From NCBI GenBank assembly GCA_904420155.1, contig CAJFUH010000207.1, positions 1-46,812 of the forward strand: a stretch of DNA of 46,812 nucleotides, read 5' to 3'. The translations under genes and the position numbers were made by a program. Every line of letters begins with the position of its first letter. Within the stretch, counting starts at the first letter, position 1. This stretch comes from an uncultured Clostridia bacterium. Lineage in GTDB: Bacteria > Bacillota > Clostridia > Oscillospirales > Acutalibacteraceae. The notes beneath the pieces are model-generated. The model was not told the origin of the DNA. It worked only from the letters and a program-made list of their open reading frames with translations, and did no database searches. This document shows positions 1 through 46,812 of the stretch, piece by piece.

Positions 1-181
1 AATCGGTATATACACGGGCGTCCGGCGTTCCAAATGTTTTTGCAGCTTTTATAGCGCGTTCTTCAATGATATCGCAGAAGGCCACCATTTCTACATCCTC
101 TAGCTTGCTGAGGGCCGGCATATGTTTGCTGTTGGCGATCCCTCCGCAGCCGATGATTCCGATTTTTACAACCTGATCCAT
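1..181 (-). CDS. Gfo/Idh/MocA family oxidoreductase, N-terminal fragment
   Basis: The gene runs off the left edge, so only the first 60 codons are present and the ORF track misses it. Translation starts at ATG 181 behind a GGAGGA site. The first residues contain the Rossmann motif GIIGCGGIA, followed by a KHMPAL segment and a beta strand ending in CD, typical of the NAD(P)-binding domain of Gfo/Idh/MocA sugar and inositol dehydrogenases. The substrate cannot be read from this fragment. It lies 202 bases downstream of the LacI-type regulator on the same strand, so it is probably part of the carbohydrate locus that regulator controls (inference). Confidence 0.85.
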   Translation of the reverse strand, partial: MDQVVKIGIIGCGGIANSKHMPALSKLEDVEMVAFCDIIEERAIKAAKTFGTPDARVYTD

Positions 182-383
182 ATACAAATCCTCCTATATA
201 AATAATTCGTTATTGATTTTCGTCTTTTGTCAGATGATTGTCGTTTTCTCGCATTTTCCCATAGTGCAAAGATACCTTCCCTTTTCGCTGGGAACAAAAT
301 CCAAACAGAACGGGAAAAAGACCTGAATGCTTGGAAGCTTATTTTTATAGTCCAGTACTCTTCTAGCTTCTGTGAAGCCCTTT

Positions 384-1382
384 TTATATCTTTCGATCGT
401 GAGTACTTTGCCGAAAGATCAACTGATGCGGCAAGATTACCAGTGGATTTTCGGTATGGATATCCTCGATTTTTTGAAGCAGCAGCTTCATAGCTTGTTC
501 CCCCATTTGCCGTCTTGGCTGTGATACCGTACTGAGCGAGGGAGTAATCATCTTCGCCAAACTAATATTATCAAAACCAAATACATCCACATCTTTTCCT
601 GGGCATTTTCCTTGGGCGTACAGTTCTTTTATCACGCCGGCCGCCAGGACATCTGAAATAGCAAAAATCGCTGTAGGCGGATCCGGCAACTTCATCAGTT
701 TTTTGGTTGCAGAAACGCCCGCTTGGAAAGTGTATTCTGTCTCTACACAATAGGATGGCATATAACGGCAATGATAGGTTTTTAACGCATCTCGATAACC
801 CTGTGACCGCTGTCTTCCAGAAAACACGGTGTTGTTGCTGATCAACGCAATTTTTTGATGGCCCAACTGAATGAGATATTCCACCGCCTGAAATCCCGCC
901 TGATAATTGTCTATAGTTACCGCAGGGAGCAACGCCCCATCTGTATACTCGCAGCACAGTACCAAAGGCTTGACCCGGGCAATCTCCGTCAATTCTTTGG
1001 ACGAGAGCTGCGAACTAAGCAGAATAATGCCGTCCACACTGCGGTTATACAACATAGCAATCAATTCTTTTTCCGTCTCCTTTTGGGAATACGTGGCGGA
1101 TATCAGCACCTGATAGCCTTCTTTCCTAGCTACATTTTCCATTCCCCGGATGACAGAGGAGTAAAATTGATTGGACAGGGTGGGAATCAATACCAAAATT
1201 TTACGGGTAGATTTTATTCTTAAATTTCGTCCTAATACATTAGGGGTATATCCCATCCGTTTAACAACCTCCAGAACATGCGTCCTGGTTTCGGGGGAAA
1301 CATTATCCTCCCCATTGAGTACACGGGAAATAGTAGCAACAGATACCCCGGCTTGTTTTGCCACTTGTTTAATCGTTGGAAT
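384..1382 (-). CDS. LacI/GalR family transcriptional regulator
   Basis: The N-terminal LacI helix-turn-helix (VAKQAGVSVATISRVLNGE) is followed by the hinge and a periplasmic-binding-protein-like effector domain (KILVLIPTLSNQFYSSVIRG onward). The ORF track starts at GTG 1364, but that removes the first residues of the DNA-binding domain and has no ribosome binding site at a sensible distance. Reading upstream in frame gives PTIKQ, the usual LacI N-terminus, preceded by ATT at 1382-1380, eight bases after AAGGGGG. I therefore call an ATT start, giving 332 residues; GTG 1364 is the alternative. No ATG, GTG or TTG lies in frame between the promoter and GTG 1364. The sugar ligand is unknown. An operator-like palindrome at its transcription start suggests autoregulation, and the downstream oxidoreductase is a likely target. 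Confidence 0.9.
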   Translation of the reverse strand: MPTIKQVAKQAGVSVATISRVLNGEDNVSPETRTHVLEVVKRMGYTPNVLGRNLRIKSTRKILVLIPTLSNQFYSSVIRGMENVARKEGYQVLISATYSQKETEKELIAMLYNRSVDGIILLSSQLSSKELTEIARVKPLVLCCEYTDGALLPAVTIDNYQAGFQAVEYLIQLGHQKIALISNNTVFSGRQRSQGYRDALKTYHCRYMPSYCVETEYTFQAGVSATKKLMKLPDPPTAIFAISDVLAAGVIKELYAQGKCPGKDVDVFGFDNISLAKMITPSLSTVSQPRRQMGEQAMKLLLQKIEDIHTENPLVILPHQLIFRQSTHDRKI

Positions 1383-1398
1383 TCCTATCGCCCCCTTA

Positions 1399-1412
1399 TG
1401 TAAACGATTACA
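1399..1412. promoter_or_regulatory. LacI/CcpA-type operator (cre-like palindrome)
   Basis: TGTAAACGATTACA is palindromic (TGTAAWCGWTTACA) and, read on the minus strand, fits the catabolite-response consensus TGWAANCGNTNWCA. It lies at about +1 to +14 of the lacI-family transcript, a position where a bound repressor would block transcription. Either the local LacI protein (autoregulation) or CcpA could bind. Confidence 0.75.
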
Positions 1413-1418
1413 TTCGTT

Positions 1419-1446
1419 ATTATATCCCTTTTTCTGAAAAATGCAA
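1419..1446 (-). promoter_or_regulatory. sigma-A-type promoter of the LacI-family gene
   Basis: On the minus strand, TTGCAT (1446-1441) is followed by a 16-base spacer and TATAAT (1424-1419). The predicted transcription start falls on the operator palindrome. Confidence 0.75.
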
Positions 1447-1623
1447 GCCCTTTTTTATTTTTATAATCATTCAAAATCTTATGCTGCAATCATAATCCAT
1501 TTTATGGTATTAAGGCAGTGGCTAATCTTTCCTTGGCCATATATTTTTATATCTCAATTTTATTGAATTGCCCAAAAAGAAAGGGAGTGGACGTTTACGG
1601 TCCCTCCCTACAAGTCCTGATAA

Positions 1624-1662
1624 AGAGGCTGTTATCTTGATCGATAACAGCCTCTCTTTTTT
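1624..1662. terminator. strong stem-loop terminator
   Basis: A perfect 13-bp stem (AGAGGCTGTTATC and its complement, loop of six) is followed by TCTTTTTT on the plus strand. It sits immediately after the stop of the Spo0A-like gene on the minus strand, where the trailing U-run is shorter, so it probably works in both directions. The rest of 1447-1623 shows no gene, only a weaker imperfect stem near 1585-1610. Confidence 0.8.
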
Positions 1663-2425
1663 AGTCTATGATTTCCTTCCCCTTCATTCTGATATATTCC
1701 GCTAACTTAGAAATCATTTTATAATTGCTCATCTTTTCTTCTTTTATCCCAGGGCGGGGGAAAAAGATTTCTTGATATTCTTCTGTATCGGTGGGGATCT
1801 GCTTGATGATATTCCTTAAATTGGATTCTACACAGCTCCAGGTAGTATTGTACTTGACGGCGATTTCTTCATACATTTCCATTGCAGAATAAACGGTACT
1901 GGAATGTCCAATTCGCAAATAAAGGGCGTCAATGAAATAATGATAGCCTACTTTATAGATGGGTACTCCCAACCTGCTGACCGTTGTTTGAATGAGAAAG
2001 ATCCATTTTTCATAATGCCGGCGGCTTTGTTCATACATCTCTTCCTGCAACTCCTGAATCTTTTGTCCCAGTTCCCGGCAGCTCACCGGTTCTATAATAC
2101 AATATCTCACTCCCAGGCGAAAAGCCTCGCTTGCTTCAATCCTCTGATCCTCCTTCGTCAAAAGTACTACCGTAGGATTTTTTCTGGGTGGATTTTGCGC
2201 CAACTGACGTAACACTTCTATGCTATCTAATTTTTCCATACCCAGCCCCAGGATCACAAGGTCAGGACTCTTTTGATAAATCTGTTTTAAAAGCTGCGGC
2301 TCGTCTAAACTCCCCTCCTGAAGGACAATCTCTGTCTTCTCTTTTAACTCTTCCGATAATTTCTGTACGATTTTGGGATGGTTAACAGCAATCATAACAG
2401 TCATGGGATGATTTTTCATAGACAA
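1661..2425 (-). CDS. Spo0A-like response regulator with degenerate receiver domain
   Basis: Numbering is from the TTG start chosen here (2425), which follows AAAGGGG by seven bases; the track's ATG 2458 has no good site. The C-terminal third (about residues 147-211) matches the Spo0A effector domain: LGVPIYKVGYHYF, then an EIAVKYNTT segment and a recognition-helix region. In Spo0A the latter reads NTTASRVERAIRHAI; here it is NTTWSCVESNLRNII, so DNA contacts have probably changed. The N-terminal half keeps a receiver fold, but the phospho-acceptor position reads VILGLGM instead of VILDLxMP (Gly60 replaces Asp). The acidic pair at the start is missing and the conserved Lys is Glu112 (IIEPVS), although Thr90 is kept. 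It should therefore not be phosphorylated in the normal way. It is co-transcribed with the small gene upstream, three bases away from the ATG alternative. Confidence 0.85.
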   Translation of the reverse strand: MSMKNHPMTVMIAVNHPKIVQKLSEELKEKTEIVLQEGSLDEPQLLKQIYQKSPDLVILGLGMEKLDSIEVLRQLAQNPPRKNPTVVLLTKEDQRIEASEAFRLGVRYCIIEPVSCRELGQKIQELQEEMYEQSRRHYEKWIFLIQTTVSRLGVPIYKVGYHYFIDALYLRIGHSSTVYSAMEMYEEIAVKYNTTWSCVESNLRNIIKQIPTDTEEYQEIFFPRPGIKEEKMSNYKMISKLAEYIRMKGKEIID

Positions 2426-2461
2426 AAAATTTCCCCTTTCATCTTTTTTCAGCCTCATCCA

Positions 2462-2761
2462 TCATTCAAGCCTTTGAATCTGCTCTCCGAAAAGATCTGC
2501 TACGATATCTTTCCAATTATCCACTCTCACAGAATTTTCATATAAGTACGTGATAATATCACAAATATATTTTTTAGAATGTGAAAGATGAGAAATCGAT
2601 TCTACAATATTTTCCCGTTCCGACAGATAGATTATTTCAATGCCAAACCATTTTTCAGGAAACTCTTTTATTTCTATTAAGTTATATAAAATAGAGGATC
2701 TCTCCTGCAAAGGAACAATTTCTGAAAAATTCTTGATAAATTGGTTACATATGGTTTTCAT
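2462..2761 (-). CDS. small protein of unknown function, paired with Spo0A-like regulator
   Basis: I do not recognise this family. The start is ATG 2761, four bases after AGGAGG, giving 99 residues; the track's longer version has no ribosome binding site. The product is acidic to neutral, has no membrane segment or signal peptide, and looks like a compact helical protein, with a hydrophobic stretch near residues 71-76 (YICDIITYL region). Base composition is AT-rich compared with the flanking leuB and lacI genes. It is the first gene of a two-gene unit with the Spo0A-like regulator. A partner or modulator role is suggested only by that position. Confidence 0.7.
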   Translation of the reverse strand: MKTICNQFIKNFSEIVPLQERSSILYNLIEIKEFPEKWFGIEIIYLSERENIVESISHLSHSKKYICDIITYLYENSVRVDNWKDIVADLFGEQIQRLE

Positions 2762-2821
2762 ACATCCTCCTAATTTGTAATTATTTTCCATTTTTTCCAT
2801 TAATATCAATATTCTTGTTCA

Positions 2822-2850
2822 ATTATAATCAATATTTCGATCTTTTTCAA
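2822..2850 (-). promoter_or_regulatory. proximal promoter P2 of the Spo0A-like unit, overlapping a 0A-box-like site
   Basis: TTGAAA (2850-2845), a 17-base spacer and TATAAT (2827-2822) form a near-consensus sigma-A promoter. The minus-strand sequence TTTGTTGAAAAA (2854-2843) differs by one base from a 0A-box sequence (TTTGTCGAAAAA) and overlaps the -35. A second similar site, TTTTTCGAAAAT, lies at 2878-2867. Confidence 0.7.
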
Positions 2851-2937
2851 CAAAAAATAAACGAGGATTTTCGAAAAAGAAAAATATATGAGATTTTTTC
2901 ACATTTCTTATCTTTATTCTTTGATTTCTATTTATTA

Positions 2938-2966
2938 ATTATATGCTGCTATATTTTAGAAATCAA
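2938..2966 (-). promoter_or_regulatory. distal promoter P1 of the Spo0A-like unit
   Basis: TTGATT (2966-2961), a 17-base spacer and TATAAT (2943-2938) on the minus strand. With P2 it would give two tandem start sites. The plus-strand ORF 2815-3000 crosses this region but looks spurious: AT-rich and without a ribosome binding site. Confidence 0.55.
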
Positions 2967-3076
2967 TAATTGTAAATTTCCTTTGAAAAACCCTATGTAA
3001 TTTTTTAGTTTTAGTTCTAATCTCTAGAAATTTATTTTAACTTTAATAATTATTATTAAAGATATATTAATTTTAT

Positions 3077-3115
3077 AAAATCATATATGTGAATTATTTT
3101 CACATATATGATTTT
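3077..3115. repeat. perfect 17-bp inverted repeat
   Basis: The arm AAAATCATATATGTGAA and its exact complement flank a five-base loop. It lies between the leuB terminator and promoter P1 of the Spo0A-like unit. It ends in only four T residues and is AT-rich, so it is a weak terminator at best; a regulator binding site or cruciform is possible. The remainder of the 2762-3214 gap is AT-rich and carries only the promoters and terminator listed. Confidence 0.75.
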
Positions 3116-3145
3116 AGTTGGATATGTTTGCGATCTTTTTTATAA

Positions 3146-3186
3146 TCAAAAAACGGCTGAACCCTGCAACAATCGAGTCCAGCCGT
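3146..3186 (-). terminator. leuB terminator
   Basis: On the minus strand ACGGCTG pairs with CAGCCGT, extended by a GACTC/GGGTT helix with G-U pairs, and is followed by TTTTTT. It begins 29 bases after the leuB stop. Confidence 0.8.
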
Positions 3187-3214
3187 CAGTTTTTCCTTTA
3201 ATTTTATCTCTTTA

Positions 3215-4291
3215 TTATCCTTGCAGCTGCGCGCAAACCAAATCGCCCATCTCTGCACAAGACACCTTTTTCGTTCCATCTGTGTATATATCCGGGGTAC
3301 GATAGGTCTTAAGCACTTCATTTACCGCTTTTTCGATGTCATCCGCCGCTTCATCCTGATCCAGAGAATAACGCAACATCATCGCCACAGAAAGAATGGT
3401 AGCCAAGGGATTTGCGATCCCTTGCCCTGCAATATCCGGTGCGGAACCATGGATAGGCTCATACAATCCCAGTTTTCCTTCTCCCAAACTAGCGGAAGCC
3501 AACATCCCAATGGAACCGCTGATCATAGACGCTTCATCGGATAAGATATCTCCAAAAATATTAGAGGTGACGATCACATCAAATTGTTTCGGATTGCGCA
3601 CCAACTGCATAGCGCAATTATCCACATAAAGATGATTTAGTTCGACCTCAGGAAATTCTTTGGATACCTTGATAACGGTTTCTCTCCATAACCGAGAAGA
3701 TTCCAACACATTCGCCTTATCCACGCTGCATAACTTTTTCCCGCGCTTCATAGCCATACGGAAAGCCACGCGGGCAATCCGTTCTACCTCAGCAACTGTA
3801 TACATTTCTGTATCATAAGCGGCGGGGACCCCATCTTTTTCTTTCCTTCCACGCTCTCCAAAGTAAATGCCGCCTGTGAGTTCGCGCACCACCAAAATAT
3901 CCATAGCCTCTCCAATAATCTCCGCTTTCAACGGAGAGGCTTCCCGCAAAGGCTCAAAAATAACTGCTGGGCGCAAATTAGCAAACAGGCCCAATGCCCC
4001 GCGAATCCCTAAAAGGCCCGCTTCCGGGCGATTATTGCCAGGTTGGTTTTCCCACTTTGGGCCTCCTACTGCGCCAAGTAAGACGGCATCGGAAGCTTTG
4101 CATTTGGCTACCGTTTCTTCCGGTAAGGGAACTCCTGTTTTATCGATGGCGATTCCCCCCAAATAAGCATCTTCATATTGAATGGAAAATTGATGTTTCT
4201 CTGCTACTTTATCAAGAACTTTGACCGCTTCATTTACAATTTCCGGACCGATTCCGTCGCCTTTCAGTAAGGTAATTTTGTATTCCTTCAT
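3215..4291 (-). CDS. leuB: 3-isopropylmalate dehydrogenase
   Basis: This enzyme oxidatively decarboxylates 3-isopropylmalate to 2-ketoisocaproate with NAD+, the third step of leucine synthesis, in the cytosol. The 358-residue length is normal. Visible motifs are GDGIGPE near the N-terminus, the substrate-binding [10 protein letters not shown] (the Leu in this motif favours isopropylmalate over isocitrate), [12 protein letters not shown], and [14 protein letters not shown] in the NAD region. The start ATG 4291 follows AAGGAG and GAAGGAT. No leuA, leuC or leuD is adjacent, so the pathway genes are probably split. I see no T-box in the 132-base upstream gap. Confidence 0.97.
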
Positions 4292-4423
4292 ATCCTTCAG
4301 TCTCCTTATCTCACTAGATAAGCGGATTATTTTCCGCCATCCGTTCTCATAATGTTTTTATTATGTCATATTTTGCCCCATAAGAATGTAAATTCAGATA
4401 CAATTTTAAAAATATCCCTCTTC

Positions 4424-5125
4424 TTATTTTTCATGACGTCCATATGCCCGGTCGGCGGCTTCCCGGGCGAGATTAATGATATATTCACTTTGGGGATCTT
4501 TCTCCCCATCTTGATCCATGGGAATTTTCGCATACACTTCAGCTACATTGTCTCTCATCCAGAGACCCGGCGTAATGCGGATGGAATATCCGCAACCATT
4601 TCCCACCATCCAGTCATAAAAACTCGCCCGAGGAATTCCATAAGCAGCCAACAACGTCATGATCGTTCCTCCATGTGTGACAATAACCGCTTCTGTCGTA
4701 CCCGTGCGCATCATACCTTCCACCAGTTTTTCAAAGGTAAAACACACGCGATAAGTAAAATCCTTTCCGCTTTCCCCTCCCGGAGGCGTAGTCTGCTGCC
4801 CCTCTTCCAGCCAGGTGAGAAAACGCGTATCCTGATTCAGCTCTTCAGCTGTCTTCCCCTCCCATTGGCCAAAATCACATTCTGCCAGTCCTGGGACCGC
4901 AATAGGCGTAATGTCCGGATAGAGAATATTGCAGGTCTGTACACAGCGTTTCAGGGGACTGGTATAAAATACCGCCGCACCCGGATAGCGATAGTGCTGG
5001 GAAAGCTGCTGTAATTGCCCGATTCCTTCTTGCGACAACGGAAGATCTGTAGAACCAATATATTGCCCTTTCTGGTTAGCTTCTGTCATACCGTGACGAA
5101 TTAGATGAATTTGGTAAGATTTCAT
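4424..5125 (-). CDS. histidine phosphatase family protein (phosphoglycerate-mutase-like)
   Basis: The start ATG 5125 lies behind AGGAGGAAATATT; the track's extension upstream is dropped. The 233-residue product has the histidine phosphatase signature LIRHGMTEAN near the N-terminus (His forms the phospho-intermediate), SPLKRCVQT, the acid-base segment AECDFGQWEGK, and the second catalytic His in IVTHGGTIMTLL. ECDFGxWEG is common in CobC/alpha-ribazole phosphatase and related broad phosphatases, but no cobalamin genes are nearby, so the substrate is left open. It precedes leuB on the same strand by 132 bases. Confidence 0.85.
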   Translation of the reverse strand: MKSYQIHLIRHGMTEANQKGQYIGSTDLPLSQEGIGQLQQLSQHYRYPGAAVFYTSPLKRCVQTCNILYPDITPIAVPGLAECDFGQWEGKTAEELNQDTRFLTWLEEGQQTTPPGGESGKDFTYRVCFTFEKLVEGMMRTGTTEAVIVTHGGTIMTLLAAYGIPRASFYDWMVGNGCGYSIRITPGLWMRDNVAEVYAKIPMDQDGEKDPQSEYIINLAREAADRAYGRHEK

Positions 5126-5319
5126 AATATTTCCTCCTAAGCTCCGGCAAATTATCAAGGGCCGTTACCTTTACAAATGGTTTTAAATATAATATACTTT
5201 ACTTATCGTTTACACACAGAAAAGTGTGTTTTTTTGTGCGTAAAAATAAAAAATTACTGCCTATCGTTTCTGAGAAAAAACAGGAAAAATTGGGTTCTTT
5301 CAACTTGTAGAAAAACCTG

Positions 5320-5555
5320 TTATAGAAAGAAAAAGTACACAAAAGGAAGCCGGAAAGTTTTCGCCCGCCTTTTGAAAAAGGCGACGGATTCCAAAGGCAG
5401 CGCCTTTGGTCGCTCCCCGCAGGGAGCGAAATCCCTGATACTACTTCCCAGGCTCAGGAGGGGAAAACAAGCAATCCGGTGGATTGTTTGGCCGTGGGGA
5501 ACCCTAGAGAGGGGTTCCCACCGTCTCCCGACGTGTACAATTCTCTTTTTGACAG
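5320..5555. repeat. GC-rich multi-hairpin element with inverted GTACAC ends
   Basis: Inside an AT-rich gap (5126-5683) sits a block of consecutive stem-loops: 5366-5383 (CGCCTTTT/AAAAGGCG), 5391-5409 (CCAAAGGC, three-base loop), 5411-5428 (CGCTCCC, four-base loop), a weaker one at 5434-5458, 5472-5486 (CAATCC, three-base loop) and 5494-5521 (GTGGGGAACCC/GGGTTCCCAC with one bulge). GTACAC at 5335-5340 and GTGTAC at 5533-5538, each flanked outside by purine-rich/pyrimidine-rich DNA, form imperfect terminal inverted repeats. Both strands are open by chance (ORFs 5177-5572 and 5320-5562), but neither looks like a real protein. The structure suggests a small non-autonomous repeat of MITE or REP type, or a structured RNA. 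A separate stem ACACAC/GTGTGT with a T-run lies at 5212-5235. Confidence 0.75.
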
Positions 5556-5683
5556 CCTGCAAGAAAACTTGATTTCTTTTTGTTAAAAATATTCCTTACT
5601 TATTTCCTGACGGTTAATCTTCCTTTGTCATTTTGAATCTCGGGATAAGGAAAGCTAGTTAGTTAAAAACGGAGGGTCAAACG

Positions 5684-6391
5684 ATGAACAATAACTTTCC
5701 TAGAATTATTACATTGTTGCGGAAAGAACGGGGGTTAAGCCAAAAACAAGCGGCCAGCGATCTCCAAATCTCACAGGCGCTTTTATCCCATTATGAGAAG
5801 GGCATTCGGGAATGCGGGCTTGATTTTGTGGTAAAAGTTGCAGACTATTATGGAGTATCCTGCGATTATCTCTTAGGGCGCACCCCGGATCGCACAGGGG
5901 CCACTCTGACTGTAGAGGATATTCCAGACCCTGAATCGGCCGGAAAGGATAACACGTACCGGGGGAGTTTGCTGCCTACACTCAACAAAAAATTGATTGC
6001 CAATTCCCTGAATATTATTTTTGACTTATTGCAAAAAACCAACAACAAAGGGCTTACCACCGAGGTTTCTTCCTATTTAATGACTTCCGTATATAAGATG
6101 TTCCGGGTTCTCTATTCCGCCAATCCTAAAAATCCACAGGGACTGTTCGCGGCACCGGAACAAACACAGCGAGGCTTGTCTTCCGCTGCCCAGTGCATTG
6201 CAGAAGCCAACGCCATCTGTATCGCGTCGGGCAATTCTACTGGAGATGAATGGGAAGGGTTAGACAAAGAACACGCCGTACCTCTTTCTCCAGAACTTCT
6301 TTCTCAGCAATATCCCTTATTCGCATCTTCTTTGTATAATCTGATTCAAAATACGGAATCCAAAATGGGAGTAAAGAAAAGCGACAGATAG
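5684..6391 (+). CDS. XRE-family helix-turn-helix transcriptional regulator
   Basis: The start ATG 5684 follows CGGAGGG. Residues about 8-65 form a Cro/C1-type helix-turn-helix (LLRKERGLSQKQAASDLQ, then SQALLSHYEKGIRECGL and a YYGVSCDYLLGRTP end), typical of single-domain XRE regulators. The rest of the 235 residues is a helical C-terminal region of unknown function, perhaps for dimerisation or ligand sensing. It is one of the few plus-strand genes, convergent with the pseudokinase gene through a shared terminator. No operator could be identified. Confidence 0.88.
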   Translation: MNNNFPRIITLLRKERGLSQKQAASDLQISQALLSHYEKGIRECGLDFVVKVADYYGVSCDYLLGRTPDRTGATLTVEDIPDPESAGKDNTYRGSLLPTLNKKLIANSLNIIFDLLQKTNNKGLTTEVSSYLMTSVYKMFRVLYSANPKNPQGLFAAPEQTQRGLSSAAQCIAEANAICIASGNSTGDEWEGLDKEHAVPLSPELLSQQYPLFASSLYNLIQNTESKMGVKKSDR

Positions 6392-6409
6392 CTAATCTCC
6401 CCTTCTTTT

Positions 6410-6452
6410 AAAAGGACAGCCTTTCGCATCTAGCGCGAAAGGCTGTCCTTTT
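6410..6452. terminator. bidirectional terminator between XRE and pseudokinase genes
   Basis: A perfect 18-bp stem (AAAAGGACAGCCTTTCGC and complement) with a seven-base loop carries A-runs on one side and T-runs on the other. It lies between two convergent stop codons. Confidence 0.9.
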
Positions 6453-6455
6453 ATG

Positions 6456-8123
6456 TCAATCAGAAGAACTTTCTTCACTGCTGCTAGGAGATTTCCCCTT
6501 GCTCACTACAATCTCTACCGTATTCCCATATTCGACTTTATCCCCCGCTACATGGCTGCGGTATCCAATCACCTGACCTGCCGGGATATAATCGTCATAA
6601 CGTTCTTCCTCACTTTTTACTGGAACGAGACCTTGAGCGGTCACCGCAGAAGCGGCTTCTGTCAAAGAATCTCCCTCAATATCCGGCAAGGTCCGCATAC
6701 GGGGGCCCTTGCTCACCTGAACGGAAATCACGGTGCCTTCCATCATCTTTTGCTCTTTTGGATCGGGGTTCTGGGAAACAATGTACCCTTCCTGGATCGT
6801 ATCGCTAAAAGTCTCGCCTATCTTCAAAATCTGATAAGAGTTGCTCTCTTGAGCCGTTTTTTCCGCATCCTCATATTTCAGATTTACCAAATTAGGGATA
6901 TCCACCTGATTCAGGCTCTCTAGCGAAGAAGAAGTATCAGACATACTGGATACCGCGGAATTTTCTCCGGAAGGATCTTTCCCCCATCCTCCACTGCCAT
7001 ATAAAATCAATAATACAATGGCAATGACCACCAGAGCAAAGATACAGGATAAAATACCCCATACAAAATTCGGAAGGCCCTTGGACTTGCTGTCGGATTT
7101 CTGGGCCGCTTTGGACGTCACCGGCGGTTTTTGCGGCGGGGCCGCCACTTCGTTTTGTACCATCGTAACGGTAGGCGCCGCAGACAGCTCAGCCCGCAGC
7201 CGTTCAAAGGTAGCGGTACGTTTTGAAGGATCTACCTGCAATCCATTGGCTAGAGCGGTAACTACATGCGGCGGGATCTCCCGCAAGATACTGGTGGGGA
7301 TCATCAACCGGGCGTCATTCTTGCGCTTTAAGGCGTCCTGGGGGAGAATTCCTGTCAGGGCGAAAAATAAACATGCAGTAAATCCATATACGTCGCTGCT
7401 TTCGCTGATAGGACCATTCATCACATACTGCTCAATGGCGGAACACCCGGGAAATAATTCTGGAATCAGATCGGTATCCATTTGGCGCACTGCCCGAATG
7501 GAAAAACCGGTCAATTTCATTTTTCCAGAACGCAGGATTACCAAGTTTTGGGGAGAAATCCCCAAATGAGATACTCCGCTGGCGTGCATAGCGCTTAGGC
7601 TGGACAGTACGGGCATAAACAGCGGCCGTATCGTATTCCAATCCGCCCGTCCCCCGCTGCGCTGGATAAATTCCTGTAAAGTGATGGATTCTACCCATTC
7701 CGATACCGTATAAGCGGTATTATTCTCCTCAAAAATATCGTAGATCGGTATCATAGAGGATAACTCCCGCAGGCGCGCTATGGCACGGAAATAACGCAGA
7801 AATTCCTCCCGATACTCTTGAAATGTTAACTCACAGCCTGGGATAATTTCAGCGGAGCTTCCTTTCCGAGACGCTAGATTCTCCGGCATGAACTCCCGAA
7901 TATACACCGGCGTACCCGCTACGGAATCATAACCGAGATATCCGATTCCTTCTCCGTTACTATCCAGACGTTTCCCTACCACATAACGATCCTGCAAAAC
8001 CGTTCTTCGGGGCAAACAGTTTACCGGCTGAGGCTGAGAATCATTGTAACCACAATGAGGACAGACTGTTTGTCCCTCTCTGTCCTTCATACATCCCATG
8101 CATAAATTGTCTAAATTTATCAT
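6456..8123 (-). CDS. membrane-bound PASTA-domain pseudokinase with zinc ribbon
   Basis: The 555-residue protein has an N-terminal zinc ribbon (CMGC at 8-11, CPHC at 21-24), an Hanks-type kinase-like domain (about 46-315), one membrane helix (about 353-376) and two extracytoplasmic PASTA domains (about 407-545). The fold resembles PrkC/Stk-type Ser/Thr kinases, but catalytic residues are lost. The VAIK lysine is Arg76 (VYIREF), the HRD-like loop reads HLGISPQN with Gly188 for the catalytic Asp, and DFG reads GFS at 206-208; the glycine loop is also degenerate. It should therefore lack phosphotransfer and act as a sensor or scaffold that binds muropeptides outside and partners inside (inference). 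GAGGG precedes ATG 8123. It is transcribed alone from the promoter at 8212-8241. Confidence 0.88.
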   Translation of the reverse strand: MINLDNLCMGCMKDREGQTVCPHCGYNDSQPQPVNCLPRRTVLQDRYVVGKRLDSNGEGIGYLGYDSVAGTPVYIREFMPENLASRKGSSAEIIPGCELTFQEYREEFLRYFRAIARLRELSSMIPIYDIFEENNTAYTVSEWVESITLQEFIQRSGGRADWNTIRPLFMPVLSSLSAMHASGVSHLGISPQNLVILRSGKMKLTGFSIRAVRQMDTDLIPELFPGCSAIEQYVMNGPISESSDVYGFTACLFFALTGILPQDALKRKNDARLMIPTSILREIPPHVVTALANGLQVDPSKRTATFERLRAELSAAPTVTMVQNEVAAPPQKPPVTSKAAQKSDSKSKGLPNFVWGILSCIFALVVIAIVLLILYGSGGWGKDPSGENSAVSSMSDTSSSLESLNQVDIPNLVNLKYEDAEKTAQESNSYQILKIGETFSDTIQEGYIVSQNPDPKEQKMMEGTVISVQVSKGPRMRTLPDIEGDSLTEAASAVTAQGLVPVKSEEERYDDYIPAGQVIGYRSHVAGDKVEYGNTVEIVVSKGKSPSSSEESSSD

Positions 8124-8211
8124 TCCATTCCCTCTTAACTAGCCTCTAGGCAACTTATGAATGCTGGTTGGTTGCTTTGGGCTCCTAAGATTAACTCTTT
8201 TAACCTTTAGC

Positions 8212-8241
8212 AGTATACCATATTTTGTTAACCAAAATCAA
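8212..8241 (-). promoter_or_regulatory. promoter of the pseudokinase gene
   Basis: TTGATT (8241-8236), an 18-base spacer and an extended -10, TGGTATACT, on the minus strand, about 90 bases before the start codon. Confidence 0.6.
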
Positions 8242-8261
8242 GGGATGAAGCGATCCATTCC

Positions 8262-8279
8262 CTTTACAATGTTGTAAAG
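8262..8279. promoter_or_regulatory. palindrome CTTTACAA-TG-TTGTAAAG
   Basis: An 8-bp inverted repeat with a two-base centre, 21 bases upstream of the pseudokinase -35 and 16 bases after the trxB stop. It has no following T-run on the minus strand, so it looks more like an operator than a terminator. Confidence 0.45.
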
Positions 8280-8294
8280 AATTTTTGTATTTTA

Positions 8295-9254
8295 TTATAA
8301 ATTTTTTTCTATTTGTCGATTAAAATCCACCTTTTTTCTACTTTTCCAATTAATATAGTTTCCCGCTTGTACGGCGGCCACCGCTCCATCCGCCGCCGCC
8401 GTGATAATCTGACGCAGGAATTTCGTGCGGCTATCTCCCGCCACATAAACGCCGGGGATCGGTGTGGTACAGTCTTCCCCTACTTTTAAATAGCCGTTTT
8501 CATCCAAAGGAAGCATATCTGCAAACAGACGGTTATCCGGTTCCATTCCAATGGCCACAAATACCGCGCTTACTGGTAACTGACGCTTTTCCTGGGTTTG
8601 TCTGTTTTTCACTTGAATATGGGTAACATTCTTTTCCCCTTCAATAGCCGTCACCTCGCTGTGAAATAAAAGCTCTATATTGCTTTGTTCCATCACTGAT
8701 TGCGCCAGCATGTGTTCCCCTCGAAATTCATCCCTTCTATGAATGAGATAGACACGGCTACATAAATGAGACAGGAACAGGGCGTCTTCTAATGCCGTAT
8801 TTCCTCCGCCCACAACCGCTACTTCTTTCTGTTTGAAAAAGGCCCCGTCGCAGGTAGCGCAATAAGAAACGCCGTGTCCCGTCAGGCGTTCCTCCCCTTC
8901 ACATTTTAATTTTCTGCGCTGTGCGCCGTTGGCAATAATAAGCGCCTTGCCCTCATATACTCCTTGTGCGGTTACTACCCGCTTGTTCTCCCCCTCTAGG
9001 AATACCTGTTCCACCTCTTCAAACAGCACCTCCGCCCCTTGGGAAATAGCCTGCTGATATAGGTTCATGGAAAATTCCGGGCCGCTGATCTTTTCAATAG
9101 CTGGGTAATTCTCTACTTCGCTTGTAGTAGCCACTTGACCGCCATAGAACAAGCGGTCAAATACAACCGCCTGAAGGCCTGCCCGTACCGTATAAACCGC
9201 TGCTGTCAATCCTGCCGGTCCTGCTCCAATAATCAGTACATCTGTTTTTGTCAT
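8295..9254 (-). CDS. trxB: thioredoxin reductase (NADPH)
   Basis: This 319-residue flavoprotein transfers electrons from NADPH through FAD and a redox disulfide to thioredoxin. The FAD-binding GAGPAGLTAA lies at the N-terminus, the redox centre is CATCDG, the NADPH site is GGGNTALEDA with HRRDEFR (the two arginines favour NADPH), and the C-terminal FAD motif is GVYVAGDSR. The start ATG 9254 follows AAAGGAG. No thioredoxin gene is adjacent. The gene upstream is the CDF transporter, with a 189-base gap in which I see no clear terminator. Confidence 0.95.
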   Translation of the reverse strand: MTKTDVLIIGAGPAGLTAAVYTVRAGLQAVVFDRLFYGGQVATTSEVENYPAIEKISGPEFSMNLYQQAISQGAEVLFEEVEQVFLEGENKRVVTAQGVYEGKALIIANGAQRRKLKCEGEERLTGHGVSYCATCDGAFFKQKEVAVVGGGNTALEDALFLSHLCSRVYLIHRRDEFRGEHMLAQSVMEQSNIELLFHSEVTAIEGEKNVTHIQVKNRQTQEKRQLPVSAVFVAIGMEPDNRLFADMLPLDENGYLKVGEDCTTPIPGVYVAGDSRTKFLRQIITAAADGAVAAVQAGNYINWKSRKKVDFNRQIEKNL

Positions 9255-9443
9255 GGGAAGTCTCCTTTATCAAACAAACTCATTTTCAGTCTTTTTATAA
9301 TAGTCGTTTTAAGCGCCTGATCTTTTATCTAAAAGTGATTGCATCTTCCTATATTTTGCCGCTTTTGATAGGATATATCGTACCTTTTAAATCCTGCTTG
9401 ACCCCTCAATTGGCTTTCTTCTTTATCATTTTCCCTTGATCTC

Positions 9444-10622
9444 TCAATTCTCCCGGTACACATAGGTCTTATCCACATTGACCACTACCTCATAGTTTTC
9501 GTCCAGGGTTTTTGCCGCATAGCGAACCTCTTCTACTACTTGTTCATCACTTAAACGGAATTTATGGGGAACCACCACATCAAAGATTAAATTGGTATGG
9601 GTTGGACCTGCTACCATGCGGAAATCATGAATCGTAATAGAGGGATCGATCAATTTAACCAACGCCGCCATTTTTCGATGAACCTCATTGACTTTTTGAT
9701 CGTCCGTAACGATAGGATCCATATGGATGACGCACTCACAGCCAAATTTTTTCTTGAGATCCCTCTCAATGATATCAATGGTATCGTGAATTTTCAAAAT
9801 ATCAATGTGGCAGGGAACCTCCGCATGTAAGGAAACCACGCTCCTCCCTGGACCATAATTGTGGACAATGAGATCATGCACACCCACTACATCTTCGTAA
9901 GAAAGCACTTCCTGTTCAATTTTGTGGACAAATTCTGCATCTGGGGCCTCCCCCAACAGCAAATTTAAAGTATCCTTTGCGGTCATAAACCCCGTATACA
10001 AAATGAACAGAGCCACAACAATCCCCGCATATCCATCAATAGAAAAACCTGTCAGTATACTGACCAGGATTCCTAGTAATACTGTTGCAGTGGTCACTAC
10101 GTCGCTGATACTATCCATAGCGGTAGCTTTTAAGGCAGCAGAGTTGATAATTTTTCCTAGTTTACGATTAAAAAGCCCCATCCATAGCTTTACCCCGATA
10201 GAAACCAGCAATATAATCACAGACAACATACTGAATGTGACTTCTTCCGGATGGATGATTTTATCTATAGAAGATTGTATCAATTCAACCCCCACCAAAA
10301 TAATGGCAATGGACACAATCAGCCCGGAAATATACTCCATTCTCCCATGTCCAAAGGGGTGTTCCTCATCCGCCGGTTTTCCGGACATTTTGAAACCAAT
10401 CAAAGTAATGATCGACGATCCCGCATCTGATAAATTATTTAAAGCATCTGCGGTAATGGAAATAGAAGCCGTCAACATGCCCGCTATAAGTTTCGCTATA
10501 AATAATATTACATTGCAGAAAATCCCAACGATACCGCCCAGCCAACCATATTTTTGCCTTACTTGTTGATCTTGCGTTTGAGTGTGGTTCTTAATAAACA
10601 AACGAATCAAAAGATTGGTCAT
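9444..10622 (-). CDS. cation diffusion facilitator family metal exporter
   Basis: The start is ATG 10622 behind GGGAGAATTGAT; the track's 23-residue extension is not supported. The 392-residue product has six predicted membrane helices. The metal-site motif in helix 2 reads SITADALNNLSDAG (an NxxD variant of HxxxD) and helix 5 contains ATAMDSISD, both typical of CDF exporters; HPFGHGRMEY follows helix 2. A cytoplasmic C-terminal ferredoxin-like domain begins near residue 190. Family members export Zn2+, Fe2+, Mn2+ or Co2+ in exchange for protons. The Asn in the site might suggest Mn2+ or Fe2+, but the metal is uncertain. Confidence 0.92.
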   Translation of the reverse strand: MTNLLIRLFIKNHTQTQDQQVRQKYGWLGGIVGIFCNVILFIAKLIAGMLTASISITADALNNLSDAGSSIITLIGFKMSGKPADEEHPFGHGRMEYISGLIVSIAIILVGVELIQSSIDKIIHPEEVTFSMLSVIILLVSIGVKLWMGLFNRKLGKIINSAALKATAMDSISDVVTTATVLLGILVSILTGFSIDGYAGIVVALFILYTGFMTAKDTLNLLLGEAPDAEFVHKIEQEVLSYEDVVGVHDLIVHNYGPGRSVVSLHAEVPCHIDILKIHDTIDIIERDLKKKFGCECVIHMDPIVTDDQKVNEVHRKMAALVKLIDPSITIHDFRMVAGPTHTNLIFDVVVPHKFRLSDEQVVEEVRYAAKTLDENYEVVVNVDKTYVYREN

Positions 10623-10681
10623 ATCAATTCTCCCTTTGGGTTTACATAAAATAGAAAGATACCTTTCCTTTAAGTTTACTA

Positions 10682-10711
10682 AGTGTAACATTGCAATGGA
10701 AAATTAGTCAA
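10682..10711 (-). promoter_or_regulatory. promoter of the CDF exporter gene
   Basis: TTGACT (10711-10706), an 18-base spacer and TACACT (10687-10682) on the minus strand, about 60 bases before the start codon. Confidence 0.6.
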
Positions 10712-10729
10712 GAGAAACGCCGCGGGCTT

Positions 10730-11428
10730 CTATGCCTTTTCGTCTTTCATCGCTTCCTCCACACAATCGAAACGCAGCCATTGGCGGTGGTCTTTTAACC
10801 ATTGCCGGTACTCCTCGTAGTTTGGCATTTTCTGTTTTACCAACTGCCAGAACCGGCTGGAATGGTCATGATGGACAGTATGACATAGTTCATGAATAAT
10901 GACAGAATCAATAACAGGGAGGGGCGCCATCACCAAATACCAAGAAATACAAATCCCGTTCCTTCCCGAACACGAACCCCATCTGGTTTTCGCTGAAGTA
11001 ACTTTGGCCCCTTGAATTGGAAATCCATATGTTTGCGCATATTGATAGATCCTCGGGATCAAAATTTCTTTGGCCTGTTCCCGAAACCAGTTCTCTAATT
11101 TTTCCCTTTTTTCATTCAGAGATATTTTCGGAACAATCAATCTGTCTTCTTTTAAACATATTTTCGTCTTTTCTTGTGCCAAATGCAGGGAATACCAAGT
11201 ACCCAAAAATAAAAAAGGTTCCCCCTCTTCCAATCGGTGCAGATTAGGTTTTGGACGGTTTTGTATTTCCTTTTTCTTTTTCTCTATCCATTTTTCATGG
11301 GATTTCACAATCTGTTCTAACTCTTTATAGGAAATACGGCGGGGGGCCCTTACGATCAATTCCCCTTTTTCATTGAGTTCTAACGCTATGCTTTTTCGAT
11401 TGCTTCGGATGACTTTTGTGATATTCAA
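10730..11428 (-). CDS. YgjP-like metallopeptidase domain protein (DUF45/M48-like)
   Basis: A 232-residue protein with the DUF45 signature: TRWGSCSGRNGI, then the zinc-binding HELCHTVHHDHS (HExxH-like, here HELCH) and a C-terminal third ligand region RFWQLVKQKMP. The N-terminal half is a basic beta-rich domain. Cellular substrates are not known for the family. Translation starts at TTG 11428, seven bases after AAGG. It lies between the V-ATPase terminator and the CDF gene on the same strand. Confidence 0.88.
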   Translation of the reverse strand: MNITKVIRSNRKSIALELNEKGELIVRAPRRISYKELEQIVKSHEKWIEKKKKEIQNRPKPNLHRLEEGEPFLFLGTWYSLHLAQEKTKICLKEDRLIVPKISLNEKREKLENWFREQAKEILIPRIYQYAQTYGFPIQGAKVTSAKTRWGSCSGRNGICISWYLVMAPLPVIDSVIIHELCHTVHHDHSSRFWQLVKQKMPNYEEYRQWLKDHRQWLRFDCVEEAMKDEKA

Positions 11429-11587
11429 TAGATATCCTTCCTATCCCGCTTCTATACTTCTTTTTTATCATAACACAAAAATTGGAACGTTACACCCTAC
11501 CCTCCCCAAGTTATGGGGTTGCTCCGATTCTATATGAATGCTTCCCTCATCTTCCAAAGCAATCCTATCCATGCCTTATGATAAGAG

Positions 11588-11629
11588 AAAACAGTGGCAT
11601 TCTGCCTACCGGCAAAATCCCACTGTTTT
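11588..11629. terminator. terminator of the V/A-ATPase operon
   Basis: AAAACAGTGG and CCACTGTTTT pair over an inner TGCC/GGCA stem, directly after the ntpD stop codon at 11631. It is symmetrical enough to act in both directions. Confidence 0.85.
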
Positions 11630-11630
11630 A

Positions 11631-12299
11631 TTATCCTTCCAGTCCTCTTTGTCGATAATGATGCGCCTGTTCCAGCATCATATCTTTTACCTTCATCAGC
11701 CGGATCTGGGTGCTGCGCTCATTTTCATCCAGCTTCATGGTAATATACCGGATATTTTCCTGCATTTCCGGGATCATCACGTGTTCCAATGCATTGACAC
11801 GGCGCCTGGTCTTTTCAATTTCCGCCGCCATCAACTGGCACGACTTTTCGCATTCCGCCAGCCGTAGCATATCAGGCAAAAGTTCAGAAAGCGAATACAC
11901 AGCGGCATCCAGTTCGCTGGAAGTAAAAGCCAGACCATAGGAATAAATGTCGTTGGGGTCGGAAGTCCGGGTCTTATAGGTAAACACCGGAATTTCTACA
12001 CTCATTACATTACGCACTCCGCTTTCCAGATATACCTCCTGTTTGGGAGCCAACAGAGCGGATTGTAGAATCTCTTCCTGCATGTCTGCCCGGGCCAGCA
12101 CAAAATTCTGATTGGCCCTTGTAATCCCTTTCTCCACCTTTTCCCGCAATTGCTTATTCTCTTTGACCAGATCTAAAAACTGGCGCATCAGTTCATCCCG
12201 CTTATCTTTTAACAGCTTGTGCCCCCGCAAAGCGGTGACCAGCTTTTTTTTAAGACGGGTTAACTCCATACGGGTCGGATTGACCTGTGTCTTAGCCAA
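11631..12299 (-). CDS. ntpD: V/A-type ATPase subunit D (central stalk)
   Basis: Last gene of the operon; the 222-residue protein forms the rotating central shaft inside the A3B3 head. The N-terminus NPTRMELTRLKKKLVTA is diagnostic of subunit D, and the protein is almost entirely helical with long N- and C-terminal coiled-coil segments. It starts at TTG 12299 (AAAGGG upstream, somewhat distant), 41 bases after ntpB. In E. hirae ntpH and ntpJ follow here; neither is present. Confidence 0.95.
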   Translation of the reverse strand: MAKTQVNPTRMELTRLKKKLVTALRGHKLLKDKRDELMRQFLDLVKENKQLREKVEKGITRANQNFVLARADMQEEILQSALLAPKQEVYLESGVRNVMSVEIPVFTYKTRTSDPNDIYSYGLAFTSSELDAAVYSLSELLPDMLRLAECEKSCQLMAAEIEKTRRRVNALEHVMIPEMQENIRYITMKLDENERSTQIRLMKVKDMMLEQAHHYRQRGLEG

Positions 12300-12340
12300 G
12301 GATGCATCATCCCTTTACTTTACAAATATTGGGTTTCTCG

Positions 12341-13711
12341 CTATTTCCCATAATATCGATCTAAATATTCATCCTTAATGCGCTTTAATTCCGACCGTGG
12401 CAGAATAGAAAGCAGCTTCCAGCCGATTTTTAAGGTTTCTTCAATATCCCGATTGGCCTCATACCCCTGGGAAACATATTCTTTTTCAAAAGCGTCCGCA
12501 AATTTCGCATACAGTTTGTCGATATCGGTCAATGCCGCTTCCCCCAAAACAACCATCAGTTCCTTTGCATCTTTTCCGCGGGCATAAGCGGCGAAGAGCT
12601 GGTTCATGGTATTGGCATGGTCGGCCCGGGTCTTACCCTCTCCGATCCCCTTGTCTTTTAATCGGGACAAGGAGGGAAGCACATCAATGGGAGGCATGAT
12701 CCCCTTTCGGAACAGTTCCCGGCTGAGGATAATCTGCCCTTCTGTGATGTAGCCCGTCAAGTCCGGGATCGGATGGGTTTTATCATCTTCCGGCATGGTC
12801 AAAATCGGGATCAGAGTGATGCTGCCGTCTTTTCCTTTTTGACGGCCCGCCCTCTCATACAGGGAGGCCAAGTCGGTATACATATAACCGGGATATCCCC
12901 TGCGCCCTGGCACCTCTTTTCGGGCTGCGGAAACTTCACGCAGGGCGTCTGCATAATTGGTGATATCCGTCATAATAACCAGTACATGCATCCCCTGATC
13001 AAATGCCAGATATTCCGCCGCAGTGAGCGCCATGCGAGGGGTGGCAATCCGTTCAATAGCCGGGTCATTGGCCAGATTGATAAATAGGACCGTACGGTCG
13101 ATGGCTCCTGTCTCCTGGAAACTCTCAATAAAAAAATTGGATTCTTCAAAAGTAATCCCCATCGCTGCAAAGACCACGGCAAAAGGTTCCTTGGTCCCCC
13201 GTACCTTCGCCTGTCTTGCAATTTGGGCGGCCAGGTTGGCATGGGGAAGGCCGCTGGCGGAAAAGATCGGCAGCTTCTGCCCACGCACTAAGGTATTGAG
13301 GCCGTCAATGGCGGAAACCCCTGTCTGGATAAATTCCTGTGGATAATTGCGGGCGGCTGGATTCATAGGCAGGCCGTTGATATCTATCCTTTTTTCCGGC
13401 AGAATATCAGGCCCTCCATCTATGGGCCTGCCCAATCCATCAAATACGCGGCTGAGCATATCTTTGGAGACCCCTAATTCCATACTTCTTCCCAGAAAAC
13501 GCACCTTGCTGTTGCTTAAATTGATCCCGGTAGCGCTTTCAAATAGCTGTACCAGCGCATTGCCGCCGTCAATCTCCAGCACTTTGCAGCGCCGTCTTTC
13601 CCCGCTGGCCAATTCGATTTCCCCCAGCTCATTGTAGGCCACGCGGTCCACTCCCCGTACCAGCATGAGAGGACCCGCCACTTCTTCAATGGTTCTATAT
13701 TCTTTGGGCAT
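12341..13711 (-). CDS. ntpB: V/A-type ATPase subunit B (non-catalytic)
   Basis: The 456-residue subunit alternates with A in the hexameric head. It has the beta-barrel start ([14 protein letters not shown]), [10 protein letters not shown], and a nucleotide-binding-like region [20 protein letters not shown], in which the P-loop is absent as expected for B subunits, followed by [20 protein letters not shown]. The start ATG overlaps the ntpA stop in an ATGA arrangement behind GGAGGAGG, indicating translational coupling and matched A:B production. Confidence 0.97.
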
Positions 13712-15483
13712 CAGTAGTCCTCCTCCTTTTGCGCGGCTTCGTCGATCTCCAATGCCAGTTGGTGCAGGATTTCTTCATACTCCTGTTCCACTTCATCCCC
13801 CGGCACATATTTAAAGCGCCCAATCCGTTCCCGGACCGGCAGGCCCACCAAGCGTTCCACAGAGATTCCCCGTTTTAAAGCCTGTTCCGCTTGCTGAGAA
13901 TAATCCATGACCAATTGCATCATCAAATGCTGTTTGTGCAATGGGGTGTAAGTGTCCACCTCATGGAAGGCATCCTGGTGAAGGAAGTCCTCCCGGATGG
14001 ATCGCGCGGCTTCCAGTTTCAGGCGGTCCGGGGCCGACAAGGCGTCCATCCCTACCAATTTTACGATTTCTTCCAGTTCCGATTCTTCCTGCAGCAAACG
14101 CATCAGTTTTCCTCGCAGTTCCATCCAATCGGAGGCTACCTGGCTATTGAACCATTTTGCCATGGTATCCACATACAGGGAATAGCTGGTCAGCCAATTG
14201 ACTGCTGGGAAGTGCCGTTTATAAGCGAGGTTGGAATCCAGCCCCCAGAAAACTTTGACGATGCGCAGCGTGGCCTGGGATACCGGTTCGGAGATATCCC
14301 CGCCCGGCGGGGACACCGCCCCAATGACAGAGAGCGCCCCCTCCCTTGCTTCGCTTCCCAATGTCACCACACGGCCGGCACGTTCGTAAAACTGGGCAAG
14401 GCGGCTTCCCAAATAGGCAGGGTATCCTTCCTCTCCTGGCATCTCTTCCAAGCGGCCGGACATCTCCCGCAGCGCCTCCGCCCACCGGGAGGTGGAATCC
14501 GCCATCAGCGCCACTGAATAGCCCATATCCCGGAAATACTCCGCAATTGTGATGCCGGTATAGATCGAGGCTTCCCGGGCCGCTACCGGCATATCTGAGG
14601 TATTAGCGATCAATACCGTCCGTTTCATCAGCGAATAGCCGGTCTTGGGGTCGATCAGTTCCGGGAACTCATTGAGCACATCGGTCATTTCATTGCCCCG
14701 TTCTCCGCAGCCGATGTATACCACGATATCCGCTTCCGCCCATTTGGCCAGCTGGTGCTGTACCACTGTCTTTCCGCTGCCAAACGGCCCCGGAACCGCC
14801 GCTACACCTCCCTTTGCAATGGGAAACAAGGTATCGATCACCCTTTGTCCGGTCACCAGCGGCATATCTGGAGAAAGTTTTCTCTGATAAGGGCGGCCCA
14901 GCCGTACCGGCCATTTTTGCATGAGGGTGAGATTCTGGCTGGTTCCATTGGGGGTATCCACCACAGCTACCGTTTCCTCCAGGGTATAATCCCCCTCTTG
15001 GATAGAACGGATGGTTCCCATCACGCCGCTGGGTACCATAATTTTGTGAAGTACAATTTCAGTCTCTTGCACAGTGCCTATGATATCCCCGCCAACTACG
15101 GAATCCCCCTTTTGGACAGACGGCGTAAAGCGCCATTTTGTTTCCCTGTTTAAAGCCGGTACTTCCACTCCGCGCTGTAAGTTGTTCCCCGAAATTCTCA
15201 TAATTTCGTCCAAAGGGCGCTGAATGCCGTCAAAGATGCTGCCGATCAGTCCCGGCCCCAATTCTACGCTCATGGGAGCCCCTGTGGATTCCACCGGTTC
15301 CCCCGGTCCCAGCCCGGAAGTCTCTTCATATACCTGAATGGAAGCCCTATCCCCATGCATTTCGATGATCTCGCCGATCAGCCTTTGTTCGCTCACGCGG
15401 ACCACATCGAACATATTGGCATCCCGCATGCCTTTGGCGATTACCAGCGGGCCCGCCACTTTTTGGATGGTACCTTTGCTCAT
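13711..15483 (-). CDS. ntpA: V/A-type ATPase subunit A (catalytic)
   Basis: The 590-residue catalytic subunit carries the Walker A motif [11 protein letters not shown], the A-subunit-specific non-homologous region before it, [13 protein letters not shown], and the Walker B area [18 protein letters not shown]. Length is normal for archaeal/bacterial A subunits. The AGGTGATAGAGAG leader precedes ATG 15483. It hydrolyses or synthesises ATP in the cytoplasmic head, coupled to ion movement through NtpI/NtpK. Confidence 0.98.
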
Positions 15484-15501
15484 CTCTCTATCACCTGTTT
15501 T

Positions 15502-15822
15502 CTAAGTTTCATTAAAAATGATATCGGAACCCACCGCCTGTTCTACAGATTTTTTGACCATCTGAACTCCCATCCCCGTATTGCCTGATATTCCGGGAAT
15601 GGGAATAATCGCTGGAAGCGGCGCGCTTCTGTAATGATCCAGCTCCCTTTCCAATTCCTTCGCCAACGCTTCGGTGATATAAATAACTGCATAATCCCTT
15701 TCTGCCAATTGACGCAGGATTTTTCCGGCCTTCGCCGGTTCATTTTCTGGAAAGATTTCCAATCCCAGCGCTGCAAATCCATAGATGCTATCCCAATCTC
15801 CCATCACAGCGACCTTATACAT
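15502..15822 (-). CDS. ntpG: V/A-type ATPase subunit F (NtpG)
   Basis: A 106-residue Rossmann-like small subunit that binds subunit D at the central stalk. The N-terminus MYKVAVMGDWDSIYGFAALG matches the family pattern of Gly-Asp-x-Asp-Ser followed by a hydrophobic loop. Its start overlaps the end of ntpC by eight bases, and it precedes ntpA, the standard operon position. Confidence 0.93.
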   Translation of the reverse strand: MYKVAVMGDWDSIYGFAALGLEIFPENEPAKAGKILRQLAERDYAVIYITEALAKELERELDHYRSAPLPAIIPIPGISGNTGMGVQMVKKSVEQAVGSDIIFNET

Positions 15823-16774
15823 ACAAATCCCGCAACCTTTCTTTTACAATCCGATCATCCAATCGGTTCCTTTTCCCCGATAAGATCAAGCGTACCGCCT
15901 TGATCTCCGTCTCCCTGGCCAACAAATAAGCCACCAGCGGACCAATGGTGAACGGGTTGGTTTTCTGGGTTTTCATCAGCTTCATACGGTTGTCATCACA
16001 CCATTTTTCAAAAGCGGAAGACGACTGCGCAAGAGCTTCTACCCCTTGGGCATAGTCCGTATGAGACAAGTATTCCATCACAGCATCCTGTCCGGAAACC
16101 GCCGCGCGGGCCAGATCACCGATATCTAAACTTTCACAGGGCACCATAGCCTCCTGGAAAAAGCCTAAGGGCTTTCCCAGTTTTTGTCCCCGAACAGCTA
16201 TCTTAATGTTGGATATCGCCAGCAGAAGCTCCGCATACCTTTGGATCAGATGGTTTTCCGACTGCCGCCCCGCCTTTTGTATTTGCAATAAGGCGGCCCG
16301 ATCCAAAACAGTATCGCATAATTGTCCATCCCTTGTGTGCAGCAAAGTTTCAAACGCTTTCGCTGCGGATGCTTGCATATCCTCGGGCAAATCCGAAAAA
16401 CGGTGATTGCGTACAGCCTCTTCCAGTACTTCCGGTTCTATTGTGCCCCAGAGAAGATATCTCCTTTCCGGATATCTATCTGTTACCACTGATTTAATAG
16501 CGGTTTTCAGATTGTGATAATCCGCTGGAATCAAAAAAATGCGAAACCCTGTAAGATTTGGGACCAGTTCCCGAAGAAATTCCCACGTCTTGCACGTTTC
16601 TACAGAAAGGATCGTCTCCCTTTCCCCGTCTTTTCCCCATCCTTTTTCATATAAGATCTGCAAGCACTCTTCCTCTGTTTGACATTCCATCAGCTGCTCT
16701 AAGTCCTGTTGGGTCAATAAGGAGAGTTCTTTTGCCCGCACCCGGGAAATCGCATACGTATACTCTTCCGCCAA
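15815..16774 (-). CDS. ntpC: V/A-type ATPase subunit C
   Basis: Subunit C (homologous to eukaryotic V-ATPase subunit d) joins the central rotor to the membrane ring. I prefer TTG 16774, which follows AAAGGGGG by seven bases, over the track's ATG 16795, which has no site; the protein is then 319 residues beginning AEEYTYAISRVRAKE, the typical subunit C start. It is mostly helical with three related bundles and the LIPADYHNLKTAIKS segment. Confidence 0.92.
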   Translation of the reverse strand: MAEEYTYAISRVRAKELSLLTQQDLEQLMECQTEEECLQILYEKGWGKDGERETILSVETCKTWEFLRELVPNLTGFRIFLIPADYHNLKTAIKSVVTDRYPERRYLLWGTIEPEVLEEAVRNHRFSDLPEDMQASAAKAFETLLHTRDGQLCDTVLDRAALLQIQKAGRQSENHLIQRYAELLLAISNIKIAVRGQKLGKPLGFFQEAMVPCESLDIGDLARAAVSGQDAVMEYLSHTDYAQGVEALAQSSSAFEKWCDDNRMKLMKTQKTNPFTIGPLVAYLLARETEIKAVRLILSGKRNRLDDRIVKERLRDLYV

Positions 16775-16801
16775 CCGAAATCCCCCTTTCCACATATTCT
16801 T

Positions 16802-17401
16802 TTACAAAGCTGAATGGAATAGCTTCTCCTGCACTTCATCTTGCAGCAATTCCTGAGAAGATTCAAACAAAGCCTGGAAGGAACAATTCTCCTCCACTCC
16901 GCCGTATACCAGCACAAACCCTCCGTCGATCTCTACAGTCTGTGGGGAAATCCGCAATACCGCGCCGTTGGGAAGCTCCTGCTGTACCCGCTGGGCGAAC
17001 CCTTCCGGCATCCTTTGGAAATCCGTGGAGGAAAATTTAATCTCCCCTTCCTGTTTCCAGGCATATTTTTTTACCAATTGAATCAACAAATCAAAATATT
17101 CTTTTTTAGGAAGACAGTACAGCGATTCTTTCGCACCCTGTACCACCTCCTGAATCAAGCGCTGTTTTTCTTCTAACAACCGTTTCCTGCATAACAGGTC
17201 TGCGGCGGACCGCAAACGGGCCATCCGTTCTTCCGACGCCCGGATGGCGCTCTCTTTTAACTCCCGCCTCTTTCTCTGGGCGTTTTTCTCCCCTTCCTGC
17301 CGGATGCGCCGCGCTTCTTCTTTGCCCTCTTGTATATTTCTTTCCGCAATCTCTTCTGCATCTCTGCGGATTTGCTCCACAATTTTATCCAGCCCTGTCA
17401 T
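16802..17401 (-). CDS. ntpE: V/A-type ATPase subunit E (peripheral stalk)
   Basis: A 199-residue subunit whose N-terminal half is a long charged coiled coil (DKIVEQIRRDAEEIAERN onward, with right-handed heptad/hendecad character), followed by a globular C-terminal domain (EIDGGFVLVYGGVEENCSF) that clamps the head. It pairs with the NtpF-type subunit to form the stator. AAGGAGAGCTGTCT precedes ATG 17401. Confidence 0.94.
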   Translation of the reverse strand: MTGLDKIVEQIRRDAEEIAERNIQEGKEEARRIRQEGEKNAQRKRRELKESAIRASEERMARLRSAADLLCRKRLLEEKQRLIQEVVQGAKESLYCLPKKEYFDLLIQLVKKYAWKQEGEIKFSSTDFQRMPEGFAQRVQQELPNGAVLRISPQTVEIDGGFVLVYGGVEENCSFQALFESSQELLQDEVQEKLFHSAL

Positions 17402-17439
17402 AGACAGCTCTCCTTACTTATGGATTCTGCACAGTCCCC

Positions 17440-19945
<2,506 letters not shown>

Positions 19946-19998
19946 AATCATTCCTCCTCTCTCTGAATATCCGGGAAAACAAGGAGAACGGTATCAAA

Positions 19999-20307
19999 CT
20001 AAAAAATGCTCTTTAAAATATCTTTCTGGATTTCTCCTTGCTTTTGCTGGACCGATCGGCGAAGCTGCTGAATCTGCTTCTCCACTTCCTGCATCTTCTC
20101 GTTCTTCTCCACTTCCACCTGTTGTTCTACCTGTTGGAAGAGCTCTTCTTTCAGGACGCTTGCTTCTTTTGCAACCTGTTCCATTTTGATTTCTACATCC
20201 CGGCGCGCCTGGTCCACCATTTCTTTTTTCTGTTGCAGGCTTTCCTGTTCGATCTGTTCCGCCTGTCTTTCCGCCTGCCGAACCTCGTTAATCGCCTCCT
20301 GCGCCAA
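19999..20307 (-). CDS. ntpF: V/A-type ATPase subunit H/G-like coiled-coil stator subunit (NtpF)
   Basis: First gene of the operon: a 102-residue, highly charged continuous coiled coil (ERQAEQIEQESLQQKK and onward) with no other fold, as in NtpF/subunit H of bacterial V/A-ATPases, which partners subunit E. It starts at TTG 20307, seven bases after AGGAGG. Identity rests mainly on operon position (F-I-K-E-C-G-A-B-D order) and coiled-coil character. Confidence 0.85.
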   Translation of the reverse strand: MAQEAINEVRQAERQAEQIEQESLQQKKEMVDQARRDVEIKMEQVAKEASVLKEELFQQVEQQVEVEKNEKMQEVEKQIQQLRRSVQQKQGEIQKDILKSIF

Positions 20308-20395
20308 ACGACCACCTCCTTTTTATTCCAGTTGTACTTAAAAAATATCGTTCCCTAATCCTATAAAAATATTTTTAAAGGAAATTTTTTATTTA

Positions 20396-20424
20396 ATATT
20401 ACTATATTTTATTAATAAATTCAA
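20396..20424 (-). promoter_or_regulatory. promoter of the V/A-ATPase operon
   Basis: TTGAAT (20424-20419), a 17-base spacer and TAATAT (20401-20396) on the minus strand in very AT-rich DNA, giving a leader of about 80 bases before the ntpF start. Confidence 0.5.
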
Positions 20425-20463
20425 TATAATTTATTAAAATACTTCTTATTTGTATCATTTCTT

Positions 20464-20500
20464 AAAAAAATCCTGCCATGGAAGTTCCAAAGCAGGATTT
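20464..20500 (-). terminator. terminator of the HAD hydrolase gene
   Basis: AAATCCTGC pairs with GCAGGATTT on the minus strand, followed by a run of seven T residues. It separates the HAD/MBL unit from the V-ATPase operon. Confidence 0.85.
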
Positions 20501-20546
20501 AAGACATCAAAAATTCATGTTTTACTATTTTCCGTTTTACTGTTCG

Positions 20547-21380
20547 TCAAAGGTCTTCCTGCGGATCCCAATGCTCCTGTAAATAGCGTGCCACGCCATT
20601 TTTACGGCTGCTTCCTATAATCTCATCCGCTACTTCTTTGGCTTGGGGGACGCCGTCCTCCACCACCAAAGCTTTATCCGCCATGCACAGCATATCAATA
20701 TCATTCAAATTATCTCCAAAAACTTCCACCCGCTGTACGTTATAGTATTCTTTTAGTTTTTTGATTCCTTCGCTTTTGCTGGCATATCGGCTGAAAATTT
20801 CCAAAAAGTAAAGTCCAGAATAGTTATCGCGATATAGTACCGGGCGAATCCCTTCCACCTGGCTCACATCCTCAAAGATCGGCTGTAATATCCTTTGTTC
20901 ATCCATCATGGTAAAATAGATGACCCGATCGGTTTCTTCCACTTGCATTCGATCCACTTGCCGAAACCATTTATACTCCTTCCCTTTTCGTTCTTCATAA
21001 AAATTCCTTTCAAAATCATTGTGCCATGTCTCAAACTCTACACCGATTTCATTTCCATCTAAGCGGTATAGAAAAGATAAATGATCATACCGTCTGAGAA
21101 TCTCTACGACCCGGCAAGCATCTTTATAAGCAATCGCCGAACATCCTGTATATTTTTTCTCTGTAAAATCGTAAAGCAAAACCCCGTTAAGCAAAATTCC
21201 CGGCAACTTTAAGTGTAACCCGGATAACAGGTCAAAAGCAGAGGAACTTCGCGCAGTGGCTATGGTAAATAACATACCCTGCTGAAGAAGACGGTTAAGG
21301 ATGTTTTCCGTCTCTTGGGAGATTTTCTTTTCTGGGGTGAGCAGCGTCCCATCCAAATCTGTCACATATAAAGTCTTCAT
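20547..21380 (-). CDS. Cof-type HAD-IIB family hydrolase
   Basis: The start is ATG 21380 behind AAAAGGAG; the track's 45-residue extension is a shadow of the overlapping MBL reading frame. The 277-residue protein has HAD motif I DLDGTLL (nucleophile Asp and acid Asp), motif II TIATARS, motif III lysine in ASKSEGIKKLKE and motif IV GDNLNDIDML. A long type IIB cap lies between motifs II and III. Such enzymes dephosphorylate sugar phosphates or cofactors such as FMN or PLP; the substrate is not predictable here. It lies 23 bases after the MBL-fold gene, so the two are probably co-transcribed. Confidence 0.9.
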   Translation of the reverse strand: MKTLYVTDLDGTLLTPEKKISQETENILNRLLQQGMLFTIATARSSSAFDLLSGLHLKLPGILLNGVLLYDFTEKKYTGCSAIAYKDACRVVEILRRYDHLSFLYRLDGNEIGVEFETWHNDFERNFYEERKGKEYKWFRQVDRMQVEETDRVIYFTMMDEQRILQPIFEDVSQVEGIRPVLYRDNYSGLYFLEIFSRYASKSEGIKKLKEYYNVQRVEVFGDNLNDIDMLCMADKALVVEDGVPQAKEVADEIIGSSRKNGVARYLQEHWDPQEDL

Positions 21381-21403
21381 TTTATTTCTCCTTTTCCTTC
21401 TGA

Positions 21404-22741
21404 TTACCAATTTTCTTCTTCCAGGGAATCGCACAAACATCCCCGTTCCATCTGGCCGGAGACCACATAGATACCACAATCGGCCAGACGGGTACGCCAT
21501 TTGCATTTGGGACATTTTTCCGGCGCAGCCCCCCGTTCATTGTATTCAAAACATTCGCACATATGGTTGCAGCAATACCCATTTTCCACAAACCAAGCGC
21601 AGGCATAACGGTTGGTGCAATGTTTGATCCCCTCTTCCTCCTGGTATTCCCCGCAAATCATGCCGGCCGCATGATAATCTCCGTTGGAAATCAAAATATG
21701 GGATTTGGCAATATCTTGGAAAATGTGGGACCAGCTGCCTGAAGTTCCATGGTGCGGGGCCTTAAAAATATAATATCCATCATACAGGTCCTCTGCAATG
21801 GCGTCAAAGGTTTCCGGGGTGGCATCCCCTGTCATCAATATATCGTCATAGGACGCCGCCTGCCGGCGATTATTATGAAATACCACGCTTGCAGTATTCT
21901 GCTGTTGGCTGTATTCATTTCGTACAGAAGGACGGCTCAAAACTTCTATCACATCCTGGGACGCCGGCAGCTTCTGCAAATCTTCGGAAAGCTCTTCCAA
22001 CCGGCCTAAATAATCCTCCAGGCGGTCCATGGATTCTTCAATTTCCGCAGGTTGCCCCCGGGTTTCCTCCGAACACAATTCACAGCAATAGACATACTCC
22101 TGACAGAACTCCTCCTTAATCCGAAGAAATTTCGCCGCCTTTCTTCCCGAATACGGGGAAGACATACAGATATCCAGCTCTTCCACAATATCCCTCAATA
22201 GTTCCGAAAAGGGATATTGTTCCCAGGCGGGCCACAGCACATCGTACTCCACATCGTCAAACAGGAACGTGCTTCCCCTGCCCAGGGTATAAATGGATTC
22301 TGAGCCCGCCAGTTGACGCAAATTTTCAAACATGCGCAGCGGCGCTATACTGGTTTGAAAATATTCGCTCTGCCTTCCCCAAAAAGTAAATATATACACG
22401 GCAATCTCCAGCAGCAGCGCCCTCCCTTCGTTATTTACAGGAGCCGTTGGGAGATAGATCCGGTCAAAATAGTAAGGATCTGCCTGTATGATATAAAACA
22501 AACCAGAAATATGATCCCTATGATAATGGGTCAACAGAAAACTCCTGCCCTCCGCCTCTTCATAACGGGGCAAGATCCCCTTTTCCAAATAAACATGAAC
22601 CGCTTCCTCTGTCTCTTGAATTTTAGAGTTCATAGATCCGCAATCCACCATCAGGATCTGTCGGTTAGATCCTCCCAACACGATGCATTCTCCGAACTCC
22701 ATATTATGCATTTCTATCCAATCCATTGATGATACCGTCAC
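21404..22741 (-). CDS. MBL-fold metallo-hydrolase with Cys-rich C-terminal tail
   Basis: The 445-residue protein has a metallo-beta-lactamase fold of the ComEC/competence-like branch: FLLTHYHRDHISG gives the HxHxDH motif (H72, H74, D76, H77), later TGDATPETF and APHHGTSGSWS. The middle (about residues 190-290) is an inserted acidic helical segment. The last about 70 residues hold more than ten cysteines (CCNHMCEC, CPKCKW, CLC), resembling one or two zinc ribbons; I do not know a described family with this tail. It has no signal peptide. It starts at GTG 22741 after AAGGGAAGG. A terminator separates it from the MORN gene upstream, and the HAD gene follows closely. Confidence 0.85.
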   Translation of the reverse strand: MTVSSMDWIEMHNMEFGECIVLGGSNRQILMVDCGSMNSKIQETEEAVHVYLEKGILPRYEEAEGRSFLLTHYHRDHISGLFYIIQADPYYFDRIYLPTAPVNNEGRALLLEIAVYIFTFWGRQSEYFQTSIAPLRMFENLRQLAGSESIYTLGRGSTFLFDDVEYDVLWPAWEQYPFSELLRDIVEELDICMSSPYSGRKAAKFLRIKEEFCQEYVYCCELCSEETRGQPAEIEESMDRLEDYLGRLEELSEDLQKLPASQDVIEVLSRPSVRNEYSQQQNTASVVFHNNRRQAASYDDILMTGDATPETFDAIAEDLYDGYYIFKAPHHGTSGSWSHIFQDIAKSHILISNGDYHAAGMICGEYQEEEGIKHCTNRYACAWFVENGYCCNHMCECFEYNERGAAPEKCPKCKWRTRLADCGIYVVSGQMERGCLCDSLEEENW

Positions 22742-22794
22742 AAATCCTTCCCTTTGCTTTCCCTTTTTTCAAAAATTTCCCATCTCCCGAAAAA

Positions 22795-22837
22795 AGGGGA
22801 AAGGTGTGGACAACCGTTTTGATCGCCACACCTTTCT
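22795..22837 (-). terminator. terminator of the MORN-protein gene
   Basis: On the minus strand AAAGGTGTGG pairs with CCACACCTTT, followed by CCCCTTTTTT, starting just after the stop codon of the MORN gene. Confidence 0.85.
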
Positions 22838-22838
22838 G

Positions 22839-25800
22839 TTATTTACTTTCTTCTACGATTGGCAAATAGTCGTAGGATACGCCGTTCTCAAACTGAATAT
22901 GCTGTGTTCCGGAAACCGGCTCTAGTACGAATTCTCCCACCAGTGTGGTTCCGTCATCGCGGTATAAAATGCCTTTACCCTGGGGTTTGCCTTGACAAAA
23001 ACATCCCGTATATCGATGGTCCTGATATAACAGGGTCCCTTTGCCGTGTGGAACCCCGTCCTTTAGCTGTCCGGAGTATACGCCGCCATTTTGGCTCTGT
23101 TCCACTACATATACCGGAGCGGTACAGAATTTGCCGTATTCCGTATTCAACAAGGTCTCTTGTTCCGGCAGAGGGGAAAGCGTCCGGAGGCTTACCTTCA
23201 TACTTTTTCTCAATACTCCATCTACAAAGATGCCTTCTTCCTTCTTTTCTCCAAAGGGGGTAAAAAAGCAGCCCATGCCGTTGGGTTTCCCATCCAAAAT
23301 GTTTCCTTCAAATTGCAGGGTTTCATTTTCCAGGTCATACCGTTTGACATAAATGAGCATTCCATTCTCATAAACCCCTTCTTCATATACTTTTCCGTCC
23401 CGGATAGTATTGGCCCTCCCGTGCAATTTGCCTTTTTGAAATTCTCCCGCATATTTGGCCTGTCCATCTTCGTAGAGCACGCCCGCGCCGTCATATAAAT
23501 CAGCTTTCCAAAGGCCTGCGTACTGTAACTTTCCGTCTTGATAACTGCATCCGTAGCCGTCCCTTTCATTATTTTTAAAATTACCGGAAAAGACATAATT
23601 CCCATTCTGATATTGGTATCCATGCCCATTATAACAGTTATCCCGAAAACTGCCCTCATAGACTTTTTCTCCCTGGTAGTAGTAACTGCCTTCCCCGCAA
23701 AACTGGTCGTCTTTCCATTCTCCTTCATAAACAAGCTGACCCTGGGCATCAAATCCCTTGAGGTATCCCTGGGGAAGTCCTTTTTGAAAAAGTCCTTGGT
23801 ATTTTCCTCCACTGGGGAAAAATTTACATCCTTGTCCATGGTACTGCCCATTCTCCCAATCGCCTTCATAGCATTTAAAACCATGGGCATCATATTCCGC
23901 CGCCCAGCCATGGACTTGACCGTTTTGAAACTGACCCTGGATCATATGGCCATTGTCCAAATGCAGCGTGCCTTCGCCTTCGTACCGGTTGTCCTTCCAC
24001 ATTCCGCTGTAAAGGGCTTCCCCGGATTCCCGATATTCTGTCCCAAACCCATTTCTTTTACAGTCTTTCCAGCCTCCTGTATACAATAGGTTTCCTTCTC
24101 CGTCAAATTCCGTGCCTTTTCCTGTCAATACGTCGTCTTTCCATTGGCCTACGAAAATTCTGCCGTCTTGAGCGTGATAAGTAACGCCCGCCCCCTGACG
24201 TTTGCCGTTTTCCCAACGGCCGGAAAACAGGAGATTCCCATTGCTGTCGAAGCGAGATCCCATTCCCACTGGGAGATCCTCCTCCCAACGCCCCACCTGA
24301 ATGGTCCCGTCATGTGGGCGGAAGGCAACTCCTGTGCCGTGCCGCTTATTGGCTTTCCAGTTTCCAGCATAACAGAGCCGGCCTGTCTTATAATAATAAA
24401 CGCCAAATCCTTCCCGCTTATCTGTTTCATACGTCCCTTCATAAGCGGTACAGCCGTTCTGCATGATGGTCCTTCCCCGGCCTTGCCGTTTCCCATCTAT
24501 TACATTTCCATAGTAATAATAGCTCTCTCCCGGAGCGACATCAATACGCATTTTCCCTTGGATAGCATAGGGACATCCATTTTCCACCCCATTGCACCCT
24601 GCGGTATGCCGGCAAGTCTCTTCTGCGTCATCATAAATCAGGGCCTCGTCTTCTTCCTCTTGCTTAGGGGAAGATTGTCTCATAGGGGGAATGGATCCCA
24701 GATAGGTATCTTTCGCCATGGGTTTTACCATTACATTGTAACGGCGGTATGTATGAATTTGCTCCTGCTTTTCTTCTGTCGTCTCCGGATGCCGAGGCAT
24801 CAAAGATTCGTCGGGAATTTTCCGGTCATATGTATATGCCGGTTCTTCTTTCGGAACGGGAGGCTCCTCACAACAAGGCACTTCCTGTGCCACTGGGGGA
24901 GTTGACTCCAATTTTGGAACTTCTTCTTCCAGCTTCTGAGGCGGTTCTTCCTCCTGGGATAGATCTTCCTTCCTCTCTTCTAATACCGGTTCGGGATCTT
25001 CCTGTTTTTCCAGCTCCTCATATTTTTTTAATTCCGGAGAACTGGCTCCCCACTGATAACTGTCAATATTTTCATAGCGGCTTAAAGCCGCTTCCACTTC
25101 CGATTTCAGTTGTTCCACCTGTTTGCCCTTATTTTCCGTCAGCAGTAATTCTTTGGATATAGGCAACATTGATTCTTGATCCGGTTCGGTGGGATCTTCC
25201 ACATGAAACCCGTCTTCCCGATCGGCTTCCCCGGCAGTCTCTTCCGGCTTTCTTTCGGGACTGAACAAAGGCTTGGCCTGGTTCCCGTTTCGTATCGCTT
25301 GCAGCACTGTTTTCCGCCGTTCCACTTCTTCCGCCCGGCAAAAGTAGAAATCCCCTTTATTGGTTCTGGCAACCACCTCCGGGATCCCTGCAGCCCCATT
25401 GAGCAAGGTTAATTCCTCTGAATCTTCCGGGATCCCACAAGGATATAATTCATATCCATTCTCTTCCCCCGCGCGAGGCGCATATTCCTTGACCACGATG
25501 GCTTCCCCTCCCCGCACCGGCATTAAAATAGAAGTGGGAATCTTTCTCACATCGGGAGAAAAATATTCTGTCCGTTTCCAACGGTGGTCAAAATCAAAAA
25601 AAGCAGCCTTCCGAATATGTTTCTGAGCATCCTGTGTGACGATTTGATAACTACCGTCTGATTCAGCAAAGCTTTTTTCTAAAAGACGATAACCAGCCAG
25701 CTTTTTCCACTTCATAGGATTTCCGTTTTCTAATAAATAGGAATATCGGTAATCCATTCCATCGGACCGCCGGACCACTTTATTTTTTAGCCGTTGTCCA

Positions 25801-25916
25801 TTGGTAAAAAAATCACGGCGAAGTTCGTAAAACAAATCGTCTTTTGCAGCTCCCCCGTCATATCTCGCATAGTAAATCGCATAAAACTGCGTCATTTGCT
25901 GTTCATTGTTCGACAT
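22839..25916 (-). CDS. large MORN-repeat protein
   Basis: A 1025-residue soluble protein. Residues 1-210 form an unrecognised N-terminal domain (MTQFYAIYYARYDGGAAKDD start). Residues about 215-440 are a Pro/Glu/Lys-rich linker with a conserved-looking CRHTAGCNGVENGC cysteine cluster at 435-448. From about 467 to 1005 I count roughly 20 MORN units of 22-24 residues, such as YAGNWKANKRHGTG and FSGRWENGKRQGAG; two near 845-900 are degenerate and are followed by a non-repeat insert. MORN repeats form an extended beta-meander and bind lipids or proteins in eukaryotes; bacterial roles are largely unknown. No signal peptide or membrane helix. It has its own promoter and terminator. Confidence 0.92.
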   Translation of the reverse strand: MSNNEQQMTQFYAIYYARYDGGAAKDDLFYELRRDFFTNGQRLKNKVVRRSDGMDYRYSYLLENGNPMKWKKLAGYRLLEKSFAESDGSYQIVTQDAQKHIRKAAFFDFDHRWKRTEYFSPDVRKIPTSILMPVRGGEAIVVKEYAPRAGEENGYELYPCGIPEDSEELTLLNGAAGIPEVVARTNKGDFYFCRAEEVERRKTVLQAIRNGNQAKPLFSPERKPEETAGEADREDGFHVEDPTEPDQESMLPISKELLLTENKGKQVEQLKSEVEAALSRYENIDSYQWGASSPELKKYEELEKQEDPEPVLEERKEDLSQEEEPPQKLEEEVPKLESTPPVAQEVPCCEEPPVPKEEPAYTYDRKIPDESLMPRHPETTEEKQEQIHTYRRYNVMVKPMAKDTYLGSIPPMRQSSPKQEEEDEALIYDDAEETCRHTAGCNGVENGCPYAIQGKMRIDVAPGESYYYYGNVIDGKRQGRGRTIMQNGCTAYEGTYETDKREGFGVYYYKTGRLCYAGNWKANKRHGTGVAFRPHDGTIQVGRWEEDLPVGMGSRFDSNGNLLFSGRWENGKRQGAGVTYHAQDGRIFVGQWKDDVLTGKGTEFDGEGNLLYTGGWKDCKRNGFGTEYRESGEALYSGMWKDNRYEGEGTLHLDNGHMIQGQFQNGQVHGWAAEYDAHGFKCYEGDWENGQYHGQGCKFFPSGGKYQGLFQKGLPQGYLKGFDAQGQLVYEGEWKDDQFCGEGSYYYQGEKVYEGSFRDNCYNGHGYQYQNGNYVFSGNFKNNERDGYGCSYQDGKLQYAGLWKADLYDGAGVLYEDGQAKYAGEFQKGKLHGRANTIRDGKVYEEGVYENGMLIYVKRYDLENETLQFEGNILDGKPNGMGCFFTPFGEKKEEGIFVDGVLRKSMKVSLRTLSPLPEQETLLNTEYGKFCTAPVYVVEQSQNGGVYSGQLKDGVPHGKGTLLYQDHRYTGCFCQGKPQGKGILYRDDGTTLVGEFVLEPVSGTQHIQFENGVSYDYLPIVEESK

Positions 25917-26003
25917 TCTTTCAGCGCCCCCACTTGCTTGCGTGTTGCTTTCTTATCCTTAGTTTTTCGCTCTCGCTTTTCCTAATATAAGTTACTTACT
26001 GTT

Positions 26004-26032
26004 ATCTTATATGAAATAGCTCTGCTTTGCAA
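26004..26032 (-). promoter_or_regulatory. promoter of the MORN-protein gene
   Basis: TTGCAA (26032-26027), a 17-base spacer and TAAGAT (26009-26004) on the minus strand. The spacer contains CAGAGCTAT, also present in the mraZ promoter spacer. Confidence 0.65.
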
Positions 26033-26112
26033 GGATTTCCGCCTAATCTGACAAAAAAATCACATCTTTTGCCCAATTTGTTTGGGAACAGCTACAAAGT
26101 AAGGGGAATCTT

Positions 26113-27207
26113 TTATTTCGTTTCCTCTTTGTCTTCCTTTTTGGTATCCTTCTTTTTCCGGATTACATAAGGGATCAGCAAAACTGCCGCTGCGACAGCC
26201 ACACATAACCCCATCGTAAGCCAAAAGGCCCCCGTACGGTCTTCTTTTGCAATCATATGGGTATGTATCTGCCCTTCTTCCTGGCTGTCTATTTCTTCTT
26301 GGGATGTGGAAGAACCTTTTTCCCGGGAAGAAGTTTCTTTGCTTTCCCCTTTCTGATTCCCTGCGGACTTGGATGAGGAAGAACTTCCCTTTTTGTAAGC
26401 GGCGGAAGAGGTTTTCCCGCCGGAAACAGAAGCTAAGCTGTCTGGACGCTCTTGGCGATATACCATCACTTCATAAGTTTTTTGGGTTGTCCCATCCGGG
26501 CTGCGAACGGTAATTTTGATCGCTGTGGTTTCTCCAGCTTTTTCTAAGGTTTTTCGGCTCACCTTGACCGTGGCGTCTTCCCGCATTGCTTTTGCGTAAA
26601 AAGTGATACGGTCAATGGAATAAGGCACTTCCATGGTATAGTTCAAAATATCCGGACGAAAGTCTGGCTGTAGCGTCCCAGTATCCGGTTGTAATGCCTG
26701 TAAAGAGTAATCCGGTGTCACGACACCTATTTGCGCCCCGGTAATTTCCGGGGGCGGTAATTCCTGTAATTGGTCGGTTCCCACACCGTCTATTTCAATC
26801 CGGACCGGTATTTGTCCATCCTCGGTTGTATCCCGAACCAAAAAATTTAGGGAACATAGTTCTTTCTTGGTTCCATCCACAGAGATGCCGCCTTGATCTG
26901 AGAGAAATATCAGAATAACGGACCCTTCCTTTTCACTGAAACTATATTCCGAATCTTCCGTCTCTCCTTCCGCTTGCAGTCCCCGAAATTCTAAACAGGA
27001 AGAGTCAAAGGTAATGCGCGCCCGAAAAGTGGAAATGTTCTCTGTATAATCGCCCTCCAAAGAGAGAAGTAAAGAAGCCTTTTCCCCAGGCGCTGTTTCT
27101 TCCTCTCGATTTTCCCATAAGAACCAAACTGTGTCTTCTCCTTTTACCGCCGCTGGCGATAAAAGGGAAAAAACTAGAAGCAGGATAAACGTCAGGCACT
27201 TTTTCAT
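26113..27207 (-). CDS. secreted, membrane-anchored protein with cohesin-like and cadherin-like domains
   Basis: The 364-residue protein begins with a signal peptide (MKKCLTFILLLVFSLLSPAA). Residues about 25-165 resemble a cohesin/CBM-like beta sandwich: a PGEKASLLLSLEG start, FRARITFDSSCLEF, and a LCSLNFLVRD strand. Residues about 170-255 resemble a cadherin-like beta-sandwich repeat (LQPDFRPDILNYTMEVPYS, ending in KTYEVMVYR). A Ser/Lys/Glu-rich linker (about 260-325) and a C-terminal membrane helix (about 332-352) with a basic tail KKKDTKKEDKEE follow. It is probably a cell-surface binding or scaffold protein. No dockerin or LPXTG motif is seen. It is monocistronic, divergent from mscS. Confidence 0.8.
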   Translation of the reverse strand: MKKCLTFILLLVFSLLSPAAVKGEDTVWFLWENREEETAPGEKASLLLSLEGDYTENISTFRARITFDSSCLEFRGLQAEGETEDSEYSFSEKEGSVILIFLSDQGGISVDGTKKELCSLNFLVRDTTEDGQIPVRIEIDGVGTDQLQELPPPEITGAQIGVVTPDYSLQALQPDTGTLQPDFRPDILNYTMEVPYSIDRITFYAKAMREDATVKVSRKTLEKAGETTAIKITVRSPDGTTQKTYEVMVYRQERPDSLASVSGGKTSSAAYKKGSSSSSKSAGNQKGESKETSSREKGSSTSQEEIDSQEEGQIHTHMIAKEDRTGAFWLTMGLCVAVAAAVLLIPYVIRKKKDTKKEDKEETK

Positions 27208-27262
27208 CTTTCATTTTTCCCTTCTATTGGAAGAATTCCTTTTCCCAAAAACGGGAAAGCGG

Positions 27263-27291
27263 TTGCATCCCCATAGGTTTTATGATACTCT
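27263..27291 (+). promoter_or_regulatory. promoter of mscS
   Basis: TTGCAT, a 17-base spacer and TACTCT, about 38 bases before the start codon. A small stem TTTCCC/GGGAAA lies just upstream at 27241-27258, between the two divergent genes. Confidence 0.5.
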
Positions 27292-27328
27292 GATTACAAA
27301 ACTATCCTGAATTGGGAGGGCTTTTTCT

Positions 27329-28186
27329 ATGGAACACCTTGAAAAAATATGGAACGAGCTGTTAAAATGGCTGCAATCCATCGCGCCCAATATCATAGGG
27401 GCTATTTTAATTCTGGTAATCGGTTGGTGGCTTTCCAGTTTGCTCAGCAAGTATTTGAGAAAAGCCATGTCTAAAGGAAAAGTAGACGCAGGGATCGTGT
27501 CGTTTGTCTATTCCATCACCAAAAATGCTTTGCGAATTGTAGTTCTCATTTCTACCGCCGCAAAATTAGGGGTCAATGTCACTTCGATTATCGCCGCTCT
27601 GGGAGCCGCCAGCGTCGCCGTCGGCCTTGCCCTTAAAGACAGCATGTCTAATGTTGCCAGCGGCGTTCTTATTATCGTCAACAAACTGTTTCACATTGGA
27701 GACTATCTAGAAATAGAGGACCTGCAAGGTACGGTCACCAAAATCGAGATGATGACCACTACGCTGAATACCATTGATAATAAAACCATTACGATCCCCA
27801 ATTCCACATTGACTTCCAGCAATATCATTAATTACACTTCACAGAAAACCCGGCGTTTGGATTTAACCTATGGAGTAGGATACGAATCTGATTTGATCGA
27901 AGTCAAAAACTTACTGCGCCAATTGGTGGAAACTAACCAAAAGATCCATTTAGATCCTGCTCCTGTTATCGCCGTGGGGGAATTCCAAGACAGCTGTATC
28001 CAAATGGTCATTAAAGTGTGGTGTGATTGTGACGATTATTGGCCCCTCTATTATGAAATGCAGGAATCCGTTAAAATGTTGTTTGACGCTCATCATATTT
28101 CCATCCCTTATCCACAAACAGACGTCCATCTCAAAAGCAACGCCGATACACCCTCTTCTGTTCTTTCTAAAGAAAAAAATCCTTGA
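27329..28186 (+). CDS. mscS: small-conductance mechanosensitive channel (MscS family)
   Basis: A 285-residue channel that opens under membrane tension to release solutes on hypo-osmotic shock. Three N-terminal membrane helices are visible (about 20-40, 65-80 and 88-115), the third being the Ala/Gly-rich pore helix IIAALGAASVAVGLALKD. The beta domain follows with LFHIGDYLEIEDLQGTV and ITIPNSTLTSSNIINYT, typical of MscS. GGGAGG precedes ATG 27329. It shares a bidirectional terminator with ldh. Confidence 0.95.
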   Translation: MEHLEKIWNELLKWLQSIAPNIIGAILILVIGWWLSSLLSKYLRKAMSKGKVDAGIVSFVYSITKNALRIVVLISTAAKLGVNVTSIIAALGAASVAVGLALKDSMSNVASGVLIIVNKLFHIGDYLEIEDLQGTVTKIEMMTTTLNTIDNKTITIPNSTLTSSNIINYTSQKTRRLDLTYGVGYESDLIEVKNLLRQLVETNQKIHLDPAPVIAVGEFQDSCIQMVIKVWCDCDDYWPLYYEMQESVKMLFDAHHISIPYPQTDVHLKSNADTPSSVLSKEKNP

Positions 28187-28297
28187 TGTCCTCTATATTT
28201 CTCAAAATCCCCCAGTATCCTTTTAAGTTTTCCAATATTCACATTATATTCCCTTCATAGATCAGCGTCCATGTTCGGTGGAAAAGAACCACATAAC

Positions 28298-28347
28298 AAA
28301 AAATGATCTGCCTTTCCCGAGATCGCGGAAGAGGCAGATCATTTTTT
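28298..28347. terminator. bidirectional terminator between mscS and ldh
   Basis: AAAAAATGATCTGCCT and AGGCAGATCATTTTTT form a perfect 16-bp stem around an 18-base loop, between convergent genes. Confidence 0.9.
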
Positions 28348-28362
28348 ACATCATTTAAAAGG

Positions 28363-29307
28363 TTACCATTGAACTTGGCGCAATACTTCTTGTAACGCCT
28401 CAGCAGAACGCATGAGAAGTTGCTGCTCTGTTTCATCCAGTGGGATATCCAACACTTTTTCCACTCCTGTACTGCCTACAATCGTGGGAACGCTCATACA
28501 AATCTTTTCCAAACCATAATGCCCGCTGATCAAGCTGGAAATCGGGAGAATAGAATGCTCATTGCGGACAATGCTTTCTGAAATTCTTCTCACTGCCATC
28601 GCAATACCATAATAGGTAGCGCCCTTTTTCCGAATAATTTCATAGGCGCTGTCTCGTACGTCTATAAACAAACGGTCCATATCCTCCGTATGATTCATCT
28701 CTCCCTGAATTTCACAGAAATGCTTTAGGTCGATACCAGATATGTTGGCGCTGCTCCACACCGGCAGTTCGCTGTCTCCATGTTCGCCGATGACAAAAGC
28801 ATGTACGCTTCGGCTGTCCACCTCCAAATGTTCCCCCAACAAATGCTTGAGGCGGGCGGTATCCAGTACCGTCCCTGAACCAATCACTCTGTTGCTGGGA
28901 AATCCAGATAATTTCAGCGTAACATAGGTCAAAATATCCACTGGATTCGATACTACCAGCAGGATTGCTTCTTGATTGTACCTGACAATTTCCGGAATAA
29001 TAGACTGAAAAATCTTGACATTCCGATTGACTAGGTCCAGACGGGTTTCCTCAGGACGTTGATTAGCGCCTGCTGTAATAATAATCAAAGCGCAGTCTTT
29101 TAAGTCGCTGTAGTCCCCCGCATAGATCTGCATAGGACGGGAAAAGGGCAGCCCGTGGGTGAGATCCATTGCCTCCCCTTCCGCTTTCTCCCGGTTGATA
29201 TCAATGAGAACCATTTCCGAAAACAGCCCGCTAAGCACCAAGCTAAATGCAGAAGTTGCACCTACAAATCCACAACCGATCATAGCCACCTTTTGAATAT
29301 TCACCAT
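28363..29307 (-). CDS. ldh: L-lactate dehydrogenase
   Basis: A 314-residue NAD-dependent enzyme that reduces pyruvate to L-lactate, regenerating NAD+ during fermentation. It has the Rossmann motif GCGFVGATSAF, the specificity loop AGANQRPEETRLDLV (Gln at the position that is Arg in malate dehydrogenases, plus the catalytic Arg), SNPVDILTYVTLKLSG, and the active-site His motif FVIGEHGDSELPVW. AAGGAG precedes ATG 29307. The upstream gap to the tRNA terminator (about 200 bases, AT-rich) should hold the promoter, but I see no convincing Rex site. Confidence 0.95.
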   Translation of the reverse strand: MVNIQKVAMIGCGFVGATSAFSLVLSGLFSEMVLIDINREKAEGEAMDLTHGLPFSRPMQIYAGDYSDLKDCALIIITAGANQRPEETRLDLVNRNVKIFQSIIPEIVRYNQEAILLVVSNPVDILTYVTLKLSGFPSNRVIGSGTVLDTARLKHLLGEHLEVDSRSVHAFVIGEHGDSELPVWSSANISGIDLKHFCEIQGEMNHTEDMDRLFIDVRDSAYEIIRKKGATYYGIAMAVRRISESIVRNEHSILPISSLISGHYGLEKICMSVPTIVGSTGVEKVLDIPLDETEQQLLMRSAEALQEVLRQVQW

Positions 29308-29515
29308 AAAATCAACTCCTTTTTGTGAATTCTAGTTTTATTATGAACCAAAACCATGTAATCATGATGTCTCGGATCTTTTATCTTACAAATTATCAAA
29401 ATATTTTCCCTTTTTAAAAACATGGTGGAATCGTTGCATATTGAGGTTTGTTTAGGCTAACTTATGCTGACAAAAATTTTATCAAAATAAAAGGGGTCTC
29501 TTCCCTCTAAAAAGG

Positions 29516-29550
29516 AAAAATCCCACGGTTAGCCTTTGCTTACCGTGGGA
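29516..29550 (-). terminator. tRNA-Arg terminator
   Basis: TCCCACGGT pairs with ACCGTGGGA on the minus strand, followed by TTTTT. It begins two bases after the tRNA CCA end. Confidence 0.9.
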
Positions 29551-29551
29551 C

Positions 29552-29626
29552 TGGCACCCCCAATAGGAATCGAACCTATAATTGAGTCTTAGGAGGACCC
29601 TGTTATATCCATTTAACTATAGGGGC
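29552..29626 (-). tRNA. tRNA-Arg (anticodon CCU)
   Basis: The minus strand folds into a full cloverleaf of 75 bases including the encoded CCA: acceptor GCCCCTA with TGGGGGT (two G-U pairs), D stem GTTA/TAAC, anticodon stem GGGTC/GACTC with loop CTCCTAA, and T arm ATAGG-TTCGATT-CCTAT. Anticodon CCU reads the AGG arginine codon; the discriminator base is G, as allowed for arginine tRNAs. Confidence 0.93.
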
Positions 29627-29753
29627 ATAGCGGGATAACCGGTTATATCCGTATAAAAAGTGTATATCTAGTGTACCTCACCAACTCCTATTTGTCAACC
29701 TTCCGTTTTTAATTTCTTTCATTTCTTTTCAAAGAAAAAGTCGAGACGTGTGA

Positions 29754-29781
29754 TTGCATCTCCTTTTTTTCATGATAAGAT
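29754..29781 (+). promoter_or_regulatory. promoter of the sigma-region-4-like gene
   Basis: TTGCAT, a 16-base spacer and TAAGAT, about 80 bases before the start codon. Confidence 0.5.
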
Positions 29782-29862
29782 AAGGATAAGGGGCTGTATC
29801 TTTTGGAATAAGGTGCCATCTGACAACTATCTTCTATTACCTTACAAAATGGGAGGTTTTTT

Positions 29863-30204
29863 ATGAATCATCGGATCCTTCGTTTGGACGATTTTACGGA
29901 ATCTTTGGCCGGCCAAATTCTTTATCAAAATCAGCAATATCAAGAACCTGACAGCCGCCACAAAGCTATGATCCAGATTTTAAAGCAGGCGTACCTGGGA
30001 GAATTGACCTCCCGCCAGAAGGAATGTTTATATCTGTTTTATGGCCAACAGAAAAAGATGATAGAAATAGCGGATTTGTTGCATATTCATGTCTCCACGG
30101 TAAGCCGCCATATCCAGAAGGCCCTCCGCCGGCTGCATACCATATTAAAGTATTGTATGCCATCGGAAGCAACTTCCTCTTCTCATAACCGGTTTTTTTC
30201 ATAA
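29863..30204 (+). CDS. sigma-70 region 4-like helix-turn-helix protein
   Basis: A 113-residue protein with ATG behind GGGAGG. Residues about 48-95 read LTSRQKECLYLFYGQQKKM-IEIADLLHIHVSTVSRHIQKALRRL, a sigma region 4 or LuxR-like helix-turn-helix with a typical Thr-Val-Ser recognition helix. There is no region 2, so it cannot act as a full sigma factor; it may be a small DNA-binding regulator. The Ser-rich tail is probably disordered. It stands alone between the tRNA and corA and is convergent with corA. Confidence 0.82.
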   Translation: MNHRILRLDDFTESLAGQILYQNQQYQEPDSRHKAMIQILKQAYLGELTSRQKECLYLFYGQQKKMIEIADLLHIHVSTVSRHIQKALRRLHTILKYCMPSEATSSSHNRFFS

Positions 30205-30244
30205 TTTAATGTAGATATTTTTGTCCCCAAAGGCGGGACAGTAA

Positions 30245-30271
30245 AAAAGAGAGGGAAAATCCCTCTCTTTT
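30245..30271. terminator. bidirectional terminator between sigma-like gene and corA
   Basis: AAAAGAGAGGG and CCCTCTCTTTT form an 11-bp stem that overlaps the corA stop codon. A second small stem, TGTCCC/GGGACA, lies at about 30223-30240. Confidence 0.8.
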
Positions 30272-31196
30272 ACAGCATATCCTTTTTCTTTAAAATAAAT
30301 CCCGCGATTAGCATACATACCAAACTGAGCACAAACGGGAACCACCAAAACTGACTGAGTGGGAGCCCGTCTACATTCATCCCATACAGACCTGAGATCA
30401 CTGTCGGGATAGAAATAATCAGCGTGATTGAAGCTAATACCTTCATCACAATATTCAGGTTATTGGAAATCACTGATGCAAACGCATCCATAGTCCCTGA
30501 CAAAATATTTAAATAGATATTTGCCATCTCAATAGCCTGCTTGATTTCAACCAACACATCTTCCAGTAAATCTTGATCTTCTTCATACATCTTGATAAAC
30601 CGGCCGCGCATAATCTTTTCCAACGTCACCTCATTGGATTTCAAAGAAGAAGAAAAATAAACCAAAGATTTCTCAATCTCCAAAAGCTGAATAAGCTCTT
30701 TGTTTTTCATGGATTTACGAAGTTCTCTTTCCACGTGGTCGCTGATCTTATCAATCTGTTTCAAATATTGCAGGTATTTTGTAGCCATACGCAACATGAG
30801 ATGCAAAATAAAATGCGTCTTTAAATTGGTGTGTACATTACGCATCACACCTTCTGCAAATTCGCTGATTAATGGATTTTCATTTAGGCATACCGTGATC
30901 ACATTCTTTTCGGTAATCATAATACCTAACGGCATGGTAGTATACATAATATTCTTTTCATGCTTTTCTACCACAGGAATATCAATAATAATAAGAGTGT
31001 TGCCGTCTTCCGAATCAATATGGGAAGATTCTTCTTCATCCAGAGAAGCCCGAAGAAAATCCGGCTCAATGTGGAAATCAGTAATAAGGCTATTGATTTC
31101 ATGTTCTTCCGGCGCCACACAATTAATCCAGCAACCTGCCTCATACTGATCAATCTCAGCAATACGTCCATTTATCGTCTTATAATAAGACAACAT
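30270..31196 (-). CDS. corA: CorA family magnesium transporter
   Basis: I place the start at ATG 31196 (MLSYYKTIN), nine bases after GGGGG; the earlier in-frame starts in the track touch or precede that site. The 308-residue protein has a large cytoplasmic N-terminal domain with long helices and two C-terminal membrane helices. The CorA signature YGMNVDGLP closes the first helix and LKKKDML is the basic C-terminus. It forms a pentameric channel for Mg2+ uptake, sometimes Co2+ or Ni2+. A long leader with a small ORF and a hairpin precedes it, suggesting control at the RNA or translation level. Confidence 0.93.
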   Translation of the reverse strand: MLSYYKTINGRIAEIDQYEAGCWINCVAPEEHEINSLITDFHIEPDFLRASLDEEESSHIDSEDGNTLIIIDIPVVEKHEKNIMYTTMPLGIMITEKNVITVCLNENPLISEFAEGVMRNVHTNLKTHFILHLMLRMATKYLQYLKQIDKISDHVERELRKSMKNKELIQLLEIEKSLVYFSSSLKSNEVTLEKIMRGRFIKMYEEDQDLLEDVLVEIKQAIEMANIYLNILSGTMDAFASVISNNLNIVMKVLASITLIISIPTVISGLYGMNVDGLPLSQFWWFPFVLSLVCMLIAGFILKKKDML

Positions 31197-31218
31197 TGGG
31201 TCCATCCCCCTTTTTTCT

Positions 31219-31314
31219 TCAGGGCACAAGGACGCCTTTTGGGGCGGCGTTGTGCCTCTGATTATGATTTATATAACTGCTTCTTCGGTGATTGCCCGCA
31301 GGATCAGGGTTCAC
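31219..31314 (-). CDS. putative corA leader peptide (31 residues)
   Basis: This ORF is too short for the track. GTG 31314 lies seven bases after a strong ribosome binding site (GGGAGG). The peptide begins MNPDPAGNHRR, is rich in Asn, His and Arg, ends KGVLVP and stops with TGA 22 bases before the corA start. A GC-rich stem (GGCACAA/TTGTGCC with inner CGCC/GGCG, 31223-31256) covers its last codons, and its CCCC loop could pair with the GGGGG of the corA ribosome binding site. The MxPDP start resembles the MgtL leader (MEPDP) of enterobacterial mgtA, where ribosome progress at Pro/acidic codons senses Mg2+. Similar control here is an inference. Confidence 0.6.
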   Translation of the reverse strand: MNPDPAGNHRRSSYINHNQRHNAAPKGVLVP

Positions 31315-31360
31315 AATGCCACCTCCCTTAAATGATACATCGTTTTCATAATCCCTATGT

Positions 31361-31388
31361 ATTATAACACATAACTTTAAGATTGCAA
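31361..31388 (-). promoter_or_regulatory. promoter of the corA leader-corA unit
   Basis: TTGCAA (31388-31383), a 16-base spacer and TATAAT (31366-31361) on the minus strand, giving a 5' leader of about 155 bases. The rest of the gap up to 31730 holds the ftsZ terminator and otherwise nothing that I can recognise. Confidence 0.75.
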
Positions 31389-31531
31389 GCGTAAAACGGG
31401 GATTGAGAGACTAATTTGAAAATAATTGTTTGTATTCCGGCTCCCCGGTCTAAAACCGCTCAATTCTGCCTATTACCGCTTCATTAGGCCCAAATAGACG
31501 AAATCCAGCTATTATTTGAAGAATAAAAAGC

Positions 31532-31585
31532 AAAAAGAAAGATCCAGGTTTTCCCTGATAGGGTAACCCCGGATCTTTCTTTTTT
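31532..31585. terminator. terminator downstream of ftsZ
   Basis: AAAAGAAAGATCC and GGATCTTTCTTTT form a 13-bp stem with flanking A and T runs. It is about 146 bases after the ftsZ stop and would end the dcw transcript. Confidence 0.8.
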
Positions 31586-31730
31586 ACAGGATGAAAAGTA
31601 TAAGTAGAGTAAGTAACAAATTGCCTTTCTACATAGATGTATCAGGATTCCTAACCAAGAATTTTTGTGCCGTTACAAGCAATAACTGCAACACAGATCC
31701 TTCTTATTTCCGTCATCTTAAAGCAAATCC

Positions 31731-32993
31731 TTATTTGCGATTAAAGATAGACATAATATCATAAAAAGTATCATCATCGTCCTGGCGGGAAGAGGATGCC
31801 GGCTGTTGAGTCACAGGGCGCTGGGGCCTGCTTTGAGTATTGGGAATAGAGGCACTTTGCTGTGTGGAAACCGGTTGTACTGGCTGGCGAGGCGTTACTG
31901 CCTGTGGAACCGGCGTTTGAGCCTGCGACTGAATCGGGTTCACCTGAGGGACAGCGGCCGCCTGTTGCTGACGGCTGATTTGTTGGTTAACCCTGGCTAC
32001 AGGCGCAGTAGGTTCTGGCGCTGGGATATAAGAATCTTGCGTAGTAAAACCAGTCGCAATTACCGTTACGCTCATCTCATCTTCCATCCCTTCATCGAAG
32101 GCGGCTCCCCAGATGATATTCGCTTCTTCATCCGCCTGGGCGGCAATCATAGAAGAGGCAGTCTCTACCTCGTCTAAACCGATATCGGGAGAAGAGGTAA
32201 TATTAATAATCACGCCCTTAGCGCCATCAATAGCGGTCTCCAACAAGGGACTGCAAATCGCCATATTGGCGGCAACTTCCGCTTTATCTTTACCGGAAGC
32301 CCGTCCAACACCCATATGGGCATAACCCGCGTCTTTCATTACGGCCGTGACATCCGCAAAATCCAAATTCACAATGCCAGGCAATAAGATCAGGTCAGAA
32401 ATACTTTGTACACCCTGTCGCAACACATCGTCCGCCACTTCAAAAGCGTTCATCAAAGTAATACGCTGTTCACTAACAAACTTTAAACGTTCATTCGGGA
32501 TCACTACCAGGGAATCCACATGCTCCCGCAAAGCGGCAATACCAGCTTCCGCCTGCTCCATGCGGCGGCGTCCTTCAAAACCAAAAGGCTTGGTTACAAT
32601 GCCAACCGTAAGAATTCCCATCTCACGTGCTATTTCCGCTACTACGGGCGCAGCTCCGGTTCCCGTTCCGCCTCCCATACCGGCAGTAATAAAGACCATA
32701 TCGGTATTTTTCATAGCCGCCGCAATGGCTTCGCGGCTTTCATCCGCCGCTTTTTGTCCAATTTCCGGTTTAGAGCCGGCGCCTTTGCCGTGGGTGATCT
32801 TCTCGCCAATTTGAATCTTTTGGGTTGCCTTGGAACGAATCAAGGCTTGTTTATCGGTATTGACCGAAACAAACTCCACGCATTTAACCCCACTGGTTAC
32901 CATACGGTCCAAAGCGTTTCCACCGCCGCCGCCTACTCCAATTACTTTTATTTGTACAATATTCTCAAAATCGTTATCCAGTTCAAAAGGCAT
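31731..32993 (-). CDS. ftsZ: cell division protein FtsZ
   Basis: The 420-residue tubulin-like GTPase polymerises into the Z ring at midcell. The N-terminal [11 protein letters not shown] and the tubulin signature GGGTGTGA bind GTP, and NLDFADVT lies in the T7 region. Residues about 315-400 are a disordered Gln/Pro-rich linker. The C-terminal peptide reads [12 protein letters not shown], which departs from the common DIPTFLR type that binds FtsA; no ftsA is next door. AGGAGGAAGCAAA precedes ATG 32993. It has its own promoter. Confidence 0.98.
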
Positions 32994-33314
32994 TTTGCTT
33001 CCTCCTACATCTTTTTACTTCTTTGTACTGGGTACATATGCAACAGGGTACATCCCCTTGTTAAACTCTATTCTTTTCCTCATTTGTTATTGAAAATGCT
33101 TATACTATAATTTAGCACTTTTTAGAATAAATTTCAATGCTATAATCATAAAATACGTCCTTATTTACAAATTTATTATTTTATCAGAACACACCCTTGG
33201 CAAAGGGAACATGATATTCCCATTCCATCACGAAAACCAATATCCTCCTTTTTTCTGTTGCTGAATTTTTATCAAAAAGCCCCTTTTCAGACGCCTTGAT
33301 TCCTTTTATTTTTC
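32994..33314. other. divIB-ftsZ intergenic region
   Basis: This 321-base gap holds the ftsZ promoter. It also holds, on the minus strand, an orphan strong ribosome binding site AAAAAAGGAGG (33255-33245). After it come TTG and ATG codons leading into a short frame ending MEWEYHVPFAKGVF before TGA, and a small stem GGGAA/TTCCC. No longer gene is seen. Whether the short frame is translated is uncertain. Confidence 0.45.
33109..33137 (-). promoter_or_regulatory. ftsZ promoter
   Basis: TTGAAA (33137-33132), a 17-base spacer and TAAATT (33114-33109) on the minus strand, about 115 bases before the ftsZ start. Confidence 0.55.
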
Positions 33315-34211
33315 TTATGTATCCTCCTCTACGAAGGAGGAACCTTCGGGATCCATGGAAGAAGGCTCCTCTTGACTGCTTACGCTGGAAACATAGTCCG
33401 GATTAAAAAAGCTGCGCCCGTCTTCCGCCGTCAAGGATAGATCCAACGTCCCCCGTTCGTAAGTCTGAATATGCTCTGGCTGCAAGGCTACCATAGCATT
33501 GCGCAGCTTAATCACTAGATCAATAGGCTGACCTAATTTAATGAGAATACGATCCTGATAATTCAGTTTAGGATTGGTGGGGGAAGTCAAATCGATCTCT
33601 TTGATATCCTGCATCCCGGTAGCGGTGATCGCCTGGGTGATATCTTCTAAGATGTCCTTCACGGTCTCATCCTGATATTCCATGACGCTTCCCAATTCAG
33701 CAGATTGAATTTCCAGTCCCTTAATCACCGGGAGGTTTTCTATCTCCGTCGCTGTTGTCTCCAACACTTTTCCAGAACTGCTTATTACTACATATTGTCC
33801 TCCATATTCCACCAGCCCAACCGGAACGGTCTCTGTGATATGTATCTGAATCTTACTGGGAAGCGAACGGGTAATCTCTGCCGTCTCAATATAAGGCATG
33901 GCATGTTCAATGGCCTCACTCCCCTCTTGCGTCTTACACAGGAATAAATTTTGCCCTTTTTCGATCCCACTTAAAGCAATAATTTGATCCGTATCATAAC
34001 GGGTCTCCCCTACCACTTCAATGGTGTCAATCTTAAACAGCACCGTAAGAGACAGGGCTATTCCTATACATAAAATGCAGACCGTCATCAGAAAGTAAAG
34101 GAGCCATAAACGGATTTTTCGGCGCCGAGCGCTCTTTCTCACAGTAGATCTTCTCCCTTGATAAGGGGTATCCTGCCATTTCCTTTCTGATCTTGCTTTT
34201 TTTTTATCCAT
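33315..34211 (-). CDS. divIB: cell division protein FtsQ/DivIB
   Basis: A 298-residue bitopic membrane protein of the divisome. A basic cytoplasmic N-terminus (about 1-32) precedes one membrane helix (about 33-58, LWLLYFLMTVCILCIGIAL), then an extracytoplasmic POTRA domain (FKIDTIEVVGETRYDTDQI) and a beta domain ending with the YERGTLDLSL region; the acidic Ser-rich tail is disordered. It joins FtsL and the DivIC-type protein to regulate septal peptidoglycan synthesis. GAGGAATAGCA precedes ATG 34211, nine bases after murA. Confidence 0.93.
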   Translation of the reverse strand: MDKKKARSERKWQDTPYQGRRSTVRKSARRRKIRLWLLYFLMTVCILCIGIALSLTVLFKIDTIEVVGETRYDTDQIIALSGIEKGQNLFLCKTQEGSEAIEHAMPYIETAEITRSLPSKIQIHITETVPVGLVEYGGQYVVISSSGKVLETTATEIENLPVIKGLEIQSAELGSVMEYQDETVKDILEDITQAITATGMQDIKEIDLTSPTNPKLNYQDRILIKLGQPIDLVIKLRNAMVALQPEHIQTYERGTLDLSLTAEDGRSFFNPDYVSSVSSQEEPSSMDPEGSSFVEEDT

Positions 34212-34220
34212 TGCTATTCC

Positions 34221-35474
34221 TCAAATCCTTTTTACCTTTGCGCCAATAGAAGACAAGCTTTTTTCTAGGCTTTCATATCCCCGGTCAATATGATGTAACC
34301 CACCAAGCTGTGTTATCCCTTCAGCCGCCAATCCAGCCACTGCTAAAGCGGCGCCCCCTCTTAAATCAGGGGCTTCCACCTGGGCCCCATAAAGTTTGCG
34401 TACGCCTTCTACCACCGCTACTTTTCCCTCGACCTTGATATTGGCTCCCATTCGCAGCAACTCTCCCACATGTTTATAACGACTTTCAAAGATATTTTCT
34501 ACAAATACACTAGTACCTTTTGCCAAAGTCACCATGGCCATTACCAGCGCCTGCGCATCGGTTGGGAACCCGGGATATGGCATCGTACGTACCATTTTGA
34601 TAGGGCGTAATCTTTCAGGAGCTTGCAGTTCCAATTGGGAACCATTGCAACGTACACGGCATCCTGCTTCCTCAAACATCGGGATTACCTGCCCCAGATG
34701 ATCTTTCTCTATCTCCTTTATCGTGAGTTTACTACCCGTGACTGCCGCCGCAGCCATAAAAGAAATCGCTGCAATGCGGTCCGGAATAACGGTATGTTCC
34801 GCCCCATGGAGACACTCCACTCCTTCTATGGTAATGGTCCCTTCCCCAGCCCCTTCAATCCGTGCGCCACATGCGTTTAAATAGCAGGCTAAGTCGACAA
34901 TTTCCGGCTCCCGGGCCGCGTTGGTGAGCACCGTGGTGCCGTCCGCCACTGTAGCGGCCAACAATATATTTTCTGTAGCTCCTACACTTGGAAAAGAAAG
35001 CGCAATATCAGTCCCCTTTAGCTTACCATCCACTTTGCAGTCTAGATATCCGTAATGCTCGTCAATATGCAATCCCATCTGCCGTAGGGCCTTTAAATGC
35101 AAGTCAATCGGCCGGGGGCCCAGCTCGCATCCTCCTGGAAAGGAAAGCTTTGCGCATCCCATCCGGGAAACGATAGCCCCTAAAAATACAATGGATGACC
35201 TCATTTCCCGCATCAAATCATCCGGAATATCGCAGGTACTGACATGCTGAGAATCTACCGTCAAGGTAGAACCCTCCCGATAAATCTGACAGCCTAAGTG
35301 ACGCAGAATCTGAATAGAAGCATCCACATCTGATAAGCCGGGGCAGTTATGTATGACACTCTGTCCCTGGCACAACAAGGTGGCCGCCAAAACAGGCAGC
35401 GCACTGTTCTTTGCCCCATGAATGGGTAGTTCTCCTTCCAATGGATGGCCGCCCTCAATGATCAGTTTTGACAC
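34221..35474 (-). CDS. murA: UDP-N-acetylglucosamine 1-carboxyvinyltransferase
   Basis: This enzyme adds enolpyruvate from PEP to UDP-GlcNAc, the first committed step of peptidoglycan synthesis and the target of fosfomycin. I choose GTG 35474, eight bases after GAAGGGG, giving 417 residues beginning SKLIIEGG; the track's GTG 35483 overlaps the site. HGAKNSALP carries the conserved Lys22, and the catalytic Cys is Cys116 in FPGGCELGPRP, so fosfomycin sensitivity would be expected. Location in the dcw cluster between murG and divIB is found in some Firmicutes. Confidence 0.97.
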   Translation of the reverse strand: MSKLIIEGGHPLEGELPIHGAKNSALPVLAATLLCQGQSVIHNCPGLSDVDASIQILRHLGCQIYREGSTLTVDSQHVSTCDIPDDLMREMRSSIVFLGAIVSRMGCAKLSFPGGCELGPRPIDLHLKALRQMGLHIDEHYGYLDCKVDGKLKGTDIALSFPSVGATENILLAATVADGTTVLTNAAREPEIVDLACYLNACGARIEGAGEGTITIEGVECLHGAEHTVIPDRIAAISFMAAAAVTGSKLTIKEIEKDHLGQVIPMFEEAGCRVRCNGSQLELQAPERLRPIKMVRTMPYPGFPTDAQALVMAMVTLAKGTSVFVENIFESRYKHVGELLRMGANIKVEGKVAVVEGVRKLYGAQVEAPDLRGGAALAVAGLAAEGITQLGGLHHIDRGYESLEKSLSSIGAKVKRI

Positions 35475-35563
35475 AACAAACACCCCTTCATCCTTGTATC
35501 CCAGGAAACATTCTTGTTTGCTATACTATGCAAAGGATGCTGGAGTGGTGAAATAGGCATCGG

Positions 35564-36685
35564 CTATTTTTCAGGGAAAAAGCCCTGTATGATTGAGTAT
35601 ATCCTTTCATTTGCGTCGAGAATTGCCATTTTGCGCGCATTGGTCTGATAAATTTCCAACGTTTTGGGATCCGCTGTCATTTTCTGAACCATCTGAATCA
35701 GGGCATCCCCGCTGAGATCCTTTTCTTCCAAGATAGCGGCCGCCTTCCGGCGGACCAAAGCCATGGCGTTATGGTATTGGTGATTTTCTGCTACATTGGG
35801 GGACGGGATCAAAATAGAAGCCTTTCCTTGGGCTTGCAGCTCACTTAACGTGATGGCTCCCGCCCGGCAAATCACCAAATCAGCGGCAGCTAAGCAATCT
35901 GGCATATCCTTGATATATTCTCTAATATCCAGATTAGCATGTTTTTTCAAATCTACTCCTTTTTTTATCAGCAACTCTGGAAACCAGCTTCCATATTGTC
36001 CATAAGCATGGATATGCTGATACCTGTCGTCCTTACTGCTCCACGCAATCAGATCCGCCACGGCCTCATTGATCTTACGGGCCCCCAGGCTCCCTCCAAA
36101 AGAAAGGATTAACGGGCGGCCGTCCAGCCCCAGCTTTTTGCGGGCAGTTTCCCTTCGAGCCGACAAAATCGCCGGGCGGACAGGATTCCCTGTAACTGTA
36201 ATAGGACAGGAAGGGTCCAAATATTTTTTCGCATCTTCTACCGCCAGCATCACCTTTTTTGCATATTTGGAAAGCATCTTGGTGGTCATCCCTGGAAAGG
36301 CATTCTGTTCGTGGATTAAGATCGGTATCCCCATTTTAGCCGCCGCACGCAAAATCGGCCCGCTCACATATCCCCCGGTACCCACGCAGAGATCTGGTTT
36401 AAATTCTTTGATGATCCTCTTGGACTGCCCGTTTGCCGCCATGAGAAGACCTATGGTACGGATATTCTTGGCCAAACTCTTGAGGGAAATCTTTCTCTGG
36501 AAACCCGCAATGGTAATGGCTTGGAAAGGATATCCGGCCTCTGAGACCAACCGTTCTTCCATCCCCCCTTTGTTGCCCACATACAACAGCTCGGCCTGAG
36601 GATTATGCTGCCGCACCGTGCCTGCAATAGCCAAAGCCGGGTTGATATGTCCGGCGGTTCCCCCTCCGGCAAGCAAAATCTTCAT
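35564..36685 (-). CDS. murG: UDP-GlcNAc--undecaprenyl-pyrophosphoryl-MurNAc-pentapeptide GlcNAc transferase
   Basis: MurG makes lipid II from lipid I on the inner face of the membrane. The start ATG 36685 (MKILLAGGGTAGH) is favoured because this is the usual N-terminus, although AAAGGAG is 13 bases away; the track's earlier start adds an unusual extension. GT-B fold motifs are GGGTAGHINPALA, GTGGYVSGP, SFGGSLGARKINE and the UDP-GlcNAc site CRAGAITLSELQAQG with NVAENHQYHNA. The protein is 373 residues. Confidence 0.97.
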   Translation of the reverse strand: MKILLAGGGTAGHINPALAIAGTVRQHNPQAELLYVGNKGGMEERLVSEAGYPFQAITIAGFQRKISLKSLAKNIRTIGLLMAANGQSKRIIKEFKPDLCVGTGGYVSGPILRAAAKMGIPILIHEQNAFPGMTTKMLSKYAKKVMLAVEDAKKYLDPSCPITVTGNPVRPAILSARRETARKKLGLDGRPLILSFGGSLGARKINEAVADLIAWSSKDDRYQHIHAYGQYGSWFPELLIKKGVDLKKHANLDIREYIKDMPDCLAAADLVICRAGAITLSELQAQGKASILIPSPNVAENHQYHNAMALVRRKAAAILEEKDLSGDALIQMVQKMTADPKTLEIYQTNARKMAILDANERIYSIIQGFFPEK

Positions 36686-36835
36686 AATATGAATCATGCT
36701 CCTTTCCTCTGAGAAAAACATGTTAGACTTTTTCTCTAAAATGATAGGAATATCACTGAGGCTTTTCCTCTGCCGCCAGAGGAGCGATACCTCAGAAAAG
36801 GGAATAACAAAAAATCTAGGGCCTATCTCTCTTTG

Positions 36836-38200
36836 CTATGTCTTTTCCAGGCTGGCCGTTCGTGAGATGGACAGTACAATTCCCATTTGCGCTAGCAACA
36901 TAATCAGCGACGTTCCTCCGTCACTGAAAAACGGAAGGCTGATCCCTGTATTGGGAATGCTGTTCGTAACAACCGCTACATTAAGCAAAACCTGTAACCC
37001 TACCTGAGCAGATAGACCAATTCCCAACAGGCTTCCAAATTTATCTTTGGCGCGCATAGATATGGTAATCCCTCTCCACACCAGCAGGGCAAATAACAGC
37101 AAAATAATCAAAGCACCAATGAGCCCCAATTCCTCGCATACCACTGCAAAAATAAAATCATTTTGGGGTTCCGGCAAATATAGATATTTCTGCCGGGACT
37201 GTCCAAGCCCTTGCCCCAGTAGCCCGCCAGAACCTATTGCATACAGGGAATTTCGGGTTTGCCAGGTGTCCTGCCACATTTGTTCTGTGGTATAGGTAAG
37301 AGGATCCAGCCATCCTTGGATCCGTTCATTGGCATAACTGAGCATATCGGTAAATAGAAGGATGTAAGCGATCACACCCCCTACAATCGCAAGCGCCCCG
37401 CCAAACCAACGGAGTTTGATTCCGCCGATAAATAACATGCCTGCCGCCAGCAATACCACAATAATAGTACCGGACAAATGAGGTTCTAAAATCAACAGAG
37501 CGCATGTAGATCCAAGAACCAGAATGTAAGGTAAGATCCCATAACGGAAGGTCTCCATCTTATTAAAATTAATAGATATCCAATGGGCGAATATCAAAAC
37601 AATGGCGAATTTGGTAATCTCCGACGCTTGGAAACTAAAACTTCCGATCTGTACCCAACGGTGCACTTGGTTGATCGGGGGCATTACCATAACCACAGCC
37701 AGCAGCGCATAGGAAACCAACAGAATCGGGACAGCTAATTTATGAAAATGGTGATAGTCAAAATAAGAAAGGGCCAACATTAATATGACGCCCACCACTG
37801 CATACAATAACTGCTTTTTGATAAAATAACCGCTGTCGCCATGCAGATAATAGGCGTTGGGATAGCTGGCGGAGTACAGCATCACCAGTCCAATCCCCAA
37901 CAAAATCAACACCAAAATCAAAAAAGGCATATCCATGCCGGAACGGATAGAAAAAAGCTTAAAACGCTTTTTTACCGCCCGTTTTCCTGGATGAAGCAGA
38001 GAACGTTTTTCCTTGGGCGCTTCTTTTCTTTCCTTTCTTGATTTGGGAGGCGCATACCGTTCTTCACGGTGAAGGGCCGCCTCTGGAGGCCCTCCCGCTT
38101 TTCTGGAACGCATAACGGACTCGCCGGATGAAGAGCTTCTTGGAGCACGCCTTTTGTTGCTTGGATGATAGGTTGCTCTATCGTTCTCATTTCTTTTCAC
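36836..38200 (-). CDS. ftsW: FtsW/SpoVE-type lipid II polymerase (SEDS family)
   Basis: The SEDS glycosyltransferase polymerises lipid II together with a class B PBP at the septum. Ten membrane helices start near residue 92. Signatures include MLYSASYPNAYY, PEPQNDFIFAVVCEELG and the C-terminal SLPFFSDGGTSLI. An unusually long, strongly basic cytoplasmic N-terminus of about 90 residues (many Arg, Lys and Ser) precedes them; typical FtsW has a short one. It starts at GTG 38200 behind AGGAGCGAAAGAT. The partner is presumably one of the two tandem PBPs upstream. Whether it works in division, sporulation or both cannot be read from sequence. Confidence 0.95.
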   Translation of the reverse strand: MKRNENDRATYHPSNKRRAPRSSSSGESVMRSRKAGGPPEAALHREERYAPPKSRKERKEAPKEKRSLLHPGKRAVKKRFKLFSIRSGMDMPFLILVLILLGIGLVMLYSASYPNAYYLHGDSGYFIKKQLLYAVVGVILMLALSYFDYHHFHKLAVPILLVSYALLAVVMVMPPINQVHRWVQIGSFSFQASEITKFAIVLIFAHWISINFNKMETFRYGILPYILVLGSTCALLILEPHLSGTIIVVLLAAGMLFIGGIKLRWFGGALAIVGGVIAYILLFTDMLSYANERIQGWLDPLTYTTEQMWQDTWQTRNSLYAIGSGGLLGQGLGQSRQKYLYLPEPQNDFIFAVVCEELGLIGALIILLLFALLVWRGITISMRAKDKFGSLLGIGLSAQVGLQVLLNVAVVTNSIPNTGISLPFFSDGGTSLIMLLAQMGIVLSISRTASLEKT

Positions 38201-38284
38201 ATCTTTCGCTCCTTTCCGCTCTGTTTGAAGATTAGGACCTTAATACGCAATCTAAAAGCTGCGTACATAGGGCAATGCATAGCC

Positions 38285-39304
38285 CTATCCTAACAATATC
38301 AACAACAGGGCAATTAACCCTCCAACAATAGTAATAACGCTAAATACTGTACAGATTTTACGCTCACTCCAGCCACACATTTCAAAATGATGGTGGATAG
38401 GGCTCATCTTAAATAATCTTTTGCCATGGGAAATCTTGAAATAGGTAACCTGTAACATAACCGAGAACATCTCCATGAGGTATACGACCCCCAAGGGAAT
38501 CAAAAGGATAGGCCTATCCAACGCAAAGGCCAAAGCGCAAACCATACCTCCTAAAAACAAGGAACCTGTATCCCCCATAAATACTTTGGCCGGGTTCATA
38601 TTCCATACCAAAAATCCCAAGCAAGCGCCCGCCAAGGCCGCCCCTGCAATTCCAGCACCCTCCACAGAGAGATATCCTGCAATTATCATAAAGAATATTC
38701 CCACAAAGAAAGTGATTGATGCATCCAACCCATCAATTCCGTCGGTAAGATTCACTGCATTGACAATTCCCACAATCAAAATTGCCGCAATGGGATAGTA
38801 CCAGATCCCCAAATCAATATATCCTACAAAAGGAATATAAGTGTAAGAATCCCCGCCTGCAAAATAGATAGTAGCCAAGTAAGCAGCCGCTACCAAGAAT
38901 TGTAACACCAGTTTTTGCCGAGCCGTCAATCCTAAGTTGCGTTTTTTCACCACTTTGATATAATCGTCGAAAAAGCCCACGATACCATAACACACGGCCA
39001 TGGCCAGCCCGCCTAAAACTTTTGTCAAAACAAGCTGATAACTGGACAAAGACACCCCCGGGGCGATAGAAAAAGCATAATAGCAGGGCACGCAAATGAC
39101 CATTGCCACAAAAATTCCGATAATGAACATAATGCCGCCCATGGTAGGGGTCCCCTGTTTTTTCTTATGCCAGGATGGCCCCACGTCCAATATGGTCTGC
39201 CCATACTTTAACTTGTGAAGAAAGGGGATCAGCCATTTTCCTAGGATTGCTGTTATAGCAAACGCAATCACCACCGCCGCTATCTGTGCCCAAAAACTGT
39301 TCAT
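38285..39304 (-). CDS. mraY: phospho-N-acetylmuramoyl-pentapeptide transferase
   Basis: MraY transfers phospho-MurNAc-pentapeptide to undecaprenyl phosphate, forming lipid I. The start ATG 39304 follows GAGAGGTGGCAAAATA; the track's six-residue extension is rejected. The 339-residue protein has ten membrane helices, the aspartate-rich GFFDDYIKV, NLTDGIDGLDA, GDTGSLFLGG and the HHHFEMCGWSE loop. It appears to have its own promoter, which would allow expression independent of mraZ. Confidence 0.97.
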   Translation of the reverse strand: MNSFWAQIAAVVIAFAITAILGKWLIPFLHKLKYGQTILDVGPSWHKKKQGTPTMGGIMFIIGIFVAMVICVPCYYAFSIAPGVSLSSYQLVLTKVLGGLAMAVCYGIVGFFDDYIKVVKKRNLGLTARQKLVLQFLVAAAYLATIYFAGGDSYTYIPFVGYIDLGIWYYPIAAILIVGIVNAVNLTDGIDGLDASITFFVGIFFMIIAGYLSVEGAGIAGAALAGACLGFLVWNMNPAKVFMGDTGSLFLGGMVCALAFALDRPILLIPLGVVYLMEMFSVMLQVTYFKISHGKRLFKMSPIHHHFEMCGWSERKICTVFSVITIVGGLIALLLILLG

Positions 39305-39385
39305 TATTTTGCCACCTCTCAAAAATGATCCGGCCTGCTATTCCGGCCGTCCTTTTCTTTTCTGTGTGCACCACACAACAAAAAG

Positions 39386-39413
39386 ATTATATCACGCGCA
39401 TCCCTGTTTGTAA
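39386..39413 (-). promoter_or_regulatory. internal dcw promoter upstream of mraY
   Basis: An extended -10 TGATATAAT (39394-39386) with TTACAA at -35 (39413-39408) and a 16-base spacer on the minus strand, about 80 bases before mraY. A small CGGCC/GGCCG stem lies in the leader at about 39334-39352. The strong -10 compensates for a poor -35. Confidence 0.6.
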
Positions 39414-39544
39414 CCGCAAAATTTGACATATGCGCTGTCTCTCTGTTCCGATATGGCGTCCCTTCTGTTCATCCTATGTATAAACTGTTATGTTTATTTC
39501 TTTTCTGATCCGCTCTTTTTATGAGCCGCACCATAGAAACACCT

Positions 39545-41794
39545 TTATTCAACCTGATCTTGAGTAACAAATTCTACTTCTATCACGGTACCAGGGCTCA
39601 CCTGCGTACCCTCTTCCATACTTTGAGATACCGAAACCACTGTCTCCCCTTCAGCAGGATTCCAGGCTCCGGAGATCTTGATATTGAGCCCTGCGTTGAC
39701 CGCTGTCTCATTGGCCTGCGCCATGGACAATTGGGTTAGCTTGGGAACCGTCACAGTGGAAGCAGCCGACTGCGTATCGGTAAACAGCACCACCCGGCCA
39801 TTCTTTGGAATGGATTTTCCCTGCCCCGGAATCTGCGAAAGTACCGTCTGGGCGCCTTCAGAAGGGCCGTAAACCTGATAGGTTAATCCCGCCTGTTCCA
39901 AAGCAGTTTTGGCTTCCGCTAAAGACATACCGCCCACATTTGGGGTCACCGTATCTTGTTCTTCCAACTCCGATTCATTAAACCGGCGTTCTACGCCCAG
40001 ATATGGCAATATCTCCTCCATCACGCTGCGGAAGGTAGGGGCGGCTACATAACTTCCGTAGTAGCTATCCCCTTTCGGCGTATCGTAAAATACCAGCATC
40101 GCTACCTGCGGATCATCGGAAGGGGCAAACCCGCAAAAAGAGGAAATATAGTCCTTCACGCCTTCCTGCATGCTCTGGCCAATCTTTTCCGACGTCCCGG
40201 TTTTGCCCGCGATGCGATATCCGGGAATATACCCGTTTTTGCCGGAACCCTCTACCGCATTAATCCGGAGGTATTCGCATAACTGCTGGGAAGTTTCTTC
40301 TGAAACCACCCGGCGTTTGACCGTGGTATCGGCGGACCGAATCACTGTTCCGTCATCGTCGATGATCTCTTCCATCAGGTGGGGCTGTACCAGGTTCCCC
40401 CCATTGGCCACCGCAGCTACCGCGGTGAGCATCTGGATGGGGGTTACCGTCAGGCCCTGCCCGAAGGAACCGATCGCTAAGTCCAAATCGGTCATAGCGC
40501 CCACCACGCCTCCGGCATTGAAGAACTGCCCTTTGGCCTCTCCGGGAAGATCGATTCCTGTCCGCTCCTGGAACCCAAACGCGCAAAAATAATCATAAAA
40601 CTTTTCTTTCCCCACCATGGCTCCCAGCTTTCCAAATGCCGGGTTACAGGAATTGCATAAAGCCTGCAAAAAAGTTTGGTGGCCGTGACCGGTGGTTTTG
40701 TGGCACTTAATCTTCCTCCCACTCTGTATAAAGTATCCGGGACAATCAAATGTTGTCTGCTCTGTCACTACATGTTCTTCCATCCCCATCGCCGATGTAA
40801 TAATCTTAAAGACTGACCCGGGATAATAGTTATCAGAGACCGCTTTGTTTCTCCATTGTTCCCCCAGCGCCTCTGTACGGGCCGCCGCCCTCTCTTCCTC
40901 CGGCAGCGTTTCAATCTCCGCCGCTTTCACTTCGTCAGTGATGGTAAAAGGATCGTTGGGGTCAAAATCTTCTTTGATTGCCATCCCCAGTATCGCGCCG
41001 GTATTGACATCCATTACAATCGCGGCGGCCCTCTGTTTTACCTGATTGGCTTGAATGCCTTCCTCTAGATGCCTTTCCAACGAATACTGCACAAATTTAT
41101 CAATAGATAACCTGATGTGGTGTCCGCTTTGGGCGGGCTCCATCTGTTCATAATCATAAGGCATATCCGTGCCCTGGGCATTCTTAGCCGTTACCAGCTT
41201 TCCAGGCTCTCCTGTCAGCTCTTCGTCATACTGTTTTTCCAACCCGGAAAGTCCTTGGCTGTCGGTCCCGGTAAACCCCAGCACCACTGCCGCTAAATTA
41301 TTGTCGTTGGGATAATAACGCTGATAATCTTCGATGAGCCGAATGCCTGCTGTGATTTCATGCTCCGCCTTGAAGGCAACGATCTGGTCCTTGATTTCGC
41401 TCTCCACTTTACGTTTGACAATGGTATGGTACGATTTGGTATTGCTTGCCTTTTCCAGCAGAACGGATTCTTCCATCCCTAAGATTTCGGATAAGCCCTT
41501 GGCCACTTCCGCCCGGACGGTATCGTCCTTTAAGTAGACGGGTTCCAACACTACCGTCCAGACAGAAGCGCTTTCCGCCAAAGGCTCCCCGTTTCGATCC
41601 AAAATACTCCCACGTTTGGCGTTGATCGCAGTGTCGGCCAACTGCTGGGCAATGGCCTTTTCCTGCAAATCCTGGCCGTCGATCAATTGCAGTTTCACCA
41701 ACCGCACCGCTATGATTCCAAAACCAACGATTACCAATCCAATTAGGACCATCAAAGACCTTCTCCACATTCTTACGGTAGTTCCCTTCGCCAT
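39545..41794 (-). CDS. class B penicillin-binding protein with two PASTA domains (second copy)
   Basis: A 749-residue FtsI/SpoVD-type transpeptidase. One N-terminal membrane helix (about 14-32), PBP dimerisation domain (RGSILDRNGEPLA), and transpeptidase domain with SxxK S327-K330 (PGSVFKI), SxN S382-N384 (NSCNPAF) and KTG 531-533 (AGKTGTSEK), so the active site is intact. Two PASTA domains occupy about 617-680 and 683-745. Cys351 and Cys364 before the SxN motif recall the redox cysteines of SpoVD. GGGGGAGAATCGCAGG precedes ATG 41794. It is strikingly similar to the PBP upstream. One of the pair may serve division and the other sporulation, as with pbpB and spoVD in Bacillus, but the assignment is open. 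Confidence 0.95.
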   Translation of the reverse strand: MAKGTTVRMWRRSLMVLIGLVIVGFGIIAVRLVKLQLIDGQDLQEKAIAQQLADTAINAKRGSILDRNGEPLAESASVWTVVLEPVYLKDDTVRAEVAKGLSEILGMEESVLLEKASNTKSYHTIVKRKVESEIKDQIVAFKAEHEITAGIRLIEDYQRYYPNDNNLAAVVLGFTGTDSQGLSGLEKQYDEELTGEPGKLVTAKNAQGTDMPYDYEQMEPAQSGHHIRLSIDKFVQYSLERHLEEGIQANQVKQRAAAIVMDVNTGAILGMAIKEDFDPNDPFTITDEVKAAEIETLPEEERAAARTEALGEQWRNKAVSDNYYPGSVFKIITSAMGMEEHVVTEQTTFDCPGYFIQSGRKIKCHKTTGHGHQTFLQALCNSCNPAFGKLGAMVGKEKFYDYFCAFGFQERTGIDLPGEAKGQFFNAGGVVGAMTDLDLAIGSFGQGLTVTPIQMLTAVAAVANGGNLVQPHLMEEIIDDDGTVIRSADTTVKRRVVSEETSQQLCEYLRINAVEGSGKNGYIPGYRIAGKTGTSEKIGQSMQEGVKDYISSFCGFAPSDDPQVAMLVFYDTPKGDSYYGSYVAAPTFRSVMEEILPYLGVERRFNESELEEQDTVTPNVGGMSLAEAKTALEQAGLTYQVYGPSEGAQTVLSQIPGQGKSIPKNGRVVLFTDTQSAASTVTVPKLTQLSMAQANETAVNAGLNIKISGAWNPAEGETVVSVSQSMEEGTQVSPGTVIEVEFVTQDQVE

Positions 41795-41975
41795 CCTGCG
41801 ATTCTCCCCCGAACGATGATATAGATTCTCTGTTCCCAGGTAAAAGGCGTCTATTGCCTGCCCCTTTTATCGGGAATTGGAGTCTCGTTCTTAACATCAT
41901 ATGAGGAGAATAGGCGGTTTATATCTAAATTTCGACCAGACAGGAAAAGGATATCATAGGTATTGAAAAAATTCC

Positions 41976-44216
41976 TTATGCGATGTTATCCTGTTCGACA
42001 AATACCACCTCTATCACTGTGCCCGGGCTCACTTGTGCCCCGGCCTCTATACTTTGGGAAACGGAAATTTCCGCATCCCCGGAAGAATCACCTGATCCTG
42101 CGCTGGATACGCGGATATTGAGCCCCACCGCGGCGGCCTCCTGTGTGGCACGAGTGATGGACATTTGCGTAAGGTTGGGAACTTCCACTGTTTTTTCCAT
42201 AGATTCTTGGTCGGTATAAAGGACCACCAAACCGTCTTTCGGGATTTCTTTTCCTTGCTCCGGCACCTGAGAAAGTACCGTCTGATTATCGTCCGTCGGT
42301 CCATAAACCCGATAAGTAAGCCCCGCCTGTTCCAAGTTCTTTTTCGCTTCCGCCAAAGTAATGCCCGCTACCCCCGGCGTCTGGGTATCCTGGTTTTCCA
42401 ATTCGGAATCGCTATACTTACGCTCAATCCCCAGATAGGGAAGGATCTCTTTCATCACGTTCCGAAACGTGGGTGCCGCCACATAACTGCCGTAGTAATT
42501 ATCTCCCTGGGGTTCATCGTAAAATACCAGCATGGCGATCTGTGGATTATCCGCGGGGGCAAATCCGCAGTAAGACGCAATGTACAGCCCGTTGTTCTTG
42601 GGGTTCTTTTCCGATGTGCCTGTTTTCCCCGCGATGCGGTATCCGGGGACATAACCATTCTTTCCCGATCCCTGTACCGCATTGATACGCAGCATCTCAC
42701 ACATGCGCTGTGAGGTTTCCTCGGAAATAATCTGCCGTTTGGTTTCTGTACTGGACGTTTTCACAATATTCCCATTTTCATCCACAATCTGCTCTACCAC
42801 ATGGGGCTGTACCAGATATCCTCCATTGGCCACCGCCGCCACCGCAGTCAACATTTGGATAGGCGTGACGGTAAAACCCTGTCCAAAGGAAGCGATTGCC
42901 AAATCCAGATCCGTCATGCTGCCCGCTATTCCGCCCTCCTGGAAGAACTGGCCTTTGGCCTCTCCCGGAAGGTCGACCCCTGTTTGTTCTGAAAATCCAA
43001 ACCCTTGATAGTATTCGTAAAATTTATCCTTTCCTACCAGTTTACCCAAATCGTGGAAGGCCGGGTTACAGGAGTTACACAGAGCCTGCAAAAAGGTCTG
43101 TTGCCCATGCCCGCTTCGGACATGGCAATGCACTGCCGTTCCATTTTCCACGAATACGCCGCTGCAATAAAAAGACGACTGTTCATTGACCACGTTCTCT
43201 TCCAGCCCCATGGAAGCGGTAATAATCTTAAAGACAGAACCGGGTTCATAGTTATCCGCTATGGCTTTGTTTCTCCATTGTTCGTTTAACGCGTCTGATT
43301 CCGCCTGCTGTTGGTTTTCTTCGGGTAATGTATTAATTTCCGCCGCTTTTAGGGGGTCGGCAACAGTAAAGGGATCGTTGGGGTCATAATCTCCCTTAAT
43401 AGCCATCCCTAAAATCGATCCTGTATTGACATCCATTACCACAGCCAAGGCCCGGTTCTCCACTTGGTTGTTTTGAATTCCCTCTTCCAGGTTGCGTTCC
43501 AAGGTATATTGGATAAATTTATCAATAGATAGCTTCAAGTCATATCCATTACGGGCCGGCACCATTTGTTCGTAATCATAAGGCATGTCCGTGCCCTGGG
43601 CATTTTTGGAAGCGATCAACCGGCCGGGAACTCCTGTCAATTCATTGTCGTATTGTAATTCCAAGCCCTCCAGCCCGTGTCCATCCGTTCCGGTAAACCC
43701 CAATACCACCGATAATAAATTGTTATCGTTGGGATAATAGCGTTTGTAATCCTCTACCAAACGGATGCCGACGGTAATTTCGTGATCTTTCTTGAAAGCT
43801 TCAATCTGTTCTTTAACGTCGCTCTCCACTTTGCGCTTGACAACCGTATAGTAGGAGTTTTGCTGATTGGCCTTTTCTAACAGCACCGATTCATCCATGC
43901 CTAATATTTCCGACAGTCCTTTGGCAACCTCCGCCCGTTCCTGATCGTCTTCAAAATAGACGGGCTCCAACACCACTGTCCATACCGACGCGCTCTCAGC
44001 CAATAGGTTTCCATTGCAGTCCAAAATACTACCGCGTTCCGCACTGATGGTGGTATCCGCCAACTGTTGGCCCACCGCTTTTTTTTGTAGTTCGTCCCCT
44101 TGGACGATTTGCAGCCATATCAGCCGCACCGCAATGGCACAGAATCCCAACACTACCAGCACAATAAGCACAACGAGCGATCTCTTCCATAGCCTAGCGG
44201 TTGGTTGATTCTTCAT
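41976..44216 (-). CDS. class B penicillin-binding protein with two PASTA domains (first copy)
   Basis: I place the start at ATG 44216 (MKNQPTARLWKRS), eight bases after GGGAGG; 746 residues. Architecture and active-site motifs match the downstream PBP: membrane helix, RGSILDCNGNLLA, PGSVFKI with the catalytic Ser327, NSCNPAF, AGKTGTSEK and two C-terminal PASTA domains. The first 330 residues align with the neighbour without a gap. By direct count, residues 51-110 are identical at 49 of 60 positions and 201-270 at 51 of 70. It follows ftsL after a 287-base gap holding stems GAGAGTT/AACTCTC and CCCTTTT/AAAAGGG, which might attenuate or delay transcription into the PBPs. Confidence 0.95.
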   Translation of the reverse strand: MKNQPTARLWKRSLVVLIVLVVLGFCAIAVRLIWLQIVQGDELQKKAVGQQLADTTISAERGSILDCNGNLLAESASVWTVVLEPVYFEDDQERAEVAKGLSEILGMDESVLLEKANQQNSYYTVVKRKVESDVKEQIEAFKKDHEITVGIRLVEDYKRYYPNDNNLLSVVLGFTGTDGHGLEGLELQYDNELTGVPGRLIASKNAQGTDMPYDYEQMVPARNGYDLKLSIDKFIQYTLERNLEEGIQNNQVENRALAVVMDVNTGSILGMAIKGDYDPNDPFTVADPLKAAEINTLPEENQQQAESDALNEQWRNKAIADNYEPGSVFKIITASMGLEENVVNEQSSFYCSGVFVENGTAVHCHVRSGHGQQTFLQALCNSCNPAFHDLGKLVGKDKFYEYYQGFGFSEQTGVDLPGEAKGQFFQEGGIAGSMTDLDLAIASFGQGFTVTPIQMLTAVAAVANGGYLVQPHVVEQIVDENGNIVKTSSTETKRQIISEETSQRMCEMLRINAVQGSGKNGYVPGYRIAGKTGTSEKNPKNNGLYIASYCGFAPADNPQIAMLVFYDEPQGDNYYGSYVAAPTFRNVMKEILPYLGIERKYSDSELENQDTQTPGVAGITLAEAKKNLEQAGLTYRVYGPTDDNQTVLSQVPEQGKEIPKDGLVVLYTDQESMEKTVEVPNLTQMSITRATQEAAAVGLNIRVSSAGSGDSSGDAEISVSQSIEAGAQVSPGTVIEVVFVEQDNIA

Positions 44217-44503
44217 CTGATCGACCTCCCAAAGACATAACATGTTTTTCCGCCGGAATGCAGGAAAAACAAAAGGATTGACAAAATTCTCAATCGAGAT
44301 TCCAAACTTTCCAAATCAATCTTTTGTACCCTTTCCCACACGGCATCTACCAGGAATAAAATTCTTTTAAAACGATATTCCCTTCTTCATTCCCTTTTTA
44401 AAAGGGCTATCAGCAGAAATACAAAATGAGAGTTAAGATTATCTCTCAACTCTCTCGTACACAATATGTATAAATCAAAGTACCTTTGCTTTGTGTTTCC
44501 CTT

Positions 44504-45001
44504 TTAAGAAAACAAATTGGAAATGGTATCCCCTATCTTATCCAGCAGGTTGCGTTCCTTCACATTCTGTTGAATCTCCGCTTTATCCCCCTCTGATAAG
44601 CTAATATAATCAATCTGATGGGCTTCCGTCGCCTTCATACCCAATACATTTTTGGCGTAATCCTCCACTGTGCGCAATGAATATTCGTTTTCCAATTTCA
44701 TGGAAAGCTGAACATTTGTGCTTTCTTTTTCCTCTAAGTTTTTTTTGGCAGAAGTAATCTGCGCAGTTAATTCCGTCAACTTGGCCTGGCTACTGATCAT
44801 AGTACCCACCACGGACAACGCTACACAAGCGCATAATACGCTTACGATAATCGTAAGGGGATTGTATTTTTTTCTCCGGCTGGCCTCCAGCTGCTCCTCC
44901 GAAATTTTAATGATATTATCTTTTCTCTTTCCCTCTGCCCGTTCTTTTTCACTAGGCTCAAATAGCGAAAAATCATAAGCTGTATTTTTGTTTTCTGCCA
45001 A
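44504..45001 (-). CDS. ftsL: cell division protein FtsL-like
   Basis: A small bitopic protein of 165 residues. I choose TTG 45001, five bases after GAGGTGA, rather than GTG 45010, which lies within that site. The charged cytoplasmic N-terminus (about 45 residues) is followed by a membrane helix (about 49-70, PLTIIVSVLCACVALSVVG) and a coiled coil (LTELTAQITSAKKNLEEKE). The segment after it, YAKNVLGMKATEAHQIDYI, is the typical end of FtsL/DivIC proteins. Identity rests on topology and position between rsmH and the PBPs. It recruits and activates the PBP-FtsW pair. Confidence 0.88.
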   Translation of the reverse strand: MAENKNTAYDFSLFEPSEKERAEGKRKDNIIKISEEQLEASRRKKYNPLTIIVSVLCACVALSVVGTMISSQAKLTELTAQITSAKKNLEEKESTNVQLSMKLENEYSLRTVEDYAKNVLGMKATEAHQIDYISLSEGDKAEIQQNVKERNLLDKIGDTISNLFS

Positions 45002-45043
45002 TCTTGTCACCTCAATCTTTTAAAACTTCCAGAAACCCGAAAC

Positions 45044-45970
45044 TTATTTCAACCGGATACATACCCTGAGCTTTGCGCTCCGGCTCCGCGAATTTTCTTC
45101 CAATTCCTTTTCTTTGGCTTCTATGGGCTTTCGGTTTAATAATTCCGCCTGGGGCGACTTACCACAAACGCATACCGGAAAATCCGGCGGGCAGGTACAA
45201 CCTTTGCACCATGAAGCCATCCTTTGTTTTACCATGCGGTCTTCCAGGGAGTGAAATGTGATAACCGCCAGCCTCCCTCCCGGTTTCAACAGGGAGAAAG
45301 CCGCGTCCAATCCTTCCGACAGCCTGTCCAACTCTCCGTTAACTGCAATCCGCAACGCTTGAAAGGTCTTTCGGGCAGGATGGCCGTCCCGACGCACTGC
45401 CGCAGGCACCGCCGCTTTGATAATCTCCGCCAACTGCAAGGTTGTGGCAATGGGCGCTTCTTCCCGGCTGCGTACAATGGCTTGCGCAATCCGTTTGGCA
45501 CATTTTTCTTCCCCATAACGGCTGATGGTCTGCGCCAATTCCTGCCAAGATAATTTATTAACCAAATCGTAAGCCGAAGGCCCCGTCTGACTCATCCTCA
45601 TATCCAAAGGAGCGTTGTAATGAAAGGAAAATCCCCGTTCCGGGGTATCCACCTGATGGGAAGAAACCCCGATATCAAGCAATATTCCATCCACTTGATC
45701 TATGTACAGCGAGCCAGCGATCTCTTTCATTTGAGAAAAATTACCTTGGCGAATAACGGAGCTTGCATAAGGCCGTAACCGTTCGGTAACCGCCTCAATG
45801 GCATCTGGATCCTGGTCAATGGAAAGCAGGGTCCCCGTCGTCAGCCTTTTGGCAATGGCTTCGGAATGTCCTCCGCCCCCCGCCGTCCCGTCAATATAAA
45901 TTCCATCGGGCCGGATCGCCAAACTTTCTATGGTCTCTTCCAACAAGACTGGTTTATGATGAAATTCCAT
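45044..45970 (-). CDS. rsmH: 16S rRNA (cytosine(1402)-N4)-methyltransferase
   Basis: RsmH (MraW) methylates N4 of C1402 in the 16S rRNA P site, using SAM. The 308-residue protein shows HHKPVLLEETIESL at the start, the SAM-binding DGTAGGGGHSEAI, LLDIGVSSHQVDTPERGFSF, and RKTFQALRIAVNGELD; the tail EENSRSRSAKLRVCIRL is characteristic. A GGAGGGG site precedes ATG 45970. It is the second gene of the dcw cluster, 52 bases after mraZ. Confidence 0.97.
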   Translation of the reverse strand: MEFHHKPVLLEETIESLAIRPDGIYIDGTAGGGGHSEAIAKRLTTGTLLSIDQDPDAIEAVTERLRPYASSVIRQGNFSQMKEIAGSLYIDQVDGILLDIGVSSHQVDTPERGFSFHYNAPLDMRMSQTGPSAYDLVNKLSWQELAQTISRYGEEKCAKRIAQAIVRSREEAPIATTLQLAEIIKAAVPAAVRRDGHPARKTFQALRIAVNGELDRLSEGLDAAFSLLKPGGRLAVITFHSLEDRMVKQRMASWCKGCTCPPDFPVCVCGKSPQAELLNRKPIEAKEKELEENSRSRSAKLRVCIRLK

Positions 45971-46022
45971 CCAAAGGATCCCCTCCTTTCTTTATCCTAT
46001 GCTTTTCTCCATTCTTGATGCT

Positions 46023-46442
46023 TTACAATCCCAGCGCATCCATGGCCTCTGCAATGGATTCCTCTGTCAATTCCGAATTAAATCGATCCCAACGCTTGGC
46101 GTCCCAAATTTCCGCCCGGTTGGAAGTGCCTACAAAAACGATATCTTTCGTCAAACCCGCATAATCCCGCAAATGCTGAGGAATTAAGATACGGCCTTGT
46201 TTATCCGTTTCTGCCTCCGCTGCTCCAGAAAAGAAAAACAACTGCAATTTTCGCGCCTTGGACATAGGCATTTCCTGAAGTTGCTTTTCCAGACGTTTCC
46301 ATTCTTCTTGAGAGAGTACAAACAAACAGTGGTCCAAACCTTTGGTCACATAAAAAAGTTCCCCAAGATCTTCCCGGAATTTTGCAGGTACGATAACACG
46401 CCCTTTTGCATCGATATTATGTTGGTATTGGCCAATCAGCAT
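46023..46442 (-). CDS. mraZ: transcriptional regulator MraZ
   Basis: The first gene of the dcw cluster. Start ATG 46442 follows AGGTGG; the track's GTG lies in that site. The 139-residue protein consists of two SpoVT/AbrB-like domains, with the motifs DAKGRVIVPAKFRE and DKQGRILIPQHLRDYA. MraZ forms a ring-shaped oligomer that binds short G-rich repeats upstream of its own gene and usually represses the cluster. Matching GTGG repeats lie in the leader. Confidence 0.97.
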   Translation of the reverse strand: MLIGQYQHNIDAKGRVIVPAKFREDLGELFYVTKGLDHCLFVLSQEEWKRLEKQLQEMPMSKARKLQLFFFSGAAEAETDKQGRILIPQHLRDYAGLTKDIVFVGTSNRAEIWDAKRWDRFNSELTEESIAEAMDALGL

Positions 46443-46482
46443 AGATACCACCTATCGAAGTTCTTGCACCTTCCTCTACTTT

Positions 46483-46499
46483 CCACCACAATGTACCAC
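46483..46499 (-). promoter_or_regulatory. candidate MraZ box (GTGG repeats)
   Basis: The minus strand reads GTGG at 46499-46496 and GTGGTGG at 46489-46483, ten bases apart, within the first 25 bases of the predicted transcript. MraZ proteins bind tandem GTGG/TGGG repeats with about one helical turn between them. Confidence 0.55.
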
Positions 46500-46511
46500 T
46501 CAATGAATTAA

Positions 46512-46540
46512 ATTATATAGGATAGCTCTGGAAATTGCAA
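46512..46540 (-). promoter_or_regulatory. dcw cluster promoter upstream of mraZ
   Basis: TTGCAA (46540-46535), a 17-base spacer and TATAAT (46517-46512) on the minus strand. Confidence 0.8.
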
Positions 46541-46569
46541 GAGTAAATTCCAGATTTTTGGAAATTCGT

Positions 46570-46659
46570 TTGTGAAAATTCTACTAATATATACAAAATT
46601 AGAGTACGATATCCGCGGAATCCTTTAACATTTCATACGATATCTTTTAATTTTCACAA
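46570..46659. repeat. nested inverted and direct repeats upstream of the dcw cluster
   Basis: TTGTGAAAATT (46570-46580) and AATTTTCACAA (46649-46659) are exact 11-base inverted copies. Between them TACGATATC occurs twice in direct orientation (46605-46613 and 46636-46644), 31 bases apart, close to three helical turns. These could be regulator sites for a plus-strand gene at the right edge. The half-sites look like Rex half-sites but are too far apart for a standard Rex operator. Confidence 0.5.
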
Positions 46660-46662
46660 TAA

Positions 46663-46812
46663 AGAGGTACTCTCAATATCTTCTCAAAAAAAGTAAAAAT
46701 TTTCTTCGCCTATAAAGGATTCATTGGCCATATTGATCTTGATTTTTCGTCCCTGAAAAAGGGCGTTGCCTCCTCTATCAAAGAACTGGAAAAACTAGAC
46801 CGGGAAGGCGAC
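46663..46812 (+). CDS. possible partial gene at the right edge, unknown function
   Basis: An open frame follows the stop at 46660 and runs off the window. The stretch VKIFFAYKGFIGHIDLDFSS and what follows reads like real protein. There is an AGAGG-like site at 46663-46667, but no ATG, GTG or TTG in frame before the protein-like part; ATC at 46678 and GTA at 46693 are the only nearby candidates. The reverse strand is not convincingly coding. It may be a divergent gene with a non-canonical start, or a gene fragment. No function can be given. Confidence 0.35.

Follow-up and report, generated by a model that had tools for sequence, protein, structure and literature searches.

A PASTA receptor family with a degenerate, apparently non-catalytic kinase domain in two families of gut bacteria

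The window studied here, a 46,812-nucleotide stretch of DNA from an uncultured Clostridia bacterium, contains a gene for a membrane protein in which two PASTA domains are joined to a kinase fold that has lost its catalytic residues. The finding reaches beyond one strain, as the alignments indicate a conserved family of PASTA pseudokinases, and the catalytic loss is old and common to nearly all relatives in two gut-bacterial families. Judged by its residues, the non-catalytic reading is strongly supported, and that the protein is non-catalytic yet functional seems to us very probable.

Active kinases and penicillin-binding proteins are the familiar forms of PASTA receptor. Here the putative wall-binding PASTA pair is attached to a dead kinase, a combination that almost all species of one gut family have and that a second family has as well. 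The family therefore allows a direct test of two questions. Does PASTA signalling occur without phosphotransfer? How is the output of PrkC tuned?

Gene and domain architecture

The gene occupies 6456..8123 on the reverse strand, as do all of the coding features given below. Its ATG, with AGAGGG shortly upstream, opens a frame of 555 amino acids to which Pfam and an AlphaFold2 model assign a consistent layout. The model, built from 41 orthologues, has a mean pLDDT of 85.9 and consists of a bilobal kinase fold, one helix and two PASTA folds. The kinase-fold domain (aa 46-312, 7188..7988) is modelled with a pLDDT of about 95; its Pfam Pkinase match scores 43.6 bits against a cut-off of 31.7, and its best Foldseek match is PpkA (5x1r). 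It is followed by a tail predicted to be disordered (aa 313-351), and then by the membrane helix (aa 352-376, 6996..7070), which is apparent in both the model and the sequence. Two stretches together score 71.4 bits for PASTA (PF03793), above the Pfam cut-off: PASTA domain 1 (6708..6905, 45.5 bits) and PASTA domain 2 (6498..6692, 39.1 bits). The membrane helix and PASTA pair proposed in the initial annotation are thus borne out. Its zinc ribbon fares less evenly. At aa 8-24 (8052..8102) lies a zinc-ribbon-like knuckle of four cysteines, C8, C11, C21 and C24, of which the last three are invariant in 41/41 orthologues and C8 in each of the 34 rows extending that far, but the Zn_ribbon_3 match is only 12.8 bits against a Pfam cut-off of 27.

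Directly 3' of the stop codon, and before the convergent gene at 5684-6391, inspection of the sequence found an inverted repeat with a 14-bp stem (6414..6448, assigned to neither strand), which is absent from the list produced by the consensus scan and is likely a two-way terminator. Upstream of the gene the scan picked out a promoter-like TTGATT-18-TATACT with TG ahead of the -10 (8212..8241, reverse strand); since two such sites were found where 3.1 are expected, this one is within chance.

Catalytic lesions across the family

The orthologue alignment places R76 (7896..7898) at the beta3 (VAIK) Lys position, G188 (7560..7562) at the HRD Asp position and G206 (7506..7508) at the DFG Asp position, where the motif reads GFS. 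These are the three replacements from which the protein was first called a pseudokinase, and the name holds: loss of even one of the three residues defines the class, and this protein has lost all three. Two lesions can be added to the earlier description. Comparison with active relatives puts Y111 (7791..7793) where alphaC Glu is expected, and the glycine loop, G-G-F-G in the active relatives, is aligned with N56-G-E-G59 (7947..7958). The protein is accordingly without all four of beta3 Lys, alphaC Glu, HRD Asp and DFG Asp.

Genome contigs scanned for the family yielded 57 loci, and 41 sequences, the window's own included, were aligned. HRD Asp is Gly in all 41, DFG Asp is lost in all 41, alphaC Glu is absent from all 41, and every one has PASTA; beta3 Lys is Arg or His in 40/41, and 32/41 have also lost the catalytic-loop Asn. 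The substitutions thus belong to the family and are not a mutation of one strain. N56 is found in 86% and E58 in 84% of the pseudokinases, each against 0% of the active kinases; conversely, alphaC Glu is present in 25/26 active relatives and in none of the pseudokinases.

A wider residue check covered 42 genomes of the families designated f1, f21 and f22, one copy being cut by a contig end. The HRD Asp position holds Gly in 34, Ala in six and Leu in one, never Asp, while beta3 Lys is kept in 9/42 and DFG Asp in 10/42. On these counts the HRD lesion is the one that stays constant, and the rest vary. Within f22, one subgroup (L114-L118) keeps DFG Asp (as IDFQ or VDFQ) and mostly beta3 Lys, with HRG replacing HRD; from its residues, this subgroup appears to be an intermediate state of decay.

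Distribution and selection

Of 150 species sampled from the window's own family, 137 have strong matches, nearly all full length, and several of the species that lack the pseudokinase have reduced genomes of about 1 Mb. The closest relatives that bear a name, Gallacutalibacter and Caproiciproducens, belong to Acutalibacteraceae, which is thus probably the window's family too. Members were also found in at least 20 genomes of the second family, f22, and in one f21 genome. Order- and class-wide searches outside these families returned as best matches either the kinase part only or PrkC-like proteins.

Selection was estimated pairwise against the closest orthologue, at 83% identity. For the kinase domain pN is 0.082 and pS is 0.79, with synonymous sites near saturation; pN is 0.098 in the tail at aa 313-351, 0.134 in the PASTA domains and 0.484 in the outer linker. 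The dead kinase fold is therefore under tighter constraint than the sensor. The C-lobe scaffold residues H186, E231, Q232, D244, R267 and R302 are kept in pseudokinases and active kinases alike, and this, together with the purifying selection, argues that the dead domain is maintained for a non-catalytic purpose. The recurrence of the lesions across a family under such strong selection likewise argues that they are more than chance.

Origin of the kinase domain

Is the protein a PrkC that has decayed? Its score against the PrkC-type family model NF033483 is 140.4 bits, far from the curated cut-off of 450, and the intact catalytic motifs of that family are lacking too. A kinase-domain tree was made from 56 pseudokinases and 45 active Zn-ribbon kinases, with the lesion columns masked and long rows omitted, and in it a single branch with support of 100/100 parts the two sets. 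A quick tree gave the same split (SH-aLRT 92), with one long-branched pseudokinase, L090, outside; in it the kinase domain of the family grouped with the Zn-ribbon kinases and apart from PrkC. The nearest solved structure is PpkA, both by sequence (E 4e-17) and by fold (Foldseek E 9e-20), and PASTA is also present in 3/18 active Zn-ribbon kinases. Because of the tree split, the nearness of PpkA and the PASTA domains of some active Zn-ribbon kinases, we place the pseudokinase as a dead branch of the Zn-ribbon, PpkA-like kinases, so far as sequence and fold can tell, and reject a decayed PrkC.

L090 itself (8466-9800) is a separate pseudokinase without PASTA, with Arg, Asn and Gly at the Lys, HRD Asp and DFG Asp positions, and it lies directly 3' of four tandem active Zn-ribbon kinases. 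It is the sole exception among the Zn-ribbon kinases examined from the order- and class-wide searches; all others have their motifs intact.

PrkC and the gene neighbourhood

The initial annotation looked to an active PASTA kinase, with its phosphatase, elsewhere in the genome, and such a pair exists: a PASTA kinase of 700 aa whose VAIK, HRD and DFG motifs are all intact adjoins a PP2C phosphatase gene. A canonical PASTA kinase above the NCBIfam cut-off is present in 41/41 other pseudokinase-carrying genomes tested. This co-occurrence is weak evidence, since PrkC-type kinases are also found in many families without the pseudokinase. The only further kinase recovered by a Pkinase search of the window's own genome is a small ORF (L002:1471-2157) that has HRD and DFG motifs and no PASTA; it follows an ORF with zinc-ribbon-like cysteine motifs.

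Among 40 loci no conserved neighbour or operon partner of the pseudokinase gene was found, and when the ORFs on either side were searched by BLAST with PrkC, RsgA, PrpC and FHA, no such neighbour turned up. In one genome (G194) the gene order is prpC-prkC-rsgA-pseudokinase, and another species of the same genus (G600) has similar rsgA-pseudokinase spacing. Linkage to prkC in one genus of about 100 could arise by chance, and we take it as weak evidence.

Elsewhere in the window, a division gene cluster includes two tandem, closely similar penicillin-binding proteins (39545-41794 and 41976-44243) with two PASTA domains each. A V-type ATPase operon lies at 11631-20307, and a 1025-aa protein with many MORN-like repeats (22839-25916) adjoins a protein resembling the metallo-beta-lactamase fold.

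Proposed function and alternatives

What might a dead kinase with a wall-binding ectodomain do? We propose that the protein belongs to a conserved family of long standing, made up of PASTA pseudokinases that cross the membrane once. Outside the cell, the PASTA pair would presumably bind peptidoglycan fragments or precursors; wall sensing is suggested by the domains themselves. Inside, the kinase-shaped domain would act as a binding module without phosphate transfer, both nucleotide binding and phosphotransfer having presumably been lost. Signalling by binding partners, as the initial annotation supposed, is the most likely mode of action, and such a role is well supported because the lesions are family-wide, one split separates the family from the active kinases, selection is purifying, and an intact PASTA kinase and PP2C are present in the genome. 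The pseudokinase would most likely tune the activity or substrate choice of PrkC, through contact of either the cytosolic domains or the ectodomains. PrkC is a plausible partner by the precedent of Clostridioides difficile CD2148, discussed below, and by the linkage in one genus. Taken as a whole, with old family, wall-ligand binding and PrkC tuning together, this explanation has in our view a little under an even chance of being right; that the output passes through PrkC, a step argued by analogy, we hold tentatively, as possible and somewhat doubtful.

A rather unlikely alternative is that the protein is a scaffold and a PrkC substrate, in the manner of mycobacterial MviN (PMC12599244): PrkC would phosphorylate the juxtamembrane tail, a phosphothreonine reader would dock there, and wall synthesis would be regulated. 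The tail is predicted to be disordered and is yet conserved in the closest pair, as its low pN relative to the outer linker attests, and several close relatives have in common a PTVT tail motif, which is however not kept across the wider family. A fitting reader is at hand in the window's own genome, where the only FHA protein found is a SEDS (FtsW/RodA-like) glycosyltransferase with an FHA domain fused to it (L106:205-1911, contig C113), adjoining an MltG-like gene. This fusion does not track the pseudokinase: it occurs in families f11, f12 and f14 of the order, where the pseudokinase is absent, and the pseudokinase-bearing f22 genomes have no clear copy, only one weak match. With the phyletic patterns so mismatched, we reject the fusion as an obligate partner.

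A wall receptor independent of phosphorylation is less probable again. Wall sensing would fall to PASTA, and division or wall-synthesis proteins would be bound directly by the pseudokinase domain, PrkC having no part. The gene does stand alone, without conserved prkC linkage, and the C-lobe scaffold is conserved, but the gene neighbourhood points to no partner. On the boldest such reading, a PrkC-independent branch of PASTA receptors, with output free of any phosphorylation, would have become fixed in two gut bacterial families, which we consider equally improbable.

Residual or alternative catalysis, that is, metal-independent ATP binding or the transfer of AMP or glutamate as in SelO or SidJ, is very unlikely. 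One might point to the family members that retain beta3 Lys or DFG Asp, and to the suggestion that beta3 Lys-to-Arg pseudokinases of some families may bind nucleotides (PMC12599244). Against this, no member of the family has HRD Asp or alphaC Glu, an acidic residue is conserved in the glycine loop at the place that phosphates would occupy, and the protein of the window has none of the four catalytic residues. A decaying gene or a strain-specific mutation is refuted by full-length orthologous frames down to about 30% identity, with common lesions and strong purifying selection.

Comparison with known systems

A 2025 review of bacterial pseudokinases covers ActPs1-3, GLW, CP1, DYD, DLHK, EssB, SidJ and SelO (PMC12599244), and where defining features could be compared none of its families matches. 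DYD pseudokinases have the DYD motif with a salt bridge to the beta3 Arg, and keep a canonical HRD and/or DFG (PMC12599244); membership is ruled out here by GFS or GFC at DFG and HxG at HRD. ActPs2, an actinobacterial group, has HRD Asp changed to Asn and a DFG deletion (PMC12599244), and is ruled out by the Gly at HRD Asp and the absence of a gap at DFG. ActPs3 (MviN), also actinobacterial, has an activation-loop deletion (PMC12599244), and is ruled out by an activation segment of about the length found in active relatives. GLW pseudokinases have GLW in place of HRD (PMC12599244), where the present protein has HLG and 41/41 orthologues have HxG. Our literature search found no description of the family; the primary classification of 42 families lay outside that search and may contain one.

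The PrkC/PknB/StkP-type PASTA kinases have the same plan of cytosolic kinase fold, one membrane helix and extracellular PASTA repeats; the pseudokinase differs in lacking the catalytic residues and in its N-terminal Cys4 knuckle. The clostridial Zn-ribbon kinases with GGFGITY and VAIKEY motifs, which are PpkA-like, are of the same lineage as the pseudokinase. Unlike it, they keep beta3 Lys, HRD Asp and DFG Asp (26/26, and likewise in every class-wide relative examined), and nearly all keep alphaC Glu and GGFG. The kinase domain of Serratia PpkA (PDB 5x1r, 5hnv) is the best match by sequence and fold, yet it has Lys (AIKEYMP) where the pseudokinase has Arg, and there is no PASTA in the solved part. 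MviN (MurJ) is likewise a wall-related membrane protein with a dead kinase domain, regulated by a PASTA kinase, but it is actinobacterial, with an activation-loop deletion, different lesions and no PASTA (PMC12599244).

By analogy, CD2148 of C. difficile is the best functional precedent. It is located in the membrane, partly at midcell, and is without the catalytic-loop Asp and Asn; its loss is accompanied by chaining and by higher phosphorylation of CwlA, a PrkC substrate (PMC8262956, PMC9674922). CD2148 lacks PASTA domains, and is likened to the pseudokinase by description. Like the pseudokinase, it is a degenerate, membrane-anchored Hanks kinase that exists alongside PrkC, and it modulates PrkC output (PMC8262956, PMC9674922).
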